Shown here: piece after piece, positions 1-64,000 of the stretch | Layout of the letters: each line of letters begins with the position of its first letter | Numbering within the stretch: position 1 is the first letter of the stretch | Assembly (NCBI GenBank): GCA_000296795.1 | Contig: BAFH01000003.1 | Coordinates: forward strand, 496,401 to 560,400 | Direction of reading: 5' to 3' | DNA length: 64,000 bases | Source of the DNA: Candidatus Jettenia caeni | GTDB taxonomy: Bacteria > Planctomycetota > Brocadiia > Brocadiales > Brocadiaceae | Notes under the pieces: model-generated | Database searches by the model: none | The model's input: the letters and a program-made list of their open reading frames with translations, nothing else | What the model was told of the DNA's origin: nothing | Translations under genes and position numbers: made by a program

Positions 1-1033
1 ATACGTTCATTCTGTTGCCGAATTGGATCTGAAGTATTTTTGTTATCATATTTTCAACTAATAAAGCAATGTTGGCATTGTAATCAAGATATTCAAGCGA
101 TGCCTTAATTACCTTAACAATGCTGAATAATGCATCTTCCGATAAGGAGATGCTTTTGCATAGTAAATCATCTCTCCTTTCGATATAGTAAATAGGTAAT
201 TCGGAATTATCTAATTTACAAACAAGTAAATCACGATAATAGAGAAGAAATAAGAGAATAAGCTCTTTTATGTACGATCGCTTCTCTTCTAATGTATCTA
301 AATCCTGAATATGCCATTCGTTGAATAGTTCTTTTGAAAAGGCCAGATTATCATCAATTTCTAATCTCAAAACCTTGTCAATAAACCAGTTTCTCTTCTC
401 AATGGCATTCGTATGAGAGAGTAACATGGCTCTCTCTATGCTACCATTGGATAAGTAAGCTAATCGTTCTGCCTGCCTGCTATCTAATTGAAAACTATTT
501 ATAAGGATTTCTTTTACAGCAATTACTGATAAAGGAGAGAATCTCATTATCTGGCATCTTGAACGAATTGTTTCTTTAACAGATTCTAAAGATGTTACGA
601 TTAACATAATAATAGCATACGATGGAGGTTCCTCTAAGGTTTTTAATAAACAATTAGATGCCTCTTCATTCATCTTATCGGCTGATTGGATAATTACTAT
701 TTTATATTTCGATTCTAAAGGTTTAACGTTCAAGATATCCTGAAGATGTTTTAACTGTTCTATTTTAATTACCCTACTGTTTTTTTCAGGAAGTATCAGA
801 AATAAATCTGAAAAATTATCCTTAGAGATTCTTTGGCAGTAACTGCAGGTATCACATGCATCGCCACGTGAATTTTGGCAAAAAATCGCCTTCGCCAATT
901 CTTTAGAGAATAGTGTTTTACCAATACCTTCCTGACCTACAAAAATATAAGCGTGTGCAAGGCGGTTCTTTATGATAGCATTTTGAAATAACTCTATAAT
1001 ACGGTTTTGACAAGATATGGTTTTAAAGGACAT
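1..1033 (-). CDS. holB: DNA polymerase III delta-prime subunit, 3' part cut by window edge
   Basis: Clamp-loader subunit of the replicative polymerase. I translated it by hand: ATG at 1033-1031, with the frame open for 344 codons to the left edge. Visible motifs are a P-loop GQEGIGKT (about residues 33-40), a zinc-binding set C52, C60, C63, C66, the EEPP segment near 134-137, and the delta-prime SRC motif near 158-160. This order is diagnostic of HolB/DnaX-like AAA+ proteins, and the SRC finger together with a P-loop fits delta-prime better than tau/gamma. It lies 79 bp downstream of the lipoyl-domain gene on the same strand and probably shares its promoter. The C-terminus is outside the window. 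Confidence 0.93.
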   Translation of the reverse strand, partial: MSFKTISCQNRIIELFQNAIIKNRLAHAYIFVGQEGIGKTLFSKELAKAIFCQNSRGDACDTCSYCQRISKDNFSDLFLILPEKNSRVIKIEQLKHLQDILNVKPLESKYKIVIIQSADKMNEEASNCLLKTLEEPPSYAIIMLIVTSLESVKETIRSRCQIMRFSPLSVIAVKEILINSFQLDSRQAERLAYLSNGSIERAMLLSHTNAIEKRNWFIDKVLRLEIDDNLAFSKELFNEWHIQDLDTLEEKRSYIKELILLFLLYYRDLLVCKLDNSELPIYYIERRDDLLCKSISLSEDALFSIVKVIKASLEYLDYNANIALLVENMITKILQIQFGNRMNV

Positions 1034-1112
1034 GAGCAAATTTGTTTGAAGGCAAAAGTCTTATAAATTGATAAGTGAAATAAGAGATGGTATATAGCTA
1101 TTTAGTAGAAAA

Positions 1113-1487
1113 CTAATCTTCTTCCTCTTCATAATCATAATCTTCATCCTCCTCTTCGTTATCTTCATCTTCATCATCTTCTTCTTCTTCTTCTTCTTCT
1201 TCTTCTTCTTCTTCTTCTTCCTCCTCCTCCTCTTCTTCCTCTTCCTCCTCTGTTTCAAGTATAGCCATAATATCGCCTACTTTTACGACATCCCCTTCCT
1301 GAGAAAGTATTTCAACCAGTCTTCCGGATACTGGAGCTGTAACATTGAAAGTTGTTTTTTCTGTAATCATTTCAACGAGGTCTTCGCCCTCTTCAACTTC
1401 CTCGTCCTCTTCTACATACCAAAAAGAAACAGTTGCTTCATCTCCGTTATCTCCTTCCACTTCGGGTAATTCTACTTCAACTCTCAT
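1113..1487 (-). CDS. Small lipoyl/biotinyl-domain protein with poly-glutamate tail
   Basis: A 124-residue protein. Residues 1-79 form a single lipoyl-type domain: the hairpin segment around TEKTTF carries the candidate lipoylated Lys44, followed by TAPVSGRLVEI and the closing GDIMAILET. These match E2 lipoyl domains of 2-oxoacid dehydrogenases. Residues 79-124 are almost purely Glu/Asp with a few Tyr and Asn, encoded by GAA/GAG runs that form a trinucleotide microsatellite (about 1140-1250). No catalytic domain, no subunit-binding domain and no E1/E3 gene is nearby. A good Shine-Dalgarno (AAGGAG, 8 nt before ATG) and a consensus promoter precede it. It may be a free-standing acyl or methylamine carrier; the acidic tail is unusual and its role is unknown. 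Confidence 0.85.
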   Translation of the reverse strand: MRVEVELPEVEGDNGDEATVSFWYVEEDEEVEEGEDLVEMITEKTTFNVTAPVSGRLVEILSQEGDVVKVGDIMAILETEEEEEEEEEEEEEEEEEEEEEEEEDDEDEDNEEEDEDYDYEEEED

Positions 1488-1580
1488 AATCAGTTCTCCT
1501 TAATTATCAAAGCAATATTTCTGTAAAACATACCTAAATTTTCTTAAAGGATTTTTATAGATTATAGATTAAGGAAATGA

Positions 1581-1609
1581 ATTATACTTAACGATAATTT
1601 GGTTGTCAA
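1581..1609 (-). promoter_or_regulatory. Consensus sigma70-type promoter for lipoyl gene and holB
   Basis: On the minus strand TTGACA (1609-1604) and TATAAT (1586-1581) are both exact consensus hexamers separated by exactly 17 nt. The predicted transcript starts about 85 nt upstream of the lipoyl-domain ATG. Confidence 0.8.
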
Positions 1610-2390
1610 GCATCAACGCAATAAATAAAATAACAAAAAAGAGGCTGTTATTCACAAATTTTAATTTCTTAACTCTTTTGATAATATGGATATAAAATCG
1701 CTTGACTTGATTAAAATTATAGTTTAAAATTTGATCCTTAATGAATGTTGCATAATTATATCTTATGTTTTTGGAAGTAAATCATAGTAAGATATTTTTA
1801 ATAAATTGAATCTTGAGGTTAACATTATTATAGTTTTGTTAATGTTTACGATTTATTATACGCATTTAGTGTTAAATTAAGTAAAAAATAAGAAATTTGA
1901 CCTAAGAAAATGTTACTCAGATATTAAATATTAGTTAAAAAGTTGTAGAAATGAATAAAAAAATGGCGTATCAACGATTAGTATATCACCTTAGTTGGGA
2001 AACGTTATTTTTTAGTTTTTAAATGTGCTGTTTTAGGCTGATGATCGTTATATAAGACGGCCCTTATGGATCTGAAAGAAAAACTGCTTAATATATGCGA
2101 TTTGGGTAGTTCAATTAATCCAAGAAATAAAGTGAACAGTTGGTATAGCTATAAATACATTATCTTGTTTCACTTATGTTGCTATATCATTTATAATTGT
2201 AATAGTGTGTTCCAATATAACACTCACTTTTTAAAAAGCATTTGCTGAAGATCCGATTATTCGTTTCTATTCCGTTCAAATCAATCATTTCACTTAGGTT
2301 ACATTTCTTCCAAAAGTTTCATCTAATTTCATTTTCTCATTCTTTATTTTTAATTATTGTGTGTCACTACGAGTGTTTTTCTACTATTAT
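1610..2390. other. AT-rich intergenic region between divergent operons
   Basis: Divergent spacer upstream of rny. It is very AT-rich, with no convincing gene. A 60-codon open frame at 2066-2248 has no ribosome binding site and no recognisable features, so it is not called. No clear rny promoter was identified. Confidence 0.5.
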
Positions 2391-2394
2391 TTCT

Positions 2395-2430
2395 GGAGGA
2401 TGAGCCTGTAATCGGCTCATAAATAAGATG
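2395..2430 (+). promoter_or_regulatory. rny ribosome binding site separated from ATG by a hairpin
   Basis: The only strong Shine-Dalgarno (GGAGG, 2395-2399) lies 28 nt before the rny ATG (2428). The gap contains a perfect 7-bp inverted repeat, ATGAGCC (2400-2406) and GGCTCAT (2414-2420), with a 7-nt loop. Folding would bring the Shine-Dalgarno to normal distance, so the hairpin may be part of the initiation site or a point of control. Confidence 0.6.
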
Positions 2431-3984
2431 CAAATATTCCAATTACTGGTGTACCTCCTTCTTCCCGTATGTATTATTGCTGGATACTTTATCTGTATTA
2501 TTGTATCCAAAAAGAAGCAATCAGCCAGTGAAAAGAGAATAAAAGAGCTTATTCTTGAATCGCAGCGGGAAGCTGAAAAGATCAGGAAGGAAGCCGAATT
2601 GGCAGTAAAAGCCGAGCTATATCAACGCAGAGAGGCTTTTGAAAAAGAAACGCAAGAGACTAAGATGGAGTTAAGGCAACAAGAAAAAAGGCTAAGTAAA
2701 AGAGAAGATAATCTGGAACGCAAAATGGAATTATTAACAAAGAAAGAGCGGTATATTGATACACTTTCTGCCAATTTTGCTCTGAAAGAGAAAAAGTTAG
2801 ATGAAAAAAGGTTAGAACTTGAAAATGCTATAGAAGAAGAGAATAAAGCACTTCTTAAAATCTCTAATTTATCCAAAGATGATGCTGAAAAACTCCTCCT
2901 AAGCCGGTTAGAAAAAGAGCTCGATGTCAAATGTTCTGAATTAATTTCAAAAAAAATATCAGAAACAAAAGAAAATGCGGAACAAACCGCCATATCACTA
3001 ATTAGTACTGCAATTCAACGTTGTGCTGCAACTCACACAGCTGAAAATATTGTAAGTGCAATTGAACTCCCGAATAATGAGATGAAAGGACGTATTATTG
3101 GACGAGAGGGAAGGAATATCCGTGCCTTTGAGAAGGCGACAGGGATTGATGTTATTGTAGATGATACTCCAGGCGTTATTGTGCTCTCCGGGTTCGATAG
3201 TGTTCGCCGGGAAATAGCAAGGCAATCGATGGAAAAATTGATTCTGGATGGAAGAATTCATCCGGCACATATTGAAGAAGTTGTTAAGGAAACAGAAAAA
3301 GAAATCGAACAAATTATTCAGGAGACTGGAAAACAAACTTGCTTTGAGTTAGGCATTCATAATGTTAACCCAGAATTGATAAAACTCCTTGGCAGGCTTA
3401 AATACAGGACTAGCTATGGGCAAAATCAGTTACAGCATTCAATTGAGGTTAGTAACCTTATGGGTATTATTGCAGGTGAATTAAAATTAGATGTCTCACT
3501 AGCAAAAAGATGTGGTCTTTTCCATGATATTGGTAAGGCTATCGGGCCTGAAATGGAAGGTACCCATGCAGTTGCAGGTGCAGACCTGGCGAAACGCTAT
3601 GATGAGAGGCCCGAAGTTGTTAATGCAATTGCCGGACATCACGAGGAAGCACAAATTGAATCTGTGTATACGGTATTGGTGAGCGCAGCAGATGCTATTT
3701 CAGCGGGAAGGCCAGGTGCAAGGAGAGAAACCCTTGAAAAATACATTAAACGGCTCGAAAAACTTGAGAATATTGCAACTTCTTTTGGCGGTGTCGAGGG
3801 CGCTTATGCCATTCAAGCAGGAAGAGAAATACGGGTAATGGTGTGTCCTGAAAAGGTAAATGATAAAGTTGCTGCTAAGATGTGTTACGATATTGCCAAA
3901 GAAATTGAAGAACAATTGGAATATCCGGGAGAAGTTATCGTTACCGTTATTCGAGAGACACGATTTATTGAGCATGCGAAGTAG
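2428..3984 (+). CDS. rny: Ribonuclease Y
   Basis: Membrane-anchored endoribonuclease that starts mRNA decay. It has 518 residues, the usual length. The order of parts is one N-terminal membrane helix (about 5-27), a long charged coiled coil (about 30-190), a KH domain with [10 protein letters not shown] (about 221-230), and an HD phosphohydrolase domain with HSIEV, then FHDIGKA (His366-Asp367) and the GHHEE segment. All family motifs are intact. The start follows the hairpin leader described separately. mnmG begins 9 bp after its stop, so the two are probably co-transcribed. Confidence 0.96.
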
Positions 3985-3993
3985 TTCTACTCT

Positions 3994-5808
3994 ATGCATA
4001 CAGATTTTGATGTAATTGTTGTTGGTGCAGGACATGCAGGTTGTGAAGCGGCCCTCGCATCTGCGCGCATGGGTATGAGTACCGCATTGTTTACGATAAA
4101 TCTCGATACGATTGCACAAATGTCGTGTAACCCTGCTATCGGTGGACTTGCAAAAGGCCAGTTGGTCCGGGAGATCGATGCTCTTGGCGGAGAGATGGCT
4201 AAGATTATTGATGAGACAGGTATCCAATTTCGTATGCTCAATACGAAGAAAGGTCCTGCCGTCCATTCTCCACGCGCCCAAGCCGATAAGAGAGACTACC
4301 AAGTATTAATGAAAAAAAGATTGGAGAACCAAAACAATCTTTTTTTGAGACAAGAGATTGTTGATGATCTTATTGTTGATAATAAAAAAGTAAAAGGACT
4401 TATCGGTCAAAGCGGCATAAAGTATAGCGCAAAAGCAGTTATCCTTACCACCGGTACGTTTTTAAAAGGTCTTATCCATATCGGCGGATTTTCTACCTCT
4501 GGTGGAAGGAATGGAGAATTATCGTCTGAAAAATTATCGGATTCCCTACGGAAGATAGGCTTTGAAGTCGGGCGCCTCAAGACGGGCACCTCTCCGCGTC
4601 TCAATGGTCGTACTATTGATTATAAGATACTCGCACCACAGGATGGAGATGAAAATCCTCAGCCTTTTTCATTCTCAACGGAAAAGCTTGTTCGTCCTCA
4701 AGTCCCTTGTTATCTTACCTATACAAATTCTCACACACATGAGATTGTTCTGTCGAATCTGAATCGTGCGCCACTCTATACAGGGCAGATTCAATCTATG
4801 GGGCCGAGATACTGTCCGTCCTTAGAAGATAAAGTCGTTCGTTTCTCAGGAAAAGAGCAGCATCAGGTATTTCTGGAGCCAGAAGGACTGAATACATTTG
4901 AGATTTATTGTAATGGGATATCTACCAGCATGCCTCATGATGTTCAAGAAGCAATCGTTCATTCTATCGCTGGTTTGGAATCTGCTGAGATCGTACGGTA
5001 TGGCTATGCCATTGAATATGATTTTGTGCCGCCTGTTCAACTCCGGCCATCTTTGGAGACCAAGCTTATAGAAAACCTTTTCCATGCCGGTCAGATTAAT
5101 GGAACTTCTGGTTATGAGGAAGCTGCTGCCCAGGGAATTATGGCAGGTATCAATGCCGTACTCAAGATACAAGGGAAGGAGCCTTTTATCTTGAGCCGTT
5201 CTGAAGCATATATTGGTGTGCTGATCGATGATCTGGTTACAAAAGGCACCCAGGAACCTTATCGAATGTTTACCTCTCGTGCTGAATATCGGCTTCTTCT
5301 GCGACAGGACAATGCCGATAGAAGGCTAATGAAATACGGGCATCAATACGGGCTTATTTCTGAGAAACAGTGGCATGCATTACAGGAAAAAGAACGAGCC
5401 ATTACAGAGATGGTAACATATATGGATAAAAAAATGGTAGGACCGGATACTTTAGCAAAGATATTGAGTCGTCCAGGCCAGTTTCTTGAGGATATACTTA
5501 TACTAGATACATCGCTGAATGAAACACAAATTTCAAAGGAAGTAAAAGAACAAATAGAAATTGAGGTAAAGTACAAAGGGTATATAGAACGTCAGCAAAT
5601 CCAAATAGAAAAGTTTAAGAGAATGGAAGACTATAAGATTCCCTCTTGTCTTGATTATCATAACATTTCTGAACTAAGAAAAGAAGCACGTCAAAAACTA
5701 TCCCAAATTAGACCTATTTCTCTAGGGCAAGCCTTTCGTATTTCGGGTGTCTCCCCCGCTGATATTTCCATTCTCATGATTTATCTTACAGGAAAAATAA
5801 AAAAATAA
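3994..5808 (+). CDS. mnmG: tRNA uridine-5-carboxymethylaminomethyl modification enzyme MnmG
   Basis: FAD-dependent enzyme that, with MnmE, installs cmnm5 on U34 of certain tRNAs. It has 604 residues, within the family range. The N-terminal dinucleotide-binding motif GAGHAGCEA (residues 11-19) is followed by SCNPAIGGLAKG, the GxxAxRPGYA-equivalent region (VRYGYAIEYDF), INGTSGYEEAAAQG and the C-terminal GidA-associated domain ending near SPADISILMIYL. It lies 9 bp after rny. No mnmE is in the window. Confidence 0.97.
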   Translation: MHTDFDVIVVGAGHAGCEAALASARMGMSTALFTINLDTIAQMSCNPAIGGLAKGQLVREIDALGGEMAKIIDETGIQFRMLNTKKGPAVHSPRAQADKRDYQVLMKKRLENQNNLFLRQEIVDDLIVDNKKVKGLIGQSGIKYSAKAVILTTGTFLKGLIHIGGFSTSGGRNGELSSEKLSDSLRKIGFEVGRLKTGTSPRLNGRTIDYKILAPQDGDENPQPFSFSTEKLVRPQVPCYLTYTNSHTHEIVLSNLNRAPLYTGQIQSMGPRYCPSLEDKVVRFSGKEQHQVFLEPEGLNTFEIYCNGISTSMPHDVQEAIVHSIAGLESAEIVRYGYAIEYDFVPPVQLRPSLETKLIENLFHAGQINGTSGYEEAAAQGIMAGINAVLKIQGKEPFILSRSEAYIGVLIDDLVTKGTQEPYRMFTSRAEYRLLLRQDNADRRLMKYGHQYGLISEKQWHALQEKERAITEMVTYMDKKMVGPDTLAKILSRPGQFLEDILILDTSLNETQISKEVKEQIEIEVKYKGYIERQQIQIEKFKRMEDYKIPSCLDYHNISELRKEARQKLSQIRPISLGQAFRISGVSPADISILMIYLTGKIKK

Positions 5809-5849
5809 TTCTGTAAGGTTCTTATGGTATCTCTGTATAGAGATATTAA

Positions 5850-5878
5850 TTGACATAGATAAATGAGGGTGTTATTAT
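5850..5878 (+). promoter_or_regulatory. Putative sigma70-type promoter
   Basis: TTGACA (5850-5855) and TATTAT (5873-5878, five of six matches) with a 17-nt spacer. It lies downstream of mnmG and about 365 nt upstream of the GGDEF-EAL gene, so a transcript would include the paired palindromes at 6017-6114 in its leader. Confidence 0.45.
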
Positions 5879-6016
5879 GCTTTCCATTTATCAGAGAAAA
5901 TAGCATTATTTTAGCCATATATAGATAACTTAGCGAGAAATACTCCAGTAATTATTCTTTTGTTACTTAATATCAACTTGATGTACAAGAATTTTTACTT
6001 TATGTAAGCGGGTTCA

Positions 6017-6114
6017 GGGTGGCACGGACAAACTCTGTTTGTCCGTGCTTGTTTCAATATCAGAGTAGAGAGGGAATATCATACACTGACAAACAAAGTT
6101 TGTCAGTGCCACCC
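6017..6114. repeat. Paired palindromic (REP/BIME-like) element
   Basis: Two near-twin hairpins lie head to head. Hairpin 1 is GCACGGACAAAC (6022-6033), loop TCT, GTTTGTCCGTGC (6037-6048). Hairpin 2 is CACTGACAAAC (6084-6094), loop AAA, GTTTGTCAGTG (6098-6108). The outer ends GGGTGGCAC (6017-6025) and GTGCCACCC (6106-6114) are themselves perfect inverted repeats, so the whole 98 bp can fold as one cruciform. This is the architecture of dispersed REP-type elements; no further copy was noticed in the window. Confidence 0.7.
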
Positions 6115-6248
6115 CGGCTAAATAGTACCTTGATGTGTAAGCTATTGCATACCATAGTTCTATTGAATTTATTCATAGCTGTTTTCAGGCCTTTCTGAAT
6201 ATTTACAGAGAGAGCGATGATAAGGAGACGTATTTTTCTACGAATTAC

Positions 6249-8303
6249 ATGAAACTTGATACAAAACATACCATAGATTATCCCAAAGATACCGATAATT
6301 ATGTATATGCTATAGTGGAGATGGTACGGGGACCCTTTATAATCCTTGATGGAAAACTGCAAGTGACGATGGCAAATCAATCTTTCCACCGGATGTTCAA
6401 TACCACAAAAGAGGAAACCGAGAACAAGCATATATATGAGCTTGGAAATGGCCAGTGGAATATACCGCGTTTGCGGATGCTGCTTGAAGAACTACTCCTT
6501 AAGAATATGCAGTTTCGAGACTTCACGATAGAGCATAATTTCCCAAATATTGGATATAAAATGATGTTGTTCAATGCTTGCAAAATTTACAAAAAGGATA
6601 AACAAGTGGAAATGGTTTTGCTAACTATTGAGGATATTACCAGGATAAAGCGTGCAGAAGAACAACTTTGCAAGTTATCTCAAGTCGTAGAACTAAGTCC
6701 AAATTCGATTGCAATCACTGATACAAGAGGTACGATCGAATATATTAATCCAAAATTCACCCAAATAACAGGCTATACATCTGAAGAAATCGTCGGTCAA
6801 AATCTCTGTATCTTAAAATCAGGTGGGATAACACACGAAGAATACAAATGTTTATGGGATACGGTGACTTCTGGTTGTGTATGGCAGGGGGAATTTCACA
6901 ACATGAAAAAGGATGGTGACTCTTATTGGACAGATGTATGCATTTCACCTATCAGGAATTCTGAAAAGGATATTATCAATTTTCTTGTAATTATGGAAGA
7001 AATTACAGAACGCAAACATTGTGAGACACACCTTATGTATCTCGCTGATAAAGACCCACTTACCAATTTATTTAATCGTCGCCGCTTCCATAAGGAATTA
7101 GAGCGTTGGGTTGCACATGCCCAGAGGTACGGTACTAATGGGGCATTGTTCTTTCTCGACCTGGATAACTTCAAGCACATCAATGATACCTTCGGCCATC
7201 AAGTAGGGGATGAATTGCTGATAAAGTTTGCCAATTTACTGAGAGAACAGATGCGTGAGACCGATATACTTGCCAGGCTGGGCGGTGATGAGTTCGCTAT
7301 TATCATACCGTATGCAGATGAAGGTAAAGCAAGGTCAGTCTCAAGAAAGATTATGGGATTGATGAGAGACAATATTCTTATAAATGAGATACAACCCCTT
7401 GGTATTTCTGTTAGCATTGGTATCGTTCTGTTTCCTGAACATGGGAATGAAGTGGAAACATTACTTACCTATGCTGATTTAGCTATGTACAGTGCAAAGG
7501 AGGAAGGACGTAACCGTGCTTGTATTTTTTCGCCTGCACATAAAATACAATTCGAGACGCGCCTCATTTGGGAAAGACGTATTCGGGATGCCATAAAGAA
7601 TAATCAATTTGTATTACATCTACAGCCCATACTGAGTGTAAGGCATAGCATGATCAGTGGTTATGAGGCATTGCTTCGTATGGTGGATGAAAAAGGAGAA
7701 CTTGTTACTCCTATTAATTTTCTTACTATTGCAGAGCGCTTTGGTCTAATCCGTGAAATTGACCGATGGGTAATACGCAACGGCATCCATCTCATTACAG
7801 AATATCAATTTGCTAAGAGAGGGTTACTTATTAATTTCAATCTCTCCAGCAAGTCATTTAGTGATTCAGAATTAGTGTTCCTGATCAAGCAGGAACTAGC
7901 GAAAACAAATATTAATCCAAGATGCCTTGTGTTTGAAATTACAGAAACTGCTATTATTGAAAATATGGTAAAGGCACAGTATTTTATTAAATCACTGAAA
8001 GCCATAGGTTGCCGATTTGCCCTTGATGATTTTGGTACAGGATTTTCTTCATTCAGTCACCTCAAACATTTTCCTATCGACTATTTGAAAATTGATAGTA
8101 GTTTTATCTTTGACTTACCATACAATTCAGCGAGCCAACACCTGGTTAAAGCAATGGTAGAGGTAGCGTGTGGGCTGGGAATACAGACTGTAGCCGAGGG
8201 TGTAGATTGTAGGAATACGATGCAGATATTGCGAGAATTTGGTGTTAATTACGCCCAAGGATACTATATCGGTCGACCTAGTAAAATATCTGAGATATTC
8301 TAG
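6249..8303 (+). CDS. PAS-PAS-GGDEF-EAL cyclic-di-GMP signalling protein
   Basis: A 684-residue cytosolic c-di-GMP turnover protein. It has a first PAS-like domain (about 20-130), a second clear PAS domain (about 142-255), GGDEF (about 265-430) and EAL (about 440-684). GGDEF is intact (345-349) and is preceded by the inhibitory-site RxxD motif (RETD 336-339). The EAL half keeps EALLR (473), the asparagine in NFNLS, FEITET, DDFGTG (593), the lysine in LKIDSS, the glutamate in AEGVD and the QGYYIGRP end. Both activities are therefore possible. No membrane segment is seen. It is of interest because three c-di-GMP riboswitches lie further along the window. The nearest Shine-Dalgarno (AAGGAG, 6222-6227) is about 21 nt from the ATG. 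Confidence 0.95.
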   Translation: MKLDTKHTIDYPKDTDNYVYAIVEMVRGPFIILDGKLQVTMANQSFHRMFNTTKEETENKHIYELGNGQWNIPRLRMLLEELLLKNMQFRDFTIEHNFPNIGYKMMLFNACKIYKKDKQVEMVLLTIEDITRIKRAEEQLCKLSQVVELSPNSIAITDTRGTIEYINPKFTQITGYTSEEIVGQNLCILKSGGITHEEYKCLWDTVTSGCVWQGEFHNMKKDGDSYWTDVCISPIRNSEKDIINFLVIMEEITERKHCETHLMYLADKDPLTNLFNRRRFHKELERWVAHAQRYGTNGALFFLDLDNFKHINDTFGHQVGDELLIKFANLLREQMRETDILARLGGDEFAIIIPYADEGKARSVSRKIMGLMRDNILINEIQPLGISVSIGIVLFPEHGNEVETLLTYADLAMYSAKEEGRNRACIFSPAHKIQFETRLIWERRIRDAIKNNQFVLHLQPILSVRHSMISGYEALLRMVDEKGELVTPINFLTIAERFGLIREIDRWVIRNGIHLITEYQFAKRGLLINFNLSSKSFSDSELVFLIKQELAKTNINPRCLVFEITETAIIENMVKAQYFIKSLKAIGCRFALDDFGTGFSSFSHLKHFPIDYLKIDSSFIFDLPYNSASQHLVKAMVEVACGLGIQTVAEGVDCRNTMQILREFGVNYAQGYYIGRPSKISEIF

Positions 8304-8408
8304 TTTGATGTATGAAAATCGAATAAGAAATAAAAAATTCCTCCAACAGCTTTTAGCACACTTCCGAAGAAACAGCTTGGGTTTTTATATCTCTCTTACA
8401 AATATGTG

Positions 8409-8439
8409 CTCAAAATAAGGTGCCATCACCTTATTTGAG
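8409..8439. terminator. Strong hairpin downstream of GGDEF-EAL gene
   Basis: Left arm CTCAAAATAAGGTG (8409-8422), loop CCAT, right arm CACCTTATTTGAG (8427-8439), with one bulged A. It lies about 105 bp after the GGDEF-EAL stop. There is no clear U-tract, so a role as intrinsic terminator is uncertain; it could be an mRNA 3' end stabiliser. Confidence 0.4.
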
Positions 8440-8598
8440 AATGATAGGTGGTAGTGAGAAATATCATTACGATCCGTAACCATTTACTTTAGCAGTTAAG
8501 TATTAACTGTCTTCCGTGATCTTGGTTCTATTATAGATAGCTTTATGAGAATTATAGTATATCCTAAGTTTACTGTTGAGGAATTTCAATTCTGTTCC

Positions 8599-8697
8599 GT
8601 AGGACAACTCTTTAGGGTTGCCTGGCAAGGCTAAAGCCTCTCCCTACATCGACTCTGTTTTTCCATGAGGAGAGACCGTAAGATTTTACGTCTTTCC
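8599..8697. repeat. Cluster of short palindromes
   Basis: Outer arms GTAGG (8599-8603) and CCTAC (8643-8647) enclose two hairpins: CAACTC/GGGTTG (8605-8620) and AGGCT/AGCCT (8628-8639). A further hairpin, AGAC-C-GTAA / TTACGTCT, lies at 8673-8693. The arrangement looks like a dispersed palindromic element rather than a gene. Confidence 0.45.
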
Positions 8698-8740
8698 TGC
8701 CAAAGGTAGCCCCATGTATAGTTCATGTAACTACAGAACA

Positions 8741-8813
8741 AGAGAACAATGATCAGGTATGTTTCTATGTAAGTTCTCTATACCTTTGGAGTAGTACAAG
8801 GTGATACCTGATC
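8741..8813. other. Non-coding region with alternative inverted repeats
   Basis: AGAGAAC (8741-8747) pairs with GTTCTCT (8773-8779). GATCAGGTAT (8751-8760) pairs with ATACCTGATC (8804-8813), and its inner AGGTAT can instead pair with ATACCT (8780-8785). The pairings overlap, so mutually exclusive folds are possible. It is the 3' flank of rho on the minus strand. Confidence 0.4.
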
Positions 8814-8919
8814 TGATATCGTAACTACAAAAGAACTACTTAACTTGTTCCACCATTAACATGATCATAACATAATCCTGCATACAATCAGAAATATGAA
8901 TGGAATAGTACAGAGATAA

Positions 8920-10254
8920 TTATGTAATATTCATGGTTATCAGAAATTCAGCGTTGGTCTTTGTCTTTGCCAATCTATTCTTGAGTAGTTCCATTGCTTC
9001 TATAGGATTCATCTCATTCAATACTTTTCGGAGTACCCACATGCGTTTTAGCTCTTCGGTATTTACAACCAATTCTTCTTTTCGGGTTCCGGACCGTGTT
9101 ATATCAATAGCCGGGAATAATCTGCGATCGGCTAACTTCCTGTCCAAATGCAGTTCCATGTTGCCTGTACCTTTAAACTCCTCAAAGATAACCTCATCCA
9201 TTCTGCTTCCTGTATCGACCAATGCTGTTGCAACGATGGTGAGACTGCCGCCTTCTTCAATGTTTCTTGCCGCACCAAAAAACCTCTTAGGCTTTTGGAG
9301 TGCACTGGCATCCACACCACCAGAAAGAATTTTTCCACTATGGGGAACCTCAGTGTTGTATGCCCTTGCCAGACGAGTAATGGAATCGAGTAAAACGACA
9401 ACATCTTTGCCATATTCCACCATTCGTTTTGCCTTTTCAATTACCATTTCAGCTACCTGGATATGTCGGCTTGCAGGTTCATCAAAGGTAGAACCAATAA
9501 CTTCTGCATCAACAGACCGATCCATATCTGTTACTTCTTCTGGTCTTTCATCAATTAAAAGAATAATTAAATAAACCTCTGGATGGTTCTTCCTAATACT
9601 ATTGGCAATTTTCTGTAACAATACTGTTTTACCGGTGCGAGGTGGCGCAACAATGAGACCTCTTTGTCCTTTTCCAATAGGGGTAACCAGGTCCATAATC
9701 CTTGTTTCAAGCTCTGAAGACTCTTTTTCAAGAAAAAGTCTTTCTGTTGGGTGTAAAGGAGTCAGATCGTCAAAAATAATCTTTTCTCCCATAATCTCCG
9801 GGTTTTCAAAATTGATGGCTTCTACCCGAAGTAGGGCAAAATACCGTTCTGTGTCCTTTGGGGGCCTGATCTGGCCAGATACTATAGCGCCTGTTCGTAT
9901 ACCAAATCTGCGGATCTGCGATGGGGAGATATAGATATCATCCGGGCAGGGCAGATAATTATAATCAGGCGATCTCAAAAATCCGAATCCTTCCGGAAGC
10001 ACCTCCACAACACCTTCACCATACATGAGTCCATTCTGATTGACCCTTTCTTTGAGAATCTTAAAGATCAGGTCTTGTTTCTTCATCCCTGTATATTCTT
10101 TAATACCCTCTTTTTTTGCTGTTTCTTGTAATTCCTTAATAGTCATCTTTTGTAATTCTGTAATATGCATTTCACCACGTTTAATTTCTTCATATTTTTC
10201 ATTTGTTTCTTGATCTACAATGACAGATTCTTTTTTACCGTTTGCTACTGCCAT
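8920..10254 (-). CDS. rho: Transcription termination factor Rho
   Basis: RNA-dependent ATPase helicase that ends transcription. It has 444 residues. It shows an N-terminal Rho-N helical region (about 30-70), a cold-shock-like primary RNA-binding domain containing [14 protein letters not shown] (about 89-102), Walker A APPRTGKT (203-210), [11 protein letters not shown] (234-244), the Walker B strand [16 protein letters not shown] (about 285-300) and the secondary-site segment [13 protein letters not shown] (about 312-324). The strong Shine-Dalgarno AAGGAGGG before ATG supports this start. It is the last gene of a polA-coaE-rho run, 26 bp after coaE. Confidence 0.97.
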
Positions 10255-10280
10255 ATAACTTTCCCTCCTTAACTTTTAAA

Positions 10281-10892
10281 TTAAATTTCTTCTATATAAC
10301 GTTGCCAAAATTCTTTTACTTGCCTAAAAGTGTTATCAATGGTTGAATTATTATCAATGATGTAATCTGCCTTTTTTTTCTTATCCTCCAAATCCATTTG
10401 AAAGCGTTCCCTTTTTTCTAACTCTCCCCGAGGCCAACGTCGGCTGGCTTGACTTCGTTCCAATCTATGGTTTTTGCCAGTATTTATAAAGATAACGAAA
10501 TCACATATCAGGGAAAGATCCGATTCTTCTAATAATGCCGCATCGATTATGATAGCCTTTCGCCTTCCCCGCTTTTCTATTTCATCAATTCTCAATTTTA
10601 TCTGATCAATAACAGCCGGATGTAAGATGCCGCAGAGATCATCTAAGCATGCCTTATCTTGAAATACCACTTCTGCAAGGCGTGAGCGATCAATCTTCCC
10701 GTAGGTATCCTGAATGCTATTCCCAAATCTTTCTGTAATCTTATTTTTGAATTCTTTGAGAAGGATTAGTCTGTGGCATATCTCATCAGCGTCTATGTAT
10801 TCAGCTCCTAATGAGGCAAGCATACGGCCTATTGTGCTTTTTCCACTTGATATACCACCGGTTATGCCAATAATCTTAGGCTTAAGGTTCAT
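10281..10892 (-). CDS. coaE: Dephospho-CoA kinase
   Basis: Catalyses the last step of coenzyme A synthesis, phosphorylating dephospho-CoA with ATP. It has 203 residues, the usual length. The P-loop GGISSGKST (12-20) is followed by GAEYIDADEICH, which carries the family's conserved aspartate, then LHPAV and ERSQASRRWP of the lid region. Its ATG overlaps the polA stop (ATGA), which indicates translational coupling. rho follows after 26 bp. Confidence 0.95.
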   Translation of the reverse strand: MNLKPKIIGITGGISSGKSTIGRMLASLGAEYIDADEICHRLILLKEFKNKITERFGNSIQDTYGKIDRSRLAEVVFQDKACLDDLCGILHPAVIDQIKLRIDEIEKRGRRKAIIIDAALLEESDLSLICDFVIFINTGKNHRLERSQASRRWPRGELEKRERFQMDLEDKKKKADYIIDNNSTIDNTFRQVKEFWQRYIEEI

Positions 10893-13555
10893 TCTGCTTC
10901 CATCCAGTTCTTTCCGGTTTTTATGTTTACCTTAATCGGAACGTTCAGCGTAACTGCATTACTCATTTCCTCTTGGATCATGGAACGTGTTAATGTTAAG
11001 GCATTCTCTTTTACCTCGAAGAGTAGTTCATCATGTATTTGAAGTAGCATCTTCGCTTCATATCCACCGCTTATTAATTTGGCGTGAATTTTATTCATAG
11101 CAACTTTTATGAGATCGGCTGCAGAACCCTGGATGATCGTATTAACAGCAATGCGCTCTGCAAGGTTCCTTCGTTTTTTATTTTCAGAATTGAGGTCGGG
11201 TATAGATCGTTTTCTGTTAAAGAGTGTTTTTACGTATCCACAACTCCTTGCTTTTTCTAAGACCGTATCTTTAAACCGCTTGACACCGTGATACAAATTA
11301 AAATAGGCGTTAATAAAATTATGGGCATCTTTTAAGGATAACCCTGTATCTCTGGAAAGCCCATACTCATTGAGTCCATAAATAATTCCAAAATTAATTG
11401 CCTTTGCATTTCTTCTCATTTCTGATGTTACCTGTTCTATCGGGATACCATAAATGGTTGATGCAACAGATACATGGATATCCTTATCCTGCTGGAATGC
11501 TGTCACCAATGCTGTATCATCAGAAAAGTGTGCGAGTATACGTAATTCAATTTGTGAATAATCAGCGGATAAAAATACACTGTCCTTTTCGCAAGGGATA
11601 AAAGCACTTCGAATCTGCCTTCCAATATCTGTCCGAATTGGAATATTTTGAAGATTCGGCTCACTACTACTCAGTCGTCCGGTAGCTGTTACCGTTTGAT
11701 TAAATGTTGTATGTACCCGACCGGTATTTTCATTTATCATATTTGGCAAGGCGTCAACATAGGTATTCTTTAACTTTATAAGTTGCCTGTATTCCAGCAC
11801 TAATTTAGGTAGTGGATGATGCCAGGCAAGCGTGGTAAGTACATTTGCGTCAGTTGATAAACCAGTCTTTGTACGCCTTAATTGTGGTAATTCAAGCTTC
11901 TCAAAGAGAACTTCACTCAATTGTTTGGGAGAGCCAATATTGAATTCATGATTGGCAGAAGTATAAATTTCTTTTTCGAATTGCTGTAACCTTGTAGTTA
12001 AACTGCCAGACATCTTTTGTAAGATAGTAGCATCTACACATATTCCGTTCCATTCCATCTTGGCTAAAGCGTAAATTAAAGGAATTTCTACCATTTGGAA
12101 TAAATGCCATAACCCTTGCTTTTTGAGAAGAGGTTCCATGAGGTTAGCCAGCCGGAATGTAATATCAGCATCCTGACAGGCATATTGGCAGACCTTATTA
12201 ATATCTACCTGGTCCATAGTAATTTGTTCTTTCCCAAGACCAATTAATTCTGAGATACTTATTGTCTTATAAGATAAATATTCCAATGCGATATCATCCA
12301 GATTGTGATTTCTTTTAATAGGATTAAGAAGGTATGAGGCAATCATGGAGTCGAATACTATCCCCCGTAATAGAATAGTATTATTTTTGAGTACCAGGAG
12401 ATCATATTTAATATTTTGTCCAGCTTTCTTAATGTTTTCATCTTCTAAAATAGTTCGGATTTTGGGAAGTACAGTACCAGGATTCAAACATTCAGTTCCT
12501 TCTGGCCCCATGAAAGGTATATAATATGCCTCTTTGGGCTGCCAGGAGAATGAAATACCTACTATGTGCGCTTTAAGAGGATTGATATTGGTTGTTTCCA
12601 AATCAACAGCAAATATCCTTTGTTTTGTCAATTGATCAAAAAATTCATCAAACCTTTCAGGGGTATTTATGAGTTTGTAGTGTGTTTCCTCGGTTTTTGC
12701 CGTTGCAACCATGTCCGTCAGAAGTGAATTAAACCCAAACTTCCTAAACAATTTTTTTAGTTTTGTGTTTTCGATGTTATGAAACTTGCAAGTATCCATA
12801 TCGATTTGAAGAGGGATATTACTATGAAGTCTGAGAAGATTTTGAGAAAGCCTGGCTTGGTCTGTAAATAATCTTAAATTCTCTTGCCTCTTCTTTCCGG
12901 ATATATGGTCGACATTGGCAAGGATAGATTCTAAGGATCCCCATTTTTGGATAAGCTCTAATGCTGTTTTGTTGCCAATACCGGGCACTCCAGGCACATT
13001 ATCTACTGCATCTCCTGAAAGAGCCAGAACATCCACTACCTGATCTGGACGTATACCCTTTTCTTTAAGAAGAACCTCCTGGTCAATCATTATGTTTTTC
13101 TTTATATTAAATATTCTTACCTGTGGGCTTAATAATTGTTCCATGTCTTTATCTGAAGTTACTATAACAATTTCGACAGGTTTATCGGACAGCTTTTGCA
13201 CAAGAGAGCTGATTATATCATCCGCCTCATATCCTTTAGCAGCATAAATAGGTATATGATATGCTCTGATTATCTGATAAATTAAAGGAATTTGTATCTG
13301 TAATTCATCGGGTGTCGGTTTACGGTTTGCTTTATACTCACGATAACTCATGTGCCTGTGAGTAATCCACTTTGTATCAAAGACCGCAACTATATATTCA
13401 GGGCGATGCTCCCTGAGTAACTTTTGTAGTATCCTGGTGAATCCATATACTGCATTTACTGGTTTTCTATCAGGAGTTGTAAGCTTTGCCGTAATAGCAT
13501 AATAAGCTTGATAGCAATGTGAATGTCCATCTATGATAAAGAATCGCTCTGGCAT
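10889..13555 (-). CDS. polA: DNA polymerase I
   Basis: Repair and Okazaki-fragment processing polymerase, 888 residues. The 5'-3' exonuclease domain (about 1-290) shows ADDIISSL and SGDAVDNVPGVPGIG. The 3'-5' exonuclease domain (about 310-490) keeps its metal ligands: DLETT (Exo I), NIKYDLL (Exo II) and YACQDAD (Exo III), so proofreading looks functional, unlike in some bacterial Pol I. The polymerase domain has DYSQIELR (motif A), RRNAKAINFGIIYG (O helix) and QIHDELLFEV (motif C). It is the first gene of the run with coaE and rho. No clear Shine-Dalgarno is seen. A perfect small hairpin (13571-13586) lies just upstream in the leader. Confidence 0.97.
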   Translation of the reverse strand: MPERFFIIDGHSHCYQAYYAITAKLTTPDRKPVNAVYGFTRILQKLLREHRPEYIVAVFDTKWITHRHMSYREYKANRKPTPDELQIQIPLIYQIIRAYHIPIYAAKGYEADDIISSLVQKLSDKPVEIVIVTSDKDMEQLLSPQVRIFNIKKNIMIDQEVLLKEKGIRPDQVVDVLALSGDAVDNVPGVPGIGNKTALELIQKWGSLESILANVDHISGKKRQENLRLFTDQARLSQNLLRLHSNIPLQIDMDTCKFHNIENTKLKKLFRKFGFNSLLTDMVATAKTEETHYKLINTPERFDEFFDQLTKQRIFAVDLETTNINPLKAHIVGISFSWQPKEAYYIPFMGPEGTECLNPGTVLPKIRTILEDENIKKAGQNIKYDLLVLKNNTILLRGIVFDSMIASYLLNPIKRNHNLDDIALEYLSYKTISISELIGLGKEQITMDQVDINKVCQYACQDADITFRLANLMEPLLKKQGLWHLFQMVEIPLIYALAKMEWNGICVDATILQKMSGSLTTRLQQFEKEIYTSANHEFNIGSPKQLSEVLFEKLELPQLRRTKTGLSTDANVLTTLAWHHPLPKLVLEYRQLIKLKNTYVDALPNMINENTGRVHTTFNQTVTATGRLSSSEPNLQNIPIRTDIGRQIRSAFIPCEKDSVFLSADYSQIELRILAHFSDDTALVTAFQQDKDIHVSVASTIYGIPIEQVTSEMRRNAKAINFGIIYGLNEYGLSRDTGLSLKDAHNFINAYFNLYHGVKRFKDTVLEKARSCGYVKTLFNRKRSIPDLNSENKKRRNLAERIAVNTIIQGSAADLIKVAMNKIHAKLISGGYEAKMLLQIHDELLFEVKENALTLTRSMIQEEMSNAVTLNVPIKVNIKTGKNWMEAE

Positions 13556-14004
13556 CTGGATTAAGATAACGGCTTTATGTAAAGCCTTTCATGCATGTTG
13601 TACAATAAATCAAGTAATTTGTTCAGGAATCATTCCGAATAAGACATGCAATTGCTGGCAAGACTAATAGAGGTGATGCACCTTAAAAAATTTATTTATA
13701 ATTTATTTCTTTAAAATGTGGAAAACTAAGTACAATTGAGATTTTGAACTGTTAATTCACGATCTTGAGAAATACCAGAATAAACATATGCAAAGGAAAG
13801 GTTAGCTTTAACTTATACTAACTTTAGGCTGGACATTCATCGTCAACCACATTAAAGAAACGTTACATCAGAATGGTACCATCTTATGAAATTATTGTCA
13901 AGCCAAAATTGATGAAATTATCTTAAAAAGCATCCTTTTAAATTTCGAGCTTAGATTGGGTAAATTACGAAAATGTTTGTTTATGAGAAATACAGGAATA
14001 TTTC
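13556..14004. other. Intergenic region between polA and the tRNA gene
   Basis: AT-rich, with no gene seen. It holds a perfect hairpin GGCTTTA/TAAAGCC at 13571-13586, 15 bp upstream of the polA start. Nothing else could be supported. Confidence 0.5.
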
Positions 14005-14033
14005 TTGAAAATTTTTGCCAGAGGTGTTATTCT
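14005..14033 (+). promoter_or_regulatory. Putative tRNA promoter
   Basis: TTGAAA (14005-14010) and TATTCT (14028-14033) with a 17-nt spacer, about 85 nt upstream of the tRNA. It matches four to five of six consensus bases in each box and is a weak call. Confidence 0.35.
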
Positions 14034-14116
14034 TTATTCGTTAACTAAGGCTACAAAGTTAGAGTTATTGTAAATATCTTCCGAAAATCATCATTTCTGA
14101 GGCAAGTAGGGCTAGT

Positions 14117-14192
14117 GGCGGTGTAGCTCAGATGGTAGAGCAGCGGACTCATAAGCCGCGAGTCGGGGGTTCGATTCCCTCCACCGCTACCA
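14117..14192 (+). tRNA. tRNA-Met (anticodon CAU), CCA encoded
   Basis: A 76-nt cloverleaf. The acceptor arms GGCGGTG and CACCGCT pair with a G-U at the first position. The D-arm GCTC/GAGC, anticodon loop CTCATAA, T-arm GGGGG/CCCTC with loop TTCGATT, discriminator A and genomic CCA are all present. Base pair 31-39 (A-G) is a mismatch. G1 at the acceptor end argues against initiator tRNA, so elongator Met is most likely; an Ile2 tRNA (lysidine at C34) cannot be excluded by eye. Confidence 0.93.
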
Positions 14193-14293
14193 AATCTAAT
14201 AAAGTAATTCTTCTCATAGTACTTCCTTTTCTGTAGCGAGTTGAATAATAAATTTTATAGTATTTTACTAAAAAACAGGAGAATATCTGCAAT

Positions 14294-15382
14294 ATGGGTT
14301 TAAACTGCGGTATCGTTGGATTGCCAAATGTTGGGAAATCTACGATTTTTAATGCGCTAACATCAGCCAAAGCCACCTCGGCAAATTATCCCTTTTGTAC
14401 CATTGATCCCAACGTGGGTATAGTTGCCGTGCCGGATCAACGTCTGGAGAACATAGCTAAAATAATTCCTACGGAAAAAATTGTTCCTACGACTGTTGAA
14501 TTTGTGGATATAGCTGGTTTGGTAAAGGGGGCAAGCCAGGGAGAGGGATTGGGAAATCAATTTTTGGGCCATATTAAAAGTGTTAATGCCATTCTCCATG
14601 TGGTACGTTGTTTTGACAAAAGTGACATTATTCATATTGAAGGAGGGGTTCATCCGATCAGGGATATTGAAATTATCAACACGGAACTGATTCTGGCCGA
14701 TATGGAGACAGTGGAAAAGCGATTGGTTAAAAATGAAAAGCTAGTGAAAACAGGGGATAAAAACATTATTGCTTCTCTTGACATACTAAAAAAGGTCAGA
14801 GAAGGTTTAAATAATAACAAACTTGTCAGATTGTTAGTTTTAACAGATGAGGAAAAAAAGCATATTGAAGATTTGCATTTAATGACAGCAAAACCGGTGT
14901 TATATGTCATTAATATCTTTGATCTTGAAAAGGATAAACAGTATATCGATAGAGTTACTGATTTTGCAAGACAAGAGAATTCTAAGTGCGTTGTCATTTC
15001 AGGGGATATTGAATCAGAGATTGCCCAGATGGAACCTTCTGAAAGAAAGACCTATTATGAGGAGATGGGAATAGGAGAGTCAGGATTGGAAAAATTGATT
15101 CGAGAAACTTATAGTCTGTTAGGTCTGATTACCTACTTTACGGCTGGCCCAAAAGAAGTAAAGGCTTGGACAATTAAACAAGGTATTAAAGCGCCACAGG
15201 CTGCTGGAGTAATACATTCTGATTTTGAACGTGGGTTTATCTGTGCAGAGACGTACAATTATAATGATCTTGTTGCTTTGGGTTCAGAGCAAAAGGTGAA
15301 AGAAAAAGGCCTTTTAAGACTTGAGGGAAAGGATTATATTGTGAAAGATGGGGATATTATGCATTTTCGATTTAATGTATAG
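14294..15382 (+). CDS. ychF: Ribosome-associated Obg-family P-loop NTPase YchF
   Basis: Translation-associated ATPase/GTPase, 362 residues, full length. G1 is GLPNVGKST (residues 9-17), followed by the switch region with ANYPFCTIDPNVG, G3 DIAGLVKGAS (about 72-81), a coiled-coil insertion, and a C-terminal TGS-like domain ending DGDIMHFRFNV. The base-specifying motif, normally NxxE in YchF, reads NIFD here, a conservative but unusual change. Encoded just downstream of the tRNA on the same strand. Confidence 0.95.
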   Translation: MGLNCGIVGLPNVGKSTIFNALTSAKATSANYPFCTIDPNVGIVAVPDQRLENIAKIIPTEKIVPTTVEFVDIAGLVKGASQGEGLGNQFLGHIKSVNAILHVVRCFDKSDIIHIEGGVHPIRDIEIINTELILADMETVEKRLVKNEKLVKTGDKNIIASLDILKKVREGLNNNKLVRLLVLTDEEKKHIEDLHLMTAKPVLYVINIFDLEKDKQYIDRVTDFARQENSKCVVISGDIESEIAQMEPSERKTYYEEMGIGESGLEKLIRETYSLLGLITYFTAGPKEVKAWTIKQGIKAPQAAGVIHSDFERGFICAETYNYNDLVALGSEQKVKEKGLLRLEGKDYIVKDGDIMHFRFNV

Positions 15383-15484
15383 AAAGATTACGTAAGGTAT
15401 TGTTAACTCTCTGTTATAGATAATGCTGAATATATACACACCCGAGTTGTATATTAGCCATCTAAATTAATTGCGTTATTACTA

Positions 15485-15512
15485 TTGACAGTAATAATTT
15501 AGAAAGTATAAT
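15485..15512 (+). promoter_or_regulatory. Consensus promoter of radC giving a near-leaderless transcript
   Basis: TTGACA (15485-15490) and TATAAT (15507-15512) are exact hexamers with a 16-nt spacer. Transcription should start near 15519, only a few bases before the radC ATG at 15522. Confidence 0.7.
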
Positions 15513-15521
15513 TTGCAACTT

Positions 15522-16220
15522 ATGAAGGATGAGAAGAAACGTCCTACGATTAAACAGCTTCCTGCCCACGAGCGTCCCAGAGAAAGACTTATCCAAAATG
15601 GCGATGAACATTTAACAGATGCCGAACTCTTAGGAATTATTATTCGTGATGGTATCTCTCATTATAGCGCCGTTGATTTAGCCCAAAAGCTTCTTTCTGA
15701 GTATGGTGACTTTCGAAGATTAAGCTTAATCTCTATTGGTGAATTATGCGAGATGAAGGGAATAGGCCCGGCCAGAGCCGCACAGATCAAAGCATCGCTT
15801 GCTATTGCCAAACGTTTTTCTACTATTTCTATAAAACCCTCCCAACAATTTAAGTGTAGTAAAGATATTTTTGGTCATTTTCACGAACAATTACGTGGGA
15901 GAAAGCAAGAAATATTCTTAGTTATTTTACTTGATAATAAAAATCGTATCATCAAAGAACTAACTATCTCTTCTGGTAGTTTAACATCCAGTATTGTTCA
16001 TCCGAGGGAGGTATTTAACCCGGCAATCAAAGAGTCAGCATTCTCAGTAATATTTGTACACAATCACCCTTCCGGTGATCCGGAACCTAGTAAAGAAGAT
16101 ATCCAAATAACCCATCGATTGTTAGAAGCAGGGAATATAATTGGTATAAAAGTTCTGGATCATATTATTATAGGTAATGAGTGTTTTGTGAGTTTTAAAG
16201 ATAAAGGTATCATAGCTTAA
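15522..16220 (+). CDS. radC: RadC/YeeS-family JAMM-domain protein
   Basis: DUF2466 family, now considered a DNA-processing or uncertain-function protein rather than a proven repair enzyme. It has 232 residues from this start. The N-terminus carries the LPAHERPRERL motif and a helix-hairpin-helix (EMKGIGPARAAQIKA). The C-terminal JAMM metalloprotease fold shows HPREVFNPAI and the metal motif HNHPSGDPEPSKED. The ATG at 15522 is preferred over the in-frame TTG at 15513 because the TTG sits directly after the -10 box and would lie upstream of the transcription start. There is no Shine-Dalgarno, consistent with leaderless translation. Confidence 0.93.
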   Translation: MKDEKKRPTIKQLPAHERPRERLIQNGDEHLTDAELLGIIIRDGISHYSAVDLAQKLLSEYGDFRRLSLISIGELCEMKGIGPARAAQIKASLAIAKRFSTISIKPSQQFKCSKDIFGHFHEQLRGRKQEIFLVILLDNKNRIIKELTISSGSLTSSIVHPREVFNPAIKESAFSVIFVHNHPSGDPEPSKEDIQITHRLLEAGNIIGIKVLDHIIIGNECFVSFKDKGIIA

Positions 16221-16370
16221 GAATAGTTTTTAGTAATTGCCGCTTAGATATGAAAACAATAATACAATAAAATCTTAAAATCAATTGGATATAACGGATA
16301 AGTGTATTAATGAAGGTGGCCTATATACTATAAAATTATGTATTGCTGTATAAGTAAAATTTATTTTTCC

Positions 16371-16397
16371 TTGACATTCAATAGTGTTTGTTATAAG
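16371..16397 (+). promoter_or_regulatory. Putative promoter of the peptide-modification cassette
   Basis: TTGACA (16371-16376) is followed after 15 nt by TATAAG (16392-16397), or after 17 nt by a weaker TAAGAA. It lies about 140 nt before the HPr-kinase-like gene. The rest of 16221-16534 is AT-rich and shows nothing else. Confidence 0.4.
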
Positions 16398-16534
16398 AAT
16401 ACTAATGTTTCGGTAAGATGACTTTCTGCTAAAGTATTATAGGGCAAAACCTGAATGATCAAGGTAAAGCAAAGTAATTGATTTAAATTTAGAGAAAATA
16501 TTAATCTTCTTAAGCGATCTATCGATTAAAGCCT

Positions 16535-17347
16535 ATGGACAATAATTTGAATTTAGTATTTGGGAAAAAATGCTTTTCTCTTTCTTTTTTAGACAGGGAA
16601 ATGGAAGAGGCAATGAAGGGATGTATTTATCTCTCAAAGACCACGCGAAAGCATGATTATTTGTTTAAAATAGGATATCAGAATAATGGAGATATAGTTA
16701 AAGATTGCGAATTTCTTTATTTTAAAGGGGAAAAATGGTGTAGCTATATTTCTAAAGACGATGAAATTCAGATACTTTTTCCAAAGAATAATACTTTTTC
16801 AAATCCCATACGTATCCTTGCGTTTTTATATAGTGCATTTTATAAATTGGGGCATATTGATGGAAGAGGAAATAATAGCTTTTTGATTCACGCTGCAGGT
16901 TTACTAAGGCAAGGAAAGGGTTTTATCTTTACTGGAGAATCCGGAGCAGGCAAGACTACTGTTTCAAAGTTATCTTCTCCTGAGGCCGAAATTCTTTCTG
17001 ATGAATCAATTGTAGTATCTGAAGATCATGGAAATTATTGGATATCACAAGGGCCGATAAGGACTGAAATAACAAAGTTAAATGATACAATGGTAAATCT
17101 TTGTGCTATTTTTATCTTAGTACAAGACAAAATAAACTCATTAAGAAGGTTAAGTGGGGCAGAGATGGGCCATAAACTCATGGATAATATTATTTATTTA
17201 AATCTTTCTGCGGGTACCAAGAGGTTAGATTTCTTTGCAGAAAAATTGAGATTTGTTAATGCTATTAGTAATTGTGTACCTGTATATGAATTAAGATTTA
17301 CTAAAGATAAAACTTTTTGGAAAGAAATTGAACGTATAGGTCTTTAA
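16535..17347 (+). CDS. HPr-kinase-like P-loop protein of the peptide cassette
   Basis: 270 residues. The C-terminal half matches the HPr kinase/phosphorylase fold: LIHAAGLLRQGKGFIF leads into P-loop GESGAGKT (134-141), then ILSDE (153-157) in the metal-binding position. The N-terminal half (1-110) is not recognised. Proteins of this type accompany PqqD-like proteins in exopolysaccharide-linked HPr-rel-A systems, and PadeK-type relatives phosphorylate the C-terminal Ser of lasso-peptide precursors. A serine kinase acting on the peptide encoded at 19006, whose last residue is Ser, is inference. First gene of the cassette; the PqqD-like gene follows after 68 bp. Confidence 0.8.
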   Translation: MDNNLNLVFGKKCFSLSFLDREMEEAMKGCIYLSKTTRKHDYLFKIGYQNNGDIVKDCEFLYFKGEKWCSYISKDDEIQILFPKNNTFSNPIRILAFLYSAFYKLGHIDGRGNNSFLIHAAGLLRQGKGFIFTGESGAGKTTVSKLSSPEAEILSDESIVVSEDHGNYWISQGPIRTEITKLNDTMVNLCAIFILVQDKINSLRRLSGAEMGHKLMDNIIYLNLSAGTKRLDFFAEKLRFVNAISNCVPVYELRFTKDKTFWKEIERIGL

Positions 17348-17415
17348 GAAGGATAGCATTTTAAGGGTTTAAGTAATCAAAAATAGGTCCCTCGTTAATT
17401 ACTAAGGAATATTCT

Positions 17416-17694
17416 ATGATTGTGAAAAGTAAATTTCCCTGCCGTGATGAGCAATGTATGTGGCGGGTTGTAGAGAACGAAGCTATTATTTTCTCTGAAG
17501 AAGGACAATGGCTTCATCAATTAAATGATATGGGAACTGAAATTTGGAATATGTGTGATGGGACATTAAATTTTACAGAAATCACTGATAAAATATGTGA
17601 TAAGTTCGATGTTGAAAGAGAAGTAGCCGAGGCGGATATCCAATCCTTTATTGATGAACTTTCTAAAAAGGGATTAATTACGTTAAAAGAATAA
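17416..17694 (+). CDS. PqqD-family RiPP recognition element protein
   Basis: 92 residues with the PqqD fold: an N-terminal beta wing (EEGQWLHQLNDMGTEIWNMCDG) followed by helices ending in VAEADIQSFIDELSKKGLI. PqqD proteins bind leader peptides and present them to radical SAM enzymes. The Shine-Dalgarno AAGGA sits 8 nt before ATG. It lies between the kinase-like gene and the radical SAM gene, as expected of a peptide chaperone for the downstream precursor. Confidence 0.88.
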   Translation: MIVKSKFPCRDEQCMWRVVENEAIIFSEEGQWLHQLNDMGTEIWNMCDGTLNFTEITDKICDKFDVEREVAEADIQSFIDELSKKGLITLKE

Positions 17695-17808
17695 TGAATT
17701 ATTTAGAACGAAGTGTATGAAGAAGATACTAAAAAGCTTAGTTTTTGCCAAATATCTTTAATTTTGTGTACTTTACTGGCCAAATAATTACAAAAAGTAG
17801 GATACAAT

Positions 17809-18870
17809 ATGCAAGAAAACATGATAGATCAAATTCAGCAAAAATATTTTGATCGTAATCTTCCTTGGATAGTTCATTGGGAGCTAGTCTACGGATGTAA
17901 TTTAAAATGCCAGCATTGTTATACCTTTCATGAAGAAAGAAAGAACTATCTCTCTCTACCTCAAATGGCAAAAATAATCCAGCAGTTAAAGGAGATGGGA
18001 ACGGTGTTTTTGACACTGTCCGGAGGAGAACCTTTTGTGAGAGATGATATTATGGATATCATCGAGATGGTGCGTAAGGATTTTTTTGTGATTATCCTTT
18101 CAAACGCTACATTAATTGATTCTTTCAAGGCGAGAAGATTGAAAGAGCTTAGTGTAACTCAAGTAGAGGTAAGTCTTTATGCTATGGATGAGAAGATCCA
18201 TGATTCGATAACAGGCATAAAAGGATCGCATGTGCAAACAATAGAGGGGATACATCGTTTAAAGGAAGCAGGAGTGAGTGTAAGGATAAAATGCACTATA
18301 ATGGAACAGAACTACGCAGAATATACTAAAATAGGAGATTTTGCAAAAAAGTTAGGAATTCGTTTTTCCTCAAGTCCTGTTGTAAGTCCTCGGTTAGATG
18401 GGTCTCAGGATACCTATGAATATTGTACCGAACCAGAAAATCTTCGATCGTATTTTTTACAATGGGGAAAAGAGAATAAAGAAAAATATAAAGATTTTAA
18501 AGAATCGCCTTCTGTTCCTTTAGATAAATCATTTATTTGTAGCGCTGGCCGTACGTCTTGCGCTATAACACCTGATGGATATCTTAAACCTTGTACAATG
18601 CTTCCTGTAAAATTGGGAAACTTACTTGAGAAGAGCTTTAAAGAATTATGGCAAGTTAAACCAAAAAGACTTGTAAAAGATATCAGAGATGCTAAGATGA
18701 GCGATTTTTCTAGTTGTAAGGATTGCAAGTGGAGTCATTTATGTTCACCGTGTCCAGGTGTGAATTACCTTGAGACTGGTAATATGTTTACTGTGGCTGA
18801 AGGATATTGTAATAAGGTGAAATCTATCATGAATGAATTAGATATAGAAAGTAACGTAGGGAAGCATTGA
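17809..18870 (+). CDS. Radical SAM/SPASM peptide-modifying enzyme
   Basis: 353 residues. The SAM-cluster motif CNLKCQHC (Cys30, Cys34, Cys37) is followed by LSGGEPF. The C-terminal third is a SPASM-type auxiliary-cluster domain: CSAGRTSCAITPDGYLKPC, then CKDCKWSHLC, SPCPG and a final YC, giving enough cysteines for two extra FeS clusters. Such enzymes make thioether or C-C crosslinks in RiPPs, mature heme d1, or form PQQ. Given the adjacent PqqD-like gene and Cys-rich peptide, peptide thioether or crosslink formation is the best inference. The Shine-Dalgarno AGGAT precedes ATG. Confidence 0.92.
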   Translation: MQENMIDQIQQKYFDRNLPWIVHWELVYGCNLKCQHCYTFHEERKNYLSLPQMAKIIQQLKEMGTVFLTLSGGEPFVRDDIMDIIEMVRKDFFVIILSNATLIDSFKARRLKELSVTQVEVSLYAMDEKIHDSITGIKGSHVQTIEGIHRLKEAGVSVRIKCTIMEQNYAEYTKIGDFAKKLGIRFSSSPVVSPRLDGSQDTYEYCTEPENLRSYFLQWGKENKEKYKDFKESPSVPLDKSFICSAGRTSCAITPDGYLKPCTMLPVKLGNLLEKSFKELWQVKPKRLVKDIRDAKMSDFSSCKDCKWSHLCSPCPGVNYLETGNMFTVAEGYCNKVKSIMNELDIESNVGKH

Positions 18871-18906
18871 GCATAGTCAGTAAAATCTTATCGGAATTTA
18901 ATGATA

Positions 18907-18943
18907 GATCATTTTTAACGGAAAAATGATCACACGCAATAAA
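18907..18943. repeat. Left arm of inverted repeat flanking the precursor peptide
   Basis: The segment 18917-18943 is matched by the reverse complement of 19211-19238 at 26 of 28 aligned positions, including a 15-bp identical core AAAATGATCACACGC. The arm also contains its own perfect hairpin, GATCATTTTT (18907-18916) and AAAAATGATC (18922-18931), with loop AACGG. Confidence 0.8.
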
Positions 18944-19005
18944 TAATTGAAATACTTATTTAAGCCTGATAGTGGTTATAAAAGCGCCCAGAAAGGAGCG
19001 AAAAT

Positions 19006-19170
19006 ATGGAGAATTTAAAAGTATCAACAAAGCAAAGTTACAAGAAACCTTCGATTAAGTCTGAGCAATTAGAGATGAATGTATTGGCAAATCATGGTGC
19101 TACATGTTGTTGTTCTGGAAAATCACAGAGTAGCTTTATTCAAAACGCTGTAAGCAACTGGGTAAGCTAA
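19006..19170 (+). CDS. Candidate RiPP precursor peptide with Cys-Cys-Cys core
   Basis: 54-residue peptide read directly from the sequence, with strong Shine-Dalgarno AGGAG (18994-18998) 7 nt before ATG. The leader is basic and contains KKPSIKSEQLEMNVLANHG, which resembles the KPxIKxE-type leaders found next to PqqD/radical SAM enzymes. The presumed core runs from about residue 32: ATCCCSGKSQSS and a C-terminal stretch ending NAVSNWVS. Cys34-36 are the only cysteines. It lies 135 bp after the radical SAM gene and 207 bp before the S26 peptidase, enclosed by an inverted repeat. The peptide modification and cleavage sites are unknown. Confidence 0.82.
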   Translation: MENLKVSTKQSYKKPSIKSEQLEMNVLANHGATCCCSGKSQSSFIQNAVSNWVS

Positions 19171-19210
19171 TTTTTAGCCATTATTCGGGCGATAAGTGTT
19201 TTGGTTAATT

Positions 19211-19244
19211 TTTATTGGCGTGTGATCATTTTCCCGTTAAATGA
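19211..19244. repeat. Right arm of inverted repeat flanking the precursor peptide
   Basis: Reverse-complement partner of 18909-18943. Its internal palindrome is weaker (TCATTT/AAATGA) than that of the left arm. Arms are 267 bp apart and enclose only the peptide gene with its ribosome binding site. Confidence 0.8.
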
Positions 19245-19377
19245 GAAATTCCGTTAAGGTAGTAAATTTAGAGATAATCGTAGTAATATATAAGTATCCC
19301 CAAGGTAATCTTCCCTGCAAACTTGTGCTGATAATTTAACATATATCCAAAATACCATACTTAGCAATTTTCACGTC

Positions 19378-19965
19378 ATGGACTTACAAGAAAAATTATT
19401 GTATGAATTGGGTGAAGAGTACATAAAAGAAAAAGGAAAGATGTGGATGAAAGTGGTTTCTCCTAGCATGATGCCTTTAATCCATATTGGTGATAAAGTA
19501 TTGGTTAAATCGATTGAATGTGAGGCAGTAAGTACAGGAGATATTATCATTTTTAAAGGGAATGATATTCCGTTTATTACTCACAGGATAATAAGAAAGC
19601 GAAAGATAAATGGTGAGTTGCATTTTTTTGAAAAAGGTGATAAAAACGTATCCGGTACATGGATACATAAAAAATCTATTATAGCAAGGGTGATTGCTAT
19701 AAAAAAAAGAGATAATAGTATTATCATGTTAAACAAAACGAAAAGGATGAGAATTATTAATAAGCTTTTTACTGTATATCAATTAAATGCTTATATATTC
19801 GAAAGGATAATAAAGGTTTTTAAGGATTGGGTTAAAGGCTATAAAGCCTTAAACTTCCTTAGAGAACCGTATCGATATTCCTACAAGATTATTACAAGAG
19901 GGCAAAATCTTTGTAAAAAGTTATTGGTTCTCATACTTATTAAAGGAATGAGATTGTATGGGTAA
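19378..19965 (+). CDS. S26-type signal-peptidase-like protease without N-terminal anchor
   Basis: 195 residues. The catalytic serine box SPSMMPL (Ser30) is followed by GDKVLVKS and GDIIIFK, and the second box reads THRII with His69, the SipW/archaeal pattern (Ser-His) rather than the Ser-Lys of LepB. The N-terminus has no membrane helix, unusual for a signal peptidase; a basic C-terminal region (about 115-195) is not recognised. Its position between the peptide gene and wza makes it a candidate leader peptidase for the peptide, or a processing enzyme of the EPS locus. It overlaps wza by 8 bp. Confidence 0.78.
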   Translation: MDLQEKLLYELGEEYIKEKGKMWMKVVSPSMMPLIHIGDKVLVKSIECEAVSTGDIIIFKGNDIPFITHRIIRKRKINGELHFFEKGDKNVSGTWIHKKSIIARVIAIKKRDNSIIMLNKTKRMRIINKLFTVYQLNAYIFERIIKVFKDWVKGYKALNFLREPYRYSYKIITRGQNLCKKLLVLILIKGMRLYG

Positions 19966-20809
19966 TATATTTTCTATAAGAATCTTACGTGTAATTTTCA
20001 ATTTTATAGGTTTGTTTTATCTGCTATCTTTAAGTCTGTATGCTGAAGATCTCCTCGATAAGGAATATATTATAGGTCCTGAGGATATTCTTGAAATTAA
20101 GGTTTGGGATAATGAAGATTTAAATAGTATTGTCGAAGTCTCACAGGAAGGGACTTTTACCTTCCTTCTTATTGGAAGAGTCCAAGCAAATGGCCTGTCG
20201 GTCTTCGAGCTTGAAGATATTATTGAGAAGAAACTGGCTGATGGTTATCTCGTTTCACCTCAGGTAACTATTACGGTAAAAGAATATAACAGCCGAAAGG
20301 TATTCGTCCTTGGTGAAGTGAATAAACCAGGAAGTTATCCTTTAAAAGGGAATACCCATATATTAGGGCTGATATCACAAGCTGGAGGTGTTACAGCCAG
20401 CGCAGGGCAAACAGTTACTATCGTGCGCCCCAGGTTGCTCCACCAAAGTGGAAAGATTGGTTCCAAGGAAAGTAAAGAAAACGAGATTATTACACTTGAT
20501 TTAGGCGATTTTGATGCTAACAGCAAGCATGATACCTTTGTTGTAGCTAATGGCGACTCCATTTACATTAACCGAGCACCACGAGTTTTTGTAATAGGAG
20601 AAGTCCAAAGTCCAGGTGAGTTGAAATGGGAAAGAGGATTGACAATCCGTCAAGCCATATCTCTTGCAGGAGGGTCTACTGAAAAGGCGTCGCCTAAACG
20701 CGTGATAGTTATTCGTATGAAAAATGGTGTGGAAAAAGAGCTTAAACCGAAGATGGATGAATTTGTATTGCCAGGTGACATTATTAAGGTTCCTGGACGT
20801 TATTTCTAA
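19958..20809 (+). CDS. Wza-like polysaccharide export protein
   Basis: 283 residues. After an N-terminal hydrophobic export signal (about 5-29) comes the polysaccharide export domain (YIIGPEDILEIKVW, about 38-51), then two SLBB-type repeats (RKVFVLGEVNKPGSYPL and RVFVIGEVQSPGELKW). It forms the outer part of the Wzx/Wzy-type export channel with Wzc. It overlaps the S26 peptidase gene and is 25 bp upstream of the Wzc-like gene, so all three are likely one transcript. No lipobox was identified with confidence. Confidence 0.9.
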   Translation: MGNIFSIRILRVIFNFIGLFYLLSLSLYAEDLLDKEYIIGPEDILEIKVWDNEDLNSIVEVSQEGTFTFLLIGRVQANGLSVFELEDIIEKKLADGYLVSPQVTITVKEYNSRKVFVLGEVNKPGSYPLKGNTHILGLISQAGGVTASAGQTVTIVRPRLLHQSGKIGSKESKENEIITLDLGDFDANSKHDTFVVANGDSIYINRAPRVFVIGEVQSPGELKWERGLTIRQAISLAGGSTEKASPKRVIVIRMKNGVEKELKPKMDEFVLPGDIIKVPGRYF

Positions 20810-20834
20810 TTTCTTAAAATAGTAAGGATACTTT

Positions 20835-23411
20835 GTGGATAAAAAAATGAGCCTTGGATTTGTGCCAGACCATATATCATTTTCACGACAAGTACATCTA
20901 ACAGACTATCTTAATATCATCAGAAAACGTAAATGGGTAGTCATTGTTTTCTTTTTAGTTGTGGTTTCTATAGTTAGTTTCATATCATTTTCTACCACAC
21001 CTGTCTATAAAGCCACTGCACAGATCATTATTGAACAGAGGTCCCCATTTGTAGATAAGATAACGGGAGTTATGAATGTAGATCCTAATAATAGAGACGA
21101 TTACCAAACACAATATAATTTATTAATGAGTAGGAGCCTTGCAAAAAATGTTATCGAAGATTTAAAATTATGGAAGGAATTTGGTATCGATGAAATTCAA
21201 AATCCAAATTCTTCAACTTTACCTGTCGGTGTGTCTCGTGATTCTTTGATTTCGTCAAGCATTGACACCTCCGCCTCAAATATTCCGGTATCAGGGATAT
21301 CAGCTACACCCTATCCAACTTGGATTGTAGATTGGTATTTATCAAAGCTTGAGATTGTACCTCTTCGCGAAACACATCTGGTCTATATTAGCTTCTTAAA
21401 CGAATCACCTGAAAAGGCTGCACGTATAGCCAATGCACATGTCCGGGCATTTATCGCAAGAACCGTTCAGGAGCAGCGTTCATTCTCACAGCAAGCGATA
21501 GATTGGCTTAAGGCACAGATTCGAGGGCAAAAGATTAAAGTAGGAACATCCCAGCGTGCAGTTTACGAATACAAATATGAGCAACTTGAGTCATTTTCTA
21601 TCGATGACAAAAATATTTTTGCATTACCGGAAATTATGCAAAGCCCTGTTATTCAAGATCTTCGTGCTAAATTAGCAGAGCTTAAGGCTAGGAAATTAGA
21701 GATGATTACCAAGTATGGTCCTAAGCATCCGAAGATGATTGAGATTAATTCCAGTATTGAGAAATTAGAGCAAGGAATTATTGACGAGGTGCAAACTGTA
21801 AGGAAGACAATCAAAGCAGAGTTAGACCGGATTGTAGCCCTTGAAAAAATAGCTCAGCAAAAAGGGGCTGTAGCTTATAACGAAAAGGCTATTAACTATG
21901 ATATGTTGTCTCTGGATGCTGAAAGTGATCAAGAGATGTATGATATTCTGCTCAAGCAGGCAAAGGAGATTAGTCTTACCGGCAATATGGAGAAGAACGA
22001 CATCCGGGTTGTGGATGAGGCTGAGGTACCACTTTTTCCAGTTAAGCCGAAGATATTTTTAAATATCTTTGTATCTGCAGTGCTAGGTTTGACATTTGGT
22101 GCAGGGCTTGCCTTCTTCCTCGAGTATATGGATAAAACGGTGAGAACCCCTGAAGATATCGCACAACGGCTTGGTTTACCAATGCTTGGGATGATACCTT
22201 ATGATAAATCCCTAAAAAAAGGCAAAGTTCTTGCTTTGCAAGGTAATGAATCTCATCGCAATCAAAATAAACTTAAAGGTGTTTATACCCAATATGATGT
22301 TTCAGGAAGTTTTGTTACGAGATTACCATTGATGCAAGCAGGAATGTCTGGTCAGGTGCTTTTGATAGAAAGTACAACTAGTGGTGAGGGTAAAACTACT
22401 GTTTTGGCAAAATCAGCAATAAGTCTGGCAAGGGGTGGACTACGTGTACTTATGGTAGACGCTGATGTGCAAAGACCATCATTGCATCATTTATTTGGTT
22501 TAAAGAATGATGAAGAAAATGGATTGATTAATGCGATGTCCCGAGTGCTGTTACAGGAAATACGGCAGGGCTCTTTAAATAAGTATAGTGTGAGTGATCT
22601 TTTTTCTCTTCTTGCCCTTAAAAAACAAAGTGGACAACTTGTCATTACTAATGATTCTCAAACTATGACTGCTATCTTTGAGAACGGTTGCCTTATTCAC
22701 ATCCAGAGCCAGGATATTCCTTTTGCTAATCGTTTAGGAACTATGCTGCTACGGGGAGGTTTTATTACAGAAAGTCAGTTAAAAGATGCTATAGAGAGAA
22801 ATCATCGTACGGGACAACCGTTAGGATACATCCTTATTAATGCCGGATATATTAATCAAGCTCAATTACAAGGACCTTTAAAGTTGCAAATGGAGGAACA
22901 CCTCCAGAAACTTTTTAGTTGGAAACAAGGTACTTTTGTTTTTGAACCAGGTAGTGTGGAGAGATACGAAGATAAAAGAATTTATTTTGCAGAGGATTAT
23001 ACATCAATTATCAATCGTTTAGGCCGTATCTCAGGAAGTCGATTACTGGAAAGTGAGGTCCTCTCTCATGTGAAACCTGTTAATGAACCAAATTTATCAC
23101 TCTTACCTGCGGGCATAGGGGATACAAGACCTGATGGTCCGCTCTATTTTACCCTTCTCTCAAAATTCCTGACTCTTCTGAAACAAAGGTACGATGTAGT
23201 CCTTGTGGATGCCCCGCCTTTATTAGATTTTATGAACGGTGTAACGCCTTTACTTTCATTAGTTGACGGTGTAATTTTTATTGTTAAATCAGGACATGTA
23301 TCTATCGATTATATCAATAAGGCCACTAGCTGCATAAAAGATGCAAAAACTAATATCATTGGTGCTGTCCTGAATCAAGCAAAAATAAGGCATGGGTATT
23401 ATTATAAATGA
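20835..23411 (+). CDS. Wzc-like chain-length determinant/tyrosine kinase with inserted DUF4388-like domain
   Basis: 858 residues. It has a Wzz domain with membrane helices near 33-52 and 405-430 and coiled coil between, then a BY-kinase: Walker A TSGEGKTT (about 515-522), Walker A-prime LMVDADVQRP (about 539-548) and Walker B VVLVDAPP (about 788-795). Unlike normal Wzc, about 200 residues separate A-prime from Walker B. They contain a DUF4388/PATAN-like module (about 579-706: SDLFSLLALKKQSGQL, LGTMLLRGGFITESQL, LGYILINAGYINQAQL, KLFSWKQGTFVFEPG). The C-terminus has only a short Tyr cluster (GYYYK). GTG start with AAGGA 6 nt upstream. Confidence 0.9.
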   Translation: MDKKMSLGFVPDHISFSRQVHLTDYLNIIRKRKWVVIVFFLVVVSIVSFISFSTTPVYKATAQIIIEQRSPFVDKITGVMNVDPNNRDDYQTQYNLLMSRSLAKNVIEDLKLWKEFGIDEIQNPNSSTLPVGVSRDSLISSSIDTSASNIPVSGISATPYPTWIVDWYLSKLEIVPLRETHLVYISFLNESPEKAARIANAHVRAFIARTVQEQRSFSQQAIDWLKAQIRGQKIKVGTSQRAVYEYKYEQLESFSIDDKNIFALPEIMQSPVIQDLRAKLAELKARKLEMITKYGPKHPKMIEINSSIEKLEQGIIDEVQTVRKTIKAELDRIVALEKIAQQKGAVAYNEKAINYDMLSLDAESDQEMYDILLKQAKEISLTGNMEKNDIRVVDEAEVPLFPVKPKIFLNIFVSAVLGLTFGAGLAFFLEYMDKTVRTPEDIAQRLGLPMLGMIPYDKSLKKGKVLALQGNESHRNQNKLKGVYTQYDVSGSFVTRLPLMQAGMSGQVLLIESTTSGEGKTTVLAKSAISLARGGLRVLMVDADVQRPSLHHLFGLKNDEENGLINAMSRVLLQEIRQGSLNKYSVSDLFSLLALKKQSGQLVITNDSQTMTAIFENGCLIHIQSQDIPFANRLGTMLLRGGFITESQLKDAIERNHRTGQPLGYILINAGYINQAQLQGPLKLQMEEHLQKLFSWKQGTFVFEPGSVERYEDKRIYFAEDYTSIINRLGRISGSRLLESEVLSHVKPVNEPNLSLLPAGIGDTRPDGPLYFTLLSKFLTLLKQRYDVVLVDAPPLLDFMNGVTPLLSLVDGVIFIVKSGHVSIDYINKATSCIKDAKTNIIGAVLNQAKIRHGYYYK

Positions 23412-23516
23412 AATGAATAAAGAAATACTGCTTGAGAAAAGATGCTTGACCATGAGATATTTTTTGCTAAAGTTGTTAAGTCTTAAAGTGGCCAGTACCG
23501 TTTATAGGGATCTAAA

Positions 23517-24560
23517 TTGCCTTACTGTATAGAGACATATAATCTTACAAAAAGATATCCAGTAATAAAAGGATATGGCGATATACTCTTGCATCCTTTT
23601 AGAAAGAAGGCTATTACAGCGCTTAATAATGTAAACATTCAGATAAAAAAGAATGAGTTGTTTGGCCTTCTGGGTCCAAACGGTGCAGGAAAAACTACCC
23701 TGATAAAGATCCTTTGTACACTGGTTCTTCCTACATCAGGAAGAGCACTTGTTAATGGCTTGGATGTTGAAAAGGATGGGAAGAAGATAAGAAAAATAAT
23801 AGGCTATGTTATAGGTGATGAGAGAAGCTTTTATTGGAGGCTTACAGGAAGACAAAATCTTAGATTCTTTGCAAAACTCAACAATATTTCTCACAAGGAA
23901 GCTGATCAGAAGATCAAGAATTTACTGGAGTTTATGGAACTTACACGCGATGCAGACAGAATGTTTAAAGATTATTCTACTGGCATGAGGCAAAAATTGG
24001 CAATAGCCAGAGGGTTGCTTACAAATCCTGAGATTATTTTTATGGATGAACCAACGAGTGGATTAGACCCTATTACTGCCCAAAAATTAATAAGGTTTAT
24101 AAGGGAAAAATTAGTTGGAGAGGAAGGGAAGACAGTAATATTTGCAACTCATAATTTGCATGAAGTTGAGGTACTATGTGACCAGATTGCTATCGTTAAC
24201 GGAGGAAAGGTAAAAATTGCAGGTGCCGTAAAGGAAATAAAAAAGATGTTCCATTCAGAGAAAAGGTATGTAATAAAATTGAAGAGTGCAAAAAATAGTT
24301 TAGTAAGCAAGATTCAAAATATAGCTATCGCTAATAAAGTTACAACTATACCTGATGATATTACACCTGATAGAATCCAAATCGAATTTGAGGCTTTATC
24401 TGACAATGGGAATATATTCCAGATGGTTAAAGAACTAGTAGATATGGGCAGCGAGATAAGCTCCTTTTACGAAAAAGAAATTTCATTAGGAGAACTATTT
24501 TCAAGAGTTATAGATACCGGAAATAGTACTATGTCATTGCACACTATGGCTAAAATTTAA
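23517..24560 (+). CDS. ABC-2-type exporter ATP-binding protein
   Basis: 347 residues. Walker A GPNGAGKTT, signature STGMRQKL, Walker B IIFMDEPTSGLDP and the switch histidine in ATHNLHE are all intact. A C-terminal extension (about 235-347) is typical of NodI/DrrA-like drug and polysaccharide exporters. It starts at TTG with GGGA 6 nt upstream. The permease gene follows 33 bp later. Cargo could be the modified peptide of the upstream cassette or a glycan; the sequence does not decide. Confidence 0.9.
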   Translation: MPYCIETYNLTKRYPVIKGYGDILLHPFRKKAITALNNVNIQIKKNELFGLLGPNGAGKTTLIKILCTLVLPTSGRALVNGLDVEKDGKKIRKIIGYVIGDERSFYWRLTGRQNLRFFAKLNNISHKEADQKIKNLLEFMELTRDADRMFKDYSTGMRQKLAIARGLLTNPEIIFMDEPTSGLDPITAQKLIRFIREKLVGEEGKTVIFATHNLHEVEVLCDQIAIVNGGKVKIAGAVKEIKKMFHSEKRYVIKLKSAKNSLVSKIQNIAIANKVTTIPDDITPDRIQIEFEALSDNGNIFQMVKELVDMGSEISSFYEKEISLGELFSRVIDTGNSTMSLHTMAKI

Positions 24561-24593
24561 TTTTACTATCCGGCATTTTAAACTTACATTATT

Positions 24594-25409
24594 ATGAATA
24601 AATTGATAGGAAAATCGCTTGCTTTTGTTTGGAGAGATTTTATAAACCAGACAAGCTACAAGTTTTCATTTTTTATGCAATTTTTTGGCATATTCATATC
24701 AATCTTAACGTTTTTCTTTCTTTCAAGGCTTATAGGGGATGTTGGAGTATCATATCTCAAACCATACGGAGGGAATTATTTTTCGTTCGTTCTTATTGGA
24801 ATTGCATTATTTAGCTATATTGGAGTATCAATAGAGGCTCTCTCAACAAGTATTAGAGAAGGGCAGATGCTTGGTACCTTAGAAGCCTTGTTAGTAACTC
24901 AAACAGAGATTCCAACTATCATACTTTCTTCTTCTCTTTATAGTTTTATACTTGCATCTTTCAAAGTAGCAATGTATTTACTCTTAGGAGTTTTTATATT
25001 CGGTATAGATATAAGTAGTGCAAACCTAATAGGAGCTTTGCTTGTTCTGTTTCTCACAATTGTCTCTTTTAGCAGCTTTGGAATATTATCTGCTAGTTTT
25101 GTTATGGTATTAAAGAAAGGAGATCCAATAAGCTGGATATTTACTAGCATTTTTGGAATTTTAGGAGGACTTAACTATCCTATTTCTGTCCTACCTAATT
25201 GGCTTCAAAAATTATCTTATTTATTACCCATTACTTATTCCCTGGAAGGAATGAGATTAGCCTTATTAAAAGGATGTTCTTTACGTGCATTAATGCCAAA
25301 TATAGTAGCATTAATCATTTTTTCATTTATAATGCTGCCACTAAGTCTTTTTGTTTTTGGATATGCCGTTAGAAGGGCAAAGATAGATGGAACTCTGACA
25401 CAGTATTAA
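24594..25409 (+). CDS. ABC-2-type exporter permease
   Basis: 271 residues with about six membrane helices and the ABC-2 conserved features (EGQMLGTLEALLVTQ coupling segment, LSYLLPITYSLEGMRLALL before the last helices). It is the partner of the ATPase encoded 33 bp upstream. The cargo is unknown. Confidence 0.9.
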   Translation: MNKLIGKSLAFVWRDFINQTSYKFSFFMQFFGIFISILTFFFLSRLIGDVGVSYLKPYGGNYFSFVLIGIALFSYIGVSIEALSTSIREGQMLGTLEALLVTQTEIPTIILSSSLYSFILASFKVAMYLLLGVFIFGIDISSANLIGALLVLFLTIVSFSSFGILSASFVMVLKKGDPISWIFTSIFGILGGLNYPISVLPNWLQKLSYLLPITYSLEGMRLALLKGCSLRALMPNIVALIIFSFIMLPLSLFVFGYAVRRAKIDGTLTQY

Positions 25410-25802
25410 TTTTAAATGTCTATTTCAAAATCAAGGCAGTTGAGAAAATAAGAATGCTGCAGTTATTTTAAAACAAGATTGTATTTGAAAGTAATATAAG
25501 GCTTGTGTTTCGTTACTAAAGAGGCCATATCTTTTACATTGATTTCTTCGTATTACCTGTGAAAGTACAAGCTGAATAGTGATGATTACCAAGAGAGGAG
25601 GTCAGCCTTTCCCAACACTATTGCTGTTTAACAATGTATTAGTTTGGCTTATTACTATAGATGTGTTTGTTTTAGATAAGGTATGTAACCGGAAGTATCA
25701 CATGATATAGTATGCCACACTAATTACTACATACTATTTTGCTGAGCCAACTCAATGCTCATTTTACTTCATTACAAATTAAGGGGGCGATAAAATAGCG
25801 AT
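25410..25802. other. Intergenic region without recognised features
   Basis: 393 bp of AT-rich sequence between the ABC permease and the dehydratase-like gene. No gene, strong hairpin or promoter could be supported. It marks a break between two transcription units. Confidence 0.5.
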
Positions 25803-26942
25803 ATGAAAGACTTTTATAAAGGTAAAAGGGTTCTTATAACAGGTGCTGCCGGAACCGTTGGAAGAGAAGTTGCAAGACAACTACTCTTCCTCATGCCTGC
25901 TGAAATTAGGCTTGTGGACAACAACGAGTCAGAAATGTTCTTTCTTATGGAAGAGTATAAAAATAAAAATGTCTTCTGTTTTCTTGGTGATGTAAGGGAT
26001 AGGGAAAAGATAGAGAAGCTTTCATATGATATAGATATTATTATCCATTGTGCCGCCTTCAAACATGTTATTCTTTCTGAGTATAATTCCTTTGATGTCG
26101 TGCGGACGAATATCATAGGAGTTGAAAATATTATTGGCGCAGCAAGGAATTGTAATGTTAAAAATGTTCTTTTCACAAGCAGTGATAAAGCTGTAAACCC
26201 TACGAATGTAATGGGTACATCAAAACTTATGGGTGAGAGGCTTATAACAGCAACAAATGCTGTAAAGAGTAATAATCATGGTATTTTCAGCAGTACAAGG
26301 TTTGGTAACGTTATAGGCTCAAGAGGTTCTGTTGTCCCGTTATTCGTGAAACAAATAAAGAATGGAGGCCCTGTTACCGTTACCGATAAGAGGATGACCC
26401 GTTTTATTATGACAATAGAAGAGTCTGCAAGACTAGTTTTAAAATCTGTTACCCTTTCAAAAGGCGGGGAGGTCTTTGTAACAAAGATGCCCATAGTGAG
26501 AATTCCGGATCTTGCTGAAGTTATGATAGAGGTTCTTGCGCCTTGGTATGGTTATAAACCATCTGATATAAAGATTATAGAAATTGGTGCAAAACCTGGT
26601 GAAAAATTATATGAAGAGCTTATGAGTGAAGAAGAAGTCCATCGTTCTTTAGAATTAAAGGACATGTTTGTAATTACACCGGCATTTAAATCTATATATG
26701 GAGACATAAAATATGAATATCCTGATTTTGTCTCTAATCAATTACGAAAATCTTACGTATCTGTTAATGAACAACCCATGAGTAAAGACGACATTAAAAA
26801 GTACTTAATGGACAATAAGATCTTAGAGAATGTTGACAATAGTTTCCCTGGAATAAAAGAACCTTTAAACAAGAATATTATGGAAGACATCTTGGATAAC
26901 AAAGAGAAGTTAAATAAAAATTTCTCTGGGAGTGTTATATGA
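25803..26942 (+). CDS. FlaA1/CapD-like nucleotide-sugar dehydratase/epimerase
   Basis: 379 residues, short-chain dehydrogenase fold. NAD-binding GAAGTVGREVARQL near the N-terminus is followed by HCAAFKHV and SSDKAVNPTNVMGTSKLMGER. The catalytic position holds Met-x3-Lys (MGTSK) rather than Tyr-x3-Lys, as known for FlaA1/PseB/CapD-type C6-dehydratases acting on UDP-GlcNAc. Likely supplies a deoxy or epimerised sugar for the exopolysaccharide. The next gene's ATG overlaps its stop. Confidence 0.85.
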   Translation: MKDFYKGKRVLITGAAGTVGREVARQLLFLMPAEIRLVDNNESEMFFLMEEYKNKNVFCFLGDVRDREKIEKLSYDIDIIIHCAAFKHVILSEYNSFDVVRTNIIGVENIIGAARNCNVKNVLFTSSDKAVNPTNVMGTSKLMGERLITATNAVKSNNHGIFSSTRFGNVIGSRGSVVPLFVKQIKNGGPVTVTDKRMTRFIMTIEESARLVLKSVTLSKGGEVFVTKMPIVRIPDLAEVMIEVLAPWYGYKPSDIKIIEIGAKPGEKLYEELMSEEEVHRSLELKDMFVITPAFKSIYGDIKYEYPDFVSNQLRKSYVSVNEQPMSKDDIKKYLMDNKILENVDNSFPGIKEPLNKNIMEDILDNKEKLNKNFSGSVI

Positions 26943-28087
26943 GAGTTTTAATATTAGGCGCTGATGGATATCTTGGCTGGCCTACTTGTATGTATTTTTC
27001 TCAACGCGGGCATGAGGTTATAGGAGTAGATAATTACTTCAGGCGTAATGCCGCAGTAGAGCTTGATTGTGAGCCATTACTACCAACACCAAATTTGATT
27101 CAAAGGGCAAAGGTTTGGGAGGAACTTACCGGTAAAAAGATCAATATCCATATTGGTGATGCAACCAATTATACCTTTCTTCTCCAAATATTTAAAGAGT
27201 ATAAGCCCGAGGCTGTTATCCATTATGCGGAGCAGCCGTCTGCTCCTTACTCGATGATAAACCGAGATAAGGCAGCTTTTACCCTTCAGAATAATCTTGT
27301 GAGTACCTTGAATATTGTATATGCAGTTAAAGAAACCAATCCAGACTGCCATATAATAAAACTTGGTACCATGGGAGAATATGGCACTCCTAATATCGAC
27401 ATCGAAGAGGGTTGGCTGGAAATAGAACATAAAGAGAGAAAAGACAAATTCCTTTTTCCAAGACAAGCAAGTTCCCTTTATCATACAACAAAGGTACAAG
27501 ATACGGATATGCTTTGGTTTTATGTAAGGACATGGGGTATTAGAGTGACCGATCTGATGCAGGGGCCTGTTTATGGTATTTCTACTGATGAGGCAGACAT
27601 CGACTCTCGATTGGTGCCCAATTTTAATTATGATGAGATATTTGGGACAGTTCTGAATCGCTTTATTGTTCAAGCCATAGCTAATTATCCCCTCACAGTT
27701 TATGGTAAAGGAGGACAGATAAGGGGATATTTAAATCTGAAGGATACTATGCAGTGTGTTTATCTTTCCGCAACACAACCAGCTAAAAATGGAGAATTAA
27801 GGATTTTCAATCAGGTAACAGAGACCTTCAGCGTTAATGAATTAGCTGATAAAGTTTACACAGTTGGAAAAGAACTTGGCTACAATATTAAGGTTGATCA
27901 TATAGAAAATCCAAGAAAGGAAAAAGAAGAGCATTATTATAATCCGAAATACACTGGATTATTAGAACTTGGATTGAAACCTAATTACCTGACCGATGAA
28001 GTACTTGCAGGGATATTCAGAGTAGTTGAGCGATATAAAGATCGAATAAATAGAGAAGCAATTTTTAGAGGCATAAAATGGAAGTAA
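26939..28087 (+). CDS. SqdB/SQD1-like NAD-dependent sugar-nucleotide enzyme (UDP-sulfoquinovose synthase family)
   Basis: 382 residues. The NAD motif is GADGYLGW. Throughout its length it follows plant SQD1: GDATNYTFL, EQPSAPYSMI, KLGTMGEYGTPNIDIEEG with the catalytic Thr, SSLYHTTK with the Tyr-x3-Lys pair, QGPVYG, YGKGGQIRGYLNLKDT and EEHYYNPK. SQD1/Agl3 joins sulfite to UDP-glucose to give UDP-sulfoquinovose. The close motif match supports this family, but related epimerases exist and the substrate is inferred. It is coupled to the upstream dehydratase by an ATGA overlap. No SqdX-type transferase is adjacent, so the sugar would go into the polysaccharide rather than a sulfolipid. Confidence 0.82.
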   Translation: MRVLILGADGYLGWPTCMYFSQRGHEVIGVDNYFRRNAAVELDCEPLLPTPNLIQRAKVWEELTGKKINIHIGDATNYTFLLQIFKEYKPEAVIHYAEQPSAPYSMINRDKAAFTLQNNLVSTLNIVYAVKETNPDCHIIKLGTMGEYGTPNIDIEEGWLEIEHKERKDKFLFPRQASSLYHTTKVQDTDMLWFYVRTWGIRVTDLMQGPVYGISTDEADIDSRLVPNFNYDEIFGTVLNRFIVQAIANYPLTVYGKGGQIRGYLNLKDTMQCVYLSATQPAKNGELRIFNQVTETFSVNELADKVYTVGKELGYNIKVDHIENPRKEKEEHYYNPKYTGLLELGLKPNYLTDEVLAGIFRVVERYKDRINREAIFRGIKWK

Positions 28088-28114
28088 ATAAAAGGTTGAG
28101 AAAAAAGGGTAGTA

Positions 28115-29248
28115 ATGTGGGATATCTACGAGAGGGTTCTTTTTAAGTTTTTACTCTATTATCAACTAAGAAAAATACTATACATGATACAGGGAATAAA
28201 GGAATTTTATACACCGCTTGAATTACTTAACTTATACTACTCAAATGGCCAGTGTGGAGGGAATAGGAGAAACAAACTATGGCAAAAAATGAATTCTCTT
28301 CTTTCGTGGGATAATCTTTTAAATCATGGTTACCAATGGGATTTGTGCCCTCTGCTGTTCTTTATCATCTCAAAGGCTTTACCTAAAATAAATAACTCAA
28401 TTCTTCAGCAGGATCAGGGAAAAACATGTCCTAAATCTATTTCATCTAAACTCCAGGAGTATTACCAACGCAGTCTTATAAGAAATATGATTTTGGTGGA
28501 TGAATTAAAACGAATAGTTCTGGAATTAAAAGAGAATAACATCGAAGTTGCTACTCTAAAAGGGGGTTTTTTGGCTGAGAATGTGTATAAAGATATTGCC
28601 TGCCGACCTATGGGAGATTTGGATATTTTAATTAAAGATAAAGACAAAGAGAAATGCTATAAGATACTTTTAAATATGGGTTACGAGAATGTGGTGGAAA
28701 GCGCTCAAATACAGATGTTACACAGAAGTTTTTGCAAGAAAGTTAGGATGATGCCAGTAAACATTGAGATACATCACTATCTCGTTAAAGAGGTATTTAT
28801 TCCAAAGTTTAACGTTGAAAATGTTTTTTTTGATAAAAATATTCCTCTTGAATATAATTTGATTTATCTTTCCTGCCATGGAATAAGGCACGGTCTTTAT
28901 AGGTTTTTGTGGCTTTGTGATCTTGCAGAAATTATTAAGAATAATAAGGAATTGATAAATTGGGATAAAGCCTACAAAAAAAGCATAGATTATAATATTC
29001 AAAAACAGTTTCTATTTACTATGCACCTAACTACTATCCTCCTCTTGCCAACATTTTCAGGGATGAGCAACTTCTCATATAAGTATCTTTTACCGTATAT
29101 TTCTGAATTATTATTTATAAGAATACAAAAAAAAATACTAAATCATGCTGATGAAAAAAGATTGAGACATTTATTAAGCATATGCATGATGAAGATAAGT
29201 GATCTAAAAGCTTTTTTCCAAAGATACATTCAATACAGAAAGATGTAA
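28115..29248 (+). CDS. PF14907-like nucleotidyltransferase-fold protein
   Basis: 377 residues. The central segment TLKGGFLAENVYKDIACRPMGDLDILI carries the GDLDILI acidic pair of the nucleotidyltransferase fold and matches the uncharacterised NTP_transf_5 family, followed by INIEIHHYL-type residues (PVNIEIHHYL). Such proteins recur in exopolysaccharide loci beside HPr-kinase-like and PqqD-like genes, as here. Substrate is unknown. It follows the SqdB-like gene by 27 bp. Confidence 0.78.
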   Translation: MWDIYERVLFKFLLYYQLRKILYMIQGIKEFYTPLELLNLYYSNGQCGGNRRNKLWQKMNSLLSWDNLLNHGYQWDLCPLLFFIISKALPKINNSILQQDQGKTCPKSISSKLQEYYQRSLIRNMILVDELKRIVLELKENNIEVATLKGGFLAENVYKDIACRPMGDLDILIKDKDKEKCYKILLNMGYENVVESAQIQMLHRSFCKKVRMMPVNIEIHHYLVKEVFIPKFNVENVFFDKNIPLEYNLIYLSCHGIRHGLYRFLWLCDLAEIIKNNKELINWDKAYKKSIDYNIQKQFLFTMHLTTILLLPTFSGMSNFSYKYLLPYISELLFIRIQKKILNHADEKRLRHLLSICMMKISDLKAFFQRYIQYRKM

Positions 29249-29310
29249 AGAATTGTTTGTAAACTACGTATAAAATGTGATATACCTTAACTTTTTGTCA
29301 ATAAATATAA

Positions 29311-30861
29311 ATGAATCAAGAGAATATTGTTCCTCTATCGGCCGAAAAACCCAGCCAAACAACTAAAAGTATGTCTCATCGTGCTTTAAGTGGGTTTTCA
29401 TGGACATTTTCTGGTACTGGTGTACGAGTTGGCTTGGAGATGCTGGTACTCGCTATACTGGCTCGCCTTCTTACTCCAAAGGATTTTGGGATTGTTTCTG
29501 CTGCAATGGTTGTTGTAAGACTCTCTGAGGTCTTTGCTCAAATAGGTATTGGCCCAGCAATAGTTCAACGTCAGGATCTTAAAACAGTACATCTGCGTAC
29601 CGGTTTCACAATATCCTGCCTTTCGGGTCTATCTTTAACGGGTCTCATTTCGTTACTTGCTCCACAGATTTCTGTTTTTTTTCACATGGAAGAACTTATA
29701 CCTGTCATTCGGGGCGTATCGCTTGTTTTCCTGTTCCAAGGTATATCTTTAGTAGCGGAGTCCCTTTTACAACGAGAACTCCAGTTCCGATGGTTAGCCA
29801 TAATTCAATCTCTATCTTATGCTGTAGGTTATGGCATTGTTGGAATTAGCCTTGCATTTTTAGGATTTGGTGTATGGAGCTTGGTTATTGCATATCTTTC
29901 ACAAATGGCTTTTAAAAGCATCTTTTTGCTCAAGGTTAAGCCACATCCTAAACGACTGGCGCTTGAGCGACGTGCGATTGCTGAGTTAATGTACTTTGGC
30001 GGAGGATTTACCTTGGCTCGCATTGGTAATGCAATTGCAGGTCAGGGAGATTATCTGGTTGTAGGGCGTTGGCTCGGTGCAAATGCTTTAGGGCTTTACA
30101 GCCGGGCCTATCAATTAATGACAATACCAGCTATGCTTTTCGCAAAAATTTTAGACACGGTACTTTTTCCTGCAATGGCGCAAATTCAAACACAGCCAGA
30201 GCGCCTACGGGTTGCATACAGAAGAGGTGTTGCGTTAATTGCGTTGGTTGTTTTACCATCGAGCGCGGTTGCATATGTTTTATCGCCTGAGCTAATTATC
30301 GTAGTTTTTGGGCCTAAATGGCTTGAAGTTGTTATGCCTTTTAAAATTTTTGCTATAGCCATGTTGTTTCGCACGAGCTATAAAATGAGCGATTCTCTTG
30401 CAAGAGCTACGGGAGCTGTCTATAAAAGGGCTTGGCGTCAAGGTGTTTATGCGGTATTAGTTTTAGGAGGAGCATGGATTGGCCAATTTTGGGGTATATC
30501 CGGTGTAGCATTCGGAGTCTTTGGAGCTATTATGGTTAACTTTATACTTATGGCTCATCTTAGTTTGGTAGAGTTATCAGTGTCCTGGAGGGATTTTTTT
30601 ATTGCCCATATATCTGCAATACCCTTGACCTTGATTGTTTTATCAGAAGTTTATATTGTGACTACGGCATTGAGGAATTTTGCTATGCCAGCAATAATAA
30701 TTCTCATTGTATCGATAGTTATTATTACGCTTACAATGGCCTTGTTGTTACGTTTTGCTTCTAAAATTGCCTTAGGAGAAGCTGGTATATGGATGTTTCA
30801 GACATTATTGGGTTATGTAAAAAAAAGACGCACTTCATCTACGAGTAGGGTAAATGGTTAA
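29311..30861 (+). CDS. Wzx/WzxC-like polysaccharide flippase
   Basis: 516 residues with about 12-14 predicted membrane helices. The N-terminal LARLLTPKDFGIVSAAMVVVRLSEVFAQIGIGPAIVQR is typical of the MOP-superfamily WzxC/TuaB-type transporters that flip undecaprenyl-linked repeat units. The gene looks less AT-rich than the genes after it (31.0-34.6 kb), suggesting a different recent history. It occurs where the Wzx flippase is expected in a Wzx/Wzy locus. Confidence 0.9.
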   Translation: MNQENIVPLSAEKPSQTTKSMSHRALSGFSWTFSGTGVRVGLEMLVLAILARLLTPKDFGIVSAAMVVVRLSEVFAQIGIGPAIVQRQDLKTVHLRTGFTISCLSGLSLTGLISLLAPQISVFFHMEELIPVIRGVSLVFLFQGISLVAESLLQRELQFRWLAIIQSLSYAVGYGIVGISLAFLGFGVWSLVIAYLSQMAFKSIFLLKVKPHPKRLALERRAIAELMYFGGGFTLARIGNAIAGQGDYLVVGRWLGANALGLYSRAYQLMTIPAMLFAKILDTVLFPAMAQIQTQPERLRVAYRRGVALIALVVLPSSAVAYVLSPELIIVVFGPKWLEVVMPFKIFAIAMLFRTSYKMSDSLARATGAVYKRAWRQGVYAVLVLGGAWIGQFWGISGVAFGVFGAIMVNFILMAHLSLVELSVSWRDFFIAHISAIPLTLIVLSEVYIVTTALRNFAMPAIIILIVSIVIITLTMALLLRFASKIALGEAGIWMFQTLLGYVKKRRTSSTSRVNG

Positions 30862-30889
30862 TGCCGAGGTTTACCTATCAGTAACCATT
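30853..30889. terminator. Nested hairpin at the end of the flippase gene
   Basis: AATGGTTA (30853-30860) pairs with TAACCATT (30882-30889), and AGGT/ACCT (30867-30876) forms an inner stem. The stop codon lies in the left arm. There is no U-tract, so termination is only possible. Confidence 0.3.
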
Positions 30890-31031
30890 GGAATATAAGT
30901 GCACAGGTATAGGATATACAAGAATACTTTATGAGAATTACATTCTCTCTTTGTATTCCTAACTGAGAACTAACTTCTATAGCTGAATGGTGTTTACAAA
31001 GATTTCATGATATTGAAAGATAACTGCTATT

Positions 31032-31742
31032 ATGATTATTGAAGTAACGGGGGAACCTGGTATAGGGAAGACTACTTTATTACGTGAGATTTGCAGTAGG
31101 CTTGATTGTAAACCGATATTATACTCAGATAATTTAGTTTTGAGACACTTTAAATTTGATTTTATTAGATCAGTATTTTTGCGCAAGATTTCAACTGATA
31201 TATTATTATTTTTATTATTCCTTCCCTATATTAAAAAATATAAGAATTTTTTGCTACATGCTGTAAATATACTGAAGGATGTTAATGAGAGTAAAATGTT
31301 TAAGATTAATATTCTGAGAAATATTATACTCAAACTTGGAAGATTTGAGTTTATATCTAAGAATTTTGCTCACAAAATAGTTCTCGTTGATGAAGGTATA
31401 TCTCATATCCCTTTTAATCTTATCGATTATGGTGGCAAGAGAGAAATTAATCTTGAATCAATATTTGCGTCATTGGAATCTATAGTCTCTAAGGTAAAGG
31501 TTGTTGTACTGTATCATAAATCAATAAACATCGGACTTCGTCTTACACTGCGGGGTCATCAAAGGATTAAAAAAAAGGCAAGGTATTCAGTGGACCAATT
31601 TGTTTATTTAAACAATCGATTAGCGGAGGCGTATAAATCAATGCCTGGGGGTGTATTTTTAGATAAGAGAGTATTGGAATTAGGTACCGAGCGAGATTAT
31701 AGAGAGATCGTTCCTTTTTTTGAGAGAATAATTGAAAAATGA
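31032..31742 (+). CDS. P-loop NTPase/kinase-like protein of the EPS locus
   Basis: 236 residues. P-loop GEPGIGKTT (7-15) and a Walker B-like KIVLVDEGISH. It has the size of a nucleoside or nucleotide kinase but lacks recognisable substrate motifs. It is encoded directly before, and overlapping by ATGA with, a thymidylate-kinase-like fusion protein, so the two probably work together. Function unknown. Confidence 0.7.
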   Translation: MIIEVTGEPGIGKTTLLREICSRLDCKPILYSDNLVLRHFKFDFIRSVFLRKISTDILLFLLFLPYIKKYKNFLLHAVNILKDVNESKMFKINILRNIILKLGRFEFISKNFAHKIVLVDEGISHIPFNLIDYGGKREINLESIFASLESIVSKVKVVVLYHKSINIGLRLTLRGHQRIKKKARYSVDQFVYLNNRLAEAYKSMPGGVFLDKRVLELGTERDYREIVPFFERIIEK

Positions 31743-33181
31743 ATAACTCTGCTCTTCATCTCTCAAAGCAAATTATTGCTGCGCTTAACTCAAATTCGAT
31801 CAGCTACTGTTATTGGAAGAATAATCATGATCTTATGAAAAGCTTAGCCGGTGAAGATGATTGGGATTTGCTTATCAATAAGGATCACTATTCGAGTTTT
31901 ATGCGAGTCATTCATTCCTTGGGTTTTAAAGAAGCGTATAACCCAAAGATTTATTTTCCTTTTATTTCCCATTTTTATGGACTGGATGTTGAAACTGGGA
32001 AATTTCTTCACTTACACGTACATTTGAAGATCATTACCGGAGAAAGCCATACGAAGAATTATCATTTACCATTAGAGAAAATGATTCTTGATAATACAAT
32101 CAGCCATCCTTCCGGATGTAAGCTTCCTCAACCTGAAGTAGAATTGATTATTTTTGTTCTTCGGTATTACATAAAAATCTCATGTATACCAGGAGCAATC
32201 CTTATTTGGAAAAGAAATCGAGCCTTTCATGAAGAATTTTCTGCTATTTATCGTAATGTTGATCTGAATAAGACTCATACTCTTTTGAATTCTTATTTTC
32301 AATACATTTCAGTTAGGTTCTTTTCAGAAATGATTGATGGATATATCCGCAAAAGGACATTCAGAAAGAGGGCACTTATTGGTCTTAAATTGAGGTGGAA
32401 ATTATCTTCTTTGTGCCGTTTGGGTGTTGTTGGTTCATTTGTTGCCCGTTACTATCAGATAGTGTATCGACTAATGAATAAACTGACCTTTAAAGAAAAG
32501 AAATTTCTCGTTACTGGTGGATCCATTATTGCTATTACCGGCCTTGATGCAACGGGTAAATCAACCATTACATCAGAATTGCAACGCTGGTTAAACGCCC
32601 ATTTTAATACGCGTTTTCTCCATGTTGGAAGGCCAAAAGCAAGACTTGAAACTTTATTATTTAGGGCTGTATTATGGTTAAAAAAGACAAAGGGTGTAAA
32701 TTCAGAATCCCCCGCTACTGAGCTAAAAAAGCAAAGTATTATTTTTGCTATACGCTACCTAATTTTAGCTTATGAGAGGTTTCAGCTTTTAAAAATAGCC
32801 AATCGCTTAAGGGCAAATGGTTATATTGTAATCTGTGATCGATATCCATCTCTGAATTTAGGAAAAATGGATAGTCCTCGAATTGGTAAAGTAAATAATA
32901 ATACTCTTGTGAAGTTTATGGGACGAATAGAAGATAAGCTATATAAGACGATGCCTGTTCCTGATGCAATTTATAATCTTAAAATACCGGTTGACGTTGC
33001 TATTAAACGAAACCAATTACGAGTGAAAGATGATAAGGAAACAGATGAGCAGTTGCGCTGTCGTTATGATGAAAATTCTGATCTTTGCTACAATGCCCTT
33101 AGTTTTGAAGTAATAGATACATCACGGGAATTCCAAGTTGTAATGAAAGAATTAAAAGAAAAAATATGGGTAAAATTATAG
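31739..33181 (+). CDS. Fusion of nucleotidyltransferase-like and thymidylate-kinase-like domains
   Basis: 480 residues. The N-terminal part (about 15-190) begins YCYWKNNHDLMKSLAGEDDWDLLI, resembling nucleotidyltransferase-fold domains (DxD-like acidic pair), and includes HLHVHLKI. The C-terminal part has P-loop GLDATGKST (268-276) and CDRYPS (366-371), matching the P-loop and DRY motif of dTMP-kinase-like proteins, with IKRNQLR as a possible lid. Such fusions are seen in EPS loci but have no known substrate. Coupled to the preceding P-loop gene by a 4-bp overlap. Confidence 0.75.
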   Translation: MNNSALHLSKQIIAALNSNSISYCYWKNNHDLMKSLAGEDDWDLLINKDHYSSFMRVIHSLGFKEAYNPKIYFPFISHFYGLDVETGKFLHLHVHLKIITGESHTKNYHLPLEKMILDNTISHPSGCKLPQPEVELIIFVLRYYIKISCIPGAILIWKRNRAFHEEFSAIYRNVDLNKTHTLLNSYFQYISVRFFSEMIDGYIRKRTFRKRALIGLKLRWKLSSLCRLGVVGSFVARYYQIVYRLMNKLTFKEKKFLVTGGSIIAITGLDATGKSTITSELQRWLNAHFNTRFLHVGRPKARLETLLFRAVLWLKKTKGVNSESPATELKKQSIIFAIRYLILAYERFQLLKIANRLRANGYIVICDRYPSLNLGKMDSPRIGKVNNNTLVKFMGRIEDKLYKTMPVPDAIYNLKIPVDVAIKRNQLRVKDDKETDEQLRCRYDENSDLCYNALSFEVIDTSREFQVVMKELKEKIWVKL

Positions 33182-33318
33182 TAAACTTATTTGGTTATGA
33201 AAGAAGACGTTCATCGGGTTTTTCTGAATCTTATGGCTACATTAAATATTAAAATTTTCTGTAGTTACAAATAAGACAAGTTTCGTCTTTTGATTTTTTT
33301 ATATATGTATATTTTTCA

Positions 33319-34572
33319 ATGAATGTTTTTAGTCAAAAACAATATACAACAGTTGGTATCTTAACGATTCTCTCATTTGCAATGCTACCATTGTATTTGT
33401 TTTCTTCAGGTGGATTTCAGCTTGTAGATGTGATGATTGTTTTACTCTCATTAGCCATTTTTATGGCGATCAATACTAATGAGGTTCAAATAGGGAGCTA
33501 TTTAATAAGTCCATTTATTCCTTTTATCTCATGGTCAATTATTATTAACTCATACTATTCAATGTACTCCATTTCAGAAGGTGGATACTTCCTTAGTACA
33601 ATTCAACTGATTTTTGGATTTTATATATTATTCTTATTTTCTATTGTATTTAATCGGATTTTATCAGATCCAAGGGGTGTAAAGTATCTCTATTGGAGTT
33701 TATTAGCTGCATGCATAACCCCATGGTTATTAGAGGCTAAGCGTGGATCAATTAGAAATGCATTATCATTTAACAATCCAAATCAATTAGCGTATTATTC
33801 AATATTAATACTTTCCATGCTCTTGTTGGTCAATTCAGTTGATGCAGAAATACGAAATAAAGGTAAAATGCGCTGGATATTAACTATTGCAATTTTAATA
33901 TTTTCAAATATCTTCGTTATTATATCCGCTTCGAGGGCTGGATTTGTTATTGTAATCTTATTGGATATTTATTTCTTTTATACCCTATTGAGACGACATA
34001 CAAAATTATTTTTATTCCTGGTATTTATGATTGTGCCTCTTTTAATGATTGCCGTGCAGAGTAAGGTTATTTTGAACAAGAAGTCTTCAAACGATATGGC
34101 AGAAGTTAATCATATACAAACAATAAATAAGAGATTCAACAAAAATGATATAATAGAAAGTTTAAGTAAGCGTGCATTTGGGCATATTGAAGACAAAAAC
34201 GATTTCAGTATTATTTTTGGTGGCGGTGCTAATAAAGGTCATCTTGGAGTGGCAAAAGTCGAGTCTATGTTAATGTTAGAAGCGCATAATATGATAATGG
34301 AGATCTTTGATTCTTATGGGATTATAGGTGTTGTATTGTTTTTAGGAGGTTCGGTGATTTTTGTAGTTAGGCTTGGAGGTTTTCCCTATAAATGGTTTTT
34401 CTTTAGTACCTTGTTATTATACAATATCTCTCATAATGGCATTCGTTTTCGATGTATGTGGGTAGCTATTGCATTGATTTCGGTTGCTGCCCTTGCCAGT
34501 AGCAGGCGTCAAAGCAGCAAATATTATCAGTTATCAGAGCTACAAGCAGCGAATCGTTATTGTCGGTCATAA
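33319..34572 (+). CDS. O-antigen ligase/Wzy-like polymerase membrane protein
   Basis: 417 residues with about ten or more membrane helices. The segments NALSFNNPNQLAYYSILILS and ISASRAGFVIVILLDIYFF resemble the Wzy_C/O-antigen ligase family, with a large periplasmic loop around residues 255-330. In this locus it most likely polymerises the flipped repeat units. The C-terminus is soluble and short. Family assignment rests on topology and these segments. Confidence 0.8.
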   Translation: MNVFSQKQYTTVGILTILSFAMLPLYLFSSGGFQLVDVMIVLLSLAIFMAINTNEVQIGSYLISPFIPFISWSIIINSYYSMYSISEGGYFLSTIQLIFGFYILFLFSIVFNRILSDPRGVKYLYWSLLAACITPWLLEAKRGSIRNALSFNNPNQLAYYSILILSMLLLVNSVDAEIRNKGKMRWILTIAILIFSNIFVIISASRAGFVIVILLDIYFFYTLLRRHTKLFLFLVFMIVPLLMIAVQSKVILNKKSSNDMAEVNHIQTINKRFNKNDIIESLSKRAFGHIEDKNDFSIIFGGGANKGHLGVAKVESMLMLEAHNMIMEIFDSYGIIGVVLFLGGSVIFVVRLGGFPYKWFFFSTLLLYNISHNGIRFRCMWVAIALISVAALASSRRQSSKYYQLSELQAANRYCRS

Positions 34573-34640
34573 CAAAACTGAATTTGGAAATATTTTCTAT
34601 AATAGCTCTTACCATAGAATATAGGTAGTAAGAATAGATA

Positions 34641-36524
34641 TTGAATATTTTCTTCATTTTATTTATAGTTGTTGCAAGTTTATGTTGTAATTATTCTTTA
34701 TGTAAGCAAGATTTTGCCTATGGGAATTTCTATTATGTTGATTCAAATAAGGGCGATGATGGAAATATAGGAGACTTATCTGCTCCCTGGAGAACGATAA
34801 AAAATAGTGTTTCGGGATTACAACCGGGAGATACCCTCTATCTCAGGGGTGGAACTTATTATGAGAGTCAAATTAAAATTAGTAATCAAGGGACTAAATC
34901 GAAAAAAATTATCATAAAAAATTATCCCGATGAATCGCCAATTATTGATGGAGGTTATGCAGAGTTTAGAATAGTTCCCAATTCTGATTGGGAGATTCAC
35001 GATGCTAAGAAAAATATATATAGGTCGGTAAAAACTTATTCTTCTGCAGATTATGTCTATGGATATTTTGGGCCCGATAATAATTGTCGCCTTATCTCTT
35101 ATGAAAGTTATCATGATCTTAGCGCAGAGAATGAAGATTATACTGCTGTTGGTGATGTTTATCTCGGTCCCGGCATATTCTGGAATAGTTCTAATGAGAA
35201 GATATATATCAGGCTGAAGCCCAGTAAGCAACAAATGGCTATGGGGCATACTACTCCATCGAACAATGATCCGCGTCTTACAAAGATGTTTATTTTTTCT
35301 CATCATGAAATAATCATTTTAAGCAAGAAGTCCTCTTACATCGATATTGAAGGTGTTAATCTTAGGTATCAAAATAATGCTTTTGAATTTAAATCAGGGT
35401 CAAATAATATTCTTATAAAGAACTCAAATGTGTTAGGTGGCAGGACGCATATTTATGTAAATGACAACGCCCACGACCTTGTCTTTGATGGTGTTAAGAT
35501 TGAAGATTCTGTTCCTCCCTGGATTGCCTGGACTGATGTGAAAAGGGGTAAAAAACCAGCGCACCGTTTTCAAGGGACTGCAATATCGATAGAGGGTTCA
35601 GCGCATGATATAGAGATCAAGAATTGTATATTCGAAAATACCTGGGATGGAATTAATGCTACTAGCTCAGCATTTGACCTCCACATCCATGATAATGTAT
35701 TCAAGGGTACCCGGGATGATGTAGTTCAGTTAGGGTCCGGCTGCTCTGATGTTGAGATCAATCACAATAAAATGATCCTCGTTTCAAAAGGGATTTCCAG
35801 GCATGGATCAGGTTCTTCTCCTAAACCAGGGACAAAGTATATCCATCATAATATTATTGATTGCAGTAAGCCAATGCTCGGTGGAAGACGTGATCCAAAT
35901 AATTTACTTCTAGAAAAATATCAAAAATATCATGGTCCGAATGATGATGGGATGGTATGGGCGCGTCCATTTGGTAGCCACAGGAGTGGTGGATATGGCG
36001 GGGGTGATCCATGGAAGATATACCATAACACCATTATCTTTGGGAAGGAATTGAATGATAGGGGAGCAGGGCATGAATATGTTCTCGAATCTTTTTATCC
36101 GGGGTATCCCCAGGAGGTTTATAACAATATCATCATTCAGACGATGGATCATTGGCTGGCTAGAGATTGCAGGGTGGCAGATGGTTCACAGATATGTGAT
36201 GGGAATATCTACTATCGCTCGGTAGCCGGACCTAAGAACTATTTTTTTAGATCATGGGCGGAGAGATTGGGTGGCAGCTCAAAAGATTTCAAAAGCCTTT
36301 CTGCGTTTAAATCATCACCACTCTTTGATGTTTCCAGGAAATATTATGCACCTGGCTGGGAGAAGAATGGAACAGAAGCTAATCCTCAATTAGATAAAGA
36401 TTACTATCCTGCCCCTGACGGTCCTGCGGCAACTGGTGCTATACCGTTACCATCTAGTTGGCCTGGTCAGGACGGTAAAAAATATCGTGGAGCATTGCCT
36501 CCTAAGAACTTGAATATAAAATGA
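34641..36524 (+). CDS. Secreted right-handed beta-helix protein (paralogue A)
   Basis: 627 residues, TTG start followed by a signal peptide (about 1-20). NFYYVDSNKGDDGNIGDLSAPWRTIKNSVSGLQPGDTLYLRGGTYYESQI is the DUF1565-type opening of pectate-lyase-like parallel beta-helices; repeated short His/Asn-rich turns follow (NNILIKNSNVLGG, HDIEIKNCIFENTW, YIHHNIIDC). The C-terminal third is nearly identical to that of the minus-strand protein encoded at 39582-41483. It may be a polysaccharide lyase, epimerase or matrix protein of the EPS locus. Unlike its paralogues it has no riboswitch upstream. Confidence 0.82.
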   Translation: MNIFFILFIVVASLCCNYSLCKQDFAYGNFYYVDSNKGDDGNIGDLSAPWRTIKNSVSGLQPGDTLYLRGGTYYESQIKISNQGTKSKKIIIKNYPDESPIIDGGYAEFRIVPNSDWEIHDAKKNIYRSVKTYSSADYVYGYFGPDNNCRLISYESYHDLSAENEDYTAVGDVYLGPGIFWNSSNEKIYIRLKPSKQQMAMGHTTPSNNDPRLTKMFIFSHHEIIILSKKSSYIDIEGVNLRYQNNAFEFKSGSNNILIKNSNVLGGRTHIYVNDNAHDLVFDGVKIEDSVPPWIAWTDVKRGKKPAHRFQGTAISIEGSAHDIEIKNCIFENTWDGINATSSAFDLHIHDNVFKGTRDDVVQLGSGCSDVEINHNKMILVSKGISRHGSGSSPKPGTKYIHHNIIDCSKPMLGGRRDPNNLLLEKYQKYHGPNDDGMVWARPFGSHRSGGYGGGDPWKIYHNTIIFGKELNDRGAGHEYVLESFYPGYPQEVYNNIIIQTMDHWLARDCRVADGSQICDGNIYYRSVAGPKNYFFRSWAERLGGSSKDFKSLSAFKSSPLFDVSRKYYAPGWEKNGTEANPQLDKDYYPAPDGPAATGAIPLPSSWPGQDGKKYRGALPPKNLNIK

Positions 36525-36698
36525 TGAAAAAATCATACTATTGAGCTATAACAATAACCGTGTAATACTATCATTAATCATTAATTTATTTTAATTCTTT
36601 AAAATATTTTTTATCTATCTATCTAATAAAATGAATCAATAATTTCCTGATAGAGATTAAGGAATATTACTATAAATTATAGAGAGACTTTTGTTACC

Positions 36699-37841
36699 AT
36701 GGAAAAAAAAGCTTTGTTTATTGCAAACACTGGTTTTGCATTATTTAATTATAGGCTTCAGTTAATGAAATTCCTATCCAATCAAGGATGGTCTGTTGTT
36801 GCAATAGCCAATGATGAAGCAGATTATGTTAATAAATTTTCAAATATAGGTATAAGATTTATAAATATTAATATCGATCATAAGGGAAAAAATCCTATTG
36901 CTGATGTTGCTCTTATATGGCGACTGAAGTCACTTTATAATCAGGAATCGCCATCGCTTGTGCATCATTTTACCATAAAACCCGTTATTTTTGGCTCATT
37001 AGCTGCTAAATGGGCAAAGGTTCCTGCTATTATAAATTCAATTACAGGATTAGGCTATGTATTTAATGAACGTGGTCTCTTAATGCGCACCTCGATGATG
37101 CTTTATAAGTTTGCCTTATCTGGTCGGCCACGGGTGATTTTCCAAAATAATGATGACTATCAGTTGTTTGTCTCGAATGCTCTCATAAAAAAAACCAATG
37201 CTCAGGTTATTCTTGGTTCAGGAGTTAATACTAAAGTCTTTTATCCAAATACGATTAAGCGAAGCGACGCTAACTTACAATTTCTCCTTGTTTCAAGAAT
37301 GCTTTGGAGTAAAGGCATAAGTGAATATATTAGTGCTGCAGAAAGAGTTAAAAAGCAGTACCCTGAAACCAAATTTATTTTGGCCGGTGGTGCATCTGGT
37401 GGTGGTGCAAAAGGAAATCCGGATGCAATTCCTGAAAAATGGCTAAATGAAGTTAATGCAAGAGGGATCGCTAAATGGATTGGACGTATCCCTTTTGAAG
37501 ATGTGATGATTTTGTTAGACAATTCTGACGTAGTTGTTTTACCCTCATATTACCCGGAAGGCGTCCCCCGGTCATTAATAGAAGCTGCTGCTAAAGGAAA
37601 ACCAATTATTACTACAAATACTCCAGGTTGTAAGGAGGTTGTTGTGGATGGCGTCAATGGTTTTTTTTCGTCACCAAAAGACGTTGAATCATTAGCAAAT
37701 TGTATGCTCAAGTTTATTCGAGAGCCAGAGTTGATAAATAAAATGGGTATAGAAAGCCGCAAACGGGCAGTAGATATCTTTGATGAAGAGAAAATTTTAG
37801 AAAAAACAGCTGGAGTTTATAAGAAAGCAGGGGCATTATAG
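36699..37841 (+). CDS. Family 4 glycosyltransferase
   Basis: 380 residues, GT-B fold. The N-terminal half includes FNYRLQLMKFL and HHFTIKPVIFGSLAAKW; the C-terminal half has FLLVSRMLWSKGISEYISAA, the loop GRIPFEDV, and the GT4 E-x7-E motif in EGVPRSLIEAAAKGKP with TNTPGCKEVV. Probably transfers one sugar of the EPS repeat unit from a nucleotide sugar. It is the only conventional glycosyltransferase in the visible cluster besides the priming enzyme. Confidence 0.9.
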   Translation: MEKKALFIANTGFALFNYRLQLMKFLSNQGWSVVAIANDEADYVNKFSNIGIRFININIDHKGKNPIADVALIWRLKSLYNQESPSLVHHFTIKPVIFGSLAAKWAKVPAIINSITGLGYVFNERGLLMRTSMMLYKFALSGRPRVIFQNNDDYQLFVSNALIKKTNAQVILGSGVNTKVFYPNTIKRSDANLQFLLVSRMLWSKGISEYISAAERVKKQYPETKFILAGGASGGGAKGNPDAIPEKWLNEVNARGIAKWIGRIPFEDVMILLDNSDVVVLPSYYPEGVPRSLIEAAAKGKPIITTNTPGCKEVVVDGVNGFFSSPKDVESLANCMLKFIREPELINKMGIESRKRAVDIFDEEKILEKTAGVYKKAGAL

Positions 37842-38084
37842 ATCTTGTATATTAAAGGTATTTTATCATAATAAAGATCGAAGATTTGCACCAGATGTTC
37901 CAGTTCACCGCAATAAATATATTTACTATGCATTTTCTTCTTTCTGCAATAAGCTCCTTATGAATGTTATTATAGTTTATAGCTTGTAAGCGAAAATCTT
38001 ATGGCTAAAATTTATTAATAATTACTAATTTAACTCTAAAGCAGTTTTTGTTCCTACTAACAATTTTTACAAGGTCATTTGAAA

Positions 38085-39476
38085 ATGTATTTCTTTTCTC
38101 CTAGTAGTAAAAAAAAGGTATTTCTTTTATTAGGTGATATACTCATTGTTCTTATTACCTTTTATATAACAGTGTTTATTAAAATAAAGATTTTTGATCC
38201 TTTTAATTTTAAGCTTATTCTGCCAAAGTTCAATTGGTGGGCTTTTACCTTGATATCCCTTTCTCCAATAATTTTTTATATTTTTGAACTCTACAATAAA
38301 AGTCGTTGGGAAAACAATACAAAACTCCTTCTTTATATAAGCTTTGCAGTTTTAATTACTTCAAGTATTGTTGCATTTCTCTCCTACATCTTTGTTTTTA
38401 ATATGGTAATCGGCAGAGCAATTCTATTGTTTTATTCTATATTTAGCATATTGTTGCTATTTGCCTGGCGCAAACTCTTTGTAAATGTCTTCTCTAAATC
38501 GGAATATCTAAAGGAGAAAGTACTGCTTATTGGTGATGGAGCTATAGTAAATGATATTGAGTCCATTGTTAAAACATATAAGATTATTCCTTATGATTTA
38601 AAGATTATCAGAAATTATTCAGAGAACCGTGGAACAGACTATGTGAGTGATTCAATATCCACCCAAAGCCTTTTTGATATGGTTGTTGACAATAAATTTA
38701 ATACCATTGTTGTTGCATGTAGTCTCAATGATTTTCCCCTATTGAGAAAATGGCTTTTCGATATGAAATTTAGCGGTATTGCCATTTACGATGCCCTCTA
38801 TTTTTATGAGGCATTGTCTGCTAAAATACCAATAAGCAGCATTAAGGATTCTTGGTTTTTATTCCATAATCAGGGAAAGAAGTTTAATCCTTTTCTTTAC
38901 AGCAGGATAAAAAGAATTATGGATATCTTACTCTCCTTGTGTGGAATAATTATACTGTCTCCACTAATACTGCTGATAGGCCTGGCTATTAAATTATCGT
39001 CAAAAGGGCCAATCTTTTTTAAACAAGAACGCCTGGGGCAAAATGAGAAGCCGTTTACGATACTAAAATTCCGTACAATGATTGTTGATGCGGAAAAGGG
39101 CGGTCCTAAGTGGTCCGATAAAAACGATTCAAGAGTTACAAAGGTGGGTAGGCCTCTCCGTAAGTGTAGATTTGATGAATTACCTCAGCTATTCAATATC
39201 CTAAAAGGGGAGATGAGTTTTATCGGTACGCGCCCCATTCGGAAATTTTTTGCTGAAAAATTGGCCAAAGATATTCCATACTATCGACTTCGTTTCATCA
39301 TAAAACCTGGACTTACTGGCTGGGCACAAGTCCAAGGCCGTTACTTTGACAATAACGAAGAACAGAAAGAGAAACTTGAGTATGATTTATTTTATATCCA
39401 AAATCAATCCCTCTTCTTTGATTTGTTTATTGTGCTGAAAACAGTATCGACAGTGTTATTTTGGAAAGGGCAATAG
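38085..39476 (+). CDS. Polyprenyl-phosphate glycosylphosphotransferase (EPS priming enzyme)
   Basis: 464 residues from ATG 38085; an in-frame TTG at 38079 is the alternative. The N-terminus has four membrane helices, then a CoA-binding-like Rossmann region (LKEKVLLIGDGAIVNDI), a further helix and the WbaP/PssY catalytic domain: RIMDILLS, GPIFFKQERLGQNEKPFTILKFRTM, RKCRFDELPQLFNILKGEMSFIGTRP and GLTGWAQVQGRY. It would start repeat-unit synthesis on undecaprenyl phosphate. Last plus-strand gene of the EPS block, followed by a strong terminator. Confidence 0.94.
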   Translation: MYFFSPSSKKKVFLLLGDILIVLITFYITVFIKIKIFDPFNFKLILPKFNWWAFTLISLSPIIFYIFELYNKSRWENNTKLLLYISFAVLITSSIVAFLSYIFVFNMVIGRAILLFYSIFSILLLFAWRKLFVNVFSKSEYLKEKVLLIGDGAIVNDIESIVKTYKIIPYDLKIIRNYSENRGTDYVSDSISTQSLFDMVVDNKFNTIVVACSLNDFPLLRKWLFDMKFSGIAIYDALYFYEALSAKIPISSIKDSWFLFHNQGKKFNPFLYSRIKRIMDILLSLCGIIILSPLILLIGLAIKLSSKGPIFFKQERLGQNEKPFTILKFRTMIVDAEKGGPKWSDKNDSRVTKVGRPLRKCRFDELPQLFNILKGEMSFIGTRPIRKFFAEKLAKDIPYYRLRFIIKPGLTGWAQVQGRYFDNNEEQKEKLEYDLFYIQNQSLFFDLFIVLKTVSTVLFWKGQ

Positions 39477-39518
39477 GGCGTAGGTCGTACGATAGAAAAG
39501 AGTGTATCTTTATATAAC

Positions 39519-39549
39519 ATTAAAGCCCCGGAGTTACCGGGGCTTTAAT
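39519..39549. terminator. Bidirectional intrinsic terminator
   Basis: A perfect 13-bp stem ATTAAAGCCCCGG (39519-39531) / CCGGGGCTTTAAT (39537-39549), loop AGTTA, followed on the plus strand by GTTTTGTTT. It separates the convergent priming transferase and beta-helix genes. Confidence 0.88.
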
Positions 39550-39581
39550 GTTTTGTTTCCAAATCGTTTTTGGGCAGTAAA

Positions 39582-41483
39582 TTATGGTGTTTGTGGAGGT
39601 AGTGCTCCCCGGTATCCTCCACCATCGAGACCAGGCCAACTAGATGGTAATGGTATAGCACCAGTTGCCGCAGGACCGTCAGGGGCAGGATAGTAATCTT
39701 TATCTAATTGAGGATTAGCTTCTGTTCCATTCTTCTCCCAGCCAGGTGCATAATATTTCCTGGAAGCATCAAAGAGTGGTGATGATTTAAACGCAGAAAG
39801 GCTTTTGAAATAGTATGAACTGCTTCCTAATTTCTCCTCCCACGATCTAAAAAAATAGTTCTTAGGTCCGGCTACCGAGCGATAGTAGATATTCCCATCA
39901 CATATCTGTGAACCATCTGCCACCCTGCAATCTCTAGCCAGCCAATGATCCATCGTCTGAATGATGATATTGTTATAAACCTCCTGGGGATACCCCGGAT
40001 AAAAAGATTCGAGAATATATTCATGCCCTGCCCCCTTACCATTCAATTCCTTCCCAAAGATAATGGTGTTATGGTATATCTTCCATGGATCGCCTCCGCC
40101 AAACTCAATACCCTGGTGCCGTCCAAATGGACGCGCCCATACCATCCCATCACCATTCGGACCATGATATTTTTCTGAGAGTACATCATCCGGATCACGT
40201 CTTCCACCGAGCATTGGCTTACTGCAATCAATAATATTATGATGGATATACTTTGTCCCTGGTCTGAGCGGTGAACCTGACCCCTCCCGGGAAACCCCTT
40301 TTGAGACAAAAAGCAACTTATTATGATTGAACTCAATATCAGAGCAGCCAGACCCTAACTGAACCACATCATCCCGGGTACCCTTGAATACATTGTCGTG
40401 GATATGGAGATTGTATGCTGTCTCGTTTGCATCAATTCCATCCCAGGTATTTTCGAATATACAATTCTTGATCTCTATATCATGCGCTGAATCTTCTATC
40501 GATATTGCAGTCCCTTGAAGACTATGCCCGGGCTGGGTACCACATTTGACATCACTCCAGGCAATCCAGGGAGGAACGTTATCAGAGACATGAATACCAT
40601 CAAGAACAATATCACGAACATCGCCACGGATCATAATAGGTGTCCTACCACCTGCTATTTCCATATTCTTAAGAGTAATATGATCTGACCCGGATTCAAA
40701 TTCAAAGACATTATTCTGATATCTTGCGTTAATACCTTCAATGCTTATATAAGAACTTGATGGTCCAAAAGTGATAATCTCATGGTCTGAAAAGATATAC
40801 ATGGGTGTAGAACGAGGATCGGTGTTGGATGGGATATTGTATCCCATAGCAATTTCCTGCTTACTGGGCTTTAGTCTGATATAGATCTTTTTATTAGAAC
40901 TATTCCAGAATATACCGGGGCCGATATAAATACTGCCAGACCTGGTATAATCTTCGTTACTTGCCCGAAGATCATCATAATCTTCGTAAGGAACAAGGCG
41001 ATAGTTATCGTTTCCGCTTCCAAAATACCCATAAATTTCCCTTGCGTTAGGGTATGTCTTTACCGACCTGTATATTCCTTTTGAAGAATCGTATACCTCC
41101 CACTGAGCGTTAGGGGTTGATCTAAATTCCTTGTAGCAACCATCAATGGCAACCGACTCATCAGCATAATTTTTTATGGTAATCCAATTTGATTTTTCTC
41201 CATGATTATTAATTTCAATTTGACTTTCATAGTAAGTTCCGCTCCTGAGATAGAGGGTATCGCCTGGTTGTAATTTTTCGATGCTCTTTTCTATGGTCTT
41301 CCAGGGATTAGATAAACTTCCGCTGTTTGAATCATTACCATTTGTTGCAACATAATACGTATCTGCCAGACATCTTTCGTTTGCTGATAAAAAAAAGGTT
41401 GAGGTTAAGCTTACAAAAGATATGAAAATGGAAAGAGAAAAAACGGGGAGATTCAGTACTTTTTGAATATGGGATAGTAACAT
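39582..41483 (-). CDS. Secreted right-handed beta-helix protein (paralogue B), c-di-GMP riboswitch controlled
   Basis: 633 residues. Signal peptide (about 1-40), then TYYVATNGNDSNSGSLSNPW, the DUF1565-type start of a parallel beta-helix, with repeats such as DHITLKNMEIAGG, HDIEIKNCIFENTW and YIHHNIIDC. It is a mosaic: residues 1 to about 147 are almost identical to paralogue C (44594-46495), while the last about 160 residues are almost identical to paralogue A (34641-36524). Shine-Dalgarno AAGGAGG is 7 nt before ATG and overlaps a predicted sequestering stem. A glycan lyase or epimerase, or a structural matrix protein, is possible; catalytic residues cannot be assigned by eye. Confidence 0.85.
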   Translation of the reverse strand: MLLSHIQKVLNLPVFSLSIFISFVSLTSTFFLSANERCLADTYYVATNGNDSNSGSLSNPWKTIEKSIEKLQPGDTLYLRSGTYYESQIEINNHGEKSNWITIKNYADESVAIDGCYKEFRSTPNAQWEVYDSSKGIYRSVKTYPNAREIYGYFGSGNDNYRLVPYEDYDDLRASNEDYTRSGSIYIGPGIFWNSSNKKIYIRLKPSKQEIAMGYNIPSNTDPRSTPMYIFSDHEIITFGPSSSYISIEGINARYQNNVFEFESGSDHITLKNMEIAGGRTPIMIRGDVRDIVLDGIHVSDNVPPWIAWSDVKCGTQPGHSLQGTAISIEDSAHDIEIKNCIFENTWDGIDANETAYNLHIHDNVFKGTRDDVVQLGSGCSDIEFNHNKLLFVSKGVSREGSGSPLRPGTKYIHHNIIDCSKPMLGGRRDPDDVLSEKYHGPNGDGMVWARPFGRHQGIEFGGGDPWKIYHNTIIFGKELNGKGAGHEYILESFYPGYPQEVYNNIIIQTMDHWLARDCRVADGSQICDGNIYYRSVAGPKNYFFRSWEEKLGSSSYYFKSLSAFKSSPLFDASRKYYAPGWEKNGTEANPQLDKDYYPAPDGPAATGAIPLPSSWPGLDGGGYRGALPPQTP

Positions 41484-41719
41484 ACCAGCACCTCCTTATA
41501 AAATTTGGCCGTAACAAACACAAGACCTGCAAAGTGCTGTTGTATTTGCCCGGCAACCCTGCTACCATGTCCTTATGAAGGATTTAGGCCAGTGGCTTTG
41601 CGTCCCATCCTTTCGAATGGTTTGCCCTTATCAGGTTCGTACTAAACAACTTTACTACAGAAGAATGCTTAAAATTACTTTATATGAGGGATTTGCTGCC
41701 TCCTTTCTTAAAGAGTTCA
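41045..41719. repeat. Duplicated segment, copy 1
   Basis: About 0.67 kb matching 46057-46731 with only a handful of differences (offset exactly 5012). It covers the 5' quarter of the beta-helix gene, its ribosome binding site, the riboswitch and about 80 bp beyond. Similarity stops abruptly at about 41720. Confidence 0.85.
41548..41637 (-). promoter_or_regulatory. Cyclic-di-GMP-I (GEMM-I) riboswitch, copy 1
   Basis: On the minus strand the conserved core reads GGGCAAACC, then a GAAA-capped P2 hairpin ATTCGAAAGGAT, GGGACGCAAAGCC, GGCCTAAA, and the second hairpin closing in GGTAGCAGGGTTGCC. This is the class I c-di-GMP aptamer consensus. It ends about 65 nt before the ATG of paralogue B. A downstream CAGCACTT (41539-41532) can pair with AGGTGCTG (41493-41486), which overlaps the Shine-Dalgarno, suggesting translational control. 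Confidence 0.93.
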
Positions 41720-41900
41720 AAGCAGAATTAATAGTTGTAAACCGTAAAATGATTAGAAGTTATCCCAAAACCTAATTCAAAACTTCTTATGAATACTGTG
41801 ATTTCGAATGTTTATAGGTGTTAAATTGTGGTTTTGGAATGGCTTCTAGACAAATTAAGTTACAATTTACTCTTATTGTTTCAGTTCTTCGTTACAGAAA

Positions 41901-41943
41901 GGAATAGACTAGCTTCGCTTTAAAAGGCGAGCTAGTCTATTCC
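41901..41943. terminator. Terminator hairpin after the riboswitch-controlled operon
   Basis: GGAATAGACTAGCT (41901-41914) pairs with AGCTAGTCTATTCC (41930-41943), with further CGC/GCG pairing inside. It begins 23 nt after the minus-strand stop at 41966 and is followed in that direction by TTTC. Confidence 0.7.
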
Positions 41944-41965
41944 ATATGTTTTTAACAAGAGTTTG

Positions 41966-44461
41966 TCATAGGGAAAAATCTTGCATTTTACTGTATTCAA
42001 TATGCAGTTTAGGGGCTTTATTAAGATCTCCATGATCTCTAGCGCCCTCGAAGGATTCTGCTATTCTTCTTCCTGTACCTGAAATAATAAATACCATTGC
42101 ATTATTTGCTGCCCAGCCAGGTTGATTTATTATTTCCCGAACGATGGAAGTAATGTCCGGTGTCTGCTGGTCTTGCCCTGATTCTCCCTTGATATCCCAT
42201 GCGGCAGGATTCCAGCTAACTTTGGCAATCGTTCTTGGTCGAGAAGAGATATTGCCTTTGCTACCAACAAAAAGTGTAGCATTATTTGAAGCCTCACCTT
42301 TTATCATAAGGATAGTCTCATCGAAGCTTATTTCATCAGTTGTGAACTGTATATAGGCTTTGGTAATTATTGCTCCAGATGGGATGTCTAAGGAATTGAA
42401 TCTCAATCCAATATTCTGTATTATTCCACTATCGACAACCAATTCTAGATCTGAACTAGACATTCTCATACCACCACTATTTTTCTCCTCCACATCATCG
42501 TCTCCTTGTGCTATGGAAACGTCTAATGCGTATATAGTAGTAACGATTGATCTAGGGTCATAAGAGGGATCGGTAGTAATGATTGCTTTGTCCCATATCA
42601 CTCCATCTTCGGCTGCCTTGATAATGAGTGGCCGATTTCCCGGTGGAGCAGAAAGACTCTTTGGCAATTTAACCCAGGTATATACGCCATCAGAAGAAGT
42701 CATCACGGTAATTGCAGGCTCTTCCTGAAAGGAGACGGACAGGGAATTGCTGCCGTCATCACTTCCCTTCGCACGAATCCAAACATAATATGGATAATTC
42801 TCCTCGGTAATTATGAGGGAGTATTCTGCATATGCCCAATCTCCCATTCCCTCCGGTGCAGTAATCGCTGTACCACCCGATGCATCTGCGTCACTTACCT
42901 TCTTTGCCGTTCCTACAAGCCATGCATACTTTTCTGCTTCAAATGGTACCGTGTTCGGAGCTGCAATCGTAACCGTATCCCCATCACCATCTTCTACATA
43001 CCGGACCGTTATCGTATCACTTGCCTCTAACTCACCATCATTTGCCGTTAGTTTTAATTTATACGTACCTTGCTTGGAGAAGGTAGCTGTGGCATCTGTA
43101 TCCCTCGGATCAGAAAAGGTCACCGTGCCAGGACCACTTACCATACTCCAAAAAGTCTCTAACGTATCATCCGGCAATCCATCATCGCTTACCTGTCCAC
43201 CAAGAGTAAGATAGTCAGTAGGATCGTAAATTACCTCAAGACTCCCGGCATTTACTGTTGGAGGCTGGTTTTTCGGAGGCTCAGTTGAACTTCCCGATTC
43301 CTTCGCTCCCAGATCGGGCGATGATCCCTTATAGGAGGATGATGGTATATTTAAAACAACATCAGAATGCCATACAAAATAAGCCGTCCCTTTGTCTATG
43401 CAGGGACTTCCATCCAAAAGATGGTAATTGGAATCATACTTCGGATTAACATCCTCCCGGATACCGTCAGCGGTAATACAGTCTTTTATATGTAACCCAT
43501 TATTGTAAAAAATACTATACCCTACAACGGAATCCATCTTGAACCTTTTGATTCCCTCATTCTTATTATTTGCTATAATGTTATTCAGGGCAATCATGTT
43601 GTCTGCGCCCGTAACACCTACCACATTACCCACAATAGTATTATGGTAAAGATACGCCCTTTCCTTCATGGATGATCCGCCATAATTCTCCTTAGTGTTT
43701 CCGTCCGGCATGCATCCTACACCAGCCATAGCATTGTTTACAATGACATTATTGAAAATAGAAAACACCCTATCCGATACATCAGAATAATCAATTAATT
43801 GAATGCCATCCTCACCATTTCCCGATAAGGTATTGTTATTAATGGTGTATTTTACCGTCGGACCGGAATACTTGTACAAGCGGATTTCTATGCCATCGTC
43901 CTCATTATTTAAAATCATATTATGTTCGATGGTATAATACCCCCGCCTTCCATCAACATCAATCCCATCATCACTGGTATTTTCAATCGTATTATAGCCA
44001 ACATAGCCGTAGCCGTCCGATTCAAAACTAATGGCATCACCTCCGTTATCGCTAAAGATATTATTTTTTATGGTGACTAAATCGTTTATGATGATCGGCT
44101 TAGAGGCATTGGTAAATTTCAGACCGCTAATCTCTACATTTACTCCCTTGCCATTGATAGTCTCAAATACCGTAGCCCTGCCTCCATCGATAACGGTTTG
44201 ATTTATATACTTGGTATCTTTTGTTGTATAATACTGGGAAGTAATGGTAAGCTTTTTATTGATATCGATGCCATTTTCACGGTAGGTTCCGGGAGCAATA
44301 ATGATAACATCACCGGACGATGCATTACTTACAGCAGCCTTAATCGTGGAATAATCCTTTGGCACATGAATTGTGCCGGCATATGAAGCGCCTGACAAGC
44401 AACACAGGACTACTAATTTACAGAAAAGAAATTTCCATAATTTACCCTTCAACCTTTTCAT
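41966..44461 (-). CDS. Secreted multidomain beta-helix protein with PKD-like, carbohydrate-binding and DNRLRE-like domains
   Basis: 831 residues from ATG 44461, chosen because AAGGAG lies just upstream and a signal peptide follows (MKRLKGKLWKFLF...SYAG); an upstream in-frame start at 44512 has neither. Order: beta-helix opening TIHVPKDYSTIKAAVSNASSGD and right-handed repeats (about 30-350); a PKD/REJ-like domain starting NQPPTVNAG (about 390-485); a carbohydrate-binding-like domain around FEAEKYAWLVG (about 500-640); and a C-terminal CBM96/DNRLRE-like domain (about 660-825). Likely binds or processes extracellular glycan. It follows paralogue C by 132 bp and shares its riboswitch-led transcript. 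Confidence 0.85.
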   Translation of the reverse strand: MKRLKGKLWKFLFCKLVVLCCLSGASYAGTIHVPKDYSTIKAAVSNASSGDVIIIAPGTYRENGIDINKKLTITSQYYTTKDTKYINQTVIDGGRATVFETINGKGVNVEISGLKFTNASKPIIINDLVTIKNNIFSDNGGDAISFESDGYGYVGYNTIENTSDDGIDVDGRRGYYTIEHNMILNNEDDGIEIRLYKYSGPTVKYTINNNTLSGNGEDGIQLIDYSDVSDRVFSIFNNVIVNNAMAGVGCMPDGNTKENYGGSSMKERAYLYHNTIVGNVVGVTGADNMIALNNIIANNKNEGIKRFKMDSVVGYSIFYNNGLHIKDCITADGIREDVNPKYDSNYHLLDGSPCIDKGTAYFVWHSDVVLNIPSSSYKGSSPDLGAKESGSSTEPPKNQPPTVNAGSLEVIYDPTDYLTLGGQVSDDGLPDDTLETFWSMVSGPGTVTFSDPRDTDATATFSKQGTYKLKLTANDGELEASDTITVRYVEDGDGDTVTIAAPNTVPFEAEKYAWLVGTAKKVSDADASGGTAITAPEGMGDWAYAEYSLIITEENYPYYVWIRAKGSDDGSNSLSVSFQEEPAITVMTSSDGVYTWVKLPKSLSAPPGNRPLIIKAAEDGVIWDKAIITTDPSYDPRSIVTTIYALDVSIAQGDDDVEEKNSGGMRMSSSDLELVVDSGIIQNIGLRFNSLDIPSGAIITKAYIQFTTDEISFDETILMIKGEASNNATLFVGSKGNISSRPRTIAKVSWNPAAWDIKGESGQDQQTPDITSIVREIINQPGWAANNAMVFIISGTGRRIAESFEGARDHGDLNKAPKLHIEYSKMQDFSL

Positions 44462-44593
44462 TTCTTTCTCCTTAAATTTTTTTATAATTAAAATGATAGT
44501 AGAAGTTAACAACGAAAAAATTGTAAGATCTCTTGTATACCTAAAGCATCTAAAGTTTATGAAGCTTAAGCATTCTTAGGTAAATTCGGTTAG

Positions 44594-46495
44594 TTAAGGT
44601 TGTTGTGGAGGTAGCGCTCCTCGGTATTTTTTGCCATCCCTGCCAGGCCAACCGTATGGTAACGGTACAGCACCAGTTGCTGCCGGACCATTGGGAGCAG
44701 GATAATAATTCTCGTCTAGTCGAGGGTCAGCTTCGATACCGGAGTTCTCCAAACCGGGAGGGTAGTATTTCTTGGAGGATTTAAAGAATTTTGAGGACTT
44801 AAATTCGGAAAGACTCATAAAATGTTTTTTACTACTTTTTTTTCTTTCCCTGTGTGATTTAAAAAAATAAGTTTTAGGATTGTTTATAGAGCGATAGTAG
44901 ATATTCCCATCATATATTTGAGAACCATCTGCCACCCTACACTCTCTTGCCAGCCAATGGTCCATTGTCTGGATGATGATATTGTTATAGACCTCCTGTG
45001 GTTGATCTCGATAAAAGTATTTAAGAATATATTCATGTCCTGTTCCTTTATTGTTTAGCTCCTTCCCAAATACCATGGTATTATGGTATATCTTCCATGG
45101 ATCACCTTTACCAAATCTATTAGCTTCATGCTTTGCAAGCGGACGAGCCCATACCATCCCATCACCATTCGGGCCACGATATTTTTTTGAGAGTAATCTA
45201 TCAGGATCACGTCTTCCACCCAACATCGGTTTGCTGCAATCAATAATGTTGTGATGGATATATTTTGTCCCTGGTTTGGGTGGAGAACCTGATCCATGCC
45301 TGGAAATCCCTTTTGAAACGAAGATCATTCTATTGTGATTGATCTCAACGTCAGAGCAGCCAGATCCTAATTGAACTCCATCATCCCGGGTACCTTTAAA
45401 TATGTTATTGTGGATATGAAGATCATACGATGTATCAACTGCGCCGATTCCATCCCAGGTATCTTCAAATGTGCAATTCTTGATTTCTATATCGTAAGCT
45501 GAATCCTGGATACTTATTGCAGGCCCCTGAAAAGCATGTCCAGGCTCCGTACCACATTTGACATCACTCCAGGCAATCCAGGGAGGAACGTTACCGGAGA
45601 CATGAATACCATCGAATACAATACCATGAACACCGTTACGGATCAAAACAGGTGTCCTACCACCTATTATATCGATGTTTTTAAGAAAAATGTGGTTTGA
45701 TCCTGATTTAAACTCAAGGGCATTATTCTGATATCTTAGATTAATACCCTCGATATGTATGTATGAGGATTTCTCCTGAAAGGTGATAACTTCATGGTTT
45801 GGAAAGATGTGCATCGATGTAGAGCAAGGATTTGTATCTAAGGGGATAGTATATCCCATAATAATTTCTTGCTCACTGTGCTTTAGTCTTATATATATCT
45901 TTTCATCGGAACTATCCCAGAATATACCCGGGCCAAGATAAATATTACCAATATCAGTATAGTTTTCATTATCTGCGCTGAGATCGCTGTATCTTTCATA
46001 AGAAACAAGCCGATAATTACCATTTTCGCTTCCAAAATACCCATGAATACCCTCTGCGTTAGGGTATGTCTTTACCGACCTGTATATTCCTTTTGAAGAA
46101 TCGTATACCTCCCACTGAGCGTTAGGGGTTGATCTAAATTCCTTGTAGCAACCGTCAATGGCAACCGACTCATCAGCATAATTTTTTATGGTAATCCAAT
46201 TCGATTTTTCTCCATGATTATTAATTACAATTTGACTTTCATAATAAGTTCCGCTCCTGAGATAGAGGGTATCTCCTGGTTGTAATTTTTCGATGCTCTT
46301 TTCTATGGTCTTCCAGGGATTAGATAAACTTCCGCTGTTTGAATCATTACCATTTGTTGCAACATAATACGTATCTGCCAGACATCTTTCGTTTGCTGAT
46401 AAAAAAAAGGTTGAGGTTAAGCTTACAAAAGATATGAAAATGGAAAGAGAAAAAACGGGGAGATTCAGTACTTTTTGAATATGGGATAGTAACAT
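44594..46495 (-). CDS. Secreted right-handed beta-helix protein (paralogue C), c-di-GMP riboswitch controlled
   Basis: 633 residues. The signal peptide and first about 147 residues are almost identical to paralogue B; the rest keeps the same beta-helix pattern but is clearly diverged (for example YHIEGI-type turns, SHIFLKNIDIIGG and HDLHIHNNIFKGTRDDG). The C-terminal region is the most diverged of the three (KSHRERKKSSKKHF). Preceded by a complete c-di-GMP riboswitch and, further up, by a second riboswitch with a truncated reading frame. The multidomain beta-helix gene lies downstream on the same strand. Confidence 0.85.
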   Translation of the reverse strand: MLLSHIQKVLNLPVFSLSIFISFVSLTSTFFLSANERCLADTYYVATNGNDSNSGSLSNPWKTIEKSIEKLQPGDTLYLRSGTYYESQIVINNHGEKSNWITIKNYADESVAIDGCYKEFRSTPNAQWEVYDSSKGIYRSVKTYPNAEGIHGYFGSENGNYRLVSYERYSDLSADNENYTDIGNIYLGPGIFWDSSDEKIYIRLKHSEQEIIMGYTIPLDTNPCSTSMHIFPNHEVITFQEKSSYIHIEGINLRYQNNALEFKSGSNHIFLKNIDIIGGRTPVLIRNGVHGIVFDGIHVSGNVPPWIAWSDVKCGTEPGHAFQGPAISIQDSAYDIEIKNCTFEDTWDGIGAVDTSYDLHIHNNIFKGTRDDGVQLGSGCSDVEINHNRMIFVSKGISRHGSGSPPKPGTKYIHHNIIDCSKPMLGGRRDPDRLLSKKYRGPNGDGMVWARPLAKHEANRFGKGDPWKIYHNTMVFGKELNNKGTGHEYILKYFYRDQPQEVYNNIIIQTMDHWLARECRVADGSQIYDGNIYYRSINNPKTYFFKSHRERKKSSKKHFMSLSEFKSSKFFKSSKKYYPPGLENSGIEADPRLDENYYPAPNGPAATGAVPLPYGWPGRDGKKYRGALPPQQP

Positions 46496-46731
46496 ACCAG
46501 CACCTCCTTATAAAATTTGGCCGTAACAAACACAAGACCTGCAAAGTGCTGTTGTATTTGCCCGGCAACCCTGCTACCATGTCCTTATGAAGGATTTAGG
46601 CCAGTGGCTTTGCGTCCCATCCTTTCGAATGGTTTGCCCTTATCAGGTTCGTACTAAACAACTTTACTACAGAAGAATGCTTAAAATTACTTTATATGAG
46701 GGATTTGCTGCCTCCTTTCTTAAAGAGTTCA
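46057..46731. repeat. Duplicated segment, copy 2
   Basis: Partner of 41045-41719, in the same orientation. Its outer end at about 46732 falls inside the truncated reading frame 46667-46837, so the duplication boundary is also the boundary of that broken gene. Confidence 0.85.
46560..46649 (-). promoter_or_regulatory. Cyclic-di-GMP-I (GEMM-I) riboswitch, copy 2
   Basis: Same core as copy 1, part of the recent duplication; no difference from copy 1 was seen in the aptamer. It precedes paralogue C with the same spacing and the same sequestering pair overlapping the Shine-Dalgarno. Confidence 0.93.
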
Positions 46732-46837
46732 GGGCAAAATAAATAGTGTTTAAAATTGAAAAAATTATAGAGAGGATAAAAATGGAAAGAAAAAATGGAT
46801 GCTTTTTAAATGATTTTGAGATATGGAATAGTAACAT
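46667..46837 (-). pseudogene. Truncated remnant of a riboswitch-controlled secreted protein
   Basis: From ATG 46837 the frame reads MLLFHISKSFKKHPFFLSI and continues as a signal-peptide-like stretch, similar to the MLLSHIQKVLNLPVFSLSI start of paralogues B and C. It keeps a GGAGG Shine-Dalgarno and its own riboswitch. After about 35 codons it runs into the duplicated segment upstream of riboswitch copy 2 and stops at 46667 (56 codons). It looks like the stump of a fourth family member whose body was lost when the duplicate was inserted. Confidence 0.7.
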
Positions 46838-46901
46838 ACCAGCACCTCCATATAGAATTGGGCCGCAACAAACACAGCGGCCTATGTGAAGTGCTGTATT
46901 C

Positions 46902-46990
46902 GCCCGGCAACCCTGCTACCATGTCCTTATGAAGGATTTAGGCCAGTGGCTTTGCGTCCCATCCTTTCGAATGGTTTGCCCTTATCAGGT
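46902..46990 (-). promoter_or_regulatory. Cyclic-di-GMP-I (GEMM-I) riboswitch, copy 3
   Basis: The aptamer core is the same as in copies 1 and 2, but the flanks are diverged, so it is an older copy. Downstream, GGCCGC/GCGGCC (46861-46882) makes a perfect stem, and CAGCACTTC (46896-46888) can pair with GGAGGTGCTG (46849-46840) over the Shine-Dalgarno, the same arrangement as in the other copies. It leads only into the truncated stub and then riboswitch copy 2. Confidence 0.92.
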
Positions 46991-47225
46991 TTCTAAAAAT
47001 TAATTTTATTATTTCAAAACATGTAAATTGTTCAATGCAAAATTAGCAGTTCATATACCAACAAATTATATAATTACTACAAAAATAGTAATATCAGATG
47101 TACTTAGTATTTACGATATTTTTTATCTTAAAATGAATATGATATGGAGCATGTCAAAAAATTTTTAAATGAACAAAAATGTATTTTATGGTACATGAAT
47201 GCACTTTAGTTATCCTGTTCTTAAA
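46991..47225. other. Spacer with no recognised features
   Basis: AT-rich spacer between riboswitch copy 3 and the end of the outer-membrane beta-barrel gene. It must hold the promoter of the riboswitch transcript, but no clear boxes were found. Confidence 0.4.
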
Positions 47226-48614
47226 TTAAAAATTTAATCCGGCGCTTAGAGATATTGTATTTTTCGTGAGGTCACCCAAATTAATAGTATTATCTCTGCG
47301 GTTATAGCCATAATCAAATTCAGCAAACCACCAATCTTGAGGATTGTATATTATATTCAAGTTAGCGCTAATGCCATTAACCTCTTCAACAATGCCCAAT
47401 GCATCGTTGCGTTCAAAAAATTCGAGATTGAAATAATTAACTTCAACGGATGCCTCAAATCGATCAAGTTCCCAGGTATATCTTAGTCCAATAGCAGTAA
47501 AAAAATAGGAATTATTATCGGTAGAACGCTGTTCTTTTACACTTCTCTCCGCAAATACCTCAATTGATGAAACTGGAGTAACAAAGTATCGATTTCCTAA
47601 GATAGTCTCGAATCCTTCAAAATTTTCAAGAGTACTGTGGTTTCCATAGTTACTGGTCCTATAATGAGTTTTTAAATATAATTCATTTTTTGGAGTGATT
47701 TTCCACTCTATATCAAAAGGAATATTTTTCTTTATACTATCCCTGTTTGGGCTTGAATCGTATCGCACAATACTATAAAGAAATCCAGAAGAAATCTTAA
47801 TTGGCAAAAAAGGATATTGGTACTCAACAATTGCACTTAGAGTATCAACATTCGAATCGGAATCTTCAAACTCCTCTTCTTGATAACTCACATCACGGTT
47901 GGTATAATGAATCGAGAAATCGAGATTAGGAAAAAAAACAGGAAAATCAAGATCAAAACTTGCGGTGTTCGTTATAATAGTTCTTCGGTCTACAAAGACA
48001 TTAGGTCCTTGATCTTCAATTGGAATCTCATCATCAATAATAGCTCCAAAAAATCTTCTCTGTACCCCAGGGGGAATCACACTTCTTTTTATCCTGTCAC
48101 TGAAACTGAGTTTGAAATCATTAGCAAAGTTGAAATCTATGGCTCCTTCTAATGATTGATTAACATGGTTGTTGTCTTGTATACGCATATACTCATAAAT
48201 TGCGGCGTTGTAATCGAGGTGAACAAGTGAATAATCAGAAAGAGGTGATAAAAGTCCTATATTAAACTGGTGAAGAGTGTAAAAATCCGCTGTCTCATCT
48301 TCTGAAGTGTTGAATACATTGTCATCATAAGTTTCAATTAGCTCATATGATGGTTTTATTTCGAGCGTACCTATATGCAAGTTATTATAAAGCATATCGA
48401 TTTCTTCCATAATATGGAAACCCGGCTGGTCCGGAAGTCCATCTATTTCGAGATTTTGAGAGAGCGCCTCTTCGCATAATGCGCAAGAAGGTCTAAAAAA
48501 TATAAAAAAGATCATCAGAAAAACAATGCTCAATAAAACAAATTGCCTACAATAGTTAGTTTTCATGAATAATATAAGTATTTTTTTATTGATTATAGAG
48601 ATGCAATTTTCCAT
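47226..48614 (-). CDS. Outer-membrane beta-barrel protein
   Basis: Up to 462 residues; an internal ATG at 48566 gives a cleaner signal peptide (MKTNYCRQFVLLSIVFLMIFF) and may be the true start, as neither has a Shine-Dalgarno. After a periplasmic lead (about 50-85) come alternating amphipathic strands rich in Tyr, Phe and Asp, and the protein ends in Phe (SLSAGLNF), typical of barrel insertion signals. It resembles barrels found in EPS loci of Gram-negatives. It may export or anchor the polysaccharide; specificity is unknown. Confidence 0.8.
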   Translation of the reverse strand: MENCISIINKKILILFMKTNYCRQFVLLSIVFLMIFFIFFRPSCALCEEALSQNLEIDGLPDQPGFHIMEEIDMLYNNLHIGTLEIKPSYELIETYDDNVFNTSEDETADFYTLHQFNIGLLSPLSDYSLVHLDYNAAIYEYMRIQDNNHVNQSLEGAIDFNFANDFKLSFSDRIKRSVIPPGVQRRFFGAIIDDEIPIEDQGPNVFVDRRTIITNTASFDLDFPVFFPNLDFSIHYTNRDVSYQEEEFEDSDSNVDTLSAIVEYQYPFLPIKISSGFLYSIVRYDSSPNRDSIKKNIPFDIEWKITPKNELYLKTHYRTSNYGNHSTLENFEGFETILGNRYFVTPVSSIEVFAERSVKEQRSTDNNSYFFTAIGLRYTWELDRFEASVEVNYFNLEFFERNDALGIVEEVNGISANLNIIYNPQDWWFAEFDYGYNRRDNTINLGDLTKNTISLSAGLNF

Positions 48615-48820
48615 TTTATCTGAGGATTCTATTCTAAACAGGAAAGATTTTCAAATATAATCTGGAAAATTATTTAGAGGGGGAATTAAAGAAATGAATT
48701 TTCTTGTATAAAGATTAAAGATATCGGTAGAATCGGAGAGGGGAAAATATAAAAATACCTAAGGGGATATAAAAAACTTCTCCATGAAAATTTACAGTAT
48801 AAAAAATTAGGAAAAAGAAC

Positions 48821-48919
48821 ATGGAATTAGCATATTTTATTATTAGTGTAGTATCATTGATTGTAGTTTGTCTTCTATTTTATGGAAAATATCTTTTCAA
48901 GCGTAAGAGAAAAAAATGA
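48821..48919 (+). CDS. Small single-pass membrane peptide, coupled to next gene
   Basis: 32 residues: MELAYFIISVVSLIVVCLLF, then a basic tail ending KRKRKK. One membrane helix with a strongly positive cytoplasmic end. AGGA is 8 nt before ATG, and its TGA overlaps the ATG of the thioredoxin-NHL gene (ATGA), indicating translational coupling. Not recognised as a named family; it could be a leader peptide or a true small protein. Confidence 0.5.
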   Translation: MELAYFIISVVSLIVVCLLFYGKYLFKRKRKK

Positions 48920-50925
48920 CTATAAGAAAGATACGATTTTGTGCGTGGTTTTTTTTCCGAACTACGATATTCTTTATCTTAATGTTTACCTTTTTTTATC
49001 CTGGAGGATTATCTGTGGCATCGGCACAGAGAAAAAAGATTCCTGCTCCTGAATTGACAGGCGGTACCGCCTGGCTTAATGTCGCAAGGCCACTTACCCT
49101 TGCTGATGTAAAGGGAAAGGTTGTACTCCTTGATTTTTGGACATATTGTTGTATTAACTGTATGCATATTATTCCAGATCTCAAAAAATTAGAGACAAAG
49201 TACCCAAATGAATTCGTGGTTATAGGAGTACATTCTGCAAAGTTTAAAAACGAACGGGAATCAGAGAATATCCGGCAGGCCATTCTCCGATATGAAATTG
49301 AGCATCCTGTAGTTAATGATAGCAATTTTGCAATTTGGCAGGCCTACGGAGCCAAAGCATGGCCTACGCTTGTATTAATCGACCCTGAGGGAAATGTGGT
49401 TGGGAGAGATACAGGAGAAGGGCATTATGATGTCCTGGATAAAATAATTGGGGATGTAATCTCTGAGTATCGTTCTAAAAATCTTCTGAGCGAAAAACCC
49501 TTACCTATTTTATTAGAAAAAGGCAAAAAGGGTCCAAGTCTTTTTTCCTTTCCGGGTAAGGTGTTAGCGGATGAGATATCAAATCGCTTATTTATTGCTG
49601 ATTCCAATCATAATCGAATTGTTATTGCTACCTTAGATGGCAAAGTTCTTGATGTTGTTGGTAATGGTAAAATAGGCAAGGATGATGGTACCTTTACAGA
49701 AGCCAGCTTTAATCATCCGCAAGGGATGGCATTCCACCGTGATTATTTATATGTAGCAGATACCGAAAACCATCTTATTCGCAAACTAGACTTAAAGACA
49801 AAAACGGTTAAGACAATTGCCGGTACCGGTAAACAGGCAAATTTCATGGCTGCTGGTGGAATGGGTACATCATCTCCTCTTAATTCACCCTGGGATCTGG
49901 TCTTTTTAAAAGGGCAGTTATATATAGCCATGGCTGGGGCTCACCAGATATGGAAGATGAATTTGGAGACTACGGTTTTTGAGCCTTATGCTGGTAGTGG
50001 CAGAGAGGGTTGCATCGACGGTCCATTAGATACGTGTGCTCTGGCGCAACCCAGTGGCATTACCATCGCTGATAAAAAGCTTTATTTTGCCGACAGCGAG
50101 GTAAGTGCTGTTCGTTATGTAGATATGGAAAAAAAGGAGGTAAAGACGGTTATTGGACGAGATCTTTTTGTTTTTGGGGATGTGGATGGTCAAGGTGAGG
50201 AGGTACGTTTACAGCACCCCCTTGGTGTATGGAATTATAATGGACTTATTTATATTGCTGATACTTATAATCATAAAATTAAGGTATTAAACCCGCTGGA
50301 CAAGACATGCCGGACAATCTTAGGAAGTGGACAGTTCGGTCACGATGATGGTAAAGATGCTCAGTTTTATGAACCTGGTGGTCTCAGCATTGCTAATAAT
50401 AAATTGTACATTGCTGATACTAATAATCATGCTATCCGGGTAATGGATATAAGGACAAAAGAAGTGAATACTCTACAAGTTACGGGATTAAAGGTAGAAG
50501 TCTCAGAGAGCAAACCACTCACGATTACATTACCTTTTGCAAAGGTATTAGAATTACCGTTAAAAACCCTGAAAGCAGAATCCTGCATACAGTTAACATT
50601 AAACATCGACCTTCCTAAAGGGTATCATTTGAATCCTAATGTCCTATTAGTATATAGTATTGAAGCGGGAAATGGTGTTCAGGTAGAGCAGGGTAGCCAG
50701 GAGATAAGACTTGAAAAACCTGTATTACCTATAAAAACATCTTTTAAAACTGAGACTGAGATACAAATTACCGATTTAAAAATTTCTGCAGGTTTTTACT
50801 ATTGCAGAGAAGATAATCAGGGAGCATGTTATGCTGATGCAGTGATCTGGCATTATCCACTCAAAATTGATAAAGATTCTGGCGATAGTGTGGTAACAGT
50901 AAATTATTCAGCAGTCTTACCCTAG
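48916..50925 (+). CDS. Exported thioredoxin-fold NHL-repeat protein (NHLRC2-like)
   Basis: 669 residues. Signal peptide or anchor (about 12-37), a TlpA/thioredoxin domain (about 45-185) with WTYCCINCMH containing the CxxC redox pair and the cis-Pro segment AWPTLVLID, then a six-bladed NHL beta-propeller (about 210-500: NRLFIADSNHNRIVI, DYLYVADTENHLIRKL, GLIYIADTYNHKIKVL, KLYIADTNNHAIRVM) and a C-terminal beta domain. This matches the NHLRC2 architecture. Likely periplasmic; substrate unknown. Convergent with the ABC exporter pair downstream. Confidence 0.92.
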   Translation: MTIRKIRFCAWFFFRTTIFFILMFTFFYPGGLSVASAQRKKIPAPELTGGTAWLNVARPLTLADVKGKVVLLDFWTYCCINCMHIIPDLKKLETKYPNEFVVIGVHSAKFKNERESENIRQAILRYEIEHPVVNDSNFAIWQAYGAKAWPTLVLIDPEGNVVGRDTGEGHYDVLDKIIGDVISEYRSKNLLSEKPLPILLEKGKKGPSLFSFPGKVLADEISNRLFIADSNHNRIVIATLDGKVLDVVGNGKIGKDDGTFTEASFNHPQGMAFHRDYLYVADTENHLIRKLDLKTKTVKTIAGTGKQANFMAAGGMGTSSPLNSPWDLVFLKGQLYIAMAGAHQIWKMNLETTVFEPYAGSGREGCIDGPLDTCALAQPSGITIADKKLYFADSEVSAVRYVDMEKKEVKTVIGRDLFVFGDVDGQGEEVRLQHPLGVWNYNGLIYIADTYNHKIKVLNPLDKTCRTILGSGQFGHDDGKDAQFYEPGGLSIANNKLYIADTNNHAIRVMDIRTKEVNTLQVTGLKVEVSESKPLTITLPFAKVLELPLKTLKAESCIQLTLNIDLPKGYHLNPNVLLVYSIEAGNGVQVEQGSQEIRLEKPVLPIKTSFKTETEIQITDLKISAGFYYCREDNQGACYADAVIWHYPLKIDKDSGDSVVTVNYSAVLP

Positions 50926-50990
50926 TATTCCTTATTAGGATATAAACTGTATCCTTGCATATATTTTGAAAATTTGCAGGGGTGTAACAA

Positions 50991-52799
50991 TTATGCATGG
51001 CTCATCAACTCTTCTCTCTTGTATATTTTGTATAATTGGCTATAGAGACCACCAAGTCGGAGTAGTTCTTCATGACTCCCTTCTTCTGCTTTTTCTCCTT
51101 TGTTTATTACGATGATCTTATCGCAGTGAAGGATAGTAGAGAGCCGGTGTGCGATGAAGATGGATGTTCTGCTTTGAGAAATTTTCTGAATAGCGTTTTG
51201 GATTAATATCTCTGATATGGGGTCCATGCTTGATGTTGCCTCATCAAAGATTAATACCCGTGGGTCGTAGATTATGATTCTGGAAAGAGAGATAAATTGG
51301 CGTTCACCTACGGAGAGATTTGCGCCTCGCTCCAGGATTTCCATATCGAGCTCCTTTGGCATCCGTTTTATAAACGGCATCAATCCCAATTCCTCGATGG
51401 TGCCTAATATCTCAGAGTCTGATATGGGTTTAAATAAAGTAATATTGTCTCGTAACGTACCTGCAAATAAAAAGACATCTTGACTTACTAATCCAATAAC
51501 GTGCCGTAATCCAATTTTTTCTAATTTTCGTATATCAATCTGATCCAGACAGATTATACCCTTTTGGATCTCATAAAGCCGTGTTAATACATTTACAATA
51601 GATGTTTTTCCACTACCCGTTACACCTACCAAAGCGGCAGATTGACCTGGTTCTATTTGAAATGAGATATCCTTTAATACATAACTATGACCATTATAGC
51701 TAAACCAAACATGGTCAAATTTTATTGCTCCTTTGAAGTCACTTTTGGAAATTTCTCTGCTGGGATTCGGGATGATGTAATCGGCCTCAGATGGTTCTTT
51801 CATAAGAGAAAAGATGCGCTCCAGTGATGCCATAGCACCTTGAAAGATATTATACTTTTCCACGATATCCCTGATTGGTTCGAATAAGCTGTGAATATAT
51901 GAGAGAAATGCTACCAATACTCCCAAAGTGAGAAGATTATTTGCATATCGTATAGCGCCGTACCAGAGGATTAGACCAACAGTTAATGCACTCACGATAT
52001 TAATCGAGGGTTGAAATACAGCAAAATAACGAATGTATTTAACTTGTTCTTTCAAATAGTCATTGTTGATCTCATTAAATTTATCATAATTCTTTTTCTC
52101 CCGGTTAAAGAGCTGGATAACCTTCATCCCGGTAAGATTTTCATTGAGATAGGCATTGATACGTGCCAACTTGCGCCGGATTTCTCGAAATGAATTTTTC
52201 ATACGGGTGCCAAACCAGAGGGCGATTATGATAATAACAGGGAGAAGGGCGAGTGTGATAAGTGCAAGTTCCGGTTTTAACATAAACATGGCCACAAAGA
52301 TACCGATGATGATGCAAATATCCGCAATTACCACAATAACACCAGCCGAAAAGAGTTCTCCAACGGCTGCAATATCATTCGTTAAACGTGTAATGGTCCT
52401 TCCAACAGGATTTTTATCGAAAAAAGAAATAGGAAGTGATTGGACATGGTTAAAAAGTTCCATGCGCATATCGAGCATAACCTTTTGTCCAATGGCTTGG
52501 ATATTATAACTCTGCGCTATTACCAGGAGTAATCGCACTGTTTCAATTCCTAGCAAGGCTAATGCTAGCTTGTATAGTAATAATGTGTCTCCTTTGTTTA
52601 TACCATTATCAATGGCATATCCAAAAAGATAAGGGCCTAGCAAAAATAAGACAGTGGTAATCATCACCATAAGAACGGATAAAATGCCGGATACCTTATA
52701 ACGCAGAATATAAGATAATAACTGTCGTATAACCGTTCTCTCGTATAATTTACCCGATAAAATATCTTCACTAAAAAACTCTTCTTTTTTCATAACCAT
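50991..52799 (-). CDS. ABC exporter half-transporter (second subunit of heterodimer)
   Basis: 602 residues: six-helix exporter domain (about 30-330) and ATPase domain. Walker A is GVTGSGKTS, Walker B VLIFDEATSSMD keeps the catalytic Glu, and the switch is AHRLS, but the signature reads LSVGERQ instead of LSGGQ. Encoded 62 bp after a similar half-transporter whose own Walker B is degenerate. In the heterodimer the non-canonical signature and the degenerate Walker B meet in the same ATP site, as in TM287/288-type exporters. Cargo unknown (lipid, drug or peptide). Confidence 0.9.
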   Translation of the reverse strand: MVMKKEEFFSEDILSGKLYERTVIRQLLSYILRYKVSGILSVLMVMITTVLFLLGPYLFGYAIDNGINKGDTLLLYKLALALLGIETVRLLLVIAQSYNIQAIGQKVMLDMRMELFNHVQSLPISFFDKNPVGRTITRLTNDIAAVGELFSAGVIVVIADICIIIGIFVAMFMLKPELALITLALLPVIIIIALWFGTRMKNSFREIRRKLARINAYLNENLTGMKVIQLFNREKKNYDKFNEINNDYLKEQVKYIRYFAVFQPSINIVSALTVGLILWYGAIRYANNLLTLGVLVAFLSYIHSLFEPIRDIVEKYNIFQGAMASLERIFSLMKEPSEADYIIPNPSREISKSDFKGAIKFDHVWFSYNGHSYVLKDISFQIEPGQSAALVGVTGSGKTSIVNVLTRLYEIQKGIICLDQIDIRKLEKIGLRHVIGLVSQDVFLFAGTLRDNITLFKPISDSEILGTIEELGLMPFIKRMPKELDMEILERGANLSVGERQFISLSRIIIYDPRVLIFDEATSSMDPISEILIQNAIQKISQSRTSIFIAHRLSTILHCDKIIVINKGEKAEEGSHEELLRLGGLYSQLYKIYKREELMSHA

Positions 52800-52861
52800 G
52801 GTTTTACCACAAAGATGTTGAGAACACAGAGAAAGATTCTTCTTCTAGACCTGAGATGAAC

Positions 52862-54628
52862 CTATTGGATTAATTTTTCTTCCAACGCTTCTTTGCTGTA
52901 TAAGGAGGTATATAAACCGTTGATTTTAATAAGTTGCTCATGTGTTCCCTTTTCGACTATCATACCATTTTCCATAACTACAATCATATCAAAGTTTCTG
53001 ATAGCAGGGAGTCTGTGCGTTACGACCAGGAGGGTTTTACCAGCAAAATATTTTTGTATATTTTTCAGTATTGCACCCTCTACTCGCGCATCCACGGCGG
53101 AAAGGCAATCATCGAGTATGATAATATCCGGATGCATAGCCAATGCACGGGCAATGGTAATACGTTGCTTTTGTCCACCTGATAGGTTAACCCCGCGTTC
53201 ACCCAAATAGCTGTCAAATTGGTTCGGGAGTTGCTGAATTTCTTTCTCAATCACTGCCATTTGAGCAATTTTTTGAGCACTATAGGAAATGCTTTTCTCA
53301 TCCTCTACACCAAATAATATGTTATCCACAACTCTTTCCGAAAAAAGGAATGTATCTTGTGGAACGAAGCCGATAATTTTCCGCAAGGCCTTAATATGTA
53401 TCGTATTGATATCCATACCGCCGATAAAAAGACTTTTATCCGGTACCGGGATTATACGGGGAATCAGGTTTACCAATGTCGATTTTCCACTCCCTATTGG
53501 TCCCACAATAGCGATTCTTTGTCCCGCAGGAATTTTCAGGTTTACACCCTTGAGAATCCATTCCTTGTTACTATCATATTGAATATGGATATCCCTAAAT
53601 TCGATTTCGCCATGAGGTATGTATGTTACATTATTTTTTGAAATAATTTCAGGCTTTTCATTCATTACCTCATCAATACGCTTCATAGAGGCGTTTCCAC
53701 GCTGCAAGAGGGATAGACTCCATCCAACGGCGGTCATGGGCCAGACCATCATTGAGATATAACGCTGGAAGGCAACCAGAGTACCCAGGGTAATAACTCC
53801 TTCAATAACCATCCTCCCACCGATGAGAAGTAAAATAATAACACCCATATAGGTTGTATATTCGAATACCGGCCCCAGGAGAGACTGAGGAATAGCGAGC
53901 TTAAGGTTTTTCTTCATAAAATTCTTACCTAGTTTCAAGAGGGTTTTTTCTTCCTGTTGAGACATATTAAAGGATTTTACAATACGGATACCTGATATGT
54001 TCTCTTGCACCTTTTCACTAATTCTCGAAAACTGTTCCTGGACACTCCGAAATCGTTTATCGATAACATCCTTAATTTTATATGCAATGAAGGGTATTAA
54101 TGGCATTAATAAAAATGTATAGAAAGATAATTTGGGAGACAAATACAGAATAATCGGTGGTATTACAAAAAAATAAAATATTGCATCCAGCCCTACCAAT
54201 AATCCGGGGCCTACAGCCATACGAACGGCGCTCATGTCATTCGTAGCCCTTGACATAAGATCACCTGTTTTATATTTTTGGAAAAATTTTTCGGAAAGTG
54301 TTTCGATATGCCCAAAGAAGGCCATGCGGAGATCGTAATCACAACGAAAGGATGTTCCAATAAAATACATTCTCCAGACATACCGACATATTCCCTGAAA
54401 GAAGCTCAACAGGATGTATAAGGCGGAAAGGATTACAATCTTTGTAAGACTTACCTCTTTAGAAAGGATATCAAGTGCCTTTTTTATAATAAGTGGCGGG
54501 AAGATGTTAATTATATCTACAGCGATAAGCGATAGAGTTCCTATAATAAAATAGCGTTTATACTTTTTTACAAACACCCTATAGATAAGGTTCTTTTCCC
54601 AAAATTCCCGAAACTTCTTTATCAGCAT
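52862..54628 (-). CDS. ABC exporter half-transporter (first subunit of heterodimer)
   Basis: 588 residues from ATG 54628; an upstream TTG at 54658 is possible. Six membrane helices, then Walker A GPIGSGKST, a canonical signature LSGGQKQR, and Walker B IIILDDCLSAVD, where Asp replaces the catalytic Glu; the switch is THRLP. It forms an asymmetric pair with the gene downstream. LmrCD/TM287-like subunits have this pattern. Confidence 0.9.
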   Translation of the reverse strand: MLIKKFREFWEKNLIYRVFVKKYKRYFIIGTLSLIAVDIINIFPPLIIKKALDILSKEVSLTKIVILSALYILLSFFQGICRYVWRMYFIGTSFRCDYDLRMAFFGHIETLSEKFFQKYKTGDLMSRATNDMSAVRMAVGPGLLVGLDAIFYFFVIPPIILYLSPKLSFYTFLLMPLIPFIAYKIKDVIDKRFRSVQEQFSRISEKVQENISGIRIVKSFNMSQQEEKTLLKLGKNFMKKNLKLAIPQSLLGPVFEYTTYMGVIILLLIGGRMVIEGVITLGTLVAFQRYISMMVWPMTAVGWSLSLLQRGNASMKRIDEVMNEKPEIISKNNVTYIPHGEIEFRDIHIQYDSNKEWILKGVNLKIPAGQRIAIVGPIGSGKSTLVNLIPRIIPVPDKSLFIGGMDINTIHIKALRKIIGFVPQDTFLFSERVVDNILFGVEDEKSISYSAQKIAQMAVIEKEIQQLPNQFDSYLGERGVNLSGGQKQRITIARALAMHPDIIILDDCLSAVDARVEGAILKNIQKYFAGKTLLVVTHRLPAIRNFDMIVVMENGMIVEKGTHEQLIKINGLYTSLYSKEALEEKLIQ

Positions 54629-54773
54629 ATTGGATTGATAGTCTTTTAGAAAACACAAAAATTCTAAAATTATCTCTGTATTTTTATGAATTTATTTATA
54701 AAATATTTACATTATCATATATATCCTGAATTGTATATAATTAATTATTAAATAAAAAACCAGGAGTATTTAG

Positions 54774-55514
54774 ATGAAAAAAAATATGTTAAGAGAAACG
54801 GTTTATGCTTTTAATAATACCGATATTGTTGCCACCTATGATTTTGATATGGATGTGTGGCATCCTAATCGTACAAAAATGGCGTTGGTTGTATGTGAGA
54901 TACTGCCTTTTTATACGAACGATAATTTGAGGATATTAGACCTTGGTGTAGGAACGGGTTATCTTACTCACAAGATTATTGAAACATTTCCCAATGCAAG
55001 GGTTGTTGCGGTAGATGCTGCTGAACTTATGATAGAGAAGGCTAAATTAAGGCTAAAAGATCACCTCAAACAAATAACGTTTCAAACCTCTACTTTTCAG
55101 GAGTTGCCAGATAAAGAAGCTACTCTTTCTCCTCTGGATGTTGTAGTCTCCTCTTTTGCTCTTCATCATTTATATAAAGAAGAAAAACTTATACTATTCA
55201 AGTATATACATTCAATATTAAAACCAAATGGCTGGTTTATAAATTGTGACATCTTTAAGGCAACTGATACGGTACTTGAAGATCGATTCCGGTATTTACA
55301 CCGTTTGGGAATACAACAAAGGATAAAAAGGATTAAACATCAAGAGAAGTCTATTGATCAAATCTCTTCAGAATTGATAGAAAAGGAGAAAAAGGACGGA
55401 GACCATCCTTTATTTCTTATGGAGGACATGGAGCTTCTGAAAAAGGCTGGATTTCGTACAACAGAGTGCTTCTGGAAAGAATACCGGGAAGCAGTGTATG
55501 GTGGTATAAAATGA
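54774..55514 (+). CDS. Class I SAM-dependent methyltransferase
   Basis: 246 residues. Motif I ILDLGVGTGYLTHKI (about 59-73), acidic end of strand 2 VVAVDAAELMIEKAK, and VVVSSFALHHLY, typical of ubiquinone/trans-aconitate-type small-molecule methyltransferases. The substrate cannot be told. A good Shine-Dalgarno (AGGAG) precedes ATG. Its stop overlaps the start of the ABC-F gene (ATGA). Confidence 0.88.
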   Translation: MKKNMLRETVYAFNNTDIVATYDFDMDVWHPNRTKMALVVCEILPFYTNDNLRILDLGVGTGYLTHKIIETFPNARVVAVDAAELMIEKAKLRLKDHLKQITFQTSTFQELPDKEATLSPLDVVVSSFALHHLYKEEKLILFKYIHSILKPNGWFINCDIFKATDTVLEDRFRYLHRLGIQQRIKRIKHQEKSIDQISSELIEKEKKDGDHPLFLMEDMELLKKAGFRTTECFWKEYREAVYGGIK

Positions 55515-57466
55515 TTCGCCTGAACACTGTCAACCTGGTTTTTGGTAGTAAGGTTATTTTAGATACCGTTTCTCTGCACATTCAGAGAAATGATAGAATT
55601 GGTCTCATTGGCCCTAATGGTACAGGGAAATCGACCCTGTTCAAAATTGTTTGTAGATGTATCGAACCTAGTGCAGGCACGATTATTTTTGCAAAAAATA
55701 CCAGCATTGGCTATCTGCCTCAGGAGGGTTTTGTCTTTAAGAAAAAAACTATTTTTGAAGAAGCGAGTTCCGCCTTTGAAGACATCCTTTCCTTGAAAAA
55801 TCAGATTAATAAAATTCATACTCAATTGGAGGATTCTTCTCTGCAGGATGAAGATCGCCAAGCGCTCCTTGATCACTATGTACACCTGCAACATCAACTC
55901 GAGGTTGTCAATGGTGCCAAGGTTAATGCAGAGACAGGCAAGGTCTTAAAAGGTATGGGTTTTAAAGAAGCAGATTTTGAAAGGAGTATCAATACCTTTA
56001 GCGGTGGATGGCAGATGCGAGTAGCTCTCTCGAAACTATTACTCCAGGAGCCCAATCTACTCCTCTTAGATGAACCAACAAACCATTTAGATATCGATTC
56101 TATCCTTTGGCTGGAAGAATACCTGAAAGAATTTAAAGGAGGATTGATTATCATATCACACGATCGGGCCTTTCTGGACAGGAATGTTAGTAAGATTTGG
56201 GAGTTAGAAAAGGGAGATATTTCTGAATACTATGGTAATTATTCCTTTTATGAAGCTGAGAAAGAAAAGCGTAAAGAGTTGCAGATTGCACGATATACCA
56301 ATCAGCAGAAAAGGATTAAAGAGGTTGAGCGATTTATAGAAAGGTTCAGGGCTAAGAATACTAAGGCTTCTCAGGTGCAAAGCCGGATACATATGCTTGA
56401 AAAGATGGAGAGAGAAGAACTGCCCGAAGATACGGTAGAACAAGTAAAATTTAGATTTCGTACATCGAAACAAAGTGGTGTAACAGTACTTGATGTTAAA
56501 GATGTCTCACACATATATGACGGACGTTTCATCTTTCAGGATATTTGTTTTTCGATTGAAAGAGGGGAGAAGGTAGCTCTTGTAGGACAAAACGGATCAG
56601 GAAAATCTACGCTGTCACGTATCATAGCAGGTATTGAACAGCCATACTCCGGGACTATCAAGATGGGGCATAATGTCCTTTCTGAGTATTTTGCCCAGGA
56701 GCATGCGGAAAAATTAAACAACAATAATACCTTATTACAAGAAATCGAATCTGTTGCTCCCTTTTCCATGATTCCTCATGTTCGGCACATATTAGGTGCT
56801 TTTCTCTTTTCGGGCGATGATGTTTTCAAGACAGTTAATGTCTTAAGCGGTGGTGAGAAGTCCCGTTTATCCCTTGCCAAGATGCTTCTAAAATCTGCAA
56901 ATTTTTTAATCCTGGACGAGCCGACCAATCATATTGATATTACTACCAAGAAGATTCTCAAGGATGCATTGTTGGATTATACAGGAAGTGTGTTGATTGT
57001 ATCCCATGATAGAGACTTTTTGGATGGTTTAGTCTCCAAGGTTTATGAATTGCGAAATGGCAAGATTCATATTCATTTAGGAAGTTTTAAGGATTTTCTT
57101 GAAAAGAAGGCGTCTGCATTGCATATGGAAATTGCAGAGACTGAGATGAGGGATACATCCTCTTCAAAATCAGAGGATTGTGGTTCTCAAAAACAACAGT
57201 ACTTGCAAAAAAAGGAGCAAAATGCCAGAAAACGTAAGCTCACAAAGGAGGTCCAAACCGTTGAAGAACATATTGCTCTTCTTGAGGTGCAAAAAAAGGA
57301 ATTCGATCATGTTTTTTCAGATGTAACATTATACAATGATAAAGAAAGGTCTGTAGAAATCAATAAACAGTATAAAGTTCTCACGGAGGAATTGAACTCC
57401 CTTTATAAGAGATGGGAGATAGCTCATACTGAATTAGAATCTCTCCATAATAAATATATTATATGA
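55511..57466 (+). CDS. ABC-F family ATPase
   Basis: 651 residues from ATG 55511, chosen because it overlaps the methyltransferase stop and begins with the family's usual MIRLNTVNL; a longer frame starts at 55466 inside that gene. Two ABC modules without membrane segments: Walker A GPNGTGKST and GQNGSGKST, signatures FSGGWQMR and LSGGEKSR, Walker B LLLLDEPTNHLD and FLILDEPTNHID. The linker between them (about 245-315) has the RIKEVERFIERFRAKNTKASQ region, and a C-terminal coiled coil (about 570-650) follows. Uup/EttA-like translation factor or DNA-associated protein. Confidence 0.93.
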   Translation: MIRLNTVNLVFGSKVILDTVSLHIQRNDRIGLIGPNGTGKSTLFKIVCRCIEPSAGTIIFAKNTSIGYLPQEGFVFKKKTIFEEASSAFEDILSLKNQINKIHTQLEDSSLQDEDRQALLDHYVHLQHQLEVVNGAKVNAETGKVLKGMGFKEADFERSINTFSGGWQMRVALSKLLLQEPNLLLLDEPTNHLDIDSILWLEEYLKEFKGGLIIISHDRAFLDRNVSKIWELEKGDISEYYGNYSFYEAEKEKRKELQIARYTNQQKRIKEVERFIERFRAKNTKASQVQSRIHMLEKMEREELPEDTVEQVKFRFRTSKQSGVTVLDVKDVSHIYDGRFIFQDICFSIERGEKVALVGQNGSGKSTLSRIIAGIEQPYSGTIKMGHNVLSEYFAQEHAEKLNNNNTLLQEIESVAPFSMIPHVRHILGAFLFSGDDVFKTVNVLSGGEKSRLSLAKMLLKSANFLILDEPTNHIDITTKKILKDALLDYTGSVLIVSHDRDFLDGLVSKVYELRNGKIHIHLGSFKDFLEKKASALHMEIAETEMRDTSSSKSEDCGSQKQQYLQKKEQNARKRKLTKEVQTVEEHIALLEVQKKEFDHVFSDVTLYNDKERSVEINKQYKVLTEELNSLYKRWEIAHTELESLHNKYII

Positions 57467-57651
57467 ATTCAAACCATATGGTTCAAAATCAAAAATGATT
57501 GAACCTGCGAACTGCAATCAAAGGCGATTGAAGAAATCCTGTATACCATATGGCTTTATTTAATTTGATTTTATAGAGCGATTTTTATAAGATTTTAAAA
57601 TATTGTGTTGATTTTTAATTTCTCATAGGGTAATAACTCATACGTTATCTT

Positions 57652-58557
57652 ATGTATCATAACATTACTCCTTCGTCTTCTATGTTTACAAGCTACGTAT
57701 ATAAATACTTTTCTAAGATATTGTTTATTCTCTTGATAGTTTCTGCTTTCTTTTTTTGCCAAATCACATCAGCCGTTACTATGCAGGGAAATATTTATAA
57801 AACCTCCAAAAAAAAGTACAGCGCAAAAAAGTGGATTAAAAATGGGCAATCAAAATATAAACAAGCTAAATATGAACTTGCTGTTAAGGCATTCAATAAG
57901 TCCGTTGCCTGTTATCCTGATTATTTTGAGGCATGGGATGGCTTAGGAAGTGCATTATATTGTTTAGGCAATTATGATATGGCTATTCAAGCTTATGATA
58001 AGGCATTAACTATCAAACCTGACAATTATACAACATGGGTAAATAAAGGGATCGCTTTATATAAAAAAGGCAATCATGAAGAGGCCTTAAAATTATACAA
58101 CAAGGCTATTGAATCAGATCCTAAACTTTCAAGCGCCTGGTATAATAAGGGTGTCATCTTCATTGCATTAGGTAGGAATACGGAGGCAATGTGGGCGTTT
58201 GAGAAGGCCATTGCGATTAGTCCTCAGGATGATCTGGCATGGCATGGGAAGGGTTATCTTTTAATTCTCTTGGAGAGATACGAAGAGGCTCTTCAGCTCT
58301 TTACGAAAGCAGCTCAGGGAAATCCAAATAGGGGATGGGCTTGGAATAATATGGGTATTACCCTCGATAAATTACATATGTATGATGAAGCAATCAAGGC
58401 ATTTGATAAGGCAATCGATATTAATCCGAAAAGTGCAAGGGCATGGCATAATAAGGCTAATACACTGTATAGTCAGGGGAAATATGAAGAATCTATGAGA
58501 ACTTATAATAAAGCAGTGGCGCTGGACCCGCTTCTCTATGCAAATAGTAAAAATTAG
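57652..58557 (+). CDS. Exported TPR-repeat protein
   Basis: 301 residues. N-terminal hydrophobic helix (about 22-43) as signal or anchor, then about seven tetratricopeptide repeats (about 62-295), each with the W-x3-G-x2-L/Y pattern and closing proline, such as YFEAWDGLGSALYCLGNYDMAIQAYDKAL. Likely a protein-protein scaffold in the periplasm. The propeller-like gene follows 41 bp later. Confidence 0.88.
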   Translation: MYHNITPSSSMFTSYVYKYFSKILFILLIVSAFFFCQITSAVTMQGNIYKTSKKKYSAKKWIKNGQSKYKQAKYELAVKAFNKSVACYPDYFEAWDGLGSALYCLGNYDMAIQAYDKALTIKPDNYTTWVNKGIALYKKGNHEEALKLYNKAIESDPKLSSAWYNKGVIFIALGRNTEAMWAFEKAIAISPQDDLAWHGKGYLLILLERYEEALQLFTKAAQGNPNRGWAWNNMGITLDKLHMYDEAIKAFDKAIDINPKSARAWHNKANTLYSQGKYEESMRTYNKAVALDPLLYANSKN

Positions 58558-58598
58558 TTATTTTTGGAATAGAATAAAAGGTTAGGAGTATTTTTCAG

Positions 58599-60023
58599 GT
58601 GAAGATTGTAAGAAAAACATTTCAAATAATATCTACGTATACAGTACTCGGTTTTTTAACTACGGTGAGTTTACAGCAAATTAGCATAGCTGCATGGTCA
58701 TCTTTTGCAAAAGAAAATACTGCTATTTGTATGGCGCCAGGTCAGCAAAGTCTTCCACAGATCGTAAGCGATGGTGCTGGTGGAGCAATTATTACCTGGG
58801 AAGATGCCCGAGACGTGCACTTTGATATTTATGCCCAGCGGATCGACGCTCATGGAAATGTTTTATGGAATAAGGATGGTGTTCCTGTTTGTACTGTACC
58901 AGAAAACCAAAACCGGCCAAAAATTATTAGTGATGGTGCTGGGGGAGCTATTATTACCTGGCATGATGTGCGAAGTGGCAGCGGCAACTATGATATTTAC
59001 GCTCAGCGTATTGACGCAGATGGTAAACCCCAATGGGCATCCAATGGTATGCCGATTTGTACCGAAGTAAATGCGCAAAATAGTCCCTGTATTGTAATGG
59101 ATGGCGCAGGCGGGACTATCATTATCTGGCAGGATTTTCGGACTAACTATGCAGACCTCTATGCTCAGCGTATTCGTAAAGACGGAGAATTATTGTGGAA
59201 AGAGAATGGGGTGCTTATCTGCGGATCTTCAGGAGCGCAAAGCGCACCAATAGCGGTGGATGATACTACGGGAGGTGCTATTGTAATATGGCAGGATTTC
59301 AGAAGAAGTTATGCAGATATCTATGCACAACGAGTTGATGGAGGTGGTAACATATTATGGGACAGAGGTGGAGTGCCTCTCTGTACTGCATCAGGGCACG
59401 AGAGTTTCCAGGTTGTTATCAATAATGGAGCTGAGGGTGCAATTATAGCATGGGTTGACACCCGTAATGGAAATAACGATATCTTTGCACAGCAGATTGA
59501 CGGAAATGGCGCCGTATACTGGCAAACGAATGGTATTCCCCTGTGTATTGCAAAGGGTAACCAAAATTATCCTGTAATTACTGGTGACGGGGCAGGGGGC
59601 GCTATTCTTGCATGGTGGGATATGCGAAGTGGTGTATTCGATATCTATGCGCAACGTATTGAACTTACTGGCAATATCCCTTGGATGGAAAATGGTATTC
59701 CCATATGTGTTGAATCCGGTATCCAGAACAATGTGAGTATAACTAGTAACGGTTCTGGTGGCGCAATAGTAACCTGGAATGACAACCGTGCTGATATGTT
59801 TGATGTATACGCTCAGCAAATCGATTCAAAAGGGCTTGCACAGTGGAGCGGAAAAGGGGTCCCGTGTAGTACAGCATCCGATACTCAATGTTTTCCCGTC
59901 CTTGTTCGTGATGGTGCCGGCGGTGTTATTATTACCTGGCAGGATGGCCGCAATAAGGATAAGAGTTATTGGGATATTTATGCCCAAAAGATCAATAGTC
60001 AGGGCTTTTTGGGAGATGAATAA
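58599..60023 (+). CDS. Secreted protein of eight tandem propeller-like repeats
   Basis: 474 residues, GTG start with AGGAG 10 nt upstream. Signal peptide (about 10-32), then eight repeats of about 54 residues, each following the pattern VPICT-x7-10-P-x2-x-DGAGGAIITWxDxR-x-xDIYAQRIDxxGxxxW. Eight blades of this length fit a beta-propeller. Repeats 4 and 5 are the most diverged. No catalytic motif is seen; extracellular binding is likely. Confidence 0.82.
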   Translation: MKIVRKTFQIISTYTVLGFLTTVSLQQISIAAWSSFAKENTAICMAPGQQSLPQIVSDGAGGAIITWEDARDVHFDIYAQRIDAHGNVLWNKDGVPVCTVPENQNRPKIISDGAGGAIITWHDVRSGSGNYDIYAQRIDADGKPQWASNGMPICTEVNAQNSPCIVMDGAGGTIIIWQDFRTNYADLYAQRIRKDGELLWKENGVLICGSSGAQSAPIAVDDTTGGAIVIWQDFRRSYADIYAQRVDGGGNILWDRGGVPLCTASGHESFQVVINNGAEGAIIAWVDTRNGNNDIFAQQIDGNGAVYWQTNGIPLCIAKGNQNYPVITGDGAGGAILAWWDMRSGVFDIYAQRIELTGNIPWMENGIPICVESGIQNNVSITSNGSGGAIVTWNDNRADMFDVYAQQIDSKGLAQWSGKGVPCSTASDTQCFPVLVRDGAGGVIITWQDGRNKDKSYWDIYAQKINSQGFLGDE

Positions 60024-60032
60024 GGGTTAGAA

Positions 60033-60806
60033 TTATAGCCCTTTAGATAATTCATGTGTCTGTTGTCTATATCGGCTAAACATATCTTGAAGTTTTTGAA
60101 AAATTTCCTTAATAATCGTAGTATTCTTAAAGTACAAATTCCAGGAAAGTTCTTCACCTTCAAAGGATTCTGTAAATCGGGGAATCATTTCATCTACTAC
60201 ATGGCTTATCTGACTGTGCCTTAATAATAACGTCGGTATACGCTCTTCTGCCTCATGTATTGTCTCTGCCGGAATAATTCCATTCCATTCCTTGGAGAAA
60301 CCCTCGACAATGTAAAGCTTGCCATGCTTATCAAACAACTGATACCATACATGGGCAAAAGAGATGGAATTTCCTTTATCTACCACCCATCCCCATACAA
60401 TATCCCCATCTATAGCTAACTCGGAGAGTTTGGAAAAGAACAAAAAAACAGAGTCTTCACAATCACCTCGTTTACTCTGTATTGTTTCGAAAGGGGTTTG
60501 CCAATAATCTGTTTTCGGAGGTTCGGCACGGTAATCAATATCAAAGGCAATTTCCCTATAAGCCTCGTAAATTTGCTCGCCGTTATCGAAGGTATCAATA
60601 CACCAATCTCTATAAAGCAGGTTCTCCGGAATGGCATTTTCCTCTTGCGGGTATGCTATGAAAGACTTTGCTGAGTAGATATCCTCAACGGGCTTATAGC
60701 CCTTTCCACTCAGAAATATATCTGCATATGAAACATCCGCAATTGCTTCTATATAATATGTTCCAGATAAAACAATGAGGGTTATAACGATTAAGAAATA
60801 TTTCAT
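60033..60806 (-). CDS. Transglutaminase-like cysteine peptidase family protein
   Basis: 257 residues from ATG 60806, chosen since a signal peptide (MKYFLIVITLIVLSG) starts there; a longer frame begins at 60893. The catalytic-looking Cys lies in KRGDCEDSVFLF, the His in SFAHVWYQL and the acidic residue in VEGFSKEWN, an order matching transglutaminase-like folds. It is likely periplasmic. Convergent with the propeller-like gene, only 9 bp apart. Confidence 0.78.
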   Translation of the reverse strand: MKYFLIVITLIVLSGTYYIEAIADVSYADIFLSGKGYKPVEDIYSAKSFIAYPQEENAIPENLLYRDWCIDTFDNGEQIYEAYREIAFDIDYRAEPPKTDYWQTPFETIQSKRGDCEDSVFLFFSKLSELAIDGDIVWGWVVDKGNSISFAHVWYQLFDKHGKLYIVEGFSKEWNGIIPAETIHEAEERIPTLLLRHSQISHVVDEMIPRFTESFEGEELSWNLYFKNTTIIKEIFQKLQDMFSRYRQQTHELSKGL

Positions 60807-61103
60807 AAATAAATAACATTGTCTACTTGTCTGCTGCTTAAGAGGTAAACGGAACGAGACCTGAGAAATGTTTCCCCATACCATGGGATTCATTATTCAT
60901 AAATATGCGATGAGAGATGAATTTTTCATAACCATATTGAAAAATTTAGTAATTACAAAATTTTAAAGAACACAACATAATTTTACTTTGCATTCCCTAT
61001 ATTGTCAAACGTGAGCATCAGAATTTCTTAAAGAAGATAGCTAATCTTTCATCCATAGATGGAAGAAAAATGAGAAATATAATCTGTTTACCGCTATGTC
61101 ATG

Positions 61104-62075
61104 CTATGGGTAAAGAATCACATCAGAGCGAGATTGCATGGACGAAAGATTTATTCCAAGTATGTCTGCCGTTTGAGTATTTAAGGTTAATGTTAACTTT
61201 TCTGGTTGTTGAACGCCCAATGAAGTAGTTTGCGGGCTGTTTAATAATGTTTGAGCTATCTCAGATGCTTGAATACCTGTATGAGTATAATCTGTCGAAA
61301 CAGATATCAATGCCCCTGCCTTTACAATTGCACTTGATGTGCAGAATGTAGGTAAGTTATATTTCAGTGTCCCTTTGAGGATAGTGTCTAATGAATTTTT
61401 GGTAATTACAGTGCCATCGGGGATTATCCATAAAATATCTATTTTACGAATAATAGTGTTTAATACTGATGTTGCTTTATTTTCTGAGTCAACTTCTTTT
61501 GTAATGAGATTGAATTCAAACTTTTTTGCGATATGGGTTGCTTCCGAGATTATTTTCCCTGTTTTCGTAGGATCATAAATAACCCCTATATTCTTATGGG
61601 CGCCGAAGAACTCTTTGAGAACAGCAAATTGATCTTCTACCGATGCTTCAGAGGATATACCAGTAACATTGACTCCCTGGAGATTAAAGCGTTCGTGATT
61701 AATAACCATACAAAATATAATAGGTATGTTCGTAAATTGATCTTTTACGATCGTTGCGGCAAGAATTCCTACTGCTAAGATAAGATCGGGTTTGGATTTC
61801 TTACCCTTGATATTTTGGATAATTCTTTTACCCTCCTCTGCATCTCCGTTCAGGTTATACGTTGCCCGTATGGAGATGTTTTTCCCTTTACATCCTTCTT
61901 GAAAGCCCTTAACAGCTTCATTGTAAGCTACAATTTGTTGACTTTGAATAATAATAACCGTGTTTTCTTTTGCAATCGATGGGGAGGTATGGAATGAGAT
62001 TTGGAAAAGAAGGATGATGATATACCAAAATACTATGAGTATTCGAATACTAAGGTATTTGTTATATTTTTGCAT
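61104..62075 (-). CDS. PF04392-type ABC substrate-binding protein
   Basis: 323 residues. Signal peptide (about 10-36), then the two-lobed fold of the ABC_sub_bind family: VIIIQSQQIVAYNEAVKGFQEGC, ILAVGILAATIVKDQF, IPIIFCMVINHE, GVIYDPTKTGKII, LWIIPDGTVIT and GALISVSTDYTHTGIQASEIA. Members bind small organic ligands or act in sensing. No ABC permease is adjacent; the upstream neighbour is a TonB-dependent receptor, which suggests a shared uptake or sensing role. Confidence 0.85.
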   Translation of the reverse strand: MQKYNKYLSIRILIVFWYIIILLFQISFHTSPSIAKENTVIIIQSQQIVAYNEAVKGFQEGCKGKNISIRATYNLNGDAEEGKRIIQNIKGKKSKPDLILAVGILAATIVKDQFTNIPIIFCMVINHERFNLQGVNVTGISSEASVEDQFAVLKEFFGAHKNIGVIYDPTKTGKIISEATHIAKKFEFNLITKEVDSENKATSVLNTIIRKIDILWIIPDGTVITKNSLDTILKGTLKYNLPTFCTSSAIVKAGALISVSTDYTHTGIQASEIAQTLLNSPQTTSLGVQQPEKLTLTLNTQTADILGINLSSMQSRSDVILYP

Positions 62076-62120
62076 CGTTCTTTGGTATTGTTCAATAGGT
62101 AATAATTATATTCTGCCGTG

Positions 62121-64000
62121 CTAAAATTGATAACTCAACTCAACAAAAAATGTCCTTCCCGGCCGGGGTAAATCTTCTGGTATGGAAATAGGTCCTGGAT
62201 CATTATAATCTTTATCCAGCAAGTTGAATACCGTACCCTGTATCTGCATAGTTTTGAAGAATTTTTTCCCAATGACGGAAAGATTCAGCAATGCATAAGC
62301 AGGCAGATCATCTCTGTGGTCGCCATCTTCTCTGGAACGTTTTCCGCTAACGAAGGTGTACAAGTTTGTGTTAATGTAGTTCCAATAATGCACATTTACA
62401 CCAAAATTACCCTTATGCTGAGCAACAAATGGTAAATCATTTCCATTATCATCTTCTGGATTTTGAAAGGTATAATTCATAAAAATGTAATTATCTTTGT
62501 AAATATCCACCTTAGTTTCCATCTCGATACCCTGGATATGTGCATCTCCAAAATTCTCAAATTGTGAAGTCGTTGTGGTGGTACGCAAAGATATAAGATT
62601 ACTGATGTCATTGTAAAAATAATTGATAGAGCTTGTAACATGTTTATTGAACCTGTAACTTAATCCAATTTCGTAGGTTTTAATAGTTTCCGGGTTTAAA
62701 TCCTCATTTCCCTGAATAGCAGGTTGATTTGTAGTAAACATCTCTTGAAAACTTGGCGCTCGGAATGCTTTACCGTAAAGGACTTTTAATGATGCATCTT
62801 TCATAAATAACCATGTTATTCCAATGCGCGGACTCGTTGCACCTCCAAAATCGTTGTACTGATCATGCCGTACCCCAAGGGTAAGATTTACGGTATCAAT
62901 AATGTCCCATGTATCCTGCAGATAAACTGACCATATCCTGCGTGTGGTCTCTTTTAAGAAGGGAAATGAATCTGAAAAATCCTGGATAGAAGGCAATGGC
63001 TCCAGTGTTAATGGATGAAAGTTACTAAAAAAATGAACATTCGTTTGGTTAATTAAACGATATTCCAGACCCAGAGTAATAATATTGCCATCGAACAACT
63101 CATAATCAAATGGAATCTCTGTGCCAACAATCTTTTCAATTACCTTGCCGTTACCGATAAGTCCGTCAGGATAAAGAGTATCGGGCACACCGTCTCCATT
63201 CCTATCTAGAGTTCCACCCTCTGGCAATGATTCGATAAAGAGATTATCGTCAAATTGATCGTAATAAACTCTGGGCTTCATGGTAAATTTTTCCTCGAAA
63301 GTTTTCCTATACCCTGCTTCGGCAAAGACATAGTTTGTTTCCATATCAGATTCGTCAGTTAAGGCAAATTGAGGACCAATAAAAGGCCCTTTGTTTTTAT
63401 TTATGTACAATCCCTCAACATAAAAATCTTTGTAAACTGCTTTAAGGTTTAAATCATATTCCCGCCTCCAGTCATCAACCCTTCCCGGTGCCTGTGAGGC
63501 TGGCGGGAAATTGAAGGGTGGGGGCATAGGAGAACTGATGTTATCGTTTATTGTTTGACTATCGCTTGTAACAATACCATCAAAACCATTGGTTTCCCTA
63601 TAACGAACCGATCCGGAGATGCTGACTTTCCCATAGAGTTTTCCAAATACAATATTTCCTTCTTTGGTATCGAAACTTCCGTAACCACTGCTAACTATTA
63701 CACCATCAACATCTTTTGCATCGAAGGTAATAATATTTATTACTGCCAAAAATGCATTTTCACCATACATGGCAGAACCCGGCCCTCGGATGATTTCTAT
63801 CCTTTTTATATTTTCCACAGGAAAATCATCAAAGAGGGTAAAAGCTCCACCGGAGAAAGGATTATTCACCAGATGTCCATTGAGCATAACCCTTACTTTC
63901 TCTGAGCCTGTAAGACCTCGTACGGCAGGAGACACAGCTCCAAAGGCTTCGTCCTTTAAAAGTTCAAAACCAGGTATTATCCTCAAGATTTCGACGAAGG
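62121..64000 (-). CDS. TonB-dependent outer-membrane receptor, N-terminus cut by window edge
   Basis: At least 626 residues; the frame stays open to the right edge, where it reads VEILRIIPGF. The plug domain shows AVRGLTGSEKVRVMLNGHLVN and IKRIEIIRGPGSAMYGENAFLAVINIIT. A long beta-barrel follows and ends in FFVELSYQF, with C-terminal Phe. The signal peptide and TonB box lie outside the window. The ligand is unknown. The PF04392-type binding protein is encoded 45 bp downstream. Confidence 0.93.
   Translation of the reverse strand, partial: FVEILRIIPGFELLKDEAFGAVSPAVRGLTGSEKVRVMLNGHLVNNPFSGGAFTLFDDFPVENIKRIEIIRGPGSAMYGENAFLAVINIITFDAKDVDGVIVSSGYGSFDTKEGNIVFGKLYGKVSISGSVRYRETNGFDGIVTSDSQTINDNISSPMPPPFNFPPASQAPGRVDDWRREYDLNLKAVYKDFYVEGLYINKNKGPFIGPQFALTDESDMETNYVFAEAGYRKTFEEKFTMKPRVYYDQFDDNLFIESLPEGGTLDRNGDGVPDTLYPDGLIGNGKVIEKIVGTEIPFDYELFDGNIITLGLEYRLINQTNVHFFSNFHPLTLEPLPSIQDFSDSFPFLKETTRRIWSVYLQDTWDIIDTVNLTLGVRHDQYNDFGGATSPRIGITWLFMKDASLKVLYGKAFRAPSFQEMFTTNQPAIQGNEDLNPETIKTYEIGLSYRFNKHVTSSINYFYNDISNLISLRTTTTTSQFENFGDAHIQGIEMETKVDIYKDNYIFMNYTFQNPEDDNGNDLPFVAQHKGNFGVNVHYWNYINTNLYTFVSGKRSREDGDHRDDLPAYALLNLSVIGKKFFKTMQIQGTVFNLLDKDYNDPGPISIPEDLPRPGRTFFVELSYQF

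Follow-up and report, generated by a model that had tools for sequence, protein, structure and literature searches.

A candidate RiPP cassette pairing a radical SAM enzyme and an HprK-like kinase with a tri-cysteine precursor peptide at an exopolysaccharide locus of Candidatus Jettenia caeni

Description

The window analysed here is a stretch of 64,000 nucleotides from Candidatus Jettenia caeni (GenBank assembly GCA_000296795.1, contig BAFH01000003.1, positions 496,401 to 560,400). Genes for an HprK-like kinase, a PqqD-like protein, a radical SAM (rSAM)/SPASM enzyme, a 54-residue peptide and an S26-type protease follow one another on the forward strand (Table 1), as placed by a first-pass annotation. 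This cassette opens an exopolysaccharide (EPS) locus of the Wza/Wzc/Wzx/Wzy type; Wza, Wzc, ABC-2, dehydratase, epimerase, NTP_transf_5, Wzx-type, Wzy-like and sugar transferase genes lie downstream, and the link to exopolysaccharide claimed by that annotation is therefore real. The ABC-2 pair is located at 23517-25409, the only MsbA-type pair at 50991-54658 on the opposite strand, and the NTP_transf_5 gene 8 kb downstream of the cassette on the same strand.

The 54-codon open reading frame (ORF) is preceded by AGAAAGGAGCGAAAAT, and AGAAAGGAG stands a short distance upstream of its ATG, in keeping with the earlier description of a three-Cys gene with a strong ribosome binding site (RBS; AAAGGAG). 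The peptide carries the RRE motif YKKPSI in its leader, ends in Ser (Ser54), and matches no Pfam or NCBIfam family. By analogy with known systems the leader probably ends ...MNVLA, leaving NHGATCCCSGKSQSSFIQNAVSNWVS as the core in place of the core beginning ATCCC that was first proposed.

Table 1. Coordinates of the cassette and adjoining features in the window.
Feature	Position	Strand	Basis
HprK-like kinase (ScmC/HprK_rel-related)	16535..17347	+	sub-cut-off NCBIfam matches, motifs, predicted fold
PqqD-like discrete RRE	17416..17694	+	PF05402 (E 5e-19)
Radical SAM/SPASM maturase	17809..18870	+	PF04055 (3e-24), PF13186 (7e-11)
Long imperfect inverted repeat around precursor gene	18914..19241 (arms 18914-18948, 19207-19241)	.	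extended stem ~70 bp
Shine-Dalgarno-like AAAGGAG 5' of precursor	18993..18999 (approximate bounds)	+	sequence
Precursor peptide, 54 aa, predicted leader end ...MNVLA(28)	19006..19170	+	ORF, leader motif, conservation
S26 archaeal/SipW-type signal-peptidase-like protein, predicted leader peptidase	19378..19965	+	TIGR02228, motifs, hydropathy
EPS genes adjoining cassette: Wza-like export, Wzc-like kinase, ABC-2 transporter pair, Polysacc_synt_2 dehydratase, NAD epimerase	19958..28087	+	
NTP_transf_5 nucleotidyltransferase, predicted tailoring enzyme	28115..29248	+	PF14907 (E 2.5e-40)

Pfam and NCBIfam models agree with the PqqD-like, rSAM/SPASM and S26-type identities given at first pass. The PqqD profile aligns with the RRE-leader structures of TbiB1 (5v1u, 2.5e-9), PbaB1 (9x90, 5e-7), and LppB (9x8z, 1.4e-6). 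The rSAM protein has a CNLKCQHC motif plus a C-terminal set of Cys residues, and its gene is intact in one congener (G001) and frameshifted in the draft genome of another (G002). The S26 protein scores 66.3 bits against TIGR02228 (signal peptidase I, archaeal type; cut-off 51.85), contains Ser30, His69 and Asp88, and shows no clear transmembrane segment by hydropathy; in three related cassettes (L047, L048, L050) S26-like and NTP_transf_5-like regions occupy one ORF. The kinase has no significant Pfam match, including to Hpr_kinase_C, and matches the ScmC and HprK_rel NCBIfam models weakly and below cut-off (E 3e-10 and 2e-5, respectively). Its AlphaFold model (11-sequence alignment, pLDDT 80) finds PEPCK (8e-8) and HPr kinase 1knx (4e-6) in Foldseek, and H..G, a Walker A motif G(E/K)SGAGKTT and LSD(D/E) are conserved in the alignment. 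The model predicts an HprK/PEPCK kinase fold, which together with the weak family matches upholds the HPr-kinase-like label.

The arms of the inverted repeat are 35 nt long, match at 86%, and with their extension form a stem of about 70 bp in all. The repeat is strong in three congeners and weaker in cassette A of Ca. Kuenenia hertensis (z 3.6), where the arms share ATCACACG. It was rejected as a dispersed mobile repeat (MITE), since the arms occur nowhere else in the genome and the core motif does not recur as an element within the family, and as a general family trait, two other loci being near z 3 and the remainder having none. One guess, outside the main claim, is that RNase III processes a separate precursor mRNA at the repeat. 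With such a stem around the gene and an RNA fold z of -5.4, the repeat might mark a relic element or regulatory RNA, in which case the 54-codon ORF would be untranslated or no substrate and the enzymes would act on another target. We regard this as extremely improbable, given the RBS, the near-zero change in the gene across three genomes, and the presence of homologous ORFs in the corresponding position of many cassettes without the repeat.

Two congeneric genomes encode the identical peptide at a syntenic locus, with 0 and 1 nucleotide changes in the 165 of its gene; in the more distant of them the HprK and rSAM genes carry 37-43 nucleotide changes, and the divergence of the neighbouring genes is about 1-5%. 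Ca. Kuenenia hertensis (G016), of the same family, carries two cassettes, both accompanied by a homologous small ORF of their own (...VYKKPSIASKQVDLPVMACTCSGSGSLSSFLQLATNNFNSGT and ...VYRKPEISSEQANLQALALCGPEGCGAGS...); the last residues of these precursors are Thr and Gly (n=2), and no PqqD gene adjoins cassette A. Kuenenia-type genomes have HprK fused to a CapD-like dehydratase. Two Brocadiaceae genomes (G011 and G009) encode this fusion, PqqD and a small ORF that shares the leader and has one Cys, with no rSAM in the fetched locus and none above threshold in the genome. A substrate relation predicts that multi-Cys cores go with the rSAM gene, as seen here, but two cases are few. The fetched stretches of two relatives, G017 and G041, contain the fusion alone, and PqqD, rSAM and the peptide were not found there; in a genome of the same order (G027) a close PqqD lies within an EPS locus, with no rSAM or precursor seen nearby. 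Peptide matches elsewhere in the order, in G022, G033 and at a second site in G000, were set aside as looking like chance, with weak E-values and no adjoining cassette proteins at those fetched.

GTDB genomes were scanned with an rSAM alignment, which returned cassettes with HprK, PqqD and small Cys-containing ORFs in an unclassified bacterium, Lentisphaerae, Omnitrophica/Omnitrophota, WOR-3, and Nitrospirae. Close rSAM relatives were found by profile search in 28 of 392 Planctomycetota genomes and 68 of 285 Omnitrophota genomes. Precursors were sought no further than 900 nt from the rSAM gene, as ORFs of at most 85 aa with the pattern [K/R]..[Y/W]xxPx[hydrophobic]..Cys, which demands a Cys and neither a terminal Ser nor a count of three Cys. 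The pattern was present in 8/8 homology-scan loci (window included), 24/28 Omnitrophota loci (25/28 with L215 added by eye), and 11/25 Planctomycetota loci (9/25 accepted; the matches at L169 and L184 were discarded by eye), vs 4/73 control rSAM loci. Most Planctomycetota rSAM matches have no recognisable precursor within 1.5 kb, and since the loci are short, absent neighbours are no proof of absence. In most of the Omnitrophota cases these short loci are matched by the HprK, PqqD and S26 profiles as well.

The 43 precursors have [Y/W]xxPx[I/V/L] in common, mostly begin Lys-rich, and frequently carry a VLA-like stretch before the first Cys, which lies 18 or 20 residues from the Tyr/Trp in 30 of them. 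Exactly three Cys are present in 28/43. The last residue is Ser in 30/43 (27/40 after thinning to <55% identity) and Ser or Thr in 36/43; at a core Ser frequency of 0.13 the binomial tail for terminal Ser is about 1e-17, a value that is only indicative because the sequences are related. The conserved C-terminal Ser points to a phosphorylation site, as judged from sequence. The usual core has its three Cys spaced apart, a pattern from which the CCC of the window core and the CTC of K. hertensis depart. None of the precursors tested has a significant match among NCBIfam 2026 or Pfam 2025 models, and genome annotation therefore likely misses them. The system extends beyond this genome, and the peptide is one of a widespread family of tri-cysteine peptides, uncatalogued, that spans several phyla. 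A conserved small ORF beside the same cassette in relatives had been set beforehand as the test of the first-pass proposal, and it was found in the congeners, in K. hertensis and in all eight scan loci; the recurrence of [Y/W]xxP...Cys ORFs beside rSAM genes in several phyla favours the proposed RiPP precursor.

Comparison with known systems

Linear polyphosphorylated peptides (LPP) are RiPPs of Bacillota described in 2026, encoded in capsule loci by LppA (YxxP leader), LppB (RRE), LppK (HprK-like kinase), and LppN (NTP transferase), with LppS, an archaeal-type SpI with Ser29/His68/Asp93 that needs LppB (PMC13381572). Their intermediate carries polyphosphorylated Ser. Their precursor consensus is YxxPxVLxHQxIxFETxxS, by which LppA is cut 15 residues after the Tyr (PMC13381572); in the window, VLA ends 16 residues after Tyr12. 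The two systems share a discrete PqqD-type RRE, an HprK-like kinase and an archaeal-type SpI encoded together, a Ser/His/Asp set with the same Ser-His spacing (39 residues), an NTP transferase (distant in the window, in the S26 ORF in relatives), a YxxP leader, and a capsule or EPS locus. Unlike LPP clusters, the window cassette adds an rSAM/SPASM enzyme and a multi-Cys core, its family lies outside Bacillota, and its conserved Ser stands at the very end of the precursor, where that of LPP lies near the N-terminus of the core; the word "radical" is absent from the LPP paper (PMC13381572). The cassette is not LPP as defined, because two LPP features fail: the leader has YxxPxI and lacks the VLxHQxIxFET part of the consensus, and no MsbA-like exporter adjoins.

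Paeninodin and pseudomycoidin lasso peptides likewise have a [Y/W]xxP leader with a discrete RRE, and share with the cassette an HprK homologue, which there phosphorylates the precursor at its C-terminal Ser, and a nucleotidyltransferase, which acts on that phosphate (PMC8498205). An rSAM enzyme stands here in place of the macrolactam synthetase and B2 cysteine protease of lasso peptides; no asparagine-synthetase-like macrolactam synthetase or B2 protease was seen among the scanned or read ORFs of the cassette and EPS locus. The SynChlorMet cassette has the same HprK-like, PqqD-like and rSAM/SPASM combination, but two rSAM models (ScmE, ScmF) where there is one rSAM here, and the window scores lie far below the NCBIfam cut-offs (ScmC 40/125, ScmD 32/100, ScmE 115/400, ScmF 102/400); a SynChlorMet search in the genomes of the nine fetched loci gave sub-cut-off matches only. 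The GeoRSP models likewise score below cut-off (PqqD 54.7/100 and rSAM 106/400 bits). A literature search for PqqD, HPr kinase/HprK and radical SAM together found nothing.

Sactipeptide (SkfB, AlbA) and ranthipeptide systems, marked by Cys thioethers to an alpha or side-chain carbon, also place a SPASM rSAM beside a Cys-containing precursor. The cassette may make a plain sactipeptide or ranthipeptide while the HprK-like and NTP_transf_5 proteins serve polysaccharide synthesis, which would suit the Cys-rich core, the CapD-HprK fusion, and SkfB as the nearest solved structure to the rSAM profile (4e-37). This is unlikely: HprK, PqqD and S26 directly adjoin the rSAM and precursor genes in several phyla, C-terminal Ser is enriched, and the same gene set yields phosphorylated peptides in Bacillota (PMC13381572). 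The discrete RRE, kinase and S26 protease also differ from sactipeptide maturases, and the rSAM scores 109 against an AlbA cut-off of 850. A cofactor precursor of PQQ/mycofactocin type or a copper/iron-binding thiol peptide, for which PqqD/PqqE-like enzymes and a potentially metal-binding CCC motif could speak, is very improbable; a fixed leader with widely varying cores fits a diverse-product RiPP family better than one cofactor, the PqqD-like protein scores 36.2 bits against the PQQ PqqD equivalog cut-off of 46, and the genes lie in an EPS context.

Proposed pathway

We propose, with a probability of about 0.7, that the RRE, rSAM, kinase, S26 protease and perhaps NTP_transf_5 proteins serve a RiPP cassette whose product, a phosphorylated peptide that is short and rich in Cys, is tied to the EPS locus. 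Counted against this reading are the weak sequence similarity of the kinase to HprK, the distance of NTP_transf_5, the Thr and Gly ends in K. hertensis, the PqqD gap of its cassette A, the CCC/CTC spacing, and the low Planctomycetota count (9/25). We read the cassette best as a Cys-rich relative, with an rSAM enzyme, of the phosphorylated RiPPs of LPP type, outside LPP as defined, which by analogy would work like LPP and paeninodin systems with an added rSAM step.

The steps follow enzyme and cut-site parallels with LPP and paeninodin, and we infer their order and chemistry. The PqqD-like RRE would bind YKKPSI and present the precursor to the other enzymes; the RRE-dependent rSAM/SPASM modification claimed at first pass counts as supported, with RRE binding argued by analogy. 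The rSAM enzyme would modify the Cys-rich core of the tri-cysteine peptide thus delivered, most simply by thioether cross-link(s), and the HprK-like enzyme would then probably phosphorylate a serine, most likely Ser54. The S26 (SipW-type) protease would cut off the leader after about Ala28, and NTP_transf_5 may then load a sugar or nucleotide onto the phosphate. A larger claim, which we consider quite unlikely, is an undescribed RiPP class of Planctomycetota, Omnitrophota, Lentisphaerae, Nitrospirae and WOR-3 whose rSAM-modified tri-Cys peptide, phosphorylated on its C-terminal Ser, would be joined through the phosphate to sugar or exopolysaccharide as a peptide-polysaccharide conjugate of the biofilm matrix.

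Through its HprK-like kinase and NTP_transf_5 the cassette stands next to the phosphorylated RiPPs (LPP, paeninodin), a point missed by the first reading, to which the kinase role and the multi-phylum precursor family are new. The cassette family links two RiPP chemistries, rSAM modification and phosphorylation, not found together in the literature searched, and provides a substrate that can be tested for the orphan set of radical SAM, HprK-like and S26 proteins widespread among uncultured bacteria. The granules of anammox bacteria rely on extracellular polymer, and a modified peptide that these bacteria produce together with the polysaccharide would be a candidate component of that matrix.

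The precursor gene lies inside a long imperfect inverted repeat that occurs once in the genome, is kept in three congeners and is weak in one Kuenenia hertensis locus. In the draft assembly of the congener G002 the precursor is intact although the radical SAM/SPASM (rSAM) gene is frameshifted, which may be an assembly error.

Five Brocadiaceae loci encode a CapD/Polysacc_synt_2 type sugar dehydratase with an HprK-like domain fused on its C-terminal side, accompanied by PqqD and a small peptide in three and by neither in two. In related cassettes from other bacteria (L047, L048, L050), single ORFs joining S26-like and NTP_transf_5-like regions share the cassette with rSAM and precursor genes. 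No rSAM, kinase or visible precursor was found near the PqqD relative of L156, a locus from another family of the order.

Within and next to the window's exopolysaccharide (EPS) locus are three right-handed beta-helix paralogues (65-78% identity). In its Wzc-like BY-kinase, DUF4388 (Pfam, 578-709) interrupts the nucleotide-binding domain (CbiA, 510-784).

Coordinates of features in the window and in loci fetched from other genomes (L numbers)
Feature	Location	Basis
Inverted repeat	window 18890-19262	
Wzc-like BY-kinase with DUF4388 domain	window 20835-23411	Pfam
Beta-helix paralogues	window 34641-36524, 39582-41483, 44594-46495	
Frameshifted rSAM gene, G002	L022:10051-11110	
Dehydratase-HprK-like fusions	L041:9679-12510, L042:9740-12589, L038:3966-6794, L039:5573-8623, L040:7392-10436	
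ORFs with S26 signal-peptidase-like and NTP_transf_5-like regions	L047:4237-5898, L048:2757-4295, L050:4836-6467	
Close PqqD relative, EPS locus	L156:9662-9997

Follow-up and report, generated by a model that had tools for sequence, protein, structure and literature searches.

Introduction

In bacterial pre-16S and pre-23S rRNA, inverted repeats placed around the gene put it in the loop of a duplex for RNase III. Operons devoted to peptide modification require far more substrate than enzyme. In the microcin C system, an excess of precursor mRNA is obtained by ribosome-controlled termination behind mccA (PMC6495379), and in the epeX-epeE region of Bacillus subtilis a terminator is combined with RNA processing (PMC12871923). 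In the icaR mRNA of Staphylococcus aureus, pairing between leader and trailer offers a duplex to RNase III, and a short UCCCCUG motif lies on the Shine-Dalgarno sequence and represses the gene (PMC3868564). The SynChlorMet, GeoRSP and HPr-rel-A cassettes described in NCBIfam carry HprK-like, PqqD and radical SAM/SPASM genes beside a small precursor gene.

The locus analysed here lies in a window of 64 kb (the whole stretch of DNA that was studied) from a genome of the same family as Candidatus Kuenenia hertensis (G018), that is, the anammox bacteria. No published study of an anammox peptide system in an exopolysaccharide locus was found in a literature search. The locus resembles the pre-rRNA stems in that repeats flank one gene of a longer predicted transcript and the gene forms the loop of a long duplex; it differs in that the loop is a translated 54-codon mRNA, and here we infer the cleavage. 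With icaR it shares pairing between the leader and trailer of one bacterial mRNA and a duplex available to RNase III, but in the present locus the predicted pairing takes in all of the leader and trailer, with little effect expected on the Shine-Dalgarno sequence. As in the mccA and epeX systems, an RNA structure adjoining the precursor gene would separate precursor mRNA from enzyme mRNA. Those systems use local hairpins or terminators after the precursor, whereas the precursor gene of this locus stands between two arms that are far apart, with the maturase upstream.

Gene cluster

The features of the locus, in window coordinates and all on the plus strand, are as follows.

16535 to 17347, plus strand: HPr-kinase-like protein (ScmC/HprK-related, under the curated cut-offs; profile match)
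17416 to 17694, plus strand: PqqD-family peptide chaperone (profile match)
17809 to 18870, plus strand: radical SAM/SPASM protein, presumed to act as the peptide maturase; immediately precedes the left arm (profile match)
18907 to 18931, plus strand: local perfect 10-bp palindrome, GATCATTTTT-AACGG-AAAAATGATC, inside the left arm; alternative hairpin (sequence)
18914 to 18948, plus strand: left arm, core (TTTAACGGAAAAATGATCACACGCAATAAATAATT), with ATCACACG conserved in the second genus (repeat search, cross-genus comparison)
18949 to 18991, plus strand: left arm, weaker inner extension up to the Shine-Dalgarno sequence, G-U-rich when paired with 19158-19206 (lenient alignment, folding)
18994 to 18998, plus strand: Shine-Dalgarno sequence AGGAG of the precursor gene, at the stem apex (sequence, predicted accessibility)
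19006 to 19170, plus strand: RiPP-like precursor gene of 54 aa, leader YKKPSIKSEQ, core ATCCCSGKSQSSFIQNAVSNWVS (ORF list, homologue comparison)
19158 to 19206, plus strand: right arm, weaker inner extension including the last codons and the stop codon (lenient alignment, folding)
19207 to 19241, plus strand: right arm, core (AATTTTTATTGGCGTGTGATCATTTTCCCGTTAAA) (repeat search, cross-genus comparison)
19378 to 19965, plus strand: S26-type signal-peptidase-like protein, encoded by the first gene after the right arm (profile match)

The genes follow the order HPr-kinase-like protein, PqqD, radical SAM/SPASM protein, precursor and S26-type peptidase-like protein, and the cluster adjoins exopolysaccharide genes. 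Its content is similar to that of the cassettes named above, but all matches are under the curated cut-offs. For SynChlorMet, scores of 40 bits against 125 (ScmC), 31.9 against 100 (ScmD) and 114.7 and 102.3 against 400 (ScmE/F) do not place the cluster in that system. As the matches to SynChlorMet, GeoRSP and HPr-rel-A all remained under their cut-offs, the cluster was called RiPP-like and assigned to none of them. The precursor itself matched no NCBIfam model.

The exopolysaccharide region of the window also encodes three closely similar large proteins (34641-36524, 39582-41483 and 44594-46495) that resemble right-handed beta-helix proteins and are likely to be recent duplications.

Inverted repeat around the precursor gene

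The earlier note on this DNA had described inverted-repeat arms at 18909-18943 and 19211-19244. The repeat search of the window confirmed them and moved them inward by a few bases, to core arms of 35 nt each at 18914-18948 and 19207-19241, in which 30 of 35 bases are matched (86% complementary). The identical run of 15 bp, AAAATGATCACACGC, is present in both core arms as had been reported, and differences at 5 of the 35 positions mean that the arms are not perfect copies. The length first given for the arms proved too short. In a lenient alignment, weaker similarity lengthens them to about 80 nt (18914-18991 with 19158-19241), and folding likewise pairs about 80 positions. The left extended arm ends at the Shine-Dalgarno sequence, the right one at the final codons of the gene and its stop codon. 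As the note had also stated, the core arms enclose only the 54-aa ORF at 19006-19170 with its own Shine-Dalgarno sequence.

The alignment score between the two 120-nt flanks was 55, against a mean of 17.7 (sd 2.7, maximum 33) in 5000 dinucleotide-shuffled controls. The inverted repeat is thus real and far stronger than chance would give. No other spaced inverted repeat in the 64-kb window is as strong, and across 464 kb of the same genome the precursor flanks rank second among 3849 ORF-flank pairs, after a phage-like ORF and before a transposase-like ORF. The phage-like ORF, of 387 aa (L186 5309-6472 in minus-strand coordinates, G000:C3), has a flank inverted repeat with a score of 61. No Rfam match was found within the element.

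Each arm had also been said to contain its own palindrome. This holds for the left arm, where the palindrome is a perfect one of 10 bp that was not found conserved in the second genus (K. hertensis); the right arm has only a weaker palindrome of 6 bp, TCATTT-N7-AAATGA (19226-19244). The possibility that these short palindromes act as terminators or hairpins was rejected, since they lack a T-run and are not kept in the second genus.

Conservation and copy number

The element is present in all three species of the genus of the window (G000, G001 and G002), in the same orientation. In K. hertensis (contig SOET01000008.1), which belongs to a different genus, an inverted repeat in the same orientation lies exactly around the homologous precursor, with arms at 7901-7928 and 8169-8196 of locus L040. 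The homologous cluster there comprises an HprK-like gene, a radical SAM gene whose product is 55% identical to that of the window, the peptide MDTMQTQKKVYKKPSIASKQVDLPVMACTCSGSGSLSSFLQLATNNFNSGT and a peptidase. Its leader-trailer score is 29 (p 0.003 in the shuffle test). In every arm of the two genera ATCACACG is present without change, and a CATA/AATA element follows it. The earlier note had regarded an absence of the arms from relatives as an argument against its readings; the arms are kept in the three species of the genus and in K. hertensis.

One of those readings took the arms as the ends of a mobile or exchangeable precursor cassette. On this view a small mobile element, or the relic of one, would have brought the precursor gene into the cluster as cargo before the genera diverged, and the arms would be the terminal inverted repeats of that element. 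The conservation of ATCACACG at both ends in two genera would suit such an element, and true mobile elements give similar scores, as the transposase-like and phage-like ORFs ranking near the precursor in the genome scan illustrate. However, the element is a single copy, and a search of its own genome for further arms, at up to three mismatches, found none, an outcome that the note had listed among those counting against its readings. Among 33 family genomes the arms occur only at the homologous locus, further matches being chance single ones with no partner arm, and no arms were found in viral contigs. The peptide is nearly invariant within the genus, and the repeat reaches into the last codons of its gene. 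No transposase ORF was recognised nearby in the window translations, no target-site duplication was visible by eye at the window or the K. hertensis locus, and no genome with an empty site was found. We regard a mobile or relic origin as unlikely.

Another reading was an invertible on/off switch. Inverted arms with an identical core of 15 bp would suit a segment that a site-specific recombinase flips. The segment lies the same way round in all four assemblies, each from a different species, however, and no recombinase ORF was recognised in the 64 kb; this check, like that for transposases, was made on the window translations by eye rather than by running every ORF against a library. A flip would also carry a promoterless gene together with most of its own arms, and the arms are imperfect. 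This explanation appears extremely improbable. With a single copy, one orientation and neither recombinase nor transposase recognised, the mobile cassette and the invertible switch are accordingly not supported.

Predicted RNA structure

The third reading, in which an RNA stem shields the peptide message, was the best supported of those offered. The region 18890-19260 folds its leader onto its trailer in a near-continuous stem of about 80 pairs, with an energy of -113 kcal/mol (z -8.4) that was reached by 0 of 100 shuffled sequences. When the sequence was folded in a context of 1.1 kb, 73 core pairs persisted in the window genome, and in K. hertensis 33 leader-trailer pairs were present in the 1.4-kb context fold. 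The stem is thus the preferred predicted fold in contexts of 1.1 to 1.4 kb in both genera. It is well supported that nearly the entire 5' leader can pair with the entire 3' trailer, the 54-codon gene forming the loop of a panhandle.

Such a panhandle has the same geometry of pairing between untranslated regions as icaR (PMC3868564), and the 3' trailer might in the same way repress translation by pairing with the leader and blocking ribosome binding. The predicted exposure of the Shine-Dalgarno sequence is nearly equal whether the 3' arm is present or left out, at 0.45 and 0.40, respectively, for the window, 0.41 and 0.39 in G001, 0.41 and 0.42 in G002, and 0.26 and 0.33 in K. hertensis. Because folding predicts so little change, translational shut-off is less likely, and we consider repression of the icaR type very unlikely.

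Substitutions in the arms

Between the two genera, 6 of 23 core pairs are altered on both sides, a number equalled in 1 of 500 shuffles, with ATCACACG unchanged, and the pairing collapses when the register is slid. The comparison shows that the complementarity of the arms has been kept between genera; as it covers only two divergent lineages, it is compatible with RNA pairing and with concerted evolution of DNA arms alike. A single event, concerted evolution of a DNA repeat or protein binding by the arms may account for the two-sided changes.

Within the genus, four substitutions at paired sites of the core and inner stem lead to G-U pairs, one (19233) restores a pair and three break a pair, one of which can be re-paired by a bulge shift. 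Among mismatches between the left and right arms, counted from the lenient alignment, G-U outnumbers A-C by 5:1 when the sense strand is read, a small excess (p ~0.1). Divergence outside the stem climbs to 13% in G001. Taken together, the within-genus substitutions, the G-U excess and the lower divergence of the stem point modestly to RNA of the sense strand. In the precursor gene, 0 of 17 and 1 of 17 fourfold sites had changed, which is too few to judge purifying selection on silent sites.

That the sequence of the ATCACACG core is conserved goes beyond what pairing alone needs and counts against an RNA stem, as do the three changes within the genus that break predicted pairs. The conservation would be accounted for if the arms were two operators, with a DNA-binding protein or dimer pair on the conserved TGATCACACG in both arms looping or blocking the precursor gene, and ATCACACG, invariant in both genera, does sit in short palindromes. 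However, this would leave unexplained why similarity extends over 35 to 80 nt, why changes on both sides occur outside the core and why the arms stop exactly at the Shine-Dalgarno sequence and the stop codon. Operators seem an improbable explanation.

Possible role of the panhandle

Three features expected of a processing stem of the RNase III type were found here: repeats that enclose a gene in a long duplex, compensating changes between two divergent lineages, and RNase III encoded in all four genomes. The 16S gene of the same genome has a comparable but weaker flanking inverted repeat (score 37). The core duplex, with about 22 bp and a single mismatch, is a type of duplex that RNase III cuts.

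On the reading that we favour, the arms would be the 5' leader and 3' trailer of the precursor message, paired over their whole length inside a transcript running from HprK through PqqD, radical SAM protein and peptide to the peptidase. RNase III would cut the continuous core duplex as it does in pre-rRNA, and cleavage would free from the operon transcript a monocistronic precursor mRNA with paired ends. Such an mRNA might resist decay, so that substrate could be made in excess over the enzymes. We think that the panhandle probably has a role in RNA processing or stability, as a processing or protection stem of the RNase III type. The pairing itself is more certain than this role, which we infer. 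The panhandle is probably an atypical form of an already known type of RNA control and not a jumping cassette or flip switch.

More tentatively, it might represent a dedicated form of bacterial mRNA: an rRNA-like panhandle would let the RiPP precursor message be cut out of its operon, the conserved ATCACACG duplex would be a specific processing or binding site, and the product would be stable and protected at its ends. The ways known for obtaining an excess of substrate rely on leaky terminators and on local hairpins downstream of the precursor; enclosure of the whole gene in a panhandle, if true, would be a different, rRNA-like solution.

Related loci

Relatives of the maturase were searched for in 84,980 species genomes, in the order and in an even sample of the phylum. 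Close ones were found only in the genus of the window and in K. hertensis, the others being about 33% identical or less, and no maturase was found in viral contigs. Small ORFs near the distant relatives had no flanking repeat except for one GIY-YIG gene, which was also the only other flanked case among 331 small ORFs near radical SAM genes. This gene, a small nuclease ORF (2458-2694) within L096 2425-2773 of a Syntrophales MAG, has inverted repeats of 28 nt with a score of 51.

The arm repeat is missing from the second cluster of K. hertensis and from the loci of the PqqD-linked peptides in the genomes G020 and G024, so the panhandle is not essential for this class of peptide. Weak precursor-like matches in G020 and G024 had been considered as further panhandle cases and were rejected, the PqqD-linked peptides there being without the repeat. 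In both genomes (L166 and L167), PqqD and HprK-like genes lie beside precursor-like peptides (MDKTKKTKKVYKKPVVKSEQ... and MQIKQKEKTKRAYEKPMISSEK...), and no radical SAM gene was recognised in these 3-kb loci, which are possibly remnants or a variant system. In G001, the radical SAM gene (L041, G001:C8:58050-59109) is split across two frames near codon 92, as a pseudogene or through an assembly error. In K. hertensis, two more short inverted-repeat elements (L040 7732-7898 and 13114-13268) immediately follow peptide 1 and peptide 2; neither has a precursor inside it, and both resemble small dispersed repeats.
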